Of a stretch of DNA of 38,997 nucleotides, positions 1 to 38,997 are shown in pieces. The notes beneath the pieces were generated by a model, which was given only the letters and a program-made list of their open reading frames with translations, was not told the DNA's origin and did not search any database. This DNA comes from a virus. The translations under genes were made by a program, and so were the position numbers. How positions within the stretch are numbered: the first letter of the stretch is position 1; every line of letters begins with the position of its first letter. The DNA lies in IMG/VR virus record IMGVR_UViG_3300031329_000012, positions 1 to 38,997 of that record. The stretch is one strand, 5' to 3'.

Positions 1-708
1 CTACTTAAACAGGCCATTCTTTCGCGCCTGGAATCGCAACGCGTCCGCATAGAACGCGGGCTGCATTCGCTTGGCTTCGTTGAACGCTGGCAATAGCCAA
101 GGGTTCTTATCAATCTTTACTGATGTGTTGGTCAAATCGCGCACCATTCTGAGCTTTGCACGCTTCTTGCTGCCGATAACTTTGAATATCCCCTTACTCT
201 TTTGTAGATCCAGGAACACAAACTTTCTACCTGAGGCCGCTGCCTGCCTGATTGCTATTATATTCCGTTGCTTTTTACTTTGACCTTTTTTGTTATTTTT
301 AGATAGCTTCACTTGAGCCATTGAGTTGGCTTTGCGTGCTAATCGAGTACGCGGTTGTGCATCCATGCCCTGCCCTGCAGCGTATGAAGTCGTTAGGCCA
401 ACGCCTTCCTTACCCTTCTTAGTTTTAATAGCCCCAAACTCCTGATCCTCCATATAATCTGCAATCGAGCCCACTGTTGCCTCTTGCCTTGGTATACGCA
501 ACGTCTTGGCTTGGTCGACGCGTATGCTGTTCACAGTAAACTTATTACGGTTAACCATGCCACTTTTTATGTCTGCTTGGGATATGGCACGGGCGGCAAA
601 TGCTGAGTCGTTCAATGTCTTTTTTGTTGCAAATGGAATTGAGCGTTCGGCAAACTGTTTAAGATCGCCTTGTAGTCTCTTGATGTCACTGTCATTAATT
701 TGGAACAT
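1..708 (-). CDS. Putative virion morphogenesis / minor tail-like protein
   Basis: A complete 235-residue basic protein whose stop codon is the first three bases of the window. The N-terminal half (IPFATKKTLNDSAFAARAIS, then a Lys/Arg-rich stretch) resembles the general layout of phage minor tail or tail-completion proteins of the GpZ type. I cannot place it firmly in a family. A ribosome binding site (GAGGAG, 9-10 nt before ATG) supports the start. No signal peptide or membrane segment is visible. It is separated from the early genes by the repeat-rich gap 709-1198 and points the same way as the late operon. This suggests it is the first gene of the late transcript if the genome is circular. 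The function is an inference; only the reading frame and RBS are directly seen. Confidence 0.6.
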   Translation of the reverse strand: MFQINDSDIKRLQGDLKQFAERSIPFATKKTLNDSAFAARAISQADIKSGMVNRNKFTVNSIRVDQAKTLRIPRQEATVGSIADYMEDQEFGAIKTKKGKEGVGLTTSYAAGQGMDAQPRTRLARKANSMAQVKLSKNNKKGQSKKQRNIIAIRQAAASGRKFVFLDLQKSKGIFKVIGSKKRAKLRMVRDLTNTSVKIDKNPWLLPAFNEAKRMQPAFYADALRFQARKNGLFK

Positions 709-750
709 GTTTTGTCACTCCTCTTTTTCTTATAATACCACACAGAACAC

Positions 751-1036
751 AATACCCCGAACACCCCGAACACCCCACACGTACGGGGTGGCTACAAACC
801 GCTAAAACAAAGGCCTCTAACCCTTTTACCCAATTACCCCGTACTTCTTAACTTAGTAAAAGAATAGATATATAGTACTGTACTGTATGTAGCCGCTTGT
901 AGCCGCTACGAGGCGGACACGGACGGACACGACACCCACACACTAGGCAGCACAGAGTTCGCGAGTTCGGGGTATTTGGGTAACGAGGGGCTTAGACCAG
1001 TAACGGCGGGGGCTGTAGCAATACCCCGAACGGTTT
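751..1036. repeat. Dispersed direct and inverted AATACCCCGAAC motifs
   Basis: The sequence AATACCCCGAAC occurs near 751 and again near 1020. Its inverted form, GTTCGGGGTATT, occurs near 960. A related 9-mer, ACCCCGAAC, is tandemly doubled next to the first copy. The inverted copy continues into TGGGTAA, and TTTTGGGTAAAA near 1051 and the complementary TTTTACCCAATTACCCC near 823 form a second inverted family. Spacing is irregular, so these look like protein binding sites rather than one long hairpin. Confidence 0.5.
889..908. repeat. Two outlying copies of the 10-bp repeat
   Basis: GTAGCCGCTT followed directly by GTAGCCGCTA, then CGAGGCGG. The last copy of the main array (1171-1180) also ends in GCTA. 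The block CGCTACGAGGCGG after this pair recurs inside the terminator hairpin at 1197-1209, so this site looks like a partial duplication of the array-plus-terminator end. Confidence 0.7.
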
Positions 1037-1070
1037 GTGGTTTTGGGTACTTTTGGGTAAAATGCCGCTT

Positions 1071-1180
1071 GTAGCCGCTTGTAGCCGCTTGTAGCCGCTT
1101 GTAGCCGCTTGTAGCCGCTTGTAGCCGCTTGTAGCCGCTTGTAGCCGCTTGTAGCCGCTTGTAGCCGCTTGTAGCCGCTA
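1071..1180. repeat. Tandem array, eleven copies of GTAGCCGCTT
   Basis: Ten exact copies of a 10-bp unit plus a final copy ending in A, preceded by a partial copy (ATGCCGCTT). The period is close to one DNA helical turn, so any bound protein would contact every unit from nearly the same face. The unit length is not a multiple of three and the array lies outside genes. It could be an iteron array at an origin, a regulator binding array, or a slippage-expanded repeat; the sequence alone does not decide. Confidence 0.9.
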
Positions 1181-1188
1181 CTGACAAT

Positions 1189-1213
1189 AAAAAACCCGCT
1201 ACGAGGCGGGCTT
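1189..1213 (-). terminator. Rho-independent terminator of the left early operon
   Basis: On the minus strand a CCCGC/GCGGG stem, extended by a G-T and two A-T pairs, closes a six-base loop and is followed by six T residues. The stop codon TAG of the last early gene (1199-1201) lies inside the hairpin. It would end transcription of the operon that starts near 10176. Confidence 0.75.
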
Positions 1214-1405
1214 AGGGCTTAGAGTCTTAAATATTCGTTTTACTTGGGGGTCATTTTCGCATTGTTCATCAAAATCAGCTCGGCTTTTAAACTCATATTT
1301 AGTTATTCTGCCAATATGCCACTCTCTAAACTCATACGCTTTTGGCCAAAAACTACCACTTATTGGGATACACTCGTATTTATCAAAATCAATCGAATAG
1401 GCCAT
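1199..1405 (-). CDS. Hypothetical protein, 68 aa
   Basis: Last gene of the left early operon. The 68-residue product is aromatic and charged (MAYSIDFDKYECIP...), with no recognised family. Its ATG overlaps the TAA of the preceding gene by one base (TAATG), which implies translational coupling. Its stop codon is embedded in the terminator hairpin. No membrane segment or signal peptide is visible. Confidence 0.7.
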   Translation of the reverse strand: MAYSIDFDKYECIPISGSFWPKAYEFREWHIGRITKYEFKSRADFDEQCENDPQVKRIFKTLSPKPAS

Positions 1406-1665
1406 TATTTCTTAACTCCTAGCCATGGTTCGGGGATTATCCCGTTACATTCACATTCAAAACAGTATTTAGAATAATCTATCCTATCCTTCTCGCTTAA
1501 ATCAATTTCGTACTCTTTACGCAGCCGCTTACGCTCCATATGGTCCTCTATGCTTCGCCGAGTTAGAGCACTCGCTACGTTGGCCGCGCTTCTGTTACGC
1601 TCGTTACGGGCCGCTATTTCCTTCGCGGTTGATTCATCTACTACTTTTTTATACAGTTTTGCCAT
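1405..1665 (-). CDS. Hypothetical protein with C-terminal CxC pair, 86 aa
   Basis: An 86-residue protein with a highly charged, probably helical N-terminal two thirds (Lys/Arg/Glu-rich, about residues 1-65). A short C-terminal segment, YCFECECNGIIPEPW, has three closely spaced cysteines. The family is not recognised. The start overlaps the end of the upstream 56-residue gene by 17 bases and the stop overlaps the next ATG, so it is translated as part of a tight unit. Confidence 0.7.
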   Translation of the reverse strand: MAKLYKKVVDESTAKEIAARNERNRSAANVASALTRRSIEDHMERKRLRKEYEIDLSEKDRIDYSKYCFECECNGIIPEPWLGVKK

Positions 1666-1819
1666 GATAACCGTTTAACTCCTTTAGTAAATCACGTATA
1701 TGCGCCTGCGCTTTCGCCTTCTTAGCGTTCGAATGCGGGTCGTTATCATCAAGCCCCCACCTAAGACCGCACGAACAGGCGTATTCGTCGCCCTCTTGCC
1801 ATGTTTTACAAATAGACAT
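1649..1819 (-). CDS. Small Cys-containing phage protein, 56 aa
   Basis: A 56-codon frame starting MSICKTWQEGDEYACSC. Cysteines at residues 4, 15 and 17, with Trp and Asp-Asp-x-Asp-Pro-His following, resemble the small metal-binding proteins common in phage early regions. A strong RBS (GGAGG, 8 nt before ATG) precedes it. It overlaps the next gene by 17 bases. A stem-loop and promoter-like boxes lie just upstream. It fills an otherwise empty gap in the operon, which supports it being real. The function is unknown. Confidence 0.65.
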   Translation of the reverse strand: MSICKTWQEGDEYACSCGLRWGLDDNDPHSNAKKAKAQAHIRDLLKELNGYHGKTV

Positions 1820-1873
1820 ACCACAACCCTCCGTTAAGCGCGCACCGTTGTATAGTGCGCCCCGGATGAATGC

Positions 1874-1902
1874 ATAATAATGAGCCTAAACTCTTGCTGC
1901 AA
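1874..1902 (-). promoter_or_regulatory. Candidate internal sigma70-like promoter
   Basis: Reading the minus strand: TTGCAG, a 17-bp spacer, then TATTAT. It lies in the 98-bp gap before the last three genes of the left operon, and GCGCAC/GTGCGC arms (about 1841-1862) can form a hairpin in the leader. The match is moderate, so this is a candidate only. Confidence 0.35.
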
Positions 1903-1917
1903 TACCACATATGTTAT

Positions 1918-2271
1918 TTACTCCGTTTCGTCTGGTAATTTGATCCACTCACGATGCTGCACCGTGTGTAAAGGAAATACATTTTCTCCGAAATGAACCA
2001 TCCAAGCGCCGTTTCGGTTAATATCTATTGTGCAGAACTCAGCGCTATCACAGGGCGCGTATATGTACTTCCACATGTATTGACCCGGAACTAATGGTTT
2101 CGCTTTATCCCATGGCCAGCTGAATGGCTGTTTTTTAGCTATGTATGACTCAAGCGTGCGCTCATGCGTCTCTAAATTACCCAACAATAAATACGCTTCG
2201 GCGATAGCTCGGTCGTTTGCTAGTTTGAAATTTTGTAACTCTGCAAGTGTTAATTTATTAAATGCGTGCAT
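1918..2271 (-). CDS. Hypothetical protein, 117 aa
   Basis: A 117-residue protein. The N-terminal 45 residues are helical (LTLAELQNFKLANDRAIAEA). The C-terminal half is rich in Trp, Tyr and Pro, suggesting a small beta domain. The family is not recognised. The RBS AGGAG lies 8 nt before the ATG. It is followed by the longest gap in this part of the operon, which contains a promoter candidate. Confidence 0.7.
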   Translation of the reverse strand: MHAFNKLTLAELQNFKLANDRAIAEAYLLLGNLETHERTLESYIAKKQPFSWPWDKAKPLVPGQYMWKYIYAPCDSAEFCTIDINRNGAWMVHFGENVFPLHTVQHREWIKLPDETE

Positions 2272-2276
2272 GTTAT

Positions 2277-2462
2277 TTACTCCTGTTCTTGTAAGGCACT
2301 TAAAGCCAATTTTATTTGGTCACGTAGTTCACTTTCTGATAAACCCCAATTGCGCATGTCCAAAATATCAACAGGCTCTTTTAAAGCAATTTCAAGGTCT
2401 TCAATTGTGTTTATTTCAAAACATGCCTCTGCGAATGTGTTTTCTTGAATTTCGATAGTCAT
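2277..2462 (-). CDS. Small acidic hypothetical protein, 61 aa
   Basis: A 61-residue acidic protein (MTIEIQENTFAEACFEINTI...) that is probably mostly helical. The start is preceded by a purine-rich RBS (GAAGAG). It lies 5 bases upstream of the 117-residue gene and 16 bases after its predecessor. Small acidic early proteins are often phage inhibitors of host factors, but nothing in this sequence shows such a role. Confidence 0.65.
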   Translation of the reverse strand: MTIEIQENTFAEACFEINTIEDLEIALKEPVDILDMRNWGLSESELRDQIKLALSALQEQE

Positions 2463-2478
2463 AATGTTTTCTCTTCGG

Positions 2479-2763
2479 TTATTTGTTGGCTTGATACATG
2501 TTTAACTGAGCAATAAAACTGTTGCTGTTTGGCATTTTTAACTCCGTGACTAAAGAGCCAATCATCATCATCAACTCTTCATTGTCGGTACCGTTGAAAT
2601 CAACAACTTTTTGAAACTGTTCAATGCTGGCATCACACATTGCATCGCGCTTTGGGTCTCCATTTTTCTTTTCTTGTCTTTTTGCAATACTCTTCAAGGC
2701 ATCAGCTTTAAAACGTTCAATGTGAGTCATGACTTCGGTGTAGTTTGTTTGCGTTGCGTTCAT
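2479..2763 (-). CDS. Hypothetical protein, 94 aa
   Basis: A 94-residue, mostly helical protein (THIERFKADALKSIAKRQEK near the N-terminus). The RBS GGAAG lies shortly before the ATG. The family is not recognised and no membrane segments are seen. An 86-bp AT-rich gap (2764-2849) precedes it; I find no convincing promoter or terminator there. Confidence 0.65.
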   Translation of the reverse strand: MNATQTNYTEVMTHIERFKADALKSIAKRQEKKNGDPKRDAMCDASIEQFQKVVDFNGTDNEELMMMIGSLVTELKMPNSNSFIAQLNMYQANK

Positions 2764-2849
2764 AATATTTCTTCCGGTTGGTTGCTGTGTTTTGCTTCGA
2801 TGGGTTAACCTTACGCTATATTGACGACGCCGCCAACATAAAATAGTAA

Positions 2850-3029
2850 TTAATTTTTAAGCGTTGTTAAATGCCACGAATCGCAGTGACGGCAGTCGTA
2901 AGCGCGTAGCTTGCGCCCCGACTTTTTGCTGCGCCCGAGCTTTTTGGTGTAATGCTTTCGCTGAGTTTGTATGTAAGTGGCGTGTTCAAGCGCTTCGCTT
3001 TTAGTTGGGAATGGTATCTTTTGGCACAT
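2850..3029 (-). CDS. Small zinc-finger-like protein, 59 aa
   Basis: A 59-codon frame starting MCQKIPFPTKSEALEHATYI, with a basic middle and a C-terminal motif YDCRHCDSWHLTT. The Cys-x2-Cys followed by Trp-His is characteristic of a widespread family of small phage proteins with a single putative zinc knuckle. The start lies two bases past the stop of the primase-helicase, with AAGGT as RBS, so the genes are coupled. A competing frame starting at 3034 encodes a low-complexity peptide without the motif and is rejected. Nucleic-acid binding is inferred. Confidence 0.75.
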   Translation of the reverse strand: MCQKIPFPTKSEALEHATYIQTQRKHYTKKLGRSKKSGRKLRAYDCRHCDSWHLTTLKN

Positions 3030-3030
3030 A

Positions 3031-5649
3031 TCATTTTACCTTAAAAACCTCCGCAGCGTTACCAGTGGGTACTATCTGGGCGCCCTGCGCTTCTTGATAG
3101 ACTCGCGCCACTTCTGCAGCGCCTTGAATATTGCAGTTTATGTGGCCCCTACGAACAAAGAGGCGCGGCTTTTTATTATCATCCATGGGTATGGAATTAT
3201 TAACGCGCCCATCAATTAGCGCTGGATGCCACACGTAGCCGAGTGATTCGAGTAGGTCCTTACGCTTGTTATGTGGGATAGTACGTGTGGCATGTATGGC
3301 GTATAGCAGGCGCTCAACGGCCACAGAGGAGACCCATCCACCCGCAAAGCCCGGCCGCCCTTCTTCGATTGCTTCTAGTATCTCTTGCTCTACACCGCCA
3401 AGCGACGCGAATATCGCTTCGTCTGTGCTAGAAGTCTGCGGCGCTCTATGGCATGCACCCGCTGGGTTTAATTCATTAGGTATAGCGTAATCCGCCAGGT
3501 AATTGGCGACAATCGCATAACCGTCACCTTTGAGCCAAGTGTATATTTTTGGAAAATAAGACCCGTCCATACCGTCGCGTATGATGTCAGTGTCTAACTG
3601 CTGGGCGCAATAAAAAACCGCAAAGCGACGGTCGTTTCTTGTTTTACGTATGCCATCCTTATAATTGCTATTTAGTATAAAATTGGCAAAATTATCCCCC
3701 ATTACCTGCGCGACTTGCATGGCGCGCTTAGCTAATCGGTCGTTTGTTATCATTGGTTTCAGAACTTCGATTATCTCTTTTTTATGATCAGGAACGTATA
3801 CGTCTTCTATTCCTATGAACAATTTATTAAATAGCCATTCGTTGAATTTTTCTGATATTTCGCTGGCCGGTGGCAAGTGCGTGTATTTATCCCCGATAGC
3901 GAACGCCACACACCTCGTAAACAGCGTTTTACCATTGCCCTCAACGCCTTGTATCAGTGGCGCCCATTGAAATTTAATGCCTTTGTGCTGTATGCACGCG
4001 GCCATGTATGCTAGTAGTATTCCGCGATCATGCTCACTTGGTAGCACTTTGGCCAGATGTAGCAAAAACGGCGCGGGATCCCCTTCAAGGCGCTTAGTTT
4101 CTATGGGTATATAGGCGTTAAGTAGCAGCCTTCCCTCCTCTTTAAGTAAAGCGCCCGGTGCTTCAAGTGGCCTAAACGCCATGGCTTCGGCTTTGGGATA
4201 CCTAACGATTTGTGACTCTGTGAACGCTTCCCAGGCCTTGCGAGTGACTTTATCCCCACCATCGTCCAGTTGAAAGGTGTAACCACCGTATGTGGCGTTA
4301 AATTGTTCAGATTTAAGCAGGGCACCGTTAGGTGTGAAAACTTTATGTATTTCTTGTATATAAACGCAACCCTTAAAATATTCTACTTGCTGAGTTGCGC
4401 CTAGATATTGATAACCAGATAATATCTCCGGTTCTGTTTTATCTTCGGCCAATGGCGCGGCTGCGGTTTCTACTGGTGTCAACGTTTTACGCAATTCTTC
4501 GGTGGTTTTGTCTTTGTTATCTAGCCAAAATTTGGCGGTAGGCACTTTGCAAAACATTTCTATTAATTCAACTTCGCCGAAACATTCTTGTAACTTTTGC
4601 GCTCTGACGTTGACAGCGTAGTCTCTTTGTGGGTCACTGTTTGCGCGTAGTTTTACAGCGCCAAATTGTTGCGCTATAGCGTCATCTACTTGCTGGACTG
4701 AGTAAACAACGTCTTGAAGCGATACGGCCCGCGTGATAGTCCTCATAAGGTAATCTTCGCGGTCCCATTTGTCGCGCACCATGGCCGACATTTCCATGAG
4801 CTTTTGAATGCGTTCGCAATTATTACCCGTCCAAAATGCTAAATGTTGGGCGAGGGCTGCATCAGCACTACTGCCGTCATAAGCGCGCTGACCTTCTGTG
4901 TCTGGATATGCTTTTCCAAGGGCGTCCTCGTCACATTCCCATAAGTGTTTGAAAGTGGCCCTATCGCCAAAAATAGCACCACCACCACCCGTCTTAAGCG
5001 CGCGTTCGATAAGTTCGTCGTCGTCGTCTGTACCCGTCCAACTTTCCACCGGTTCGGTTGTCCAGTCTTGGTCCTTAGTTGCTGATTTAGGCGCGAAGTA
5101 GCTCTCTATGACATCGCGTAAATGCGCAGAGTGGTCATAACCGGCGGACCCAATAGTATTATCACCTGTTAAGGCAACGAAGCGGCCTTCTGTGTAGAGC
5201 TCTAAGCCTAACGGTATGTTTTTACATGAGTGATCGGGTGGCGCGCCTGAGTATTGACTGAATACGTGCAAACCGCGGCCCGATTGAGACACCTCAACCG
5301 CTGCGCTAGGCAAACGCGCTAATATATCCATTGCAACGCTAGACCAGGTTATATTGTCCGCGTTTAAACATTTATCTAAGTCCACAAAGAAAAAAGGGTC
5401 ATTAGCAGTAAATAGGAACCCCACGCCATACTCAGGTCCGCAAAGCGCAGCCATTGCAATGGCACTGCCGGCGTCTGTCGTACTGCTTGGGTCTTTTTGC
5501 CAGTCAGCGCCTTTCGGGTAAGACAAGCATGTATGCGGGCTTATGGGAAACTTTTTATTGCTTTTAGTATCTTCATCCCAAACTAACTTATACAAACAAA
5601 ACTGCTTATACGCTGCTAGGGGCTTCAGCGCCTCGGGTAAATTTTGCAT
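3031..5649 (-). CDS. Primase-helicase (prim-pol-like N-terminus, D5-type helicase C-terminus)
   Basis: An 872-residue replication protein. The N-terminal region carries prim-pol-type signatures: FFFVDLDKC at about residues 86-94 and SGRGLHVF at about 122-130, as in phage and plasmid bifunctional primase/polymerase domains. The C-terminal part has a P-loop (GVEGNGKT, about 567-574) and a Walker B-like LFIGIEDVY (about 608-616), as in superfamily 3 D5-type phage helicases. The start is at an ATG three bases after the stop codon of the tandem-HTH regulator. It presumably opens the replication fork and primes synthesis for the family A polymerase of the opposite operon. The two-domain assignment is solid by motif; exact domain borders are not. 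Confidence 0.85.
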   Translation of the reverse strand: MQNLPEALKPLAAYKQFCLYKLVWDEDTKSNKKFPISPHTCLSYPKGADWQKDPSSTTDAGSAIAMAALCGPEYGVGFLFTANDPFFFVDLDKCLNADNITWSSVAMDILARLPSAAVEVSQSGRGLHVFSQYSGAPPDHSCKNIPLGLELYTEGRFVALTGDNTIGSAGYDHSAHLRDVIESYFAPKSATKDQDWTTEPVESWTGTDDDDELIERALKTGGGGAIFGDRATFKHLWECDEDALGKAYPDTEGQRAYDGSSADAALAQHLAFWTGNNCERIQKLMEMSAMVRDKWDREDYLMRTITRAVSLQDVVYSVQQVDDAIAQQFGAVKLRANSDPQRDYAVNVRAQKLQECFGEVELIEMFCKVPTAKFWLDNKDKTTEELRKTLTPVETAAAPLAEDKTEPEILSGYQYLGATQQVEYFKGCVYIQEIHKVFTPNGALLKSEQFNATYGGYTFQLDDGGDKVTRKAWEAFTESQIVRYPKAEAMAFRPLEAPGALLKEEGRLLLNAYIPIETKRLEGDPAPFLLHLAKVLPSEHDRGILLAYMAACIQHKGIKFQWAPLIQGVEGNGKTLFTRCVAFAIGDKYTHLPPASEISEKFNEWLFNKLFIGIEDVYVPDHKKEIIEVLKPMITNDRLAKRAMQVAQVMGDNFANFILNSNYKDGIRKTRNDRRFAVFYCAQQLDTDIIRDGMDGSYFPKIYTWLKGDGYAIVANYLADYAIPNELNPAGACHRAPQTSSTDEAIFASLGGVEQEILEAIEEGRPGFAGGWVSSVAVERLLYAIHATRTIPHNKRKDLLESLGYVWHPALIDGRVNNSIPMDDNKKPRLFVRRGHINCNIQGAAEVARVYQEAQGAQIVPTGNAAEVFKVK

Positions 5650-5650
5650 A

Positions 5651-6154
5651 TTACACCCCCAATAGTTTAATCGCTGCTTCCTTCAATTCAGGGTCCGCTT
5701 TTTTAGCGTGCTCATCCCCGTTTGCTAGCCCCTGCGCTATTACTTCGGTAATGCCCTGTTTTATGGCCCGGCGCATGATAGCCGTCTTAAGCTGCCCCAT
5801 AGTGCCAAAATACCGCGTTACCAGTCCCATGGATACGCCCGCCCCCTCTGCGACTTTGTCCCGAGTAATGCGCGTATAACCCAGCTCCCGCGACATTAGT
5901 ACCGCAATATTCAATATGTGGTCTTTGCGTAGCGCTGGGTTGGCACGCGTCTTGCTTACGGTGTACGAAAATTCTGGAATGTTTTCGAGCTTTAACTCTT
6001 CAACAAAATCAGAAAAATTGCACCCCATAATATGCGGGAATGAGCCATCCGGGATACCCGAACGCTCACATAATTGGCGGCGAGACAAATTGATTAAACC
6101 CTCACCTTTGACCATGCAAACAGCCACTTTTTTAACTTTGTCACGTTGATTCAT
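5651..6154 (-). CDS. Regulator with two tandem TetR-type HTH domains
   Basis: A 167-residue protein with two TetR-family helix-turn-helix units. The first is at about residues 8-53 (LSRRQLCERSGIPDGSF). The second is at about 77-126 (ITRDKVAEGAGVSMGLVTRYF). The second is the better match, with the usual Gly-Val-Ser and Arg-Tyr-Phe pattern. Classical TetR proteins have one such unit and a long ligand-binding domain; here only about 40 residues follow the second HTH. A single chain might therefore bind an operator as a pseudo-dimer. RBS GAGG lies 10 nt before the ATG. It is co-transcribed with the early genes, so autoregulation at 10160-10215 is plausible but unproven. Confidence 0.8.
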   Translation of the reverse strand: MNQRDKVKKVAVCMVKGEGLINLSRRQLCERSGIPDGSFPHIMGCNFSDFVEELKLENIPEFSYTVSKTRANPALRKDHILNIAVLMSRELGYTRITRDKVAEGAGVSMGLVTRYFGTMGQLKTAIMRRAIKQGITEVIAQGLANGDEHAKKADPELKEAAIKLLGV

Positions 6155-6186
6155 TTCTTTACTTCCTCGTTATTATTACGCTGATA

Positions 6187-6399
6187 TTAACCCGTAGTGA
6201 CGCAGTCGTCAACACACAATAGAAAATCACTGAATATAACTCGATCATCCCCCTGGCCATAGATGAGCGTTTTCTTTGTGCGCGGTAAATCCGGCGGCCC
6301 CATAATGGCGACCACATCATCGAGGTTTTTAAATCCGGAATCCTGAGAAGGCCCGGTGCTTTGCTTATTAGCGTTATTGAACGGCGTTGCGTAAATCAT
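6187..6399 (-). CDS. Hypothetical protein, 70 aa
   Basis: I choose the ATG at 6399 because it forms an ATGA overlap with the stop of the SLOG gene; a further ATG 15 bases upstream lacks that arrangement. The 70-residue product begins MIYATPFNNANKQ and has a Pro-rich centre (MGPPDLPRTKK). The family is not recognised. Tight coupling to the SLOG and VRR-NUC genes suggests a shared process. Confidence 0.65.
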   Translation of the reverse strand: MIYATPFNNANKQSTGPSQDSGFKNLDDVVAIMGPPDLPRTKKTLIYGQGDDRVIFSDFLLCVDDCVTTG

Positions 6400-6734
6400 G
6401 CGTAAGGCCCCCATACAGTTATATTATTATCTTTACATTTTGCGACCATGTCCGCAGTGCCGCTGTTGCCAGGCATAGCCAAACAATAATCGGGTTTCAA
6501 TAACAACATGGCAGAATTACGAAGGCCACCCGCCGCTTTATAATAATTTGTCCACAGCGCCGGAACCTCCGCCCAATGTACGCCGTTCGAAGAGGCCCAG
6601 CTGCGCGCTAAACTGTCCGCGCCTTTTGCCCCGCCTTCGATTATTATCTCCGGCACGAACGGAAGTTCACGCATAGCCGCGCATAGGGCCTCGTAATCAT
6701 TAAAGAAACGGCCACCACATATTAATAAGATCAT
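6396..6734 (-). CDS. SLOG-superfamily protein (DUF2493/YspA-like)
   Basis: A 112-residue protein with the signature of the DUF2493 branch of the SLOG (SMF/DprA-LOG) fold. GGRFFNDYEAL is near the N-terminus, EGGAKGADSLA at about residues 34-44, and a late PGNSGTADM loop follows. Such Rossmann-like domains bind nucleotides or nucleotide-derived ligands. The length is that of a minimal single domain. The gene overlaps both neighbours by ATGA junctions, between a VRR-NUC nuclease and a 70-residue unknown. Its ligand and role cannot be read from the sequence. Confidence 0.8.
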   Translation of the reverse strand: MILLICGGRFFNDYEALCAAMRELPFVPEIIIEGGAKGADSLARSWASSNGVHWAEVPALWTNYYKAAGGLRNSAMLLLKPDYCLAMPGNSGTADMVAKCKDNNITVWGPYA

Positions 6735-7204
6735 AATGTACCTTCACTATTGGCAAACGCCGCGTTACCACCCAATGACGCGACTAAATTTAAAAAATTA
6801 AGCTGAGCTACTTCTCTATCCGTACCTGAATACGTCCAAACGGATTCTTTAACCTCCCTCGCTAAAAACTGGCCAATTATAGAACCTACGTGGTTTTGAG
6901 TTATCAAGAGCGGGCTAATGCCTATTAAATCACTTGACTTTAAAACCGCGTTCATTTGCTTCGACTCATTACAAAGACCGTATCGGAAAAAGCTACCGTC
7001 CTCAGTGTAAGCCCCGCCCACATTATTACGCCACAAGCGCGCCCCCTTGCTACTCGCCTCAATACGTATCTGCGATTGTACGGCGCTTTCGCTCCGGCCT
7101 TCCTGGCGTTCGGGATCGGTTTTAGCCAGTCCAAACTCGCGGCGTAAGTCCTCAACCGCAGCCATAGGAACACCCCATTTTATCGCCCATTGTATTAAAT
7201 TCAT
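6731..7204 (-). CDS. VRR-NUC domain nuclease
   Basis: A 157-residue protein. The core SAVQSQIRIEASSKGARLWR, then GLCNESKQMNAVLKSSDLIGI, then FLAREVKES gives the E...D...ExK order of VRR-NUC (PD-(D/E)XK) nucleases, which act on branched DNA or on replication intermediates. The ATG at 7204 is preferred because it overlaps the upstream stop as ATGA; an in-frame ATG at 7216 is less likely. In phage replication modules these stand-alone VRR-NUC proteins are usually thought to resolve junctions. All expected catalytic residues appear present. Confidence 0.8.
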   Translation of the reverse strand: MNLIQWAIKWGVPMAAVEDLRREFGLAKTDPERQEGRSESAVQSQIRIEASSKGARLWRNNVGGAYTEDGSFFRYGLCNESKQMNAVLKSSDLIGISPLLITQNHVGSIIGQFLAREVKESVWTYSGTDREVAQLNFLNLVASLGGNAAFANSEGTL

Positions 7205-7479
7205 AAAACACCCCACGGCTTTTCGCGACCATAAGCACGGGTCACTATCTCCGTTGTGCCATCACTATAGTAAAAGGTCCATTGCTTTACACCCTCGTCG
7301 GGAAAATACGCGGCTCTTTCGTCAAAGCAAACCCGCTGCGTTTCGTTATCGCCTAATAACCACGATATCGGCGCCCGTCGTACATATTCGTGCATTACTC
7401 TTCGGGCTAACTGCGGGTTGGATTCTAAAAACCGCCGCTTAAGCCCTAGTTCTTTCGCGCTTTCGTCTAAGTCTTTCAT
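7201..7479 (-). CDS. Hypothetical protein, 92 aa
   Basis: The likely start is the ATG at 7479 (MKDLDESAKELGLK), four bases after the stop of the upstream gene, with a G-rich stretch as possible RBS. A longer reading frame to 7575 exists, but it would overlap the upstream gene heavily. The product has a helical N-terminal half and a beta-rich, aromatic C-terminal half (QWTFYYSDGTTEIVTRAYG). The family is not recognised. Confidence 0.65.
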   Translation of the reverse strand: MKDLDESAKELGLKRRFLESNPQLARRVMHEYVRRAPISWLLGDNETQRVCFDERAAYFPDEGVKQWTFYYSDGTTEIVTRAYGREKPWGVL

Positions 7480-7483
7480 TGTT

Positions 7484-7837
7484 TTAACCCCCCAGTTGAT
7501 ACCTTGCATTGTAAGCACAATCCTCAGCATCAGAATATAACGCTTCCAGAGCATTACTGATCCGCTTATTTGCACTAGCTAACTTAGCTTCTAGTTTTTT
7601 AACGGCCCTACGTTTTTTAGTAGTTTTAACTGTCCTACGTTTCTCGGTATCCAACTGCACATTTAAGGAACCAATAGTTTTAGACAATTGGACTCTGAAT
7701 TGCATTTCTTGAACTATTGATTCCTTTGCACTATCTAACTGATTTTTTAGCTCTAAAATTTGCTGTTCTGCTCCGCTTCTTGCGCCACAACACGGGCAGT
7801 TATACCCATCTAAATCATTCATAAGTTTAGTAGCCAT
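7484..7837 (-). CDS. Coiled-coil protein with N-terminal CxxC, 117 aa
   Basis: The start at ATG 7837 (MATKLMNDLDGYNCPCCGAR) is preferred over 7846, because GAGGT precedes it at good spacing and it then lies just beyond the helicase stop. A CPCC/CGAR motif at about residues 14-19 may form half of a zinc site. Residues 20-95 form a strongly heptad-like coiled coil with many Lys/Arg/Glu, and the segment ends with a Tyr-rich tail. Function unknown; a dimeric accessory replication protein is a guess. Confidence 0.7.
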   Translation of the reverse strand: MATKLMNDLDGYNCPCCGARSGAEQQILELKNQLDSAKESIVQEMQFRVQLSKTIGSLNVQLDTEKRRTVKTTKKRRAVKKLEAKLASANKRISNALEALYSDAEDCAYNARYQLGG

Positions 7838-7838
7838 T

Positions 7839-9614
7839 TTAAACACCTCTTTCTATTTGTTCGTTAATCTTATCGGTTAGCTCTGCAGCGTCCCCGGCGT
7901 TAAATGTTTGGGCGGTCAATACGTCGACGCCAAACTTAAAATAAAACCGCCTAAAACTCTCGCTATCAGGTCGGCCTGCTGCTCGTTGGTGCCCGGCCCA
8001 CCAACTCATTGCATCACGTAGTATAAGCTGTGCGGGTAGCCTATCAATGTGGTTTTGTATTTCGACTTCTTGTTTAGCAACGAAGCGCTTAACGTTAGCT
8101 AACTGATTAATTAACGGTACGTGCTTGCTGACCAATTCTTGCCTATATAATTCTTTATCGGGCAGTGAATTTTTAAAATCATCAGCACTTATGTGGACAT
8201 CATCGACCTCGCCCCGCATAGCGGCCAGGACTTCGGCGTCCAACTCTATTAGATCGCCGTCGACTTCTTCCATACTTTTACGCGATACGGGTTTATTTTT
8301 ATCGCCACAAACAGGGCAAACGGTATGAATGCGGGCGTAAACAGCGTCACATATGACGCCAGTAACTTCATTCATAATTAAACAGGTGCGCGTTGGTATG
8401 GTATCAGAGTCTAACGAGCTCCCTTTTTTATCTCGCCTGTCGAGTGTCCACTCCCGGCGCGCATCTGGCAGGCCGTGGCGCTGCACGTTGCCAACATGGT
8501 CGATTATAAGCGCAAACTTTTTACCCTCTAACAAACGCAATGGCCGCCCAAACTGCTGCACATAAAGCGCGTATGATTCGGTAGCCCGACCCATACTTAC
8601 GACCTCCATAGCGGGCACGTCCACCCCTTCGCCAAGTAAATCCACATTGACAATCTGCATCAACTCGCGGCGTTTAAACCGCTGCATTATAGCGATCCGT
8701 TCTTCGTTCGGCGTGTTAGCGCTAATGGCTGCCGCTGGCACGCCTGCCGCGTTAAACTTTGCGGCTACTTCGACGGCGGTTTCAACGCTATCGGTAAACG
8801 TAACCCCTAATTTACCCGGTGCTATGCGCAAGTAATGCTTAACAATGTCGCCTGTTATTTGTGATTTACGCCCGGCCGCTTTCAGTTTAGCTTTTCCAAA
8901 ATCGCCATCCCCGACTATTGCGTCTTGACCCGGGCGCACAAAGTCCGAAGGCGGCGCAAATATGCGGTATTCCGTTAAGTACCCCATATTTATCAATTCT
9001 CGCGCAGTAGGCCCTAATACCATTATATCGAATAAGCCATCTACGTGGCGCCCTAACCCCCTACCATCGGCACGCAAGGGCGTAGCAGTGACGCCTAGCC
9101 CCTTGGCGTTCGGAAACATGGCAAACGCTGTGCCCCATTTATTATTTTTTAATACGTGGTGCGCCTCGTCTTGAACGCATAGAGTGACAGAGTTAAGCCA
9201 GGCGCCTAGCTCTTTGGTACGACGGACCAACGTATCGACGCCTGCCACTGCACAAGTGGAATTAGGATCATAATAGCTGGCCCCCAGTTCCATCATGTGC
9301 AAATTGACGCATAACTTAACCACCGATTTAGGGCCTATTATGCGGTGACGGACTTTGTCGCGTGCTAGCGCTAGTGATATCTGACTGACTAACTCTTGGC
9401 GGTGCGCAATAGCGCAGCTGGCCCCTTTGTGGTCGTGAATGATATCAGAAAACAACACTGTTTTACCCGCGCCCGTTGGCAGCACGGCGAGCACATTAGG
9501 CGCACCGTTGGCCCAGCCGCCATATATTTCCGACTTGGCTTTCGCTTGATACGGCCGTAAATGCTGCGACCGTCCGGCGACTGCTACCGCTACGCGTGTC
9601 TGTACTGGGATCAT
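7839..9614 (-). CDS. Superfamily 2 DNA helicase (DEAD/DEAH, type III restriction-like)
   Basis: A 591-residue helicase. Visible motifs are LPTGAGKT (about residues 45-52, motif I), QDEAHH (148-153, motif II), TATPLRADG (176-184, motif III region) and QQFGRPLRL (about 360, motif VI). A CPVCGD element at about residues 435-440, with an upstream cysteine, may form a zinc site. About 150 residues of helical C-terminal extension follow. This domain arrangement is common to phage replicative or recombination helicases related to UvsW and type III Res subunits. The ATG overlaps the stop of the HNH gene by one base. Together with the primase-helicase it makes two helicases in one operon. Confidence 0.9.
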   Translation of the reverse strand: MIPVQTRVAVAVAGRSQHLRPYQAKAKSEIYGGWANGAPNVLAVLPTGAGKTVLFSDIIHDHKGASCAIAHRQELVSQISLALARDKVRHRIIGPKSVVKLCVNLHMMELGASYYDPNSTCAVAGVDTLVRRTKELGAWLNSVTLCVQDEAHHVLKNNKWGTAFAMFPNAKGLGVTATPLRADGRGLGRHVDGLFDIMVLGPTARELINMGYLTEYRIFAPPSDFVRPGQDAIVGDGDFGKAKLKAAGRKSQITGDIVKHYLRIAPGKLGVTFTDSVETAVEVAAKFNAAGVPAAAISANTPNEERIAIMQRFKRRELMQIVNVDLLGEGVDVPAMEVVSMGRATESYALYVQQFGRPLRLLEGKKFALIIDHVGNVQRHGLPDARREWTLDRRDKKGSSLDSDTIPTRTCLIMNEVTGVICDAVYARIHTVCPVCGDKNKPVSRKSMEEVDGDLIELDAEVLAAMRGEVDDVHISADDFKNSLPDKELYRQELVSKHVPLINQLANVKRFVAKQEVEIQNHIDRLPAQLILRDAMSWWAGHQRAAGRPDSESFRRFYFKFGVDVLTAQTFNAGDAAELTDKINEQIERGV

Positions 9615-10135
9615 TATTTAACTTCGCCCCATTTACGGCCCGCTTTGATGTGCGATATCAATGAATAGTGCACATTAAATTGGATCGCTATATCCCTTTG
9701 CTTTCTTCCCTCTAACAACTGTTTTTTGATTTCCCTAACCTGCTCATTAGTAAGTAAAGACAGCCTATTAGCCTCACCCGTGGGCGTAACGGACAAGCCA
9801 GTTTCACGTGCATGTCTATTGTTTTCAGCGGAAGTAACCCATTCTAGGTTGGAGTGGTTATTGTTTTGCTTATCGCCATCCATGTGATTGACGAAGGGCT
9901 TATTTAACGGATTCGATATAAACGTATTAGCTACTAGCCTATGAACGTACGAATTCTTTTGAAACCCGTTTTCTCTAAAAGCTAAATACACGTATCCATC
10001 CTTATTTATGGAAGCCTTACGAATAAAATCAGTAAATTTGCGGCCTCCTAAAGTTATTTCTTTTTGCCTAACTTGGCCCCGCCTATTAATTTCTGCTGCA
10101 GGGCCTATGACATTCAATTTTGTCCACTCAGTCAC
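9614..10135 (-). CDS. HNH homing-type endonuclease (NUMOD4-HNH-HTH)
   Basis: The start is the GTG at 10135, because a near-perfect AAGGAGG lies 5 bases upstream; a longer frame reaches a TTG at 10213 but would lack an RBS and run through the promoter region. The 173-residue product has a NUMOD4-like N-terminus (EWTKLNVIGPAAEINRRGQV), an HNH core (VNHMDGDKQNNNHSNLEWV) and a C-terminal helix-turn-helix of the NUMOD1 type (QRDIAIQFNVHYSLISHIKAG). Free-standing HNH genes of this type are selfish elements that cut phage genomes lacking them. This one is first in the left operon and overlaps the helicase start by one base. Confidence 0.88.
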   Translation of the reverse strand: MTEWTKLNVIGPAAEINRRGQVRQKEITLGGRKFTDFIRKASINKDGYVYLAFRENGFQKNSYVHRLVANTFISNPLNKPFVNHMDGDKQNNNHSNLEWVTSAENNRHARETGLSVTPTGEANRLSLLTNEQVREIKKQLLEGRKQRDIAIQFNVHYSLISHIKAGRKWGEVK

Positions 10136-10168
10136 GATCGCCTCCTTAAAAAATATATGATTATAGTG

Positions 10169-10197
10169 TTGACAGGTCAAAAATATAACGCTAATCT
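10169..10197 (+). promoter_or_regulatory. Sigma70-like promoter of the right early operon
   Basis: TTGACA (10169-10174), a 17-bp spacer, then TAATCT (10192-10197). Transcription would start near 10204, giving a leader of about 30 bases before the ATG at 10234 with AGGA as RBS. The -35 box lies in a palindrome, TTGAC-AG-GTCAA (10169-10180), which could be an operator. Confidence 0.75.
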
Positions 10198-10210
10198 CTT
10201 TCACTGTCAA
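10182..10210 (-). promoter_or_regulatory. Sigma70-like promoter of the left early operon
   Basis: Reading the minus strand: TTGACA (10210-10205), a 17-bp spacer, TATATT (10187-10182). Transcription would start near 10176, about 40 bases before the GTG at 10135 and its AAGGAGG. It occupies almost the same DNA as the rightward promoter but faces the opposite way. Confidence 0.75.
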
Positions 10211-10233
10211 CAACTAAACAGGATTTAAAAAAC

Positions 10234-11253
10234 ATGAAATCAATTAGTATCACAATACCATTAACGCACTCAGCACTAACCCGCGCATCGGATATGCTGC
10301 ATGGCTTGGCGATAGACATAACCCACGAAAACCCGATGACTAATATGACTCGCGACGAATATGTGAACGGGACGGCAAGAGGTGATGGTCAAAACAACGA
10401 GGGTGACTTAGTCGACAACTCTAGCGATACGGCTCCCATGTTTAGCCCCGAAGAGATAGAGCAGGCCACATACCACGCTAATAACGAATCCGAGGGCCGA
10501 ACCGCTTGGCAAGACCACATAGATGAGCAAGCAGAAGCGGCGGAGGTATTCGCTAGCCCAAAAACGGGGCCTGCGCTTACTGTTACGGAGAAATCGGGCC
10601 CTGTCGCTGCATCTGGCCCGGAGGTATTCGCCGACCCAAAGACGACGGCCGGTGCGCCTGTTGCGGAAGTGCCACAAGCCACGGATCAGACGCAGCCACA
10701 TGTGACAAATGCAACGGAAACCACCCCGGAATTTGTGGATTCTGCAAAGGAAGCGGGCGAGGCGTCATCTGGGGTTGAATTAGCCGACGGCATACCGTGG
10801 GATAATAGAATACACGGAAGCGGTCGCGGTAAACTAGCCAAAGCACCTCACGGCTGGAAGAAAAAGCGCAACGTAGACCCTGATCTCGTTATAGAAGTCG
10901 AGGCGGAATTACGCGCGGCTATGTCTGCGGGTACTGCGCCGGTAGTAAGTAGGGATATTAAAAGCGTTAAAGTAGCAGGGCGCGATTTTGTAGTCGCGGC
11001 AGAAACCGGGGCTGAGCGTAAGCTCTTCGGATTTCAAAACGAACCAGCACCAGCACCAGCACCAGCACCAGCACCAGCACCAGCACCAGAAGAGGTGACT
11101 ACATTCCCGGCGCTCATGGCGGCTTGCACTGCCAAAGGTCTGACAAACGAGCAAGTCCTCGCGGCTGTTAATTTCATCGGGCTTAGTTCAATACCGTTAT
11201 TAGCGGCGCGCCCTGATCTTATTCCGGCCGTAGCGCAAAGCCTGGGGGTGTAA
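10234..11253 (+). CDS. Early protein with (PA)n linker and C-terminal helical domain
   Basis: A 339-residue acidic protein, first in the right operon. Residues 1-200 are low-complexity and contain two related segments (VFASPKTGPALTV and VFADPKTTAGAPV, about residues 110-140). Residues 205-265 form a basic then mixed region (HGWKKKRNVDPDLVIEVEAE). Residues 271-287 are a Pro-Ala linker. The last 50 residues form a helical domain (LTNEQVLAAVNFIGL). The family is not recognised. The linker and small C-terminal domain repeat the architecture of the SSB-like protein two genes downstream, so a role in assembling replication proteins is likely, by inference. Confidence 0.7.
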   Translation: MKSISITIPLTHSALTRASDMLHGLAIDITHENPMTNMTRDEYVNGTARGDGQNNEGDLVDNSSDTAPMFSPEEIEQATYHANNESEGRTAWQDHIDEQAEAAEVFASPKTGPALTVTEKSGPVAASGPEVFADPKTTAGAPVAEVPQATDQTQPHVTNATETTPEFVDSAKEAGEASSGVELADGIPWDNRIHGSGRGKLAKAPHGWKKKRNVDPDLVIEVEAELRAAMSAGTAPVVSRDIKSVKVAGRDFVVAAETGAERKLFGFQNEPAPAPAPAPAPAPAPEEVTTFPALMAACTAKGLTNEQVLAAVNFIGLSSIPLLAARPDLIPAVAQSLGV

Positions 11254-11254
11254 T

Positions 11255-12424
11255 ATGGGGCATTCCATTCTACCCCCCTCTTCGGCGCATATTTGGGGTA
11301 AGCCTGACGGCTGTACTGGCTGGGTGCAAATGTCGCAGACCTACCCTGACGACGAAGAGTCTCAAGCCTCGCGCGAAGGTACAGCGGCGCATGAGATAGG
11401 CGCGCAGCTAATAACGGACGCGAAAACTAATCGAGTGCAAAATCATTTGGCGAGTGATTGGGTCGGGATAACTGCATCGAACGGCGTACTATTTACCGAG
11501 GAAATGTTCGACTCTGCTAAGGAATACGCCGACGACGTCATTACCGTAATGCGCAAAACGGGCATATTTGGCGGCGAGCATTTGAGAATAGAACAACGCG
11601 TCGAGATCCCAAAGGTTCACGAAATTAATTGGGGCACGCCTGACTGTTCCGTCTATCACGCCGCAGGTAATGCGCTTTATTTGTGGGATTATAAGCATGG
11701 TTTTGAAGTCGTCGAAGCGTTCGAAAACTGGCAGGGCATTGACTACCTAGCAGGGTTGTTAGATTTGCACGGAATTGATGGCCGCACAGACCAAAGAACT
11801 AAGGTTTATCTACGCATAGCCCAGCCGCGAGCCTTTCACCGCGAAGGTACAATTCGCGAATGGGTAATAACTGCTAGCGACTTACGGGCTTATTTTAATA
11901 CGCTCAATGCTAACGCTCACGAAGCACTAAGCCCTAACGCTAAGTTTCGTACCGGTAGCCACTGCAAACACTGCACGGGTCGCCAAGCTTGCCCCGCCGC
12001 ACTTAAAGCCGGTCTCGGTATGTATGAGGCTGTTAGTAAACCCGTACCGGTAGAATTGTCGCCCGACGCGCTTGGCCTGCAATTGTCAATTGTTAAGCGC
12101 GCTCGTAAACAGTTGGAATATTTAGAATCGGGATTTGAGACACAAGCCAGCGCGCTAATAAAAAAGGGAACTATGGTTCCGGGTTGGTCCGTTGAACAAA
12201 AAATCGGCCGTCAGAAGTGGGACAAGCCCGTCGAAGAAGTCATCGCGCTTGGTGATATGCTTAATTTAGATTTACGCAAAGCACCCGACGCGATAACACC
12301 GATACAAGCTAAAAAATTAGGTATTGACGATGCCGTCATTATGGCATACAGTACACACCCTAGAACCGGGCTAGAGATAGTTCCGGATAATGGAAATAAA
12401 GCAAAACAGGTATTTAAAAAATGA
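11255..12424 (+). CDS. Cas4/AddB-like PD-(D/E)XK nuclease with Fe-S cysteines (DUF2800-like)
   Basis: A 389-residue protein. A conserved His-containing N-terminal segment (EGTAAHEIG, about residues 41-49), GTPD (127-130) and DYKHG (145-149) form the nuclease core. Cys20 plus a C-x2-C-x5-C set at 237, 240 and 246 gives the one-plus-three cysteine layout of Cas4/AddB iron-sulfur nucleases. The family pairs with DUF2815-like SSBs and family A polymerases in many phages, which fits the order here. It probably processes DNA ends during replication or recombination. The start follows the upstream stop by one base and the stop overlaps the next ATG. Confidence 0.85.
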   Translation: MGHSILPPSSAHIWGKPDGCTGWVQMSQTYPDDEESQASREGTAAHEIGAQLITDAKTNRVQNHLASDWVGITASNGVLFTEEMFDSAKEYADDVITVMRKTGIFGGEHLRIEQRVEIPKVHEINWGTPDCSVYHAAGNALYLWDYKHGFEVVEAFENWQGIDYLAGLLDLHGIDGRTDQRTKVYLRIAQPRAFHREGTIREWVITASDLRAYFNTLNANAHEALSPNAKFRTGSHCKHCTGRQACPAALKAGLGMYEAVSKPVPVELSPDALGLQLSIVKRARKQLEYLESGFETQASALIKKGTMVPGWSVEQKIGRQKWDKPVEEVIALGDMLNLDLRKAPDAITPIQAKKLGIDDAVIMAYSTHPRTGLEIVPDNGNKAKQVFKK

Positions 12425-13323
12425 CATCAATTACGAATATACTAACCCCCGTCGGTCGCCTAGTACAAGGCGATTGCTTCGAAGCACAAACAAAGGACGC
12501 TGAGGGCAACCCTTTAACTATTAAATTCGGCGCCAATGCCGGACAGCCTCGGGTAGATTTTTACATGGGAATTGCTATTCCTAAAACTGATCCAGGCTGG
12601 GCTGAAACATGGGGCCTTATACATGGGGTGGCCCGCGCGTCCGCTCCGTCGCTTTTTGACGCAGCCGGAAACTGTATTAGTCCGAAATTCGCGTTTAAAA
12701 TAATTGACGGCGATAGTGTGGTGCCTAATACAAAAGGCAAAAAGCCATGCGAGCGCGAAGGTTTTCCAGGTAACTGGATATTAAACTTTAGTGGCGGATT
12801 TGCGCCCAAGTGCTACACCGCCAACGGCGCCGCGCTAATAACCGATCCGCTAATGCTCAAGCGTGGCTATTATGTTCGGATCTATGGCAGCGTTAAGGGC
12901 AACGGTTCAACGCAGCAACCAGGTATATTTTTAAACCACACAATGGTCGAATTAGTTGGTTACGGTGAAGAAATTGTGATTGGTCAAAGCGGCGACGATG
13001 TTTTCGGTGCGTCACCCGCTGCAGCACTGCCCGCCGGTGCGAGCGCTACGCCTTTGGCTACGTCCGCACCGTTAGCACAAGCCCCCGCACAAGGTCCGGC
13101 AATGGCTCCACCAAGCAACGTTGCACCTGCCCCAGACTTTTTAGAGGGGCCAGCACCCGCGCCAGCACCCGCGCCAGCACCCGCGCCAGCACCAGCACCA
13201 GCACCGGCACCAGCACCGGCCGAGGTAAAATATCTTGACGCAAACGGGACCCCGTGGACTAGCGAGCAATTGCTCTCGTTTAATTACACCGCCGCGCAAA
13301 TAGAAGCATTACCGCGCGCGTAG
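12421..13323 (+). CDS. ssDNA-binding protein (DUF2815-like) with long (PA)n linker
   Basis: A 300-residue protein. Residues 1-190 match the beta-rich DUF2815/phage SSB pattern (TPVGRLVQGDCFEAQ near the start, then FAFKIIDGD and MLKRGYYVRIYGSV). Residues about 195-270 are Ala/Pro-rich, ending in a pure Pro-Ala run (about 243-268). The last 30 residues (LDANGTPWTSEQLLSFNY...) form a short helical tail, possibly an interaction peptide like the C-terminal tip of bacterial SSB. The ATG overlaps the nuclease stop as ATGA. It presumably coats single strands at the phage fork. Confidence 0.82.
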   Translation: MTSITNILTPVGRLVQGDCFEAQTKDAEGNPLTIKFGANAGQPRVDFYMGIAIPKTDPGWAETWGLIHGVARASAPSLFDAAGNCISPKFAFKIIDGDSVVPNTKGKKPCEREGFPGNWILNFSGGFAPKCYTANGAALITDPLMLKRGYYVRIYGSVKGNGSTQQPGIFLNHTMVELVGYGEEIVIGQSGDDVFGASPAAALPAGASATPLATSAPLAQAPAQGPAMAPPSNVAPAPDFLEGPAPAPAPAPAPAPAPAPAPAPAPAEVKYLDANGTPWTSEQLLSFNYTAAQIEALPRA

Positions 13324-13336
13324 TTTCTCCGACCTT

Positions 13337-13360
13337 GGCCCGCTTCGGCGGGTCCTTTTT
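13337..13360 (+). terminator. Rho-independent terminator after the SSB gene
   Basis: A GGCCCGC/GCGGGTCC stem with a TTCG loop and a one-base bulge, followed by five T residues. It lies between the SSB-like gene and the small genes leading to the polymerase. No promoter is visible after it, so it probably attenuates rather than stops transcription, giving more SSB than polymerase. Confidence 0.8.
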
Positions 13361-13376
13361 AATTTAGAGGTGGCAC

Positions 13377-13619
13377 ATGTATTTCTACAAAAAAGGCGGT
13401 AAACAGATCCTTGATTTACGCGGGGACCTAATATTAACCCACAACGACGGACTGATAAAAGGCCGCGTAAAAAGCGCAGCGCCCGGCAGCGTTAAAAATG
13501 CAAAGTATATAGTGGCCCGAAACATGAGCTTTATAAGCAAAATAAAGGCCACATTTCACGTTATTAGGTTTATATTCGGCTCAAGCCAAGCGCTAGACGC
13601 TGACAAAGAAGGGCTTTAA
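13377..13619 (+). CDS. Hypothetical basic protein, 80 aa
   Basis: An 80-residue, strongly basic protein (MYFYKKGGKQILDLRGDLIL...), possibly beta-rich in its first half, with a hydrophobic stretch near FHVIRFIFG (about residues 59-67). RBS GAGG lies 6-7 nt before the ATG. The family is not recognised. It follows the terminator and runs into the next gene with a two-base gap. Confidence 0.65.
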   Translation: MYFYKKGGKQILDLRGDLILTHNDGLIKGRVKSAAPGSVKNAKYIVARNMSFISKIKATFHVIRFIFGSSQALDADKEGL

Positions 13620-13621
13620 TT

Positions 13622-13993
13622 ATGGCTGTTGATGTGTCCCTGGTGTGCGCCGAACTCGAGGCTATAGCCTGCATTTTTGCTGCATTTGAAAACCCAGATA
13701 CAGCCGTCAAGTTGTTGGGCGACAAAGCTTGTTTTGAACAAGGTGATTTAGTTTACAGAACATCCCTTTTTAAGTGTAAATTGAAGCTGGTTATGCACCC
13801 GAGCGAGCAGGGCATACTTGATAGGGTTGAAAGGTTAAAAAAGACCGCTCGAAAACAATCGCGAGCTTTTGGTGGTAATAAAGCACGGAAAAGATCGTTA
13901 AATCGTGCCCGGTACAGTAAAGCCGTGGCCCAATCTTTTTTAGACGATGGCGAGATTGAGAATCATAAAACTTACGTCGAGTCCTACACATGA
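13622..13993 (+). CDS. Hypothetical protein upstream of DNA polymerase, 123 aa
   Basis: A 123-residue protein. The N-terminal half is mixed hydrophobic with three cysteines (VCAELEAIACIFAAFENP); the C-terminal half is very basic (KKTARKQSRAFGGNKARKR), fitting nucleic-acid contact. Its stop overlaps the ATG of DNA polymerase (ATGA), so the two are co-translated. The family is not recognised; a polymerase accessory role is inferred from coupling only. Confidence 0.65.
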   Translation: MAVDVSLVCAELEAIACIFAAFENPDTAVKLLGDKACFEQGDLVYRTSLFKCKLKLVMHPSEQGILDRVERLKKTARKQSRAFGGNKARKRSLNRARYSKAVAQSFLDDGEIENHKTYVESYT

Positions 13994-16212
13994 ACGCTTC
14001 GACGCTCTTAGCTGGCCACCGCTTACCCGCCGGGTGGGGCTTTTCGACCGTGCTCCCAGACTTAGACTTCGAGACGTACAGCGAGGCGGGTTATACCTGG
14101 GACAATGAGCTCAACAAATGGGTGTCGATAACTAAATCACCCCCGCATGGTCTAGGCGCGGTAGGCGCGTCCGCATACTCTGAGCATCCATCGACGGAAG
14201 TGCTTAGCTTGGCGTACGATTTAAAAGATGGCCAAGGCGCAAGAATGTGGATTCCATCCATGCCTCCACCTGTTGAACTATTCGAACATATTGCCAAACT
14301 CGGGCTACTAGAAGCCCACAACAGCGCTTTCGAGTGGTACATTTGGGCGAACGTCTGTCATGCTCGCATGGGTTGGCCTGCGCTCCCATATTGGCTTTTG
14401 CGTGACTCTATGGCCAAAGCGCGGGCGTTCTCATTGCCTGGCAAATTAGCGAAGCTGGCCGAAGTACTAAAAGTGTCGGATCAGAAAATAGATGACGGCA
14501 AACGCTTAATTAATAAATTAACAAAACCGCGTAATCCAACAAAAAAAGACCCTAGAACGCGCATAAGACCAGAAGAAGAACCCGTCGATGGGCCTAAATT
14601 TTACGCCTACAACGTCGGCGACATCAAAGCAGAATCCGCCGTGTCTGCTCTTATGCCGGACTTAAGTACCGATGAACTAGAATTATGGCTGTTAGACCAA
14701 TGTATCAATTTACGGGGCGTTCACATTGACTCTGACGGTCTTAATAATTGCCTAGCGATAGTCAAGCAAGCATTTGAGCAGTACACGGCTGAACTAATAA
14801 GTATAACCGATGGCCGGGTACAAAGCGCGGGCGAGATTGGCAAGATAATAAACTGGCTAGGCGCTAACGGGCTACACATAAGTAGCATTGACGCCGACCA
14901 TGTAGAGGAAGCCCTAAAGCGTGAAAACTTGCCAGCCCATGCCCGCCGTGTTTTAGAAATACGCGCATTAATAGGCGCGGCCAGTGTTAAAAAACTGTTT
15001 GCCATAGACCGCCGCCGCTCCGCCGATGGGCGCCTGCGAGACTTATTTGCGTTCTGTGGCGCCGACCGAACGGGCCGATTTGCAGGCCGAGGACCGCAAC
15101 CGCAAAACTTGCCAAACAGCGGGCCAGAGGTTGTGCGCTGCAAATGCGATCGCCATTACGGGTCACATTTACAAGAATGTCCTTGGTGTCGTTCTCCTAA
15201 AGCTTTTGCAGAATCTGCTGAATGGGGCATAGACGCAGTAAATGACGCGCTCACAGTCATAGCGTCGAAAGACCTTAAGATGGTAGAGCATTACTTCGGG
15301 GACGCTGTTGCGGCCGTTTCGGGCTGCCTGCGCGGCTTGTTTTCCGCTGCGCCTGGTTGCGACTTTCTTTGCTCCGATTATTCGGCTATTGAAGCCGTGG
15401 TCTTAGCTATGTTGTCGGGCGAGCAATGGCGAATAGACGTTTTTCGCACGCATGGCAAAATTTACGAAATGTCAGCCGCTAAAATATCCGGCGTGCCGTT
15501 CGAAGAATTGATCCGACACAAAGAAGAAACGGGGGAACATCACCCGCTACGTAAAAAAGGGAAAGTAAACGAGCTCGCTTTAGGGTTTCAAGGAGGCTAC
15601 GGTGCTTGCGTTGCTTTTGGCGCTGACAAGTACATGAATGAAGAAGAGATCCGCGAGTCAATCAAATCGTGGCGCATAGAATCGCCGATGATAGTTAAAT
15701 TTTGGTACGGATTACAAGACGCGGCCACCGCTGCAGTGCAAAACCCCGGCACTTGTTACGCGTATAACGGGTTAACTTATGGCGTGAAAGACGATGTTTT
15801 ATACTGCCAGTTATTGAGTAGCCGTAAATTATCTTATCATCAGCCGAGGCTACACCCGGACGTTACGCCCTGGGGTAAACAGGTTCTAAAACTTACGTAT
15901 ATGGGCTGGAATTCTGACTATAAAAAAGGGCCTCAAGGCTGGATGCGAATGGACACTTACGGCGGCAAGCTATGCGAGAACGTCGTCCAAGCAATAGCAC
16001 GGGACATATTAACGTTTGCGATGAAAAACATCGAGCGCGCCGGGTACGCTATCGCGCTGCATGTACACGATGAAATTGTTAGCGAAGTAGTAGAGGGCAC
16101 GGGCTCAATAGAAGAATTCGAGCGAATTATGGCAACAATGCCAACATGGGCCTCTAATTGGCCAATACGCGCCGCCGGTGGCTGGCGTGGTAAACGATAT
16201 AGGAAGGATTAA
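13990..16212 (+). CDS. Family A DNA polymerase with 3'-5' exonuclease-like domain and Cys4 insert
   Basis: A 740-residue replicative polymerase of the PolA/T7 type. An exonuclease-like N-terminus has DxE in DLDFET (about residues 24-29), NSAFE at 111-115 (Glu in place of the usual Asp) and YNVGD at 207-211. Polymerase motif A is DYSAIE (about 463-468), motif B KGKVNELALGFQGGYG (about 523-538), and motif C HDEIV (about 693-697). Between the RTGRF...QNLP element and motif A lies an insert with Cys384, Cys386, Cys397 and Cys400, a probable zinc site not present in E. coli Pol I. The ATG overlaps the upstream stop. It has no 5'-nuclease domain. Confidence 0.95.
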   Translation: MNASTLLAGHRLPAGWGFSTVLPDLDFETYSEAGYTWDNELNKWVSITKSPPHGLGAVGASAYSEHPSTEVLSLAYDLKDGQGARMWIPSMPPPVELFEHIAKLGLLEAHNSAFEWYIWANVCHARMGWPALPYWLLRDSMAKARAFSLPGKLAKLAEVLKVSDQKIDDGKRLINKLTKPRNPTKKDPRTRIRPEEEPVDGPKFYAYNVGDIKAESAVSALMPDLSTDELELWLLDQCINLRGVHIDSDGLNNCLAIVKQAFEQYTAELISITDGRVQSAGEIGKIINWLGANGLHISSIDADHVEEALKRENLPAHARRVLEIRALIGAASVKKLFAIDRRRSADGRLRDLFAFCGADRTGRFAGRGPQPQNLPNSGPEVVRCKCDRHYGSHLQECPWCRSPKAFAESAEWGIDAVNDALTVIASKDLKMVEHYFGDAVAAVSGCLRGLFSAAPGCDFLCSDYSAIEAVVLAMLSGEQWRIDVFRTHGKIYEMSAAKISGVPFEELIRHKEETGEHHPLRKKGKVNELALGFQGGYGACVAFGADKYMNEEEIRESIKSWRIESPMIVKFWYGLQDAATAAVQNPGTCYAYNGLTYGVKDDVLYCQLLSSRKLSYHQPRLHPDVTPWGKQVLKLTYMGWNSDYKKGPQGWMRMDTYGGKLCENVVQAIARDILTFAMKNIERAGYAIALHVHDEIVSEVVEGTGSIEEFERIMATMPTWASNWPIRAAGGWRGKRYRKD

Positions 16213-16214
16213 AA

Positions 16215-16370
16215 ATGAGTAAAGTCCGAACTGGAAAATTAAATAAGCCATTAAGAAAGTTTGCAGACGCGGCGGTAGATGATCGCGGCTTTCATAAAAT
16301 ACCGCCTGACCGTGAGGATATGGCCGCCTTTCAAATTAGCGCTAGAACTAAAACACGTCGGCACGGTTGA
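16215..16370 (+). CDS. Small basic protein at end of replication operon, 51 aa
   Basis: A 51-codon frame two bases after the polymerase stop, with GGAAGGA as RBS. The product (MSKVRTGKLNKPLRKFADAA..., ending RTKTRRHG) is basic and without a recognised family. It ends exactly at the base before the stop codon of the convergent late operon, so no intergenic space remains. The tight packing and good RBS support it. Confidence 0.6.
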   Translation: MSKVRTGKLNKPLRKFADAAVDDRGFHKIPPDREDMAAFQISARTKTRRHG

Positions 16371-16673
16371 CTACTTTTCCGCGTCACTCTCTCGATTAGC
16401 GGGTAAGCCCGAGTTTCTTCGGCGGTTCGCAGCTTCGACGCGTTCCGCTTCTTTTTCTTTGAGTATACAAATTTCAAGCTGAGTTTTTTGGTACTCTATC
16501 CGACCCTTTCGAAAATGCGTGTAAATTAGCACGGATGAGAGGATGATACCGACAAGCGTGGCAAGTTTTCCAATGTCGTTTGGTATCATTTCAAGCGCTA
16601 TGCCCATTCCCGACGCTATGGTCCCGACTACGGTGGTCCAAGCTACTTTTATGTCATTAACCAAGTTATCCAC
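16371..16673 (-). CDS. Small two-TM protein of the lysis cassette (holin-like)
   Basis: A 100-residue product from a GTG start, with AAAGGA 9-10 nt upstream. Two hydrophobic segments (about residues 12-30 and 37-52, the second containing LVGIILSSVLIYT) are followed by a highly charged, probably coiled-coil cytoplasmic tail (FRKGRIEYQKTQLEI...). The layout fits a class II holin or antiholin; an inner-membrane spanin would normally have one segment. It is the last gene of the late operon, next to a second holin, so one of the two may regulate the other. Confidence 0.65.
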   Translation of the reverse strand: MDNLVNDIKVAWTTVVGTIASGMGIALEMIPNDIGKLATLVGIILSSVLIYTHFRKGRIEYQKTQLEICILKEKEAERVEAANRRRNSGLPANRESDAEK

Positions 16674-16732
16674 GCCGTTGTTTCCTTTAGTAATTGTTTA
16701 GAGTGTACGCGAAATTATTGTCGCGGTCTAAC

Positions 16733-17140
16733 TTACTTTCCCGCTTTTGCGTTTGCATAATTGACACCGAAACTAGCGCTGACTATGATCCCGAATAGTG
16801 TGGTTATGGGTACAAATAAAGTCGCCACTTTATCGGTGGCTACTGATACTGATAACTGCCCGCCTACTAACACGCCGTTAACAAACTCGCCGCCCACCGT
16901 TTTTCCGATACCAAAACTTTCTAAGATTAATAATACAAGCGTAACCACAATATAAAGCGTGTAAAGGCCAGTGACCCGTCTTGATAGTTCGCGCCTCATA
17001 AGTCCATTGGGGTCTAATGTTTTGACCATTAGCACCTTCGCCTCGGCGCTCTCTTTGTCCGTTTCTATCCATTCAGACGCTATATTTTCAATGGATTTAA
17101 CAGCGCCCCCACTAATGAAACTTTTAATAAAACCTATCAT
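16733..17140 (-). CDS. Holin, 3TM family
   Basis: A 135-residue protein with an amphipathic N-terminus, a central hydrophobic segment (YTLYIVVTLVLLILESFGI, about residues 60-78) and further segments around 85-100 and 108-125. This matches the 'holin of 3TMs' family known from phages and gene transfer agents. The ATG overlaps the muramidase stop as ATGA. It would permeabilise the inner membrane so that the signal-less muramidase can reach peptidoglycan. Confidence 0.8.
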   Translation of the reverse strand: MIGFIKSFISGGAVKSIENIASEWIETDKESAEAKVLMVKTLDPNGLMRRELSRRVTGLYTLYIVVTLVLLILESFGIGKTVGGEFVNGVLVGGQLSVSVATDKVATLFVPITTLFGIIVSASFGVNYANAKAGK

Positions 17141-17667
17141 ATTTTAACCCTATGCTTGAACCAGCCATAAACGAAAGTTTCGTCTTTCTCGCGGCGTTCT
17201 GCTAACTCTATGTAGAACGCCCCTTGTAAGCAGTTAAGTGCCCTAACTAGCGCCCTCTCGTCGCGTTGCTCTAGGTATCGAGTTAACGCGCTAATTGTGG
17301 CCAGGCCGATAATACCGTCAACTTTAAGATCACGATATAAGCCCTCGCGATTGTTTAGCACGTTTAGCGAACGCTGCAGAAATAAACCCGTGCGATTTAC
17401 GCCCATATTAACGCCTGTGTCGACGACCTCTTCGGTTATCGCTTCTGATAACTTAGATAAATAGTCGCCCTGCACCGCGTCCCAGTATTGTGTCTCGTAA
17501 ATACTAAAAGCCACATAGCGAGGTAGTGAGCGCATGGCCCCATGGTATCCGTAGGCGCGAGCGACGGCCGAAGTTATACCGAAGTTTGTCTCGCCGCCGG
17601 AATCGCTAGGGTCGTCGACATAACCGCCTTCGACTTTAATTATTTTGTCAATTATGCGCTGTTTCAT
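17137..17667 (-). CDS. Endolysin, GH108 N-acetylmuramidase
   Basis: A 176-residue protein with the GH108 signature KVEGGYVDDPSDSGGETNFG (about residues 11-30), in which the Glu of EGGY is the expected catalytic acid. A C-terminal segment like the PG_binding_3 domain follows (VDGIIGLATISALTRY, about 115-130). The length is usual for the family. No signal peptide is seen, so export depends on the adjacent holin. It cleaves glycan strands at lysis. Confidence 0.9.
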   Translation of the reverse strand: MKQRIIDKIIKVEGGYVDDPSDSGGETNFGITSAVARAYGYHGAMRSLPRYVAFSIYETQYWDAVQGDYLSKLSEAITEEVVDTGVNMGVNRTGLFLQRSLNVLNNREGLYRDLKVDGIIGLATISALTRYLEQRDERALVRALNCLQGAFYIELAERREKDETFVYGWFKHRVKI

Positions 17668-17684
17668 TATAGCCCGCCTAATGT

Positions 17685-17756
17685 TTAACCGTCATAATCT
17701 GGATGATTAAAACCCATGCGTTTAAGTGCTTCTAGTGTTGATTTTGAGTATGTCAT
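17685..17756 (-). CDS. Possible 23-residue microprotein
   Basis: A 24-codon frame, MTYSKSTLEALKRMGFNHPD plus three residues, whose ATG overlaps the tail-spike stop codon (TAATG) and which fills most of the gap to the muramidase. AGGA lies 11 bases upstream. It is too short to judge by composition and may be chance. Confidence 0.3.
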   Translation of the reverse strand: MTYSKSTLEALKRMGFNHPDYDG

Positions 17757-19633
17757 TATGATTGTGTTCCTATAATTGTTCCATCCGTATTGCTAGAAGG
17801 GTCAGAGCCAACTTTTAATCTTAATTTATCTGAGTCGTCAGCCCAAATTCGGATAGGGCCAAGCCTTAAAGTACCTGTATCCCATCTTCCACCCGTAGTA
17901 GGTCCACCAATTATAACCGGCCCACCGTCATTTTTTGACAGGTTAGTATAGCCTGTATCTCTTATTTCTGTTGTTTCAGTCGAAGTGCCTTTTAAATAAG
18001 CAATAATTCGGGTTAATCCTGTTGTAGCTCCTGAGCTTCTAAAAAATCTTAATATCTGGTCGCCAGTTAAATCAGGTGAATTTACATCAGTATCACAAAA
18101 AACATCTGAGCCGTTATTAGTAACAGCCGATACTTTGTGTATTTCAGTACCTATTGTCTTAGAGACTATAACATTCGGGAGTGCATTATATGTATCAGGG
18201 TCAAACGGACATACAAACTTAGTAGTTTGCGAATCGCTATATGAGTTAAAATGGTATGGTTCTTGTGTTACCCACAATCCATCGGTGCCAACTTCTGTTT
18301 TATAAGTGTGAACTTCACCATCGAAACTAAATTTATCAGCCGATGCGCCTATTAATATGTCATAGTTTACTCCGCTAGAAATAGGGTTTGCAACTGATAA
18401 ATAACCGTTAGTGTTAGATGAGCAATTAACAAACGCACTACCCTTACCTAATATTTGTATACCATCACAGTAGTTATCTTGTGCTTCACCGCTTGTATAT
18501 TGGTTAAATGCGCCTTGGTCACGCCAACCTCCTAAAGTATTTACAGTACGCCCATTCCAAATAGCCTTGAAGTTAGAAAACTTATTTGCTGACCCACTTG
18601 CATACAATCCAGTCGAGCCATTTTTTTCTGCATAGAAGTTACTATATATACCATCACTACTTCTAATCCAAATGCCATTCAAACCATTATGAGCCGCCGC
18701 AAAGTTATCCATAAATATTTGAAAGTTTGACGGTTGAGAATATATACCATTGCCAGCGCAATTGCCTACTGCAAAATCAGTTGCGATTACTTGCTTATAA
18801 CTGTATGGAGCGTTTTGTGCCTTGTCGTTAAAGGGAGAAAAACTGTTTCCGTTATTGCCAACACCTTCAACAAAGAATATTCCATTGCCCGATGTGTTAT
18901 TATCCTTGTTACCATTAAATGTTATTTTACTCCACCCAGATTGGTCACAAGATGCAGGGACGGTCATTAAATCTTCGTTTGCACCATCGTTTAATTTTAT
19001 GTGCGCCGAACCCCTTGATTCACCTTCTATTAAAATCATTGTGGGTAATGAAAACCCGTCCATTCTGTGTATGCCGCTTGGGAAATAAACCTTCCCACCT
19101 AATGTATCGCCAACTATTGATAGCCTAGATAAAGCCGATGCCATTGCCACTGTATTATCAAAAGCATCATCACCTTTACCACCAAATTTCAATATATTAG
19201 CGACTCCGTTAATCTGTAATTTAGCAACCCGACCATTAGCAAAAGTAGCATCACCCGCTAAAGCAATGTAACCTGACGCTTGCAATATGTAATTTGCGTT
19301 TGCTCTTTCTCTGCATACAAACTCGGAGCCGGTTAGCGTTCTCGTGCTGGCTTCTAAAGCCGAAAACGTGTCGAATGACTCAACAGCTAATAGCGCTGTT
19401 AATCCTGAAAGGTACTGAGAATCGACTGCTGTATCGGGGCTTTGGCTAGGCGTTATTCCTGCCTCGGAAAGTATGGCTTGCTGAAATCCGAAAGTGTCGT
19501 TTAGGAGGTCCGCGACAAATGGCGTACCCGTGCCGTCCCCGGGGGTTGTTACGTTGCGAGCTGAGCCAAGCGGGTAATCTGTGCTAGCCGCTGCTATTTT
19601 TCCAATAAAAAGTGAATCTGGTTTAATCGCCAT
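17756..19633 (-). CDS. Tail spike with right-handed beta-helix (pectate-lyase-like)
   Basis: The start is ATG 19633 (MAIKPDSLFIGKIAA), overlapping the upstream stop as TAATG; 625 residues. Residues 1-80 are a virion-anchor domain similar to that of the upstream collar fibre (YPLGSARNVTTPGDGTGTP). From about residue 150 there is a GDDAFDNTVAMASAL element and GGKVYFPSGIH, the classic entry to a phage pectate-lyase-like beta-helix, followed by Asn/Gly-rich turns (GNGIF, SSDGIYS, GSTGLYASGS). Such spikes bind and often degrade capsule or O-antigen. The GC content falls sharply after the anchor, suggesting the receptor-binding part was acquired separately. The enzymatic residues cannot be assigned. 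Confidence 0.85.
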   Translation of the reverse strand: MAIKPDSLFIGKIAAASTDYPLGSARNVTTPGDGTGTPFVADLLNDTFGFQQAILSEAGITPSQSPDTAVDSQYLSGLTALLAVESFDTFSALEASTRTLTGSEFVCRERANANYILQASGYIALAGDATFANGRVAKLQINGVANILKFGGKGDDAFDNTVAMASALSRLSIVGDTLGGKVYFPSGIHRMDGFSLPTMILIEGESRGSAHIKLNDGANEDLMTVPASCDQSGWSKITFNGNKDNNTSGNGIFFVEGVGNNGNSFSPFNDKAQNAPYSYKQVIATDFAVGNCAGNGIYSQPSNFQIFMDNFAAAHNGLNGIWIRSSDGIYSNFYAEKNGSTGLYASGSANKFSNFKAIWNGRTVNTLGGWRDQGAFNQYTSGEAQDNYCDGIQILGKGSAFVNCSSNTNGYLSVANPISSGVNYDILIGASADKFSFDGEVHTYKTEVGTDGLWVTQEPYHFNSYSDSQTTKFVCPFDPDTYNALPNVIVSKTIGTEIHKVSAVTNNGSDVFCDTDVNSPDLTGDQILRFFRSSGATTGLTRIIAYLKGTSTETTEIRDTGYTNLSKNDGGPVIIGGPTTGGRWDTGTLRLGPIRIWADDSDKLRLKVGSDPSSNTDGTIIGTQS

Positions 19634-20460
19634 TATGCTGTTCTCCGCCAAATATATGCAACTTGATAGGGGGGAAGTAATTGTCTATTACTTACCGAAG
19701 TAGTTCCGGCCACTGTCTGCACTGTTGTCGCGTGCGCTAGCGATTCTAGGTTTTCGTTATCTTCTGTTCGTCCAGATCCGGTTATTAGTTTTCCAAGAGT
19801 TGTGGGCTCCGGTAGCGTGACACCTGATTGTTGTGATCCGTATCCGGTGATAGGGATGTCAGTTAAAGTTGCGGCGCTGTGATTGTGCGTTTTAGTTCCG
19901 CCTGTTTCGCCGGGCGTATTAAAATCGGTGTCGGCTTCGTCAAGTCCCGCTATAAAACGACCTTTAATTCGAAGCCACGTTCCAACACCGTATAGATCCG
20001 CCGGGCTATTAGAAGCGTGTGAGAAGTAAAGAGCGCCGACTGGGTTGAGTAAATCAAACATGCTTGATACCTCGGTCAACCATTTTGTGCGTGGCGAGCC
20101 TTCTGTTACCGGGTTTTGCACCGTACTGGCGGGCCCGTTTGCTTGCTTGCACACATAAGTTACACCATTAGAACCCACCACTTTAGAGCCGACCGCAAAG
20201 TCGACCTTGTCGTACCAGCGTAAATTAAATATAGATTCTAGATATTGCGGCGCTAAAACTGTGTCGGGGTTACCGTTTGGTACAAGCCCTGCGCCAGCGA
20301 GTAACGATTGCATTAAACCGTATAAATCGTCAAGCCCCGCTTTTTCTAACGGTGTGCCGTCTAAAGCGCCGGGCGAAGTTTCGTTTTTAGCGGAGCCGTA
20401 CGGATAACTTGCGTTTGCGGATGTCGTGTTGGTGTAGGTGCTGTTAATATTCAAAGCCAT
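19633..20460 (-). CDS. Tail fibre with phage tail collar domain
   Basis: A 275-residue protein. Residues 1-85 are an anchor domain shared with the downstream spike (YPYGSAKNETSPGALDGTP). A collar-type segment runs from about residue 140 (NPVGALYFSHASNSPADLYG, GTWLRIKGRFIAGLDEAD). A GGTKTHNHSAATLTD element and the C-terminal LLPPYQVAYIWRRTA close the fibre tip, as in many collar-domain fibres. It lies directly after the YmfQ-like protein, where Mu-like phages encode their adhesins. Confidence 0.85.
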   Translation of the reverse strand: MALNINSTYTNTTSANASYPYGSAKNETSPGALDGTPLEKAGLDDLYGLMQSLLAGAGLVPNGNPDTVLAPQYLESIFNLRWYDKVDFAVGSKVVGSNGVTYVCKQANGPASTVQNPVTEGSPRTKWLTEVSSMFDLLNPVGALYFSHASNSPADLYGVGTWLRIKGRFIAGLDEADTDFNTPGETGGTKTHNHSAATLTDIPITGYGSQQSGVTLPEPTTLGKLITGSGRTEDNENLESLAHATTVQTVAGTTSVSNRQLLPPYQVAYIWRRTA

Positions 20461-21234
20461 TTAGCTATACTCCACTATTAAGCCTATCCACTGTTGGGCT
20501 GGGCATAATTTTAAACATAAAGCCTCGAACTCGTCTCGTCGGGCTAAGTCTATTGTTGCCTTGGCGCCAAAAGCCTCGGCGCCAAGATAAATAATATAAG
20601 GCCATTTAGCCTCGTCCGTCGGTATCTCGTACACTATTGTAGCAGGTTTATTTACTAATAACCTACCCGAAGCGCCGTTAGTAGCGCCGCTAATTGCCTG
20701 CGCGTTACCGCTAATTGCCACCGAGCCCCCGCTGTTTAGATAGAAACCAAGCCCGGTTGTACCGTCGGCTAACACTTCGAACGGGTTCCGGGGCGTTGGC
20801 GCGGAGGCTGTCTCAGTGCGTATAATGTTGCCCGCTTCTGCTAGGGGTTCGCCACACTCGGCTAAGGTCTCGCCGCATTCTACGATATAAGACAACTCCC
20901 ACCATTCGTGCACAAACACGTTAAACCCCGCGTTCTGTAGTGATGTTTGTATGTAGTAGGGGGATTGCCCACCTAATGCTTTCCAAGTAGCATCTAAACG
21001 GTCTCGGCGCTCTTGCGTTGTCAATGTGGTCGCCGGTAGTCCGAATTGATTTTCCCACGCGTTAAGCTCGCGCGTAGTTTGTGGAAATATGTCGGACCAT
21101 ACTAAATCCACATGTTCTTTAATATCAGCGCCTAAAAACGTTAAGCCTTCAAAAAATTGGCGTAGCTTTTTATCAACAGTTAGGCGCCACGCTCTAGCGT
21201 TAGGTAGTAAGTGCTGAAAAATTCTAAGAAACAT
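20461..21234 (-). CDS. Baseplate protein, Mu gp48 / YmfQ-like (DUF2313)
   Basis: A 257-residue protein starting MFLRIFQHLLPNARAWRL. The LLPxxxAW element, the LVWSDIFPQTTRELNAWE segment and the LDATWKALGGQSPYYIQ segment are typical of the Mu gp48 family, which links the wedge to the fibres. The C-terminal part has a short repeat (ECGETLAECGEPLAEAG, about residues 121-137). It sits in the conserved order gpJ-like, gp48-like, fibre. Confidence 0.88.
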   Translation of the reverse strand: MFLRIFQHLLPNARAWRLTVDKKLRQFFEGLTFLGADIKEHVDLVWSDIFPQTTRELNAWENQFGLPATTLTTQERRDRLDATWKALGGQSPYYIQTSLQNAGFNVFVHEWWELSYIVECGETLAECGEPLAEAGNIIRTETASAPTPRNPFEVLADGTTGLGFYLNSGGSVAISGNAQAISGATNGASGRLLVNKPATIVYEIPTDEAKWPYIIYLGAEAFGAKATIDLARRDEFEALCLKLCPAQQWIGLIVEYS

Positions 21235-22430
21235 TAGATAAACCCTATGCTAGCCGCTTTCGCTTTTTCTCCGATACCTAATTGGTAGGTTGCCACGGGC
21301 GTTGTGTCCGTTTCTTCTATCGTAGCTGTGTCGAATATTCCGCCCGACGCGCTGACGATGCTGTCAACAATACTTATGACCGCGCCCTGAGTTATCCGGT
21401 CCCGTCTAGGTGGTATGCTTAAGCCTATAATAAACGGTTCGCGGTCTAAAAAATACTGTGTGATAGCCGCTGTAATTTCTGCTTGTACTGCTGCTAAATC
21501 GTCTACGACTATCCCGTCAACCTCTACATCAAAACCTGTTCGAGTAATTGCGTTACTGTTGACAAACGCATTAACGGGGCGCCTTGATGCTAAACCGTCT
21601 TGGTCAAAATTAACCGAGTTAAGTACTGCTAGTAATTGCGGTGATGTGGGTATGCCATCGGCTGATCCAGAACTAGCGACCGTGGCCTCTGAATATAAAT
21701 CGACTTCGCCAGGGTCGCCCGTGTACGGGTAAACGTTTATGATCCCGACAACTTCCTCGCCCCATCCCTCATAATCCGAGTATGCGCCACCCTGCGGCCG
21801 TTTCTGGAATCGGTCTATTATTCGCTGGCGATACGCTTCGGTTGACTCTGCGTTGGCGCCTGTGACTGTTTGAGAGTCCACGACTGCGTTACGGTTAATG
21901 TTTGCTAGCGGGTTGGCAAAGCTAACAACGTCCGCGATCTCTAAATTGCCGATGACACCCGCGCCGCCCCCGCCTTGCTGGTCTGCCGAAGCGCGTATCG
22001 TGACTTGCACCGTTGACGCGTTTAAATTTATCGTGCCAATTGTTATATATGTCACGCCGTTGGCTGAATTAACTAGCTGAGACCCTGAGGGTAATGTGCC
22101 CGTTTGATTATCGACTGTTATGTCTATAAGTAGCTCGGCGTTGGTCGCAGCAACGGGGTCGCCTATGCCAATCAAACGGCCCCATTGCGTTAATGGTGAC
22201 ACCGTTTTGCCGTTTATTGTGGTTTCGCTGATACTGGCCGTTTGCACAAACATTTGTAAAAACATAAAGCCTGCATATTTATACAGTAGGATGAAAACGC
22301 CTCCGAGTGCTTTAGCTAAGACTCGTAAGAATGCTTTAGGCAACAACGGTATGGATTGATTGAGCGACGCTTCTAGCTGCGCGATTATGTTGTCGCTGAT
22401 ATCTTTTGTGGTAGGTGTCTGTAAACTCAT
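21234..22430 (-). CDS. Baseplate J-like wedge protein (Mu gp47 type)
   Basis: The start is ATG 22430 (MSLQTPTTKDISDN), overlapping the gp46-like stop as ATGA; an upstream in-frame ATG at 22445 is less likely. The 398-residue product has the baseplate J pattern: a helical N-terminus, NAESTEAYRQRIIDRFQKRP (about residues 195-214), GGAYSDYEGWGEEVVGI next, and a C-terminal module of beta structure. It builds the wedge around the tail hub. Confidence 0.9.
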   Translation of the reverse strand: MSLQTPTTKDISDNIIAQLEASLNQSIPLLPKAFLRVLAKALGGVFILLYKYAGFMFLQMFVQTASISETTINGKTVSPLTQWGRLIGIGDPVAATNAELLIDITVDNQTGTLPSGSQLVNSANGVTYITIGTINLNASTVQVTIRASADQQGGGGAGVIGNLEIADVVSFANPLANINRNAVVDSQTVTGANAESTEAYRQRIIDRFQKRPQGGAYSDYEGWGEEVVGIINVYPYTGDPGEVDLYSEATVASSGSADGIPTSPQLLAVLNSVNFDQDGLASRRPVNAFVNSNAITRTGFDVEVDGIVVDDLAAVQAEITAAITQYFLDREPFIIGLSIPPRRDRITQGAVISIVDSIVSASGGIFDTATIEETDTTPVATYQLGIGEKAKAASIGFI

Positions 22431-22873
22431 GATCCCGCCTTCCAATTTTCCACAAACTCAAATCGAGACTCTTGGCCAAGCGCTTCGACATCAATTGTTA
22501 ATTTTATTTTATTTACGCCCGGAATGCTAGCAACCACATTTATATAAGACGCGGCGCTGTCATTTAGCATCCAAGCTAAGTCGCGGACCGCTGCGTCCTG
22601 TAGTCGTTTAAGATTGCCGGTTGTCGCTGGCAGCCCTTGAAGTAAATTTTGTGTTTCGCTGTGATACTCTCTTGACGGGTTTTCCTCGCCAATATTGCCC
22701 CACCAATTAGCGGGATTATTCGGGCGCCCGTCATCATCCTCATTGCCGCCAAAAAGCGACAGATAAACGGCCGTATTTAGTCCGCCACCCATGATAACCA
22801 TGCCGCTGTCGACTGTAATGTCACCACCGTCGGGTGTCTGAAATAAACTAATGTCGCCCTGTTGTGCTGTCAT
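22427..22873 (-). CDS. Baseplate wedge protein, Mu gp46-like
   Basis: A 148-residue protein with the gp46/GpW-type features: DISLFQTPDGGDITVDSGM near the start, LSLFGGNEDDDGR, then NPANWWGNI and a central helix LKRLQDAAVRDLAWML. It is similar in size and order to Mu gp46. The ATG follows directly on the end of the spike gene, overlapping it by one base. Confidence 0.88.
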   Translation of the reverse strand: MTAQQGDISLFQTPDGGDITVDSGMVIMGGGLNTAVYLSLFGGNEDDDGRPNNPANWWGNIGEENPSREYHSETQNLLQGLPATTGNLKRLQDAAVRDLAWMLNDSAASYINVVASIPGVNKIKLTIDVEALGQESRFEFVENWKAGS

Positions 22874-23493
22874 TATGTCCCCGGTGTCGGTGGCGCGTTG
22901 AATGATGGCGTTTCGTGTGTACTAAGTGTTACGTCTTGATTGTCCGCTGTCACATCGTCAGCGTTTAACGTTCCGGCTGTTAATATGTTGCCGCTCGTAT
23001 CTATAGTAACACCGTTTACTAAAAAATCACCATTTACCTCTAGTTCGAAAGAACCATTGCTGTTATCGCCTTTTATACTGCCGTCGGCCTTGGCGTCAAA
23101 GGTGCTTTCGGGCGTTGTGGTTATAACTCCGCCGTCGGCTCTTAACGTAACAGAACCGTTGTCGTTTGAAATAGTCGCTTCACCCGTATTTTTTAGCCAA
23201 ATTTCAGCAATTAAAACGCCGTTCTCGTCGCGCGCGTATATCCTTTTATCGCCTGGTAGCGCTTTGGGCTCATTTGTAGGGTCTAAATAACCAATAGCGG
23301 ATTCTCGGCCCGTGCCGCTGTCACCGTTTAAAGCCACATAATCATTAGGCAATGGGTGCGAATCGTCCCCCGGTGCTGAGAAATGCTCGGCTGTTACGTT
23401 CGCGCCCCCGCCCGGGTCGACTTTAACGTCAGACACCTTGGCGCCGTTTTTAGTGGTTCGTAAGAATGACAGTAATACGGCTAGCCGTCCCAT
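22873..23493 (-). CDS. Central spike / baseplate assembly protein V (Mu gp45-like)
   Basis: A 206-residue protein with an OB-like N-terminal part (AVLLSFLRTTKNGAKVSDVK, about residues 5-24; AIGYLDPTNEPKALPGDKRI, about 66-85). A triple-helix-like C-terminal part follows (NGSVTLRADGGVI, GDFLVNGVTIDTSGNI). In related spikes the tip carries an HxH metal motif; here the corresponding end reads LSTHETPSFNAPPTPGT with a single His. It would pierce the outer membrane. The start overlaps the hub gene by 13 bases. Confidence 0.88.
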   Translation of the reverse strand: MGRLAVLLSFLRTTKNGAKVSDVKVDPGGGANVTAEHFSAPGDDSHPLPNDYVALNGDSGTGRESAIGYLDPTNEPKALPGDKRIYARDENGVLIAEIWLKNTGEATISNDNGSVTLRADGGVITTTPESTFDAKADGSIKGDNSNGSFELEVNGDFLVNGVTIDTSGNILTAGTLNADDVTADNQDVTLSTHETPSFNAPPTPGT

Positions 23494-24734
23494 GGTAAAA
23501 ACTCCGGTATTTTTCCGCTGAACGCGCCAGGGATCACTAAGTTAAGTGTTGCGGTTTGCGCCTTGCTGTCTTGCTCAAATTCCACAGAGCGAACAATAAA
23601 TTCGTATTCTTTGTATATCATGGCGTCGGGGGCAAGCAATCGAATGGAAGAATTAGGCGCCCATAAATTACCGTTCGGATCTCGCCACGTTGCGACTCTG
23701 ACAGCATAGGCGGCCATGTTCGCAAACATACGCCCCGCTTTAGCTTTTACCGCTGCGACGATGCCTGCTTCCTCTGTGTCGGGCGCGTTGAATGTCAGCG
23801 GCCGTAAAACACCTTGTAACTGCGGGTTTTTTACTGTAAAGGGGGCTTGCGGTGGACTGCCAACGCCGACCGGGGCTATGCCGGTTAGATGGCTGTAGTA
23901 TTCTTGGGGACTGAAAAACGGCGCTACTGATAATAACGGAGCCTTTCCCTGCTCTAGTATAGCAACGGGTGAACCCCCGTCTGACGACTGCAAAAAAACC
24001 AATTCACCGCGCGACGAGCTAGCAATAATTAGGTTTTTTTGTTTCGCCAAGTCTGTCAAGTAATTAAGTATTTTTTTGCCTGGCTCTAATGCTACGCGTG
24101 TGAGTGGTGGGCCTTGGTCGGCTTCCATTTTAACACTCACGCCGAACGGGGCCGCTAATGTTGTGGCTATCTCGGACAAATACTGTTCATCTGTTTGCAG
24201 CTTGCTTCCCTGCTCCCCGTACATACTAGCGGGCGCAGTGCAATCATTTAAAACGCCGGGTAGCGAATACCCGCTAACGGATACTATCTTTTGCGCGTTT
24301 TCTATTACGGGATTAACCGTGACCATTGTTCCGGTGAATAGCAAAGCTCCGCCAACGGTGATCACAACGGGCTTAAATTTAAACGGGCGAAATGATTCCT
24401 TAAAACCTGGCGCTTCGGCGTCAAAAGGCGCACCAAATTCCACCGTGTCCATCGAATCTATCGAGCGGGTTATCCTAATAGAATCCCAAAACCGAAATTG
24501 GGCGCCGTTGATCAGTATCGCCACCTCGTCCTCTGTAGCGCTTGCTGCTGATTGCGGCGCATTTTGGGGGCTGTTGGGTAGCGTTGGTATTGTTAACGTC
24601 GTACCAGCCGCAAGCGGTAACGCTGCGCCTGGGTTAGACTCGGCTATTCGACCCGCTTCGTTCTCCGTTCCGTACTTTTTGCGCGAAACGGTCTCGAATG
24701 TATCCCCACCTAGAACGTTATATATAATAGACAA
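23481..24734 (-). CDS. Baseplate hub protein (Mu gp44-like) with N-terminal LysM-like domain
   Basis: A 417-residue protein. Residues 1-50 resemble a LysM domain (YNVLGGDTFETVSRKKYG, then AAGTTLTIP), followed by a Pro/Ser/Ala linker. From about residue 70 the gpD/gp44 hub fold begins (ILINGAQFRFWDSIRITRSI, then FRPFKFKPVVITVGG). The LysM part probably contacts peptidoglycan or stabilises the hub. The start overlaps the DNA-circulation gene by 17 bases. Confidence 0.88.
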   Translation of the reverse strand: MSIIYNVLGGDTFETVSRKKYGTENEAGRIAESNPGAALPLAAGTTLTIPTLPNSPQNAPQSAASATEDEVAILINGAQFRFWDSIRITRSIDSMDTVEFGAPFDAEAPGFKESFRPFKFKPVVITVGGALLFTGTMVTVNPVIENAQKIVSVSGYSLPGVLNDCTAPASMYGEQGSKLQTDEQYLSEIATTLAAPFGVSVKMEADQGPPLTRVALEPGKKILNYLTDLAKQKNLIIASSSRGELVFLQSSDGGSPVAILEQGKAPLLSVAPFFSPQEYYSHLTGIAPVGVGSPPQAPFTVKNPQLQGVLRPLTFNAPDTEEAGIVAAVKAKAGRMFANMAAYAVRVATWRDPNGNLWAPNSSIRLLAPDAMIYKEYEFIVRSVEFEQDSKAQTATLNLVIPGAFSGKIPEFLPWDG

Positions 24735-25962
24735 TTTCGCGCCCCCTCGGGACTTCGAGTATTTCCGAGCCGGTCAAGCTGTTTGAATTTATGAAAAAAT
24801 CGAGCTGGTCGTCTACACTTCCGTAGAATTCTGCGACTAAATTTATAATAGTTCGGTCGCGATCTAATATGACGCGACGCTCCTGTAACAATGTAAATGA
24901 AATTTCTACTAAAAACCCCGCCGTGAGCGCGACGGCTTCTTGTAATTGCTGGTATGCTTCGCCGGTGTCAATCTCTGCAAGCGCTGCGAAATTCGCATCA
25001 CGCCAATTAGTCACTTCGTCCAGCTGTGTTAGTATTAATTCAGCCGCTTCTATTGCGCTGGTTTTAGTCGTAAACTGAGTATTGACCACAGAAACGACGG
25101 AGCCCGTGACATAAGTAGACGCGTATAGATCATTAGTGTGAAACTCGTTTGAGCTGCTAGCGTTAAAACTCGGCGTAACGACGGCGTTGTCACCCGTTAT
25201 AATACCATCAGCAAGGTTTTTGTATGCCTCCAAACGGTCCGTTATATTGATCGCGGCCCTAGCAGGCGCCTGCAATAGTATGGTTGTTTGAAAAGCTAGC
25301 GTCAGCGGTTCGGCTATGAGTATGTCAATACCCTGATTTATAGAATCCCGCACCGCGTTAAATTGGGTCCTCACATTATCTTGCGCATTAGCGACGGATT
25401 GCAAGCCCGTGCTAGCTGAGTCTAATAACGATTGATAGTCGTTTTTAAATGTCACCGCGTCGACAGCATTATCTAGCGTTGTTACGTTCTCGAATTCTTG
25501 CGCAACCGAATTGTTGTATTCTTCAACCGCGTTTAGTACTGAACTCGCGGGATCACTTTGGGACGTCGGATAAATCAACCCTATTGTTTCAAAGAATGTG
25601 ATCTCGAATACGGCTTGATTAGCGCCTGTTTTTAGATCGTCGCGGCGGGTAATAGTGCCGAACGGGACCACATCGATAACACCGTAAATTGGATGCTCTA
25701 ACATACCCGTCCCACGCTCCAACAATGCCGCTTCGAAAGCTTCGGCTTTGATGTCATAATCGCCGCCCCAGAAGAATACCCGAAGCGGATACTTTCGCCC
25801 CGTGTTTCCGAGGTCTTGAACATAACTGCCATTCGCGTCGGGAAACTCGAAACTCGTGGTTTTCTTGTCAACCGTTTTACTGACATTCTCATAATCAAAA
25901 GTCAACCTATCGCCTGAGGGCGAATTGTAGGCCGCTTCTCTAATGCGATCAGTCCAGGCCAT
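24718..25962 (-). CDS. DNA circularisation N-domain protein (Mu gp43-like)
   Basis: The start is ATG 25962 (MAWTDRIREAAYNSP), overlapping the upstream stop as TAATG; 414 residues. The N-terminal 130 residues match the 'DNA circularisation' domain of Mu gp43-type baseplate proteins (FEFPDANGSYVQDLG, then YPLRVFFWGGDYD). The rest is long-helical and Ala-rich. In Mu-type tails this gene follows the tape measure directly; here four extra genes intervene. Confidence 0.88.
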   Translation of the reverse strand: MAWTDRIREAAYNSPSGDRLTFDYENVSKTVDKKTTSFEFPDANGSYVQDLGNTGRKYPLRVFFWGGDYDIKAEAFEAALLERGTGMLEHPIYGVIDVVPFGTITRRDDLKTGANQAVFEITFFETIGLIYPTSQSDPASSVLNAVEEYNNSVAQEFENVTTLDNAVDAVTFKNDYQSLLDSASTGLQSVANAQDNVRTQFNAVRDSINQGIDILIAEPLTLAFQTTILLQAPARAAINITDRLEAYKNLADGIITGDNAVVTPSFNASSSNEFHTNDLYASTYVTGSVVSVVNTQFTTKTSAIEAAELILTQLDEVTNWRDANFAALAEIDTGEAYQQLQEAVALTAGFLVEISFTLLQERRVILDRDRTIINLVAEFYGSVDDQLDFFINSNSLTGSEILEVPRGREIVYYI

Positions 25963-26312
25963 TAGCAAACGACCTTGAGTTTTATTTCGGTCTTGTATCC
26001 TTCGCCGACTATAACTTCTTTTTGTGGCTCTGCTGCCGTTATATAACTAATTTTAGGGTAATATATCGGCGGCGAACTTTTCAATTCAAGCTGACCAAAT
26101 TTTACACGCACGATATCATTTGAAAACGTGACGTCGTCGGTCGTGCTGTCGATGGTAACGCCTGATCCGTTATTAATTAGCGGCCCACACACTTCCACCG
26201 TGACGACCGTAGCGCCCAATGCTGTTAAGTCCACAACTGCGCCATCACTATCGACCACATTGAATACGGTTTCATTGCCCGAGCCTAGCGCGGCGGTTAG
26301 TGAAATTAACAT
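25962..26312 (-). CDS. Hypothetical tail-cassette protein, 116 aa
   Basis: A 116-residue, beta-rich protein (VDLTALGATVVTVEVCGPLI...). Its composition suits a small structural domain such as an immunoglobulin-like or fibre-base fold, but no family is recognised. Its stop overlaps the gp43-like ATG. It lies 6 bases after the 126-residue gene and belongs to the same cassette. Confidence 0.65.
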   Translation of the reverse strand: MLISLTAALGSGNETVFNVVDSDGAVVDLTALGATVVTVEVCGPLINNGSGVTIDSTTDDVTFSNDIVRVKFGQLELKSSPPIYYPKISYITAAEPQKEVIVGEGYKTEIKLKVVC

Positions 26313-26318
26313 GACCGT

Positions 26319-26699
26319 TTACGTCGCTGGTTGCGTTATTTGCAGCGAGTTAATGACCGAATCTTCGCCGGATACGTAACTCACACTTGATAAGACTAGT
26401 TCCTGTGCTCCCGTGCCGACTGTTACCTGCATCGTCTTGGTTGTTAGCACCAAGCGCGCAAAACTAGCGGTTCCTGTCGCTGCTATCGTTGCGTCAGCTA
26501 TTGCATTCGCGATGATCACACCTGATGACGACGCGCCCCAGCCTGTTAATGTGTGGACCGCTAATTCTGTGTTACTTGATAGAGCGGCGTTACCGCTTGC
26601 GGGCGGCGTTCCGTCGTAAATCGTTAGCACTGCGGTTGTGAAATCCGTACCGATGTTGTCGGCCTGCGAATCTACTGCACTTGTGTTTAATGATGGCAT
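26319..26699 (-). CDS. Hypothetical tail-cassette protein, 126 aa
   Basis: A 126-residue, Ser/Thr/Ala-rich protein (MPSLNTSAVDSQADNIGTDF...), almost certainly all-beta, with composition like decoration or fibre-shaft proteins. The family is not recognised. It sits four bases after the repeat protein gene and before the 116-residue gene. Confidence 0.65.
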   Translation of the reverse strand: MPSLNTSAVDSQADNIGTDFTTAVLTIYDGTPPASGNAALSSNTELAVHTLTGWGASSSGVIIANAIADATIAATGTASFARLVLTTKTMQVTVGTGAQELVLSSVSYVSGEDSVINSLQITQPAT

Positions 26700-26703
26700 G
26701 ATC

Positions 26704-28302
26704 TTAAATCCTTATTGTAAAACTGTTAGGTGTAGTTTCTATTATTTTGGCGGTATTATCAATCTGTATTGTAAAATCGCTGATAACTTGCCCCGCCGTT
26801 GCGTTGCCAGCAAATACTAATGAGGGCAATGTTATCGCACCCGACACGGTCACTTCGCTAGTGGAATCCGTCGCGCTGCCTTGAAATACTAACGATGGCA
26901 GCGTTATTGCGCCCGCTGCAGTTACTTCGCTGGTGCTGTCGCTAGCGTTGCCTTGGAATACTAACGATGGCAATGTGATCGCGCCTGTGGCTGTCAGCTC
27001 GCTAGTTGTATCTGTTGCGCTACCCGCGAACACCAATGACGGCAACGTAATGTCACCGGCTGCAGTTACTTGTCCGACCTCAGAGGTTGAAGCGCTACCC
27101 GCGAACACCAATGATGGCAATGTTATGTCACCGGCTGCGGTCACTTCGCTGGTTGTATCTGTTGCGGTTCCAGCAAATACCAACGACGGCAATGTTATGT
27201 CACCGGCTGCGGTCACTTCGCTGGTTGTATCTGTTGCGGTTCCAGCAAATACCAACGACGGCAATGTTATGTCACCGGCTGCGGTAACTTCGCTTGTTGA
27301 ATCTGTTGCGTTACCCGCGAACACCAATGAGGGCAGAGTGATATCACCGGCTGCGGTTACTTCGCTGGTTGAATCTGTTGCGCTACCCGCGAACACCAAC
27401 GAGGGCAGGGTGATATCACCGGCCGCGGTCACTTCGCTTGTTGAATCTGTTGCGTTACCCGCGAACACCAACGACGGTAATGTTATGTCACCAGCTGCGG
27501 TTACTTCGCTTGTTGAATCTGTTGCGCTACCCGCGAACACCAATGATGGCAACGTTATATCACCGGCTGCGGTAACTTCGCTTGTTGAATCTGTTGCGCT
27601 ACCCGCGAACACCAATGATGGCAACGTTATATCACCGGCTGCAGTGATTTCGCTTGTTGAATCTGTTGCGCTACCCGCGAATACCAACGACGGTAATGTT
27701 ATTGCTCCGTCTGCCGTTATTGCAGTCGAGGTGGCTTCGGCTATCTCTAAAGCAATAGAGTAATCGAAACCAAAATCAGTCTTTTCATATGTGGGCGAGG
27801 TGTCTTGACTTGGAGAGTGCGCAAAAGATATATCACCCACCATATCCGTTTTTGTGTATCCACTTTCTTCAACAAAATCAGTGTCGTCTGTCGTACTGAA
27901 AATAAAAGCCTGATTAGCGGAGGCCCCAAAAGCAGATAATGAAAATGTCCTGACTGAAGACCCGTATTTCTCTTTTGTTTCAAATTGGGGGATAGCCGCA
28001 GATAAAGAACTTACATCAGCGCCTTGCACTTTTACGATGTTGGCTATTAATACTGTATTACCAGACCATGTGATGTCTATGCTGCTTGTTGTCGTACTGG
28101 TAGCTATTGCCGCAAACAAGTCAATCCCACCTGATATACTGCCGATTCTGGTAAACGTTCCATGCTCTGTTGATACGGTGCTTAACTCTTTTTTATTACA
28201 CATGAGTAGCAATAAATCATCAGCGTCAGACGTAAAGCTGGGTATCGTTGCCGAGTTTCCGTATTGTTGTTTCCCCGACGGATTTGTATACGTTAAAGCC
28301 AC
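26704..28302 (-). CDS. Virion-associated protein with thirteen 24-residue repeats
   Basis: A 532-residue protein from a GTG start (28302) that overlaps the end of the sulfotransferase-like gene by 10 bases; the RBS is weak, suggesting translational coupling. Residues 1-190 form a beta-rich head (MALTYTNPSGKQQYGNSATI...). Then come thirteen copies of a 24-residue unit, TAAGDITLPSLVFAG plus nine residues such as SATDSTSEV, with one 25-residue and one short final variant. A 27-residue tail follows. Repeats are rich in Ser, Thr and Ala and contain no Tyr, Cys or Lys. The order suggests an elongated shaft or a host-surface binding stalk on the tail. Two adjacent copies (27121-27192, 27193-27264) are identical at DNA level. 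Confidence 0.8.
   Translation of the reverse strand: MALTYTNPSGKQQYGNSATIPSFTSDADDLLLLMCNKKELSTVSTEHGTFTRIGSISGGIDLFAAIATSTTTSSIDITWSGNTVLIANIVKVQGADVSSLSAAIPQFETKEKYGSSVRTFSLSAFGASANQAFIFSTTDDTDFVEESGYTKTDMVGDISFAHSPSQDTSPTYEKTDFGFDYSIALEIAEATSTAITADGAITLPSLVFAGSATDSTSEITAAGDITLPSLVFAGSATDSTSEVTAAGDITLPSLVFAGSATDSTSEVTAAGDITLPSLVFAGNATDSTSEVTAAGDITLPSLVFAGSATDSTSEVTAAGDITLPSLVFAGNATDSTSEVTAAGDITLPSLVFAGTATDTTSEVTAAGDITLPSLVFAGTATDTTSEVTAAGDITLPSLVFAGSASTSEVGQVTAAGDITLPSLVFAGSATDTTSELTATGAITLPSLVFQGNASDSTSEVTAAGAITLPSLVFQGSATDSTSEVTVSGAITLPSLVFAGNATAGQVISDFTIQIDNTAKIIETTPNSFTIRI
26785..27722. repeat. Tandem 72-bp coding repeats
   Basis: Thirteen tandem copies of a 72-bp unit inside the repeat protein gene. 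Copies at 27121-27192 and 27193-27264 are identical. Most others differ at a few third-codon positions. Because 72 is a multiple of three, gain or loss of a unit keeps the frame, so copy number may vary between relatives. Confidence 0.9.
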
Positions 28303-28781
28303 GCTAAATCATCCACATACAAGACGTTTAACTCATCTTCTTTGTAGTCACTGCATTTCAGCCTATAAACAATATTATTTGTACATGGTATTGCGCCCGT
28401 TAAATTGTATATAGTTTCAGATAATTCAGATAATGGTCTGACCTCAGTTGGTAAGAATAAACCGTTAAGAGTCATTTGTTCGACTTGAGAATTCCAGTGG
28501 TAATTTTTATTAGCAAGCGCGTAATCTATAAACGACTCATAACTGCCCAACGGAATAAAGTCAGCCCCATCGAATCCTATTTTTCTTTGTTTTAACATAC
28601 AAAAGAAACTGTAACAGCTTTTTATTCTGTCAATAGGATCTCTAATAAACATAATTCTTTTACTGTAATCTAGGCATTCATCAAGCGACATAATAGTGTT
28701 TTTTACATCCCCAAGCGTGCTACTCCCGCATTTCGGAATGTAGCTAAATAAAGCATCTGAGCCTTTTAATTTTACGAACAT
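28293..28781 (-). CDS. Compact sulfotransferase-like protein
   Basis: A 162-residue protein with both PAPS-binding signatures of sulfotransferases. The N-terminal loop SYIPKCGSSTLG (about residues 13-24) matches the 5'-phosphosulfate loop. FIRDPIDRIKSCY (about 45-57) matches the 3'-phosphate motif with its Arg and Ser. A C-terminal YKEDELNVLYVDD resembles the closing helix of the Sulfotransfer_2 family. Usual members are 200-300 residues, so this is a minimal version, about 20 residues shorter than I would expect between the motifs. GC content is about 34 % by hand count of several lines, against roughly 46-50 % around it. It lies just after the tape measure gene (13-base gap) and overlaps the repeat protein gene. 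Substrate unknown. Confidence 0.75.
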   Translation of the reverse strand: MFVKLKGSDALFSYIPKCGSSTLGDVKNTIMSLDECLDYSKRIMFIRDPIDRIKSCYSFFCMLKQRKIGFDGADFIPLGSYESFIDYALANKNYHWNSQVEQMTLNGLFLPTEVRPLSELSETIYNLTGAIPCTNNIVYRLKCSDYKEDELNVLYVDDLAWL

Positions 28782-28794
28782 AATCTACCCTTAT

Positions 28795-30441
28795 TTAAAA
28801 AGCGCCCGAAGGTTGCAAAGACAACCCAGGCCCCATGCTGCCGCCTGTAACTTCTGCGCGCCCTGTTTCGTCGCGGATCGTAACTTCGGCCGAGCTGCTT
28901 GTCCGTGACTCTTCTATCGTGCGCGCGGTGCGCTCTTGTGGACTTATTATTTGTGGCCCGGTTCTTGCATTACCTGCGCCCGCTGAGCCGTCGGGTGCGC
29001 CGGTCTCTGCTTCGTCTGATCCGAAGCCAAAAAAGTCGCCGACGCCGCTGCCGATGTTGCTAATAGTATTCACAATGTCCGCCGCTGCCCCTTTTACTCT
29101 ATCAACAACACTCATTATTTTATTCATGGCGCTGTCGAATATGTCCACAACTCCGGTCCAAAGGTCTGCGAAAAATTCTTTTATCGGCTCCCAATGTTTA
29201 AATATGAGCGCAGCCGCACCGATTAGCCAGCCAATAGGACCCATTAGTAACGCAATGCCTGCGACTAATACGCTCATACTATCACCGCTATTTTTGAACG
29301 CGGTTACTAGGCTTTTGAAAACAGTGATGACTTTGTTTACCACTGCGTCCGCAAATTCGAGAACAGCGGATTTTATTTCGTCCCACCAATAAACAACGGC
29401 GATGATGGCCGCTATTAATAAAAATATACCCAAAACAAGTAATGCGATAGGCCCGCCCATCAACGTCATAGCAAGGCTCGCGACCGTCATAACTAACACC
29501 ACTGTTTTAAGCGCTGCAGATAAGGCAAAAAATACAAGTAAACCTATGCCTATCTTTTTCATAACGTCGACAATATCGTTAAAATTATCGACCAGTTGGC
29601 GCCCGTACTTAAATATGTCCTCCGCAACGATGTCTTTATTTGAAAGCGCCCACTCCCTAAAGCTTTTTGTTAATCTTGTTAGCAACGGAAGCAACGGCAG
29701 TATAACGGTCTGCATAAACCCTGTTAACGTCTTTTTAAGCGCGTTTGAAGCGTCGACATACGCCTCGGCTGCTATCGCCTGCCCCATGGTTATGACACCG
29801 TTCTCGCGTTGCTGTAGGCGTAACTTTCTAATCGCCTCAGCGCTGTTGTCTGCGATATTAACAAGCGCAAGACCTGAACGGCTAAACGCTGCGTTCGCAA
29901 GCGCTGCTTTTTCAGTAGCACTGTCCGCCGAACGAATGGCATCAATCATAATTTCGAAAGATTGGCCGACATTGTCCGACGCTTTAAGCTGTGCAAGTAG
30001 TTCGGGGTTTATTTTTTTTAGGCCTGAAACTAGCGGGCCCATATCGCCTGCGGCTTCACCTAATCGCTTTGAAAATGCGCCGAGTGAATTACTTAATAAC
30101 TCGTTTGTTACGCCACTTTGTTCTGCTACAAATTGAAATTCTTGAAGGTCTTTTATTGGGAATTGAAGTCGCCTTGACTCTTTGGCTAGTTTATCGGCTC
30201 TGTTAGCTACGGAGTCTATAGCTAAAGTTAAGCCCGCGACCGCTGCGGTAGCTACTACCGCGCCCCGTCTTAATCCGCGCCCCAAGCCGCTGGCCATGCG
30301 GCCGACTGCTCGATTAGCTGTGCGCAAACCCCTAGCAATGGACCGTGTCATTTTTCTAATGCGGTTCTGCATACGGGAAACAGGCGCGGATATACGGTCG
30401 ACCGCTTTGAATACTGCTTCAACACTAAAACGGCCCGCCAT
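28795..30441 (-). CDS. Tail tape measure protein
   Basis: A 548-residue protein. It has a basic N-terminus (VEAVFKAVDRISAPVSRMQNR, typical of Mu/P2-type tape measures), a Gly/Arg-rich segment, long helices, two hydrophobic blocks (about residues 295-350 and 393-418) and a Gly/Ser/Thr-rich C-terminus. It sets tail length and is ejected early during infection. It follows the frameshifted chaperone as usual. Its length is short for the class, which predicts a short contractile tail. Confidence 0.92.
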   Translation of the reverse strand: MAGRFSVEAVFKAVDRISAPVSRMQNRIRKMTRSIARGLRTANRAVGRMASGLGRGLRRGAVVATAAVAGLTLAIDSVANRADKLAKESRRLQFPIKDLQEFQFVAEQSGVTNELLSNSLGAFSKRLGEAAGDMGPLVSGLKKINPELLAQLKASDNVGQSFEIMIDAIRSADSATEKAALANAAFSRSGLALVNIADNSAEAIRKLRLQQRENGVITMGQAIAAEAYVDASNALKKTLTGFMQTVILPLLPLLTRLTKSFREWALSNKDIVAEDIFKYGRQLVDNFNDIVDVMKKIGIGLLVFFALSAALKTVVLVMTVASLAMTLMGGPIALLVLGIFLLIAAIIAVVYWWDEIKSAVLEFADAVVNKVITVFKSLVTAFKNSGDSMSVLVAGIALLMGPIGWLIGAAALIFKHWEPIKEFFADLWTGVVDIFDSAMNKIMSVVDRVKGAAADIVNTISNIGSGVGDFFGFGSDEAETGAPDGSAGAGNARTGPQIISPQERTARTIEESRTSSSAEVTIRDETGRAEVTGGSMGPGLSLQPSGAF

Positions 30442-30449
30442 ATATACTC

Positions 30450-30689
30450 CTATTTTGCTTTTGTGTGGGCTTTTAACTCTTCGCGCAACCCGTTATAAAA
30501 AAATCTTATTTCGTGCGCGGCCAGTGTTCTGGGGTCCGGTAGCCCAGAATAGTCGCGGCATATCTGTAACAACATTTCTGTATATACATTTTGCAGATTG
30601 TGCCCCCCGTCTGGGAGGCATTCGTCCGCCCCGCGCCTAACCAATTTCGTCCGAACTACCCCAGAAAAAGCGTTGTAATTGCCATGCAA
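30450..30689 (-). CDS. Downstream frame of the tail assembly chaperone (gpT-like)
   Basis: A 79-codon open frame whose own ATG lies inside the preceding gene, overlapping its last 34 bases in the -1 frame, and ending 8 bases before the tape measure start. This is the position and layout of the lambda T-type extension of the chaperone, reached by -1 frameshifting. The bulk (VVRTKLVRRGADECLPDGGH..., ending LKAHTKAK) is therefore probably made as a fusion with the upstream 135-residue protein. Independent initiation at ATG 30689 has no good RBS. Confidence 0.7.
   Translation of the reverse strand: MHGNYNAFSGVVRTKLVRRGADECLPDGGHNLQNVYTEMLLQICRDYSGLPDPRTLAAHEIRFFYNGLREELKAHTKAK
30656..30673 (-). 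other. Candidate programmed -1 frameshift site
   Basis: The zero frame reads ACG CTT TTT CTG GGG TAG. A slip by one base on CTTTTT, or on GGGG next to the stop codon, moves ribosomes into the frame of the 79-codon open frame. This gives a gpG-gpT-type fusion of about 205 residues. The heptamer is not a canonical X XXY YYZ site. Confidence 0.5.
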
Positions 30690-31063
30690 ATTTTTACGTC
30701 TGTTATTTTCATTTTACTAAATACGTTAGAGTGTGTTCTCGTTATCTCGCCCATTAAAGCATACATCTTGCCGATATCTTCGGTTTTCTTTTTACGATCC
30801 ATCGCCATCAACGCTGATCCGGTGGGCTCGTAAAACGTAACGGCCATCGCGTCATTAATTCGTTGCGGTGTATACGTAGGCTCGCCTTTGTCACTGACAA
30901 TTAAAGAACCCGCCTGTATAGCTAGAATTAATTTTTTCTTCTGTTGATTAAAACCTTTTAGATCGTCCTCGTCCATATCGTCCGTGTTTACGTCAAGATC
31001 CATTAACTCCACAAATCTAAGGAATTCAAGTTCCGCTACTTCTTTTGCCACTACATCAGTCAT
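30656..31063 (-). CDS. Tail assembly chaperone (gpG-like)
   Basis: A 135-residue, acidic, mostly helical protein (VAELEFLRFVELMDLDVNTD near the start). It is encoded between the tail tube and tape measure, the standard place of the lambda G / Mu gp41-type chaperone that coats the tape measure before tube assembly. The overlap with the next frame supports a frameshifted pair. The ATG follows a structured 100-base gap. Confidence 0.8.
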   Translation of the reverse strand: MTDVVAKEVAELEFLRFVELMDLDVNTDDMDEDDLKGFNQQKKKLILAIQAGSLIVSDKGEPTYTPQRINDAMAVTFYEPTGSALMAMDRKKKTEDIGKMYALMGEITRTHSNVFSKMKITDVKICMAITTLFLG

Positions 31064-31163
31064 AATTTAGCCCTATTTGCTTAATTAATTGAGTGCCGCG
31101 CCCTGCTATAAGCAGGCTAAGGGGGATAGGGCGCCCGCGCGACATAGTGCCCTATAATTGTAC
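31064..31163 (-). other. Structured gap between tail tube and chaperone genes
   Basis: Two inverted repeats lie in this 100-base gap: ATAGGGC/GCCCTAT arms at 31126-31132 and 31149-31155, and CCTGC/GCAGG arms at 31102-31106 and 31112-31116 with a TATAA loop. No run of T follows, so these are not clear terminators. They may stabilise the abundant tube and sheath mRNA or reduce read-through. Confidence 0.45.
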
Positions 31164-31547
31164 TTACTGCTGAGTAAGTATTCCTGGACCCATCAAAGAA
31201 ACCGAAGCGGTCGCGTTCTGGCTGCTCGCTTGAGTTTCTCCAACTATCTGGGCCGTGCCTTGGTAATCTTTACCCGACGCGTAAGAGATAACAATCGCGA
31301 AAAAATCCGGGCTATCACTTAACTCTTGCAAAAATTCTTGATCCGCTCGGTCGTCATCAATCTCTAACATTAACCCGTCAATCGACAAAGGTACGCGCGT
31401 TTTTATCAATCTCGCCGTGCCGTCGCCGTTCGCTTGAACTTCGTTTTCAAACCCGCCTAGCTTGCGCTGGGCCTCCGCGTCCGCTGCGACCGCGAAATTG
31501 CGGCCCGCTAATGTAACGCTTTCAATGCTTCCGCCTGTTGCTGCCAT
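31164..31547 (-). CDS. Tail tube protein
   Basis: A 127-residue protein with the phage tail tube (Mu gpM-like) pattern: ESVTLAGRNFAVAADAEAQR near the start, then LIKTRVPLSIDGLMLEIDDD and DFFAIVISYASGKDYQG. Size and place directly after the sheath agree. It forms the inner tube through which DNA passes. Confidence 0.9.
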   Translation of the reverse strand: MAATGGSIESVTLAGRNFAVAADAEAQRKLGGFENEVQANGDGTARLIKTRVPLSIDGLMLEIDDDRADQEFLQELSDSPDFFAIVISYASGKDYQGTAQIVGETQASSQNATASVSLMGPGILTQQ

Positions 31548-31562
31548 GTTATATGACTCCTG

Positions 31563-33059
31563 TTATGCTACGACTGTGGCCGTGCCAAAGAAAAATCCAA
31601 AATTCAAATCAACCGAAATTATATTCGAATTTCCGCTTAATTGAACCGTGACCGAAACGTCTAGGCGCTTCGGATTAGTCGAGCTTATTTGCGCCACTGT
31701 ATTCGCCTTAGCCGTTTTCGGGTCGCTTATGATAGCGTTTAAACCCAAGCTATCTAGCAAAGCGGCAATAGCTGCAACTGCGGTCTTAGGCTTTTTAGCC
31801 AGTCTGTTAACAGTTGGCTGGTCATTAGGTATTAGCGGTGCTCCGTCCCATTCAGGCGTTGCAAAAATCAAATCTAAATTAAATATGATGTTCTGCAGCT
31901 TAACAATATCCACAACATAACGATATGCTGGAATAGGATCACCCGACGGATGATAGAACGTGACGACGTCCGCAATATTAACAACACCATCCTTAACAAC
32001 TATCGACGAACTGCCTTTTTTAATGGCCTCATCGCGCTGTATATACGTCCACTGCTCGCCATCCGTGCCCGGCGTTAGGCCCGTCGCGTCTTGGCTGCCG
32101 TAATCTTGCGGCGGGTTATTGTTTGCTACTTTAACAATTCGTGATAGCTGGCGTGCTGCGGTCATTAGCGGCAAATCGTTAGACCCTGGCGCTACTAACT
32201 GAGCGTTGACTCGGTCTGTTTTGCGTGCGTCTGATACCGCCGTGGCGCCTGAAACTGTAGCCGCCGTATTACCTGTGAAGGTTATCAGCGGTTTACGTAC
32301 TAGCGCGCCCCATCGGCCCTCGCCAAAAACGCTATATTTGTCTAAGGAATCCGTATCCGCAACGTCCATGCAATTCAAAACCATGGTTTCCCAAACGTTG
32401 CCGACTTGATTTAACGCAATGTCTACATCTGGGTTTACAAGGCCGCCTTCTGGCTGAGTGAACGCAAAAGATACGCCCGCGTCAGTCGGGCCGATAACTT
32501 CTATTACGAGGTCATTAGAGCTTGTACCCTTCCATTTCGCGGTAATGTCGACTTTAGTTGTGTCATCAGCCGCAACAACGGGGATTTCTAACGTAGCGTT
32601 AATCGCTGTTGTTATAGACGCGCACATTGCGGCCACGCTGGCGCCTTCTGCGATAACAAACTGCTCTGAACTGATGTTATTAATTTTAACTACGTACGCG
32701 CCTGAGGTAGTAACCGTGCCACTTGGCGTAATGTCTCCCGCCGCTGCAACACCGCTGGCATCATCTTCGAGCGGGTAAACTGTGACCGGGATAGTCCCGA
32801 CACCGTCGCCGTTCGTTGGCAAAAGCTGCAATACTGCTAAATGTACCGGAGAACCGAAGCCGTAAAGCGTTGCCGCCTGCGTTGCGCTAGTTACTTGTTG
32901 TTTTGCGGTCGCATATGTTGACGCTGTAGAGCCTTGGCCCACAACTGCAACACGTTGTGGCAGAAATAAAACCCCGCCCGCCCGTAGGTCTTTAAATATT
33001 GTTTTTATGCCCACGACCCTAGCAACTGCTGAGGCGTCGACCGCGCTTGATATTGCCAT
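31563..33059 (-). CDS. Tail sheath protein (Mu gpL-like)
   Basis: A 498-residue protein starting MAISSAVDASAVARVVGI. The N-terminal FLPQRVAVVGQGS and TLYGFGSPVHLAVLQLLP segments match the Mu-type sheath family. The central part (about residues 100-210) is a variable surface domain. The C-terminus is the conserved sheath core (SSTNPKRLDVSVTVQLSGN..., near 460-480). It shows that the tail is contractile. Confidence 0.93.
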   Translation of the reverse strand: MAISSAVDASAVARVVGIKTIFKDLRAGGVLFLPQRVAVVGQGSTASTYATAKQQVTSATQAATLYGFGSPVHLAVLQLLPTNGDGVGTIPVTVYPLEDDASGVAAAGDITPSGTVTTSGAYVVKINNISSEQFVIAEGASVAAMCASITTAINATLEIPVVAADDTTKVDITAKWKGTSSNDLVIEVIGPTDAGVSFAFTQPEGGLVNPDVDIALNQVGNVWETMVLNCMDVADTDSLDKYSVFGEGRWGALVRKPLITFTGNTAATVSGATAVSDARKTDRVNAQLVAPGSNDLPLMTAARQLSRIVKVANNNPPQDYGSQDATGLTPGTDGEQWTYIQRDEAIKKGSSSIVVKDGVVNIADVVTFYHPSGDPIPAYRYVVDIVKLQNIIFNLDLIFATPEWDGAPLIPNDQPTVNRLAKKPKTAVAAIAALLDSLGLNAIISDPKTAKANTVAQISSTNPKRLDVSVTVQLSGNSNIISVDLNFGFFFGTATVVA

Positions 33060-33075
33060 GGGATGATCTCCTAAT

Positions 33076-33747
33076 TTATGGCGCTGTATAATCGTAATCA
33101 GCTTCCAGAACTATCTCGCCGTCCTCTGTTCTGATAACGTCTACGGATAAAAGCTCTAAATCCACAGGTTCAACCTGTGGCGAGAACTCATTAAATATTA
33201 CACGGAACGCAAGCCGAGCGCCCACTATTTGTTGCATCTGTCTTGCGTCAAGCTCTGGTTGAAATGCGGTTATAGACTGCGGCATCCTGTGCCAAACAGT
33301 CTTTCTTAATCCTAAATAGGTATACTCGGCCGCCATTAATATATTACGTACAAGCCTCAAGGCTTTTTGAACCTCAAAAGACGCTTCCCTGTCGCCAGGT
33401 ATGTGTCCCGTTGCACCATCGTCGCGACTCCTTCCGTAACCGTAGCAATCTATGTTGTAAACTGTTTCGGACGCTTGGCGCTCTACTACGTTGCTTTTAC
33501 TAGGATCGAAACTCGAATTGTCGAACCAAACGTTAACAAGCGGGCTTGTGTCGACAACCTCATTAAGAAATTCTTCCCATGGGTTCGAACGCTCAGTAAA
33601 GATCCTTAATTTATAATCGTTCGGATCTTTTCCCGCATTCGTTGCAAGCTGCATCTGGCTAGCTATCTCTATCGTGAGTATAGCGCCTATCTGATCGCGC
33701 ACTATTTCAAAAGTGTCTTGTTTGTCTATTAATGTTGATATAGTCAT
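33076..33747 (-). CDS. Putative tail terminator protein (Gp37-like)
   Basis: A 223-residue protein (MTISTLIDKQDTFEIVRDQI...) placed between the connector gene and the sheath, where Mu-type phages encode a tail terminator. The mixed alpha/beta pattern (RLAFRVIFNEFSPQVEPVDL near the end) is compatible with that fold. The stop-start overlap with the upstream gene is ATGA. The assignment relies mainly on position. Confidence 0.65.
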   Translation of the reverse strand: MTISTLIDKQDTFEIVRDQIGAILTIEIASQMQLATNAGKDPNDYKLRIFTERSNPWEEFLNEVVDTSPLVNVWFDNSSFDPSKSNVVERQASETVYNIDCYGYGRSRDDGATGHIPGDREASFEVQKALRLVRNILMAAEYTYLGLRKTVWHRMPQSITAFQPELDARQMQQIVGARLAFRVIFNEFSPQVEPVDLELLSVDVIRTEDGEIVLEADYDYTAP

Positions 33748-34127
33748 ACCTTGTATAACTCCAACATTAATGTAACTAATCCTAATGCTCTGTCCGGGTT
33801 TGATTGTGAGACCTTGAACGTGAACGGGTTGCCATTAATGTCGTTAAATTCTACAAGCCAAGGTTTTATCCCTGCGTCTGCTATGCCGCGTGGCAATGTG
33901 AGACCTGAGGCAATAATTGTGCTTGTTCGTATCGCTACGGACGCAAGGCGTCCACTTACGGCTATTCCAGTATCAGGGTCGATAATCTGCGCTATATCGT
34001 CTGAAAAACCCGTAAGTGGTCTGACGGTCCCCGCAGGGTCCGTCAAAATTATGTCGTAACCAAAGCCCCGGTCCTTATCTTCTAGGATAAGTCCGAGGTC
34101 TGCTTCGGCTTGTTCGCGAAGTCCCAT
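33744..34127 (-). CDS. Putative head-tail connector (stopper-type)
   Basis: A 127-residue protein beginning MGLREQAEADLGLILEDKDR, a start common to small neck proteins in lambda-head/Mu-tail phages. A beta-rich middle (YDIILTDPAGTVRPLTGFSD) follows, with a C-terminal strand-helix pair. Position between the FI-like protein and the tail terminator suggests a gpFII-type stopper or adaptor. The role is inferred. Confidence 0.65.
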   Translation of the reverse strand: MGLREQAEADLGLILEDKDRGFGYDIILTDPAGTVRPLTGFSDDIAQIIDPDTGIAVSGRLASVAIRTSTIIASGLTLPRGIADAGIKPWLVEFNDINGNPFTFKVSQSNPDRALGLVTLMLELYKV

Positions 34128-34130
34128 CTT

Positions 34131-34457
34131 TTAAGCTCGGCCGATGTGCTTAGATTTTATGAACGCTTTGAACGCTACTTCGCCACCGGATAGGTCTTTT
34201 GCTTCAATCTTTTCGCCTGCCGCTATAATCCCGCGTTTAGTTGTTATCGCTTTTCGAGGCATGACTTTAAAGCCTGTTTCTTCTGGAGCTTCTTCGGGTT
34301 CGGTTTCCCCGGGGGCTTCTTCGGCTTGCTTTGCTTTAAAATCTTTTAGAAGGCTAGACAATTGACTGTTGTTTAAGTCTTTTGTTTCCGGCGTTTCCAT
34401 CTTTAGCTGCGCGCAAATTGTTGCGATAGCGAGGGTTAATTCTTTATTACTGGCCAT
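34131..34457 (-). CDS. gpFI-like DNA packaging accessory protein
   Basis: A 108-residue protein placed just after the major capsid gene, as lambda FI is. The N-terminal 45 residues form two predicted helices (NKELTLAIATICAQLKMETP). A Glu/Pro-rich linker is followed by a compact C-terminal part (GFKVMPRKAITTKRGIIAAG). Lambda gpFI has a similar length and order. It is expressed downstream of the terminator at 34478, so probably in lower amounts than the capsid protein. Confidence 0.6.
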   Translation of the reverse strand: MASNKELTLAIATICAQLKMETPETKDLNNSQLSSLLKDFKAKQAEEAPGETEPEEAPEETGFKVMPRKAITTKRGIIAAGEKIEAKDLSGGEVAFKAFIKSKHIGRA

Positions 34458-34477
34458 GGTATTTATTCCCTATTTAT

Positions 34478-34502
34478 AAAAAGGCTCGGGGCGAACCCCG
34501 AG
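34478..34502 (-). terminator. Rho-independent terminator after the major capsid gene
   Basis: On the minus strand a perfect seven-base CTCGGGG/CCCCGAG stem with a TTCG tetraloop, two C and then five T residues. It lies in the 58-base gap between the capsid stop and the FI-like start, inside the late operon. It would act as a partial terminator that keeps capsid mRNA more abundant. Confidence 0.85.
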
Positions 34503-34515
34503 TAATTAGTTTATT

Positions 34516-35613
34516 TTAAAGCTGAGTAATTAAACATCCGTACGTATCAATTGCAGTCGGGATTATAAGTGGTCTTGCACCTACGCCACCATACAATTGC
34601 TCGCCGTCATTTGTCAGCCATGCGTTAGTAAACAAATCCATTCCGCCAGCTGAGTTACTTAAACGACCTGGCAGCTCTGGTAATAAGTTAGTAGATTGAC
34701 CGCCGACTAGCGTTCCAATGTTCGGGATCGCGCCGAACGTTGCGTCCATTCGACCTTGAGAAGCGCGCACAACGACATTGCCCGGATCAATAAATTGAGT
34801 CTTGACACCGTCCGACGGATTAGTGTAGCGCCCGCCATAAGTCCACAAATCAAAGCTATAATTTCCGATTTCAATCATTCCGCGATAGTTACCGCCGCCG
34901 CCGCGCATTTGCATGGGTGCGATAGTACCTAAATCAATACGTCTGATATCATATCGCTTCTGCACGTCCGCATTAGAAATAAACTTTTCAAACGCAACCG
35001 CGCCCATGATTATTTGGTCGGGGTCGAGCAGGCCATCGTTACGAATTGCTTCGGCTAGCTCTTCAATATCGCCAATCATTTCCGCGCCCGTAGCAGTAGC
35101 CCACGAAGTCCCGGCTGTTGGAAAGTGCGAGGCTTTAGGCTTATAATCTAAGACATAAAGCGCAACGCCATCTGAGTCCGTTAGCGTTAGTTCGCCAGTC
35201 TGCAAAACTTGCGACGCCTGTAGCTCCACGGAACGCCTAATTTTTCGTTCAATCTTGGTAATGCCGTTGAACAAACGTAAAATTACGTTAGCTCTAAAGT
35301 CGGGCGCCTCAAACGGATTTTGCCCTGGCATACGTTTAATTAAATCAAACGAGTTAAGCGGAATTGCTTCCTTGTGAATTGGCGGTTTAAAACCTTTATT
35401 AGTGTAGAGGTCTTCCGCGTTCATTCGGTAACCCGTGCTCAGGTCTTGAATAACGATTGAGATATCTTCGTCGCAACGAACAATATCAATTTCTACTTCT
35501 TCAGTAGTATGGAAATTTTCAGGCGGGCTCTGAAAGAACCCAGACAAAAACAGCATAGGTTGCGCCATCGACATGTAGGCCGCTAGCATACGTTTAGTAG
35601 TTGAACCGCTCAT
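34516..35613 (-). CDS. Major capsid protein (lambda gpE-like, HK97 fold)
   Basis: A 365-residue protein of the gpE family: AYMSMAQPMLFLSGFFQSPP near the N-terminus, IVIQDLSTGYRMN, the IERKIRRSVELQASQVLQTG spine helix (about residues 120-140), and IMGAVAFEKFISNADVQKRY. Length and neighbours (decoration protein upstream, FI-like downstream) agree. Confidence 0.93.
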   Translation of the reverse strand: MSGSTTKRMLAAYMSMAQPMLFLSGFFQSPPENFHTTEEVEIDIVRCDEDISIVIQDLSTGYRMNAEDLYTNKGFKPPIHKEAIPLNSFDLIKRMPGQNPFEAPDFRANVILRLFNGITKIERKIRRSVELQASQVLQTGELTLTDSDGVALYVLDYKPKASHFPTAGTSWATATGAEMIGDIEELAEAIRNDGLLDPDQIIMGAVAFEKFISNADVQKRYDIRRIDLGTIAPMQMRGGGGNYRGMIEIGNYSFDLWTYGGRYTNPSDGVKTQFIDPGNVVVRASQGRMDATFGAIPNIGTLVGGQSTNLLPELPGRLSNSAGGMDLFTNAWLTNDGEQLYGGVGARPLIIPTAIDTYGCLITQL

Positions 35614-35628
35614 TTTATGCGCTCCTAT

Positions 35629-36030
35629 TTAGCGATTATCAAGAGTGTTTAGTTCTTGAACATCGACTGAGATTAAAGAATAGTCGCGTAGCTGGTCTAA
35701 AACTGCAGCGTCTACGTTTGAATTGTCGGCGTCGGCGTCAATAATTAAACGGCCCAAACGTACCGATCCGGATACCATCGCACGCACTGGCACATCGCCC
35801 GCACCCGTAGACGTAACCGGGTAAGTTAGTACCGCTTTAGGTATACCGTTACCGTTACTTGAACCGCCTTTCACAAACGGGATTAATTTTAAAGTAGAGG
35901 AATTACGCGCTAAAATAGTGCCCTCTAATACAGTGGCAACACCCGCAAAAGTAAGCGGCTCGTTACTAAACTGCGCATCTTCTAAAATAACGCTGCCTAG
36001 ATCAACATCGGTGATAGTAATATTCGCCAT
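35629..36030 (-). CDS. Head decoration protein (lambda gpD-like, HDPD)
   Basis: A 133-residue beta-rich protein. FAGVATVLEGTILARNSSTL (about residues 28-47) and the following strand pattern match the gpD/HDPD family of trimeric capsid-stabilising proteins. It lies between protease and capsid genes, as in lambda. It cements the expanded shell at capsomer three-fold sites. Confidence 0.9.
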   Translation of the reverse strand: MANITITDVDLGSVILEDAQFSNEPLTFAGVATVLEGTILARNSSTLKLIPFVKGGSSNGNGIPKAVLTYPVTSTGAGDVPVRAMVSGSVRLGRLIIDADADNSNVDAAVLDQLRDYSLISVDVQELNTLDNR

Positions 36031-36034
36031 GATG

Positions 36035-36376
36035 TTATACTCCTAAACCGAGACGGGCTTCGATTAAGCCGACTACGTCGCCGCCCTTATCATCATTACT
36101 CTCGGTGTTTGCTGCATCACCCGCGTTAGCTTCGAGATTGTCCTTATCTCTTGCGTTAACGTCTGAGCGATTCATACCAAAAGTCATGTATGTTGCTGAC
36201 AGAGTGGCCGTCATAGCGTCGCCGTTTCTTATTGAGGCGTTGGCGGTTTTAATATCGCCCGAGCTTTCGCCCATAACTAGATGCGCCGTGACTCTATCGC
36301 GTTCTTCTACTACGCCCTGCTGCACCGCCGCCGCGAATGTGTCGGGGTGCTGGGATTTTAGATCTTTAAGGTCCAT
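36035..36376 (-). CDS. Nested in-frame scaffold (lambda Nu3-like)
   Basis: An internal ATG at 36376, in frame with the protease gene, is preceded by a perfect GGAGG with an 8-base spacer. Initiation there would give a 113-residue acidic, mostly helical protein (MDLKDLKSQHPDTFAAAVQQ...) that equals the protease C-terminus. This is exactly the lambda C/Nu3 arrangement, in which the scaffold is the C-terminal part of the protease read from its own start. Confidence 0.7.
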   Translation of the reverse strand: MDLKDLKSQHPDTFAAAVQQGVVEERDRVTAHLVMGESSGDIKTANASIRNGDAMTATLSATYMTFGMNRSDVNARDKDNLEANAGDAANTESNDDKGGDVVGLIEARLGLGV

Positions 36377-37198
36377 TTTAGTGGCCTCCGGTTGATTCCC
36401 GCTGTTGGCGGTGGTTGTGGTTTTGATAGTTTTAACTGCCTTTGGCGAGCTGGTCGCCACGGCGTCAATCATACCGCGTTTTACTGCTTCGTTAGCTAAG
36501 ACGGTTCCGCCTCGGCCAAAATCTGCGTTTACTTTTTCGGCTGTCGTGCCACGGCCTTGAGCGATGGCGTCAACAAAAATTTCGTGCATAGCGTCAAGTT
36601 CTTCGCGAACCATGGCCACGCCTTCCTCCGTGCGCACATTAGGACGCTTTTTAGGCGCGTCCGTGCTAGTGATACTGATTTCGTTTTCGTCGTCGTAGAA
36701 TGTCGCCACGACGCCAACGCTACCAATTCGAGCCGCTATGTTAGACGCGACAACTTCGTCAGCTTGCGTGGCCATAGCAAAAGCGGCAGAAGCCCCCACG
36801 TTAGAAATTATTGCTTTACTTGGTTTTGTAGCGGATTGCATCGCGGCCAGCATATTAAACAGCCCATCGAACCCGCCGCCAGGGCTATCGATTTCGTATA
36901 CAATGTTAGTGACCGAATCGTCGCGCTCCGCTGTATCGATAGCCGATATAATTTCCGGATAAGTTGTATTACCACCGCCGAATATCATAGCCATAAAACT
37001 GGGCTCTTGAGTCATTACGCCTCTCACTGATATTTGCGCGTTATCACCCGCAACCGTTAATAGCCTATTGTTACCGCTTGAAACGTTCTCAGTGCTAAAC
37101 TGAGCATCGAATTGCGCTTGCTGTTTTGCTGTAAATTTAAAGCCCGATTTTTCGGCCACTTGCATGGCTTGGCGGACGCCAGCTTCTAATAACCACAT
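36035..37198 (-). CDS. Head maturation protease, S49 (SppA/gpC-like)
   Basis: A 387-residue protein. The ClpP-like S49 core includes NIVYEIDSPGGGFDGLFN (about residues 95-112) and the nucleophile region ISNVGASAAFAMATQADEV (about 130-148, Ser in GAS-AAF). The C-terminal 113 residues are the scaffold part and can also be made alone. It trims the portal and scaffold during prohead maturation. RBS GAGGA lies upstream of the ATG at 37198. Confidence 0.92.
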   Translation of the reverse strand: MWLLEAGVRQAMQVAEKSGFKFTAKQQAQFDAQFSTENVSSGNNRLLTVAGDNAQISVRGVMTQEPSFMAMIFGGGNTTYPEIISAIDTAERDDSVTNIVYEIDSPGGGFDGLFNMLAAMQSATKPSKAIISNVGASAAFAMATQADEVVASNIAARIGSVGVVATFYDDENEISITSTDAPKKRPNVRTEEGVAMVREELDAMHEIFVDAIAQGRGTTAEKVNADFGRGGTVLANEAVKRGMIDAVATSSPKAVKTIKTTTTANSGNQPEATKMDLKDLKSQHPDTFAAAVQQGVVEERDRVTAHLVMGESSGDIKTANASIRNGDAMTATLSATYMTFGMNRSDVNARDKDNLEANAGDAANTESNDDKGGDVVGLIEARLGLGV

Positions 37199-37264
37199 AA
37201 AAATGATCCTCTTGTTCTTTGCATACTAGCTTTTATTTTAGCACTCGTCAAAATCTTTGCTTGC

Positions 37265-38992
37265 TTAGCTATCATTGCGGCCCTGTTTATCCTCAAGCAT
37301 TGCCTCGATGTCTCCCATGCTGTCCGCTGCAGATAAAGCGGATTGGGCTTCTTCTTCGCCGAACTCCTGTCTGAATTCTGCCATGGGTCTAGCGGCCTCA
37401 ACTTTCAGTTCGTTCTCGCGTTTCAATCGCTTAATGTTTTTACTAAACTTAGTGCCCGTGGTTATGCGGGCCTCGCGCGCGTTCGTGCTCCAACCCTCAT
37501 CTGTGAGTATCTTAGATCCCTTCGCTTGCTTAAGCATGTCCGTCGATGGCTTTATAGATCCATACCATTCCGTCAAGGTCCACGCGCCAAATATGTCGTA
37601 TTCGCTCGGCGTTCTAAACGCTTGCAAAAATCCCGGCGCGTTAATTTTCTGTAATAGGGTCTCGCTAATTAGCCAATCAATGTATATGGGGCTGCAGAAT
37701 GTTTCTCCGAAGTCACCCCATGTTCTATTGATTGCTATTTTAAATTCATTGATTGCCGCTTGGCTGGCGCTGTAGTTATTTGAAAACGATAGCCGCAGCA
37801 CTTCGGGCGGGATTTCTAAAGCCCACGCTATTGACTGGATTATCGCCTCTTCAAATTGGCCGAAGTTTAGGTCCGTGCCTTGACCGCCGAGCAAAACAGG
37901 TTCCTCGCCTGTCTGTAACTCTTCCATGACAACGCCGGGTATCTGGTCCGCAACATTAAATCGGCGTTTAGTTCCGTCCGGTTCGGTCACTTGAGCGGTC
38001 CCTCTGCGCACTGCGCCGCCGGTGACAGGTAGCGTCCCCATCTTGTCCTCTGTTTTTCTAATAAACATGGCAAGCATGGAATTGTTTAACGCTTTACGCT
38101 GGGTAGAATCCCGGTATCTGTCGATTTCTTTTAGTGACTGCATGACGATAGCTAGCAACGGTTGCCCGCGTAGTTCGTCGAGTCGTTTATCAGTGCCATA
38201 TATTAGCCATGATATTTTACGCCCCGAGCGTTCGGACTCCGCCGCAATTCGTTTAGTGGAACCATCATCTTGATTTATCCAGTGCGCTACTACGCGACCT
38301 AAGCCGTCAAGCTCAACGCCGTGGCGTATCTTGTGACCATTGCGAAGCGATCCGTAATCGCCAAGCGGCGTTCGTACTTTGCTGCCGCTTATCAATTGGA
38401 TCATGGGTAATTTTGTTTGTGGTGACTGACGGATAACGACAAGCACGTCCCCGCTGACTAATGCTTCTAGTCGAGCCGTGCGCTGGATAGCGCCGAATGT
38501 TGACTTCTTTTTATAATCACATAAGGTTGGCCCTTTGCCCCAGATACCAAAACGGTTTTCTGTGGTCTCTGACCATTCGTTGAGACTCTCCTCTGCGACA
38601 CCGATGATACTTTCATCCGGGCAGGACTCGGGACTTAAACCCGTGTTTATTTCGTTAGTAACTAGCCGTCGTACAATGCCGCGAGCATATAGATTCTCTG
38701 TGAACAACTGAGCCGAGCGCGCGCGAAGAGTCCAATAGTCCACCTGGTGTATCTGCGTTATGCCAAAACCGCCAGAGAATTTACCCCCGTCAAAAATAGA
38801 ATCTTCGTAAGGAGAAGGCGAATTTTGTCCCGCATAGGCTGACGGGTTCAAGTTGTCCACGGACAAAGGCGTCGGCCCCGAAACGTGTTCAAAAGTGCCG
38901 TCGCTTGCTAGCTTATAATGTGGTTTTTTACTTACCATCCCGGCCTCACTATCACCGCGCCACCACTCAACCTGGCTTCTAAAGTAGCGCAT
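37265..38992 (-). CDS. Portal protein (lambda gpB family)
   Basis: The open frame continues to the window edge. A start at ATG 38992 gives 575 residues; the ATG at 38938 (MVSKKPHYKLASDG, with GAGG nearby) is also possible. Typical lambda-family features are LFTENLYARGIVRRLVTNEI (about residues 95-114), AIQRTARLEALVSGDVLVVI (about 175-194), and SFSNNYSASQAAINEFKIAI (about 405-424) near the C-terminal third. It forms the dodecameric DNA gate in the head. Terminase genes are expected just beyond the right edge. Confidence 0.92.
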   Translation of the reverse strand: MRYFRSQVEWWRGDSEAGMVSKKPHYKLASDGTFEHVSGPTPLSVDNLNPSAYAGQNSPSPYEDSIFDGGKFSGGFGITQIHQVDYWTLRARSAQLFTENLYARGIVRRLVTNEINTGLSPESCPDESIIGVAEESLNEWSETTENRFGIWGKGPTLCDYKKKSTFGAIQRTARLEALVSGDVLVVIRQSPQTKLPMIQLISGSKVRTPLGDYGSLRNGHKIRHGVELDGLGRVVAHWINQDDGSTKRIAAESERSGRKISWLIYGTDKRLDELRGQPLLAIVMQSLKEIDRYRDSTQRKALNNSMLAMFIRKTEDKMGTLPVTGGAVRRGTAQVTEPDGTKRRFNVADQIPGVVMEELQTGEEPVLLGGQGTDLNFGQFEEAIIQSIAWALEIPPEVLRLSFSNNYSASQAAINEFKIAINRTWGDFGETFCSPIYIDWLISETLLQKINAPGFLQAFRTPSEYDIFGAWTLTEWYGSIKPSTDMLKQAKGSKILTDEGWSTNAREARITTGTKFSKNIKRLKRENELKVEAARPMAEFRQEFGEEEAQSALSAADSMGDIEAMLEDKQGRNDS

Positions 38993-38997
38993 CGATT

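Follow-up and report, generated by a model that had tools for sequence, protein, structure and literature searches.

The window, i.e. the whole stretch of DNA analysed here, comprises the 38,997 nucleotides of the IMG/VR virus record IMGVR_UViG_3300031329_000012. It contains a 10-bp tandem array located in a 490-bp non-coding region (709-1198) that lies between two minus-strand elements, the terminator of an early operon and a late-type promoter. The replication genes, on the minus strand and running from about 9.6 kb towards 1.2 kb, code for a helicase, a tandem helix-turn-helix (HTH) protein, a primase-polymerase and small ORFs. Past the terminator, the order is array (cluster A), iterons, a second repeat cluster (cluster B), an AT-rich block, the promoter-like sequence GTGTGGTATTAT, which is identical in all eight aligned relatives, and the first late gene. 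A preliminary description of this DNA had placed the array in the only long gene-free region; the array does lie in non-coding DNA, and the bounds of this region were corrected to 709-1198. The features are as follows:

1 to 708, minus strand: first late gene, phrog_4688 (annotated as minor tail protein), used as anchor for comparing relatives
709 to 760, minus strand: late-type promoter region with GTGTGGTATTAT, iterons at the would-be -35 and then a Shine-Dalgarno sequence, from the alignment of relatives
753-762, 762-771, 835-844 and 1022-1031, inverted at 965-974, no strand: TACCCC/CGGGGTA iterons, from the motif scan
842 to 886, no strand: AT-rich block, candidate melting region, from nearest-neighbour energy
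889 to 909, no strand: cluster B, two units plus palindrome, from repeat finding and motif scan
975 to 1060, plus strand: TTTGGGTA motifs at 975, 1042 and 1052, from the motif scan
1064 to 1181, no strand: cluster A, the 10-bp array plus partial unit and palindrome, from repeat finding, motif scan and shuffles
1192 to 1213, minus strand: predicted intrinsic terminator closing the early operon, from terminator prediction
1199 to 1405, minus strand: ORF call of 68 aa with its stop inside the terminator, bounding the non-coding region
3031 to 5649, minus strand: primase-polymerase/helicase, a relative of NrS-1 polymerase, from profile and structure matches
5651 to 6154, minus strand: tandem HTH protein, candidate regulator or initiator, from sequence and structure prediction

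The portal gene is found at the contig end opposite to the array. Since the terminase of SppYZU01, the closest cultured phage, is placed between the same two genes (late gene and portal), and none was assigned among the window proteins scanned (a subset of the ORFs), the contig looks incomplete at its packaging end, with the terminase apparently missing. The contig itself stops with the late-gene stop codon at position 1 and the start of the portal gene at 38992-38997. Neither megablast of positions 1-20000 against a phages collection nor a plasmid blastn search with the region gave a match, and distant blastn of 700-1500 against phages returned short, weak matches only.

Cluster A consists of 11 units of GTAGCCGCT(T) starting at 1071, 1081 and so forth up to 1171 without a single indel, just as the preliminary description had it. 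The full units are preceded by a partial one from 1064, and the TRF call covers 1064-1179 with a period of 10, 11.6 copies and 100% matches. The final unit ends with A and is followed by C, giving an 11-bp odd palindrome, GTAGCCGCTAC (GTAGC-C-GCTAC), at 1171-1181. The two additional copies noted earlier at 889-908 are exact, and this cluster B, too, closes with GTAGCCGCTAC (899-909). When the whole 38,997-bp record was scanned in both orientations, GTAGCCGCTTGTAGCCGCT with up to two mismatches was matched 11 times, always on the plus strand and within clusters A and B, and the longest run of GTAGCCGCTT was zero in 500 dinucleotide shuffles of 709-1404. The AT-rich block that had been described beside the extra copies adjoins the two-copy site, but not the array. 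A coding origin of the repeat was rejected, as 10 bp is not a multiple of three and an ORF at 906-1187 is a by-product.

Copy number in relatives had been put forward as a check on the array, and the array was indeed found in close relatives, though with neither a constant number nor a constant orientation of the units. L095 shares 97.8% identity with the window over the 360 bp preceding the late gene, yet its array has five copies and is inverted; L096 carries about 10 copies in the orientation of the window, one of them mutated, and L097 about five inverted ones. Copy numbers in these four sequences range from 5 to 11, with inversion in two (L013, L014 and L043 are different excerpts from the contigs counted here as L095 to L097). 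The layout of two clusters with about 172 bp between them is kept in all four. In an alignment of eight relatives, in which a base opposite a gap counted as mismatch, the array had the lowest mean pairwise identity of all segments (0.36 vs. 0.48-0.77). It is absent from many relatives with a related primase, while the TACCC motifs are more widely kept, and SppYZU01 has a related region with no cluster. The retention of the palindrome upon inversion fits a symmetric site.

The comparison across lineages was based on stretches upstream of the late gene from viral contigs, the window, SppYZU01 and two MAG contigs, the only relatives detected in a scan of bacterial genomes. A length filter reduced the 72 stretches to 69, of which 62 were non-redundant. 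With a motif cluster defined as a pair of motifs 8-60 bp apart, clusters were present in 25 of the 62 stretches compared to a mean of 0.75 and a maximum of 4 in 20 rounds of dinucleotide shuffling; the strict motif gave clusters in 19 of the 62 and in none of the shuffles. The centre-to-centre spacings group at 10-11, 19-21, 30-31 and 40 bp, and the resultant length R at a period of 10.5 bp was 0.65 for all spacings (n=46, 25 lineages) and 0.66 for spacings above 15 bp (n=23, 16 lineages, p=1e-4). For two control motifs, TACCC/GGGTA and CCGC/GCGG, R was 0.08 each above 15 bp; including the short spacings, the controls also departed from uniformity (R of 0.25 and 0.21), so the spacings above 15 bp are the fair test. 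As the motif was defined from the window, this test was not blind, and the lineages share ancestry. Upon collapse of clades at 75%/65% protein identity, the p-values for spacings above 15 bp were 0.012/0.025 for the loose and 0.003/0.010 for the strict motif, and at 55% identity none of the four tests was significant (p=0.055-0.31). The whole-turn spacing expected of phased operators is, accordingly, seen beyond 15 bp and no longer significant at the 55% collapse. Within these bounds, the helical phasing proposed in the preliminary description is supported by the relatives, whose spacings group at multiples of about 10.5 bp whereas those of the two controls beyond 15 bp do not. Spacings out of phase (13, 14, 15, 23, 29, 33, 36, 43 and 46 bp) occur as well. 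Other lineages have tandem arrays close to this position, with units of 11, 20 and 31 bp (L098), 11 bp (L104), 20 bp (L112), 21 bp (L163), 30 bp (L149) and 40 bp (L135); the exceptions are 7 bp (L101), 9 and 14 bp (L137) and 33 bp (L123). Phasing of the distance between clusters A and B (R of about 0.6) was calculated from 12 hand-chosen distances with no null and was set aside.

The explanation that we favour, and for which we see an even chance, is that of lineage-variable, helically phased candidate protein-binding sites beside a probable origin and late promoter. Judging from the sequence comparisons, the array would be a cluster of odd-palindromic sites (GTAGC-S-GCTAC) that has expanded and is recognised by a putative DNA-binding protein, which probably binds to several of them on the same helix face and may do so cooperatively. 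The two clusters, A with the early terminator and the iterons on either side and B next to the AT-rich block, would flank a compact control region that probably includes the replication origin as well as the late promoter, and this region probably controls replication or gene switching. As the units are tandem and nearly self-complementary, copies would be gained, lost and inverted easily; expansion and inversion would be tolerated because the site is symmetric, and the palindromic core and the whole-turn spacing, but nothing else, appear to be kept. Phage and bacterial regulators are known to use phased multi-operator arrays with palindromic sites on one helix face. The clusters resemble these in having palindromic sites on one helix face and two places that could allow looping, but differ from them in that the number and orientation of sites vary between close relatives and that the binding protein is putative. 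Such an array would be a control element whose sequence, copy number and orientation drift while its helical phase is kept, in a widespread and mostly uncultured group of phages with primase-polymerase replication.

The main and serious rival, which we regard as possible but rather unlikely, is a near-neutral minisatellite, in which a GC-rich motif of the terminator stem was expanded by slippage in a permissive non-coding gap. Variable-number tandem repeats consist of perfect short tandem units in variable copy number, and the array is alike in both respects. Copy number varies freely among the close relatives (11, 10, 5 and about 5 in the window, L096, L095 and L097, respectively, with inversion), the array is the least conserved segment, and the terminator stem and cluster B (903-916) have the 14-mer CCGCTACGAGGCGG in common. 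The multiples of 10-11 bp could, on this account, stem from an ancestral unit of this length of which the longer units are multiples; descent from such units can give the observed spacings in lineages that are not independent, and 5 of 28 virtual mid-sites resemble decayed units, compared to 0.9% of background positions. Many spacers of 19-21 bp, however, bear no likeness to the motif and are not obviously decayed units. Rather than being unconstrained between lineages, most units measure 10, 11, 20, 21, 30 or 40 bp and contain the motif core, and separate lineages have built units of these lengths with unrelated spacers. Unlike in variable-number tandem repeats, whole helical turns are preferred in the unit lengths and spacings of the relatives, and distant lineages have the core motif as well; both the cluster frequency far above that of the shuffles and the lack of phasing of the two control motifs in the same stretches beyond 15 bp speak against a minisatellite.

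Alternatively, clusters A and B could be phased sites of an undescribed architectural protein that loops out the iteron segment of about 170 bp and thereby switches the phage from early transcription to replication or late expression. In this case, which we consider doubtful, the sites would need symmetry and whole-turn spacing alone, so that the array could expand or flip with its function kept.

The preliminary description had also regarded the array as the best origin candidate in the window. For the region, this proposal stands: it is a credible origin candidate, the case for which is carried by the melting stretch, the TACCC iterons and the nearby NrS-1-like primase-polymerase, and not by the array. 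By nearest-neighbour energy, positions 842-886 are less stable than any other 45 bp of the window; with stretches of 60 bp the region ranks fourth, and with 100 bp it ranks lower. A high AT content is common in intergenic regions in any case. Outside the array, 372 bp of the region contain TACCC/GGGTA eight times (mean of 2.5 and maximum of 7 in shuffles) and TTTGGGTA three times, the latter vs. once in the other 38.5 kb. The primase-polymerase gene is located 1.8 kb upstream of the region in the same operon direction, and its product matches PF22763 (E=9e-18) and PDB 6a9w (E=5e-19) and has the expected helix bundle. If the region is the origin, the TACCC and TTTGGGTA motifs would be better candidates for initiator sites than the array. 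At 8500-9000 of L070, TACCACTA takes the place of the iterons, which suggests a changed preference of a putative binding protein.

The array as the origin itself, with its units as iterons for a phage initiator and the AT-rich block as melting site, appears improbable to us. Iteron origins, such as the lambda ori with its O protein and those of RepA plasmids, combine tandem short sites, an AT-rich melting block and nearby replication genes. All three are found here, together with the NrS-1-like primase-polymerase and two flanking clusters, but the AT-rich block adjoins cluster B and is about 180 bp away from the array. Repeats of an iteron origin would be kept in relatives with related replication proteins, whereas the array is missing from relatives that share the TACCC iterons and have a related primase, its copy number and orientation change, and other motifs of the region are better conserved. 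The cumulative GC skew, which had been named as a check, shows no turn at the array; it follows the gene strand and was discarded as origin evidence. NrS-1 polymerase is reported to recognise TTTGGTTA, for which a role in the site-specific start of replication was suggested, and GTG serves too, so that TTTGGTTA is not exclusive (PMC8718748). The window resembles the NrS-1 phage in its homologous primase-polymerase and in TTTGGGTA, which is one mismatch away from TTTGGTTA; exact TTTGGTTA is absent from the region, and nothing ties the 10-bp array to priming. The pRN1 replicon is described as having an operon of regulator and primase-polymerase, followed by non-coding DNA that contains the origin, in the form of a stem-loop of about 100 nt (PMC4234260). 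The window would share this arrangement if its region is the origin; the array DNA, however, folds no better than shuffles. Excerpts of the literature on iteron origins, helical phasing in phages and SppYZU01/VP16T (including PMC4234260 and PMC5371815) do not describe the repeat, those retrieved for phages with primase-polymerase replication contain no mapped origin, and among the matches listed for the motif letters, the titles and beginnings of abstracts all belong to unrelated fields.

A packaging signal, i.e. a site for the small subunit of the terminase, is very unlikely: contigs of several relatives end at GATTCnnCCG shortly past the late gene, with CGTAGCSGC/CGAAGCSGC units 10-11 bp apart just before that end in L096, L097, L098 and L106, but the 0.7-kb late gene separates the array from this end, the spacings on the cos side are 23-24 bp in L099, L101, L102 and L104, and the window is without packaging end and terminase. 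We give hardly any credence to an array acting as RNA, in which read-through early transcripts would form a long hairpin blocking entry into the late operon: minus-strand RNA of 1064-1181 folds far better than shuffles (z=-4.57), but the predicted terminator precedes the array and the late promoter follows it, an inverted array, as seen in relatives, would yield the opposite strand, the plus strand as DNA does not fold better than shuffles (z=0.64), and the Rfam search returned one chance-level match below its gathering score and no family reaching this score.

With regard to candidate proteins, the 167-aa product of 5651-6154 is a conserved neighbour of the primase in many phages, with its gene on the upstream side. 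The structure prediction (mean pLDDT 88.9, pTM 0.58) has two HTH-like helical domains with a linker of lower certainty between them, and the second half of the protein matches structures of the TetR family. All 24 members examined contain TetR_N at E 0.01, with the copy of the window below Pfam's own cut-off. A ligand-binding domain is not evident in this TetR-like protein with two HTH domains. Among the loci tested, the gene is present in all 15 with a cluster and in 8 of 10 without, so the protein may bind the iterons instead of the array, and it was rejected as a demonstrated binder. No gene tracked the presence of the cluster at these loci except for a small unassigned ORF that is confounded by phylogeny.

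Repeats were also seen elsewhere. In L096 (3208-3290), L097, L098 and L106, motif-like units lie past the late gene and are closely followed by a conserved, A-rich stretch containing GGTACTG and by the end of the genome. In the window, 26812-27702 holds about 10 copies of a 72-bp tandem repeat (85% matches) inside a minus-strand ORF (26704-28302), short ACCAGC repeats occur inside an ORF at 11043-11089, and short CCAGCACCCGC repeats are found in an ORF at 13149-13217, near the end of the gene for a gp2.5-like ssDNA-binding protein.

Follow-up and report, generated by a model that had tools for sequence, protein, structure and literature searches.

What does a sulfotransferase gene do within the tail operon of a phage, and how did it come to be there? 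The window, meaning the whole stretch of DNA that was analysed, comes from a virus and is 38,997 bases long; its genes include those for sheath, tube, tape measure, hub and baseplate. Its sheath protein is closest to that of Shewanella phage SppYZU01 (75% identity) and is 65% identical to that of Oceanospirillum phage PD0307, the type of Oceanospimyovirus, and the window phage is an SppYZU01-like myovirus. The same phage encodes both an NrS-1-polymerase-like protein (3031-5649; PF22763) and a family A DNA polymerase (13990-16212; PF00476), and it carries 11.6 copies of a perfect 10-bp repeat, GCCGCTTGTA, at 1064-1179, inside a short ORF close to the end of the window.

A sulfotransferase gene between the tape measure and the baseplate hub

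An initial annotation had described a small sulfotransferase encoded between the tape measure and the baseplate genes. This position was confirmed, with the genes arranged as follows.

28795..30441, minus strand: tail tape measure protein, 548 aa (phrog_8125, E=3e-43)
28293..28781, minus strand: compact Sulfotransfer_2 gene, P0001, 162 aa (identified by Pfam, a viral HMM, a structure model and an alignment)
26704..28302, minus strand: predicted virion protein, 532 aa, which carries about eleven 24-aa repeats; its N-terminal domain is variable, and its C-terminal end is kept in relatives
26319..26699, minus strand: virion structural protein (phrog_3758)
25962..26312, minus strand: small conserved slot protein, 116 aa
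24718..25968, minus strand: baseplate hub (phrog_184, E=1e-57)

The sulfotransferase ORF, whose strand had not been stated before, is read from 28781 to 28293 on the minus strand. It starts 13 bp after the tape-measure stop, and its own stop is overlapped by 10 bp by the GTG start of the 532-aa repeat protein, the first of three small virion-type genes that precede the hub. The 24-aa repeats of that protein correspond to a 72-bp tandem array at 26825-27702 (SEVTAAGDITLPSLVFAGSATDST); a related contig, L003, differs in this array, so its copy number or register may vary. A search for promoters and terminators around the sulfotransferase gene gave no strong signal for either. The gene is 100% identical in two further IMG/VR contigs, in which the junction of tape measure, sulfotransferase and repeat protein is the same, and misassembly of the junction was thereby ruled out. 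With zero differences in the gene among the three contigs, dN/dS says nothing on selection.

Family membership and conserved residues

Sequence comparisons identify the window protein as a genuine, compact member of the Sulfotransfer_2 family. The Pfam model (PF03567) matched it with E=2.1e-5 and 25.2 bits, above the gathering cut-off of 22, and a search of the whole record agreed. We also built an HMM from eight viral sulfotransferases, leaving the query out (two of the eight, L043 and L051, being one and the same). With this HMM the window protein ranked first at E=1.3e-5 and the remaining window ORFs scored above 5, whereas the best of 2000 shuffled sequences of the same composition reached E=0.26, which rules out a chance occurrence of the motifs. 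Both PAPS-binding motifs were found as they had been quoted in the initial annotation, together with a third conserved motif.

28710..28745, minus strand: 5'-phosphosulfate-binding loop SYIPKCGSSTLG, residues 13-24 (K17 in 16/17 homologues)
28611..28649, minus strand: 3'-phosphate-binding motif FIRDPIDRIKSCY, residues 45-57 (R47 and S55 in 17/17)
28485..28499, minus strand: HWNSQ motif (H95 in 14/17 and Q99 in 13/17 homologues)

The 5' loop reads PKCGSST, with K17 as its invariant lysine, the 3'-phosphate-binding pair R47/S55 is spaced by eight residues, and H95 of HWNSQ is the sole histidine of the protein. To gather homologues, degenerate DNA patterns of both motifs were searched, followed by tblastn from the homologues so obtained. 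This recovered viral relatives (L038, L041, L043, L044, L052, L053, CBW1004C-Prop1, DLP6, Mosig and Bakedbeans) and, outside viruses, bacterial plasmid proteins. In the resulting 17-sequence alignment, K17, R47, P49, R52, S55 and D158 are common to 16-17 sequences, and N135 and Y155, like Q99, are found in 13. The conservation of the motif residues is partly a product of how the sequences were selected, since the relatives were gathered partly through the two motifs; that of H95, Q99, N135, Y155 and D158 is free of such selection. The nearest homologue, L052, has 157 aa and is 28% identical over nearly its full length. Searches with the window protein itself gave nothing by tblastn against phages and plasmids even at E=1, no match by sequence in the PDB, and no sulfotransferase family in PHROGs or NCBIfam. 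Scans of genome contigs with the protein and with an alignment returned no relatives, and hence no donor.

The family model describes enzymes of the heparan sulfate 2-O-sulfotransferase and chondroitin sulfotransferase type, with bacterial and viral members. The window protein shares its landmarks, namely the PAPS-loop PKxxSST, RDPxxRxxSxY, HxxxQ and a C-terminal YxxD. It differs in being about 90 positions shorter (162 aa against 252 positions) and in having an inter-motif segment of only about 24 residues, without the usual histidine.

An AlphaFold model made from an alignment of eight sequences reached a pLDDT of 72.9 and a pTM of 0.69. An earlier model from five sequences (pLDDT 46), with which a fold search was meaningless, had been dropped in its favour. 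In BFVD the best fold match was gp5.1 of Roseobacter phage SIO1 (E=1.7e-4, probability 1.0), and the matches ranked 2–8 were seven proteins that are all annotated as sulfotransferases. Matches in the PDB were for the most part sulfotransferases as well, none at E<0.001. The profile search and the structure prediction that the initial annotation had proposed as checks thus both turned out in favour of a sulfotransferase, the fold result being consistent with the assignment rather than independent of it, because the alignment behind the model was made of sulfotransferases. Taken together, a PAPS-binding Sulfotransfer_2 fold is almost certain for the window protein.

A lineage-specific insertion in a variable slot

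Comparison with related phages shows that the sulfotransferase gene is a lineage-specific insertion. The proposed survey of relatives found a Sulfotransfer_2 gene in none of 23 related phage records, some of which are fragments; in these records the tape measure-to-hub slot was empty, held other cargo or was not covered. In L011 the site is uninterrupted and the tape measure runs directly into a 297-aa virion-type gene, which upholds the earlier view that the gene was acquired horizontally. L012 has an 86-aa remnant in the slot, and in L010 a 129-aa gene (L010:6452-6841), with no Pfam or PHROG match, holds the position that the sulfotransferase has in the window. The virion-type proteins of the window, L010, L011 and L012 have a common C-terminal end, in which TTPNxFTI or TTPNNYTI follows an IQID/IVVD stretch, and their N-terminal ends differ. 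This pattern indicates that the slot swaps an extra gene together with an adhesin-like domain. The N-terminal domain of the 532-aa repeat protein had no match when searched against phages.

Base composition had likewise been noted as far below that of the neighbouring genes. The sulfotransferase gene has a GC content of 0.348, compared with 0.476 in the window as a whole, and is the lowest of all 489-bp stretches in the 39 kb. At 0.425, the part of the next gene that encodes the N-terminus is low as well, which fits a joint arrival of the two. Missing from the 23 relatives and aberrant in GC, the gene has the features by which a moron is recognised.

Related genes beside host-recognition genes

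The placement in a tail operon had been thought to be without precedent. This did not hold, as copies in virion operons are also present in CBW1004C-Prop1, SIO1, L041 and L052. In L041, downstream of a tape measure, the copy is flanked by a tail-fibre-like gene and by a probable assembly gene of 172 aa, which resembles tail-fibre-assembly proteins when judged by eye; the L038 locus resembles that of L041. In L052 the copy follows head genes and directly precedes a gene whose 1496-aa product matches beta-helix proteins weakly. The copy of SIO1 lies between the tail fibre genes gp6/gp7 and the terminase, and that of CBW1004C-Prop1 between the major head protein, with which it overlaps, and a head-closure protein. 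As in the window, the L041 and L052 copies have a GC content below that of their surroundings; the CBW1004C-Prop1 and SIO1 copies do not. Copies outside virion operons make up half of the viral homologues examined (DLP6, Mosig, L043, L053 and L044) and lie in replication or glycan regions. Another contig (G025) has two sulfotransferase-like genes in a stretch of about 3 kb (L071:5668-8816), close to a gene for a DNA polymerase.

Compact sulfotransferases thus recur beside tail-fibre and other host-recognition genes in several unrelated phages. Motif or fold, and not context, was the basis on which the loci were collected; the link is suggestive rather than proven, because the loci are a handful and late genes fill much of small phage genomes. 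A literature search, with most subscription papers outside its reach, found no description of this association. As a conjecture that we consider rather doubtful, compact sulfotransferases could form a recurrent receptor-editing cassette, exchanged along with tail fibres and adhesins across unrelated small phages of myo-, sipho- and podovirus-like types. If so, an adhesin would move as one unit with the enzyme by which its glycan receptor is masked or altered.

Proposed role and alternatives

The best explanation of the whole, which we put forward tentatively, is that the gene is a horizontally acquired moron encoding a PAPS-dependent sulfotransferase that acts on a host surface glycan and so alters phage reception. 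The gene would be co-transcribed with the late tail genes and presumably expressed late, and the 10-bp stop/start overlap leads us to propose that its translation is coupled to that of the adhesin-like repeat protein. The window ORFs that were searched included no recognisable gene for PAPS synthesis, from which we infer that PAPS would be drawn from the sulfate-assimilation pathway of the host. In the cytoplasm, sulfate would be moved onto a hydroxyl of a glycan precursor, most likely of a host surface polysaccharide, and the extra negative charge could alter recognition of the glycan and reduce re-adsorption of progeny and of rival phages. A glycan substrate is probable, because the distant bacterial relatives examined mostly adjoin glycosyltransferase, flippase or LicD genes and the copy of Mosig lies among glycosyltransferases. 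The link to host recognition is drawn from the L041, L052 and SIO1 copies, which adjoin fibre or beta-helix genes, and from the window copy, which precedes a virion protein with a variable domain. On balance, the host surface is slightly favoured over the virion as the target.

Sulfation of the virion itself is the main rival to this role. Its target might be, for instance, a glycan carried by the adjoining repeat protein, or some other part of the tail, with an effect on adsorption or stability. Such a role would suit the position of the gene within the tail block, the overlap of its stop with the start of a predicted virion gene and the overlap of the CBW1004C-Prop1 copy with the major head protein gene. 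However, no glycosyltransferase was found among the window ORFs searched, relatives in the family group with cell-surface glycan genes, and the adjacent gene varies from phage to phage (head, tail fibre or beta-helix protein). We consider this reading unlikely.

Both readings call for catalysis, and the window protein is quite probably an active enzyme. In heparan sulfate 2-O-sulfotransferase, a histidine in the segment upstream of the 3' motif serves as the base, and this residue is not universal in the family. The segment with the canonical histidine in longer relatives (HLSLSEM in L041) corresponds to IMSLDEC, without histidine, in the window protein, a pairing read by eye at a place where automatic alignments put gaps variously. 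CBW1004C-Prop1, L043, L044 and L052 also lack the canonical histidine and are all above the Pfam cut-off; it therefore does not define the compact branch. Candidates for the general base are H95 and an acidic residue at 34-38. Less likely still than virion sulfation is a degenerate or PAP-binding-only protein, non-catalytic and kept neutrally or newly arrived. Loss of the canonical histidine segment, a length well below that of the family model and a low GC that fits recent arrival would agree with degeneration, but the ORF is intact in three contigs, every cofactor residue and the conserved HxxxQ motif are retained, and intact relatives are equally compact (157 aa in L052, 176 aa in CBW1004C-Prop1 and 188 aa in SIO1).

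Least likely is action on a small molecule or on some other substrate inside the cell, or a role in modifying nucleotides or DNA: several viral copies lie in replication regions (DLP6, and L043 beside an exonuclease and a glycosyltransferase) and sulfation of phage nucleotides has been mentioned as reported (PMC10829341), but the window copy is in a late tail block away from DNA-modification genes, and PF03567 is a family of carbohydrate type. The window gene by itself is one more member of a known family; what most merits pursuit is that such genes recur next to host-recognition genes in phages that are not related.

Comparison with known systems

Temperate phages carry morons that modify the O-antigen, such as oac of Sf6 and gtr of P22, which alter the surface sugar of the host and so phage reception. 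The logic proposed for the window gene is the same, a host surface sugar changed by a phage gene. The differences are that these morons acetylate or glucosylate rather than sulfate, and that they act in lysogens, whereas no integrase was present among the window ORFs examined.

Marine and other phages are already known to encode sulfotransferases, which recur in lists of phage auxiliary genes and whose function is called unclear (PMC10580990; also PMC8290583). PAPS sulfotransferases of about 200 aa are known from Pelagibacter phage Mosig, Synechococcus phage ACG-2014f and OM43 phages (PMC10580990). The copy of Mosig is in a glycosyltransferase module, unlike the window copy in its tail block, and those of the OM43 phages belong to Sulfotransfer_3 rather than Sulfotransfer_2. 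Closer in form is gp47 of CBW1004C-Prop1 (MZ188970), annotated as a 'sulfotransferase family 2 domain-containing protein', which is as compact as the window protein and shares its short motif spacing and its location in a virion operon. In contrast to the window copy, it lies in the head block and not the tail, shows no GC contrast, and is 25% identical over 52 aa.

SIO1 gp5.1 (AF189021; L072:4688-5254), with PKTATIAI and LIRNPHDWIKSYY as its two sulfotransferase motifs, resembles the window protein in fold, and its gene adjoins tail fibres. Unlike the window protein, it has no significant Pfam match and is unannotated in GenBank, and its sequence similarity to the window protein is limited to the motif. 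These comparisons suggest that short sulfotransferases are overlooked by annotation. Compact sulfotransferases beside host-recognition genes, including that of the cultured phage SIO1, provide a concrete hypothesis and an experimental system.
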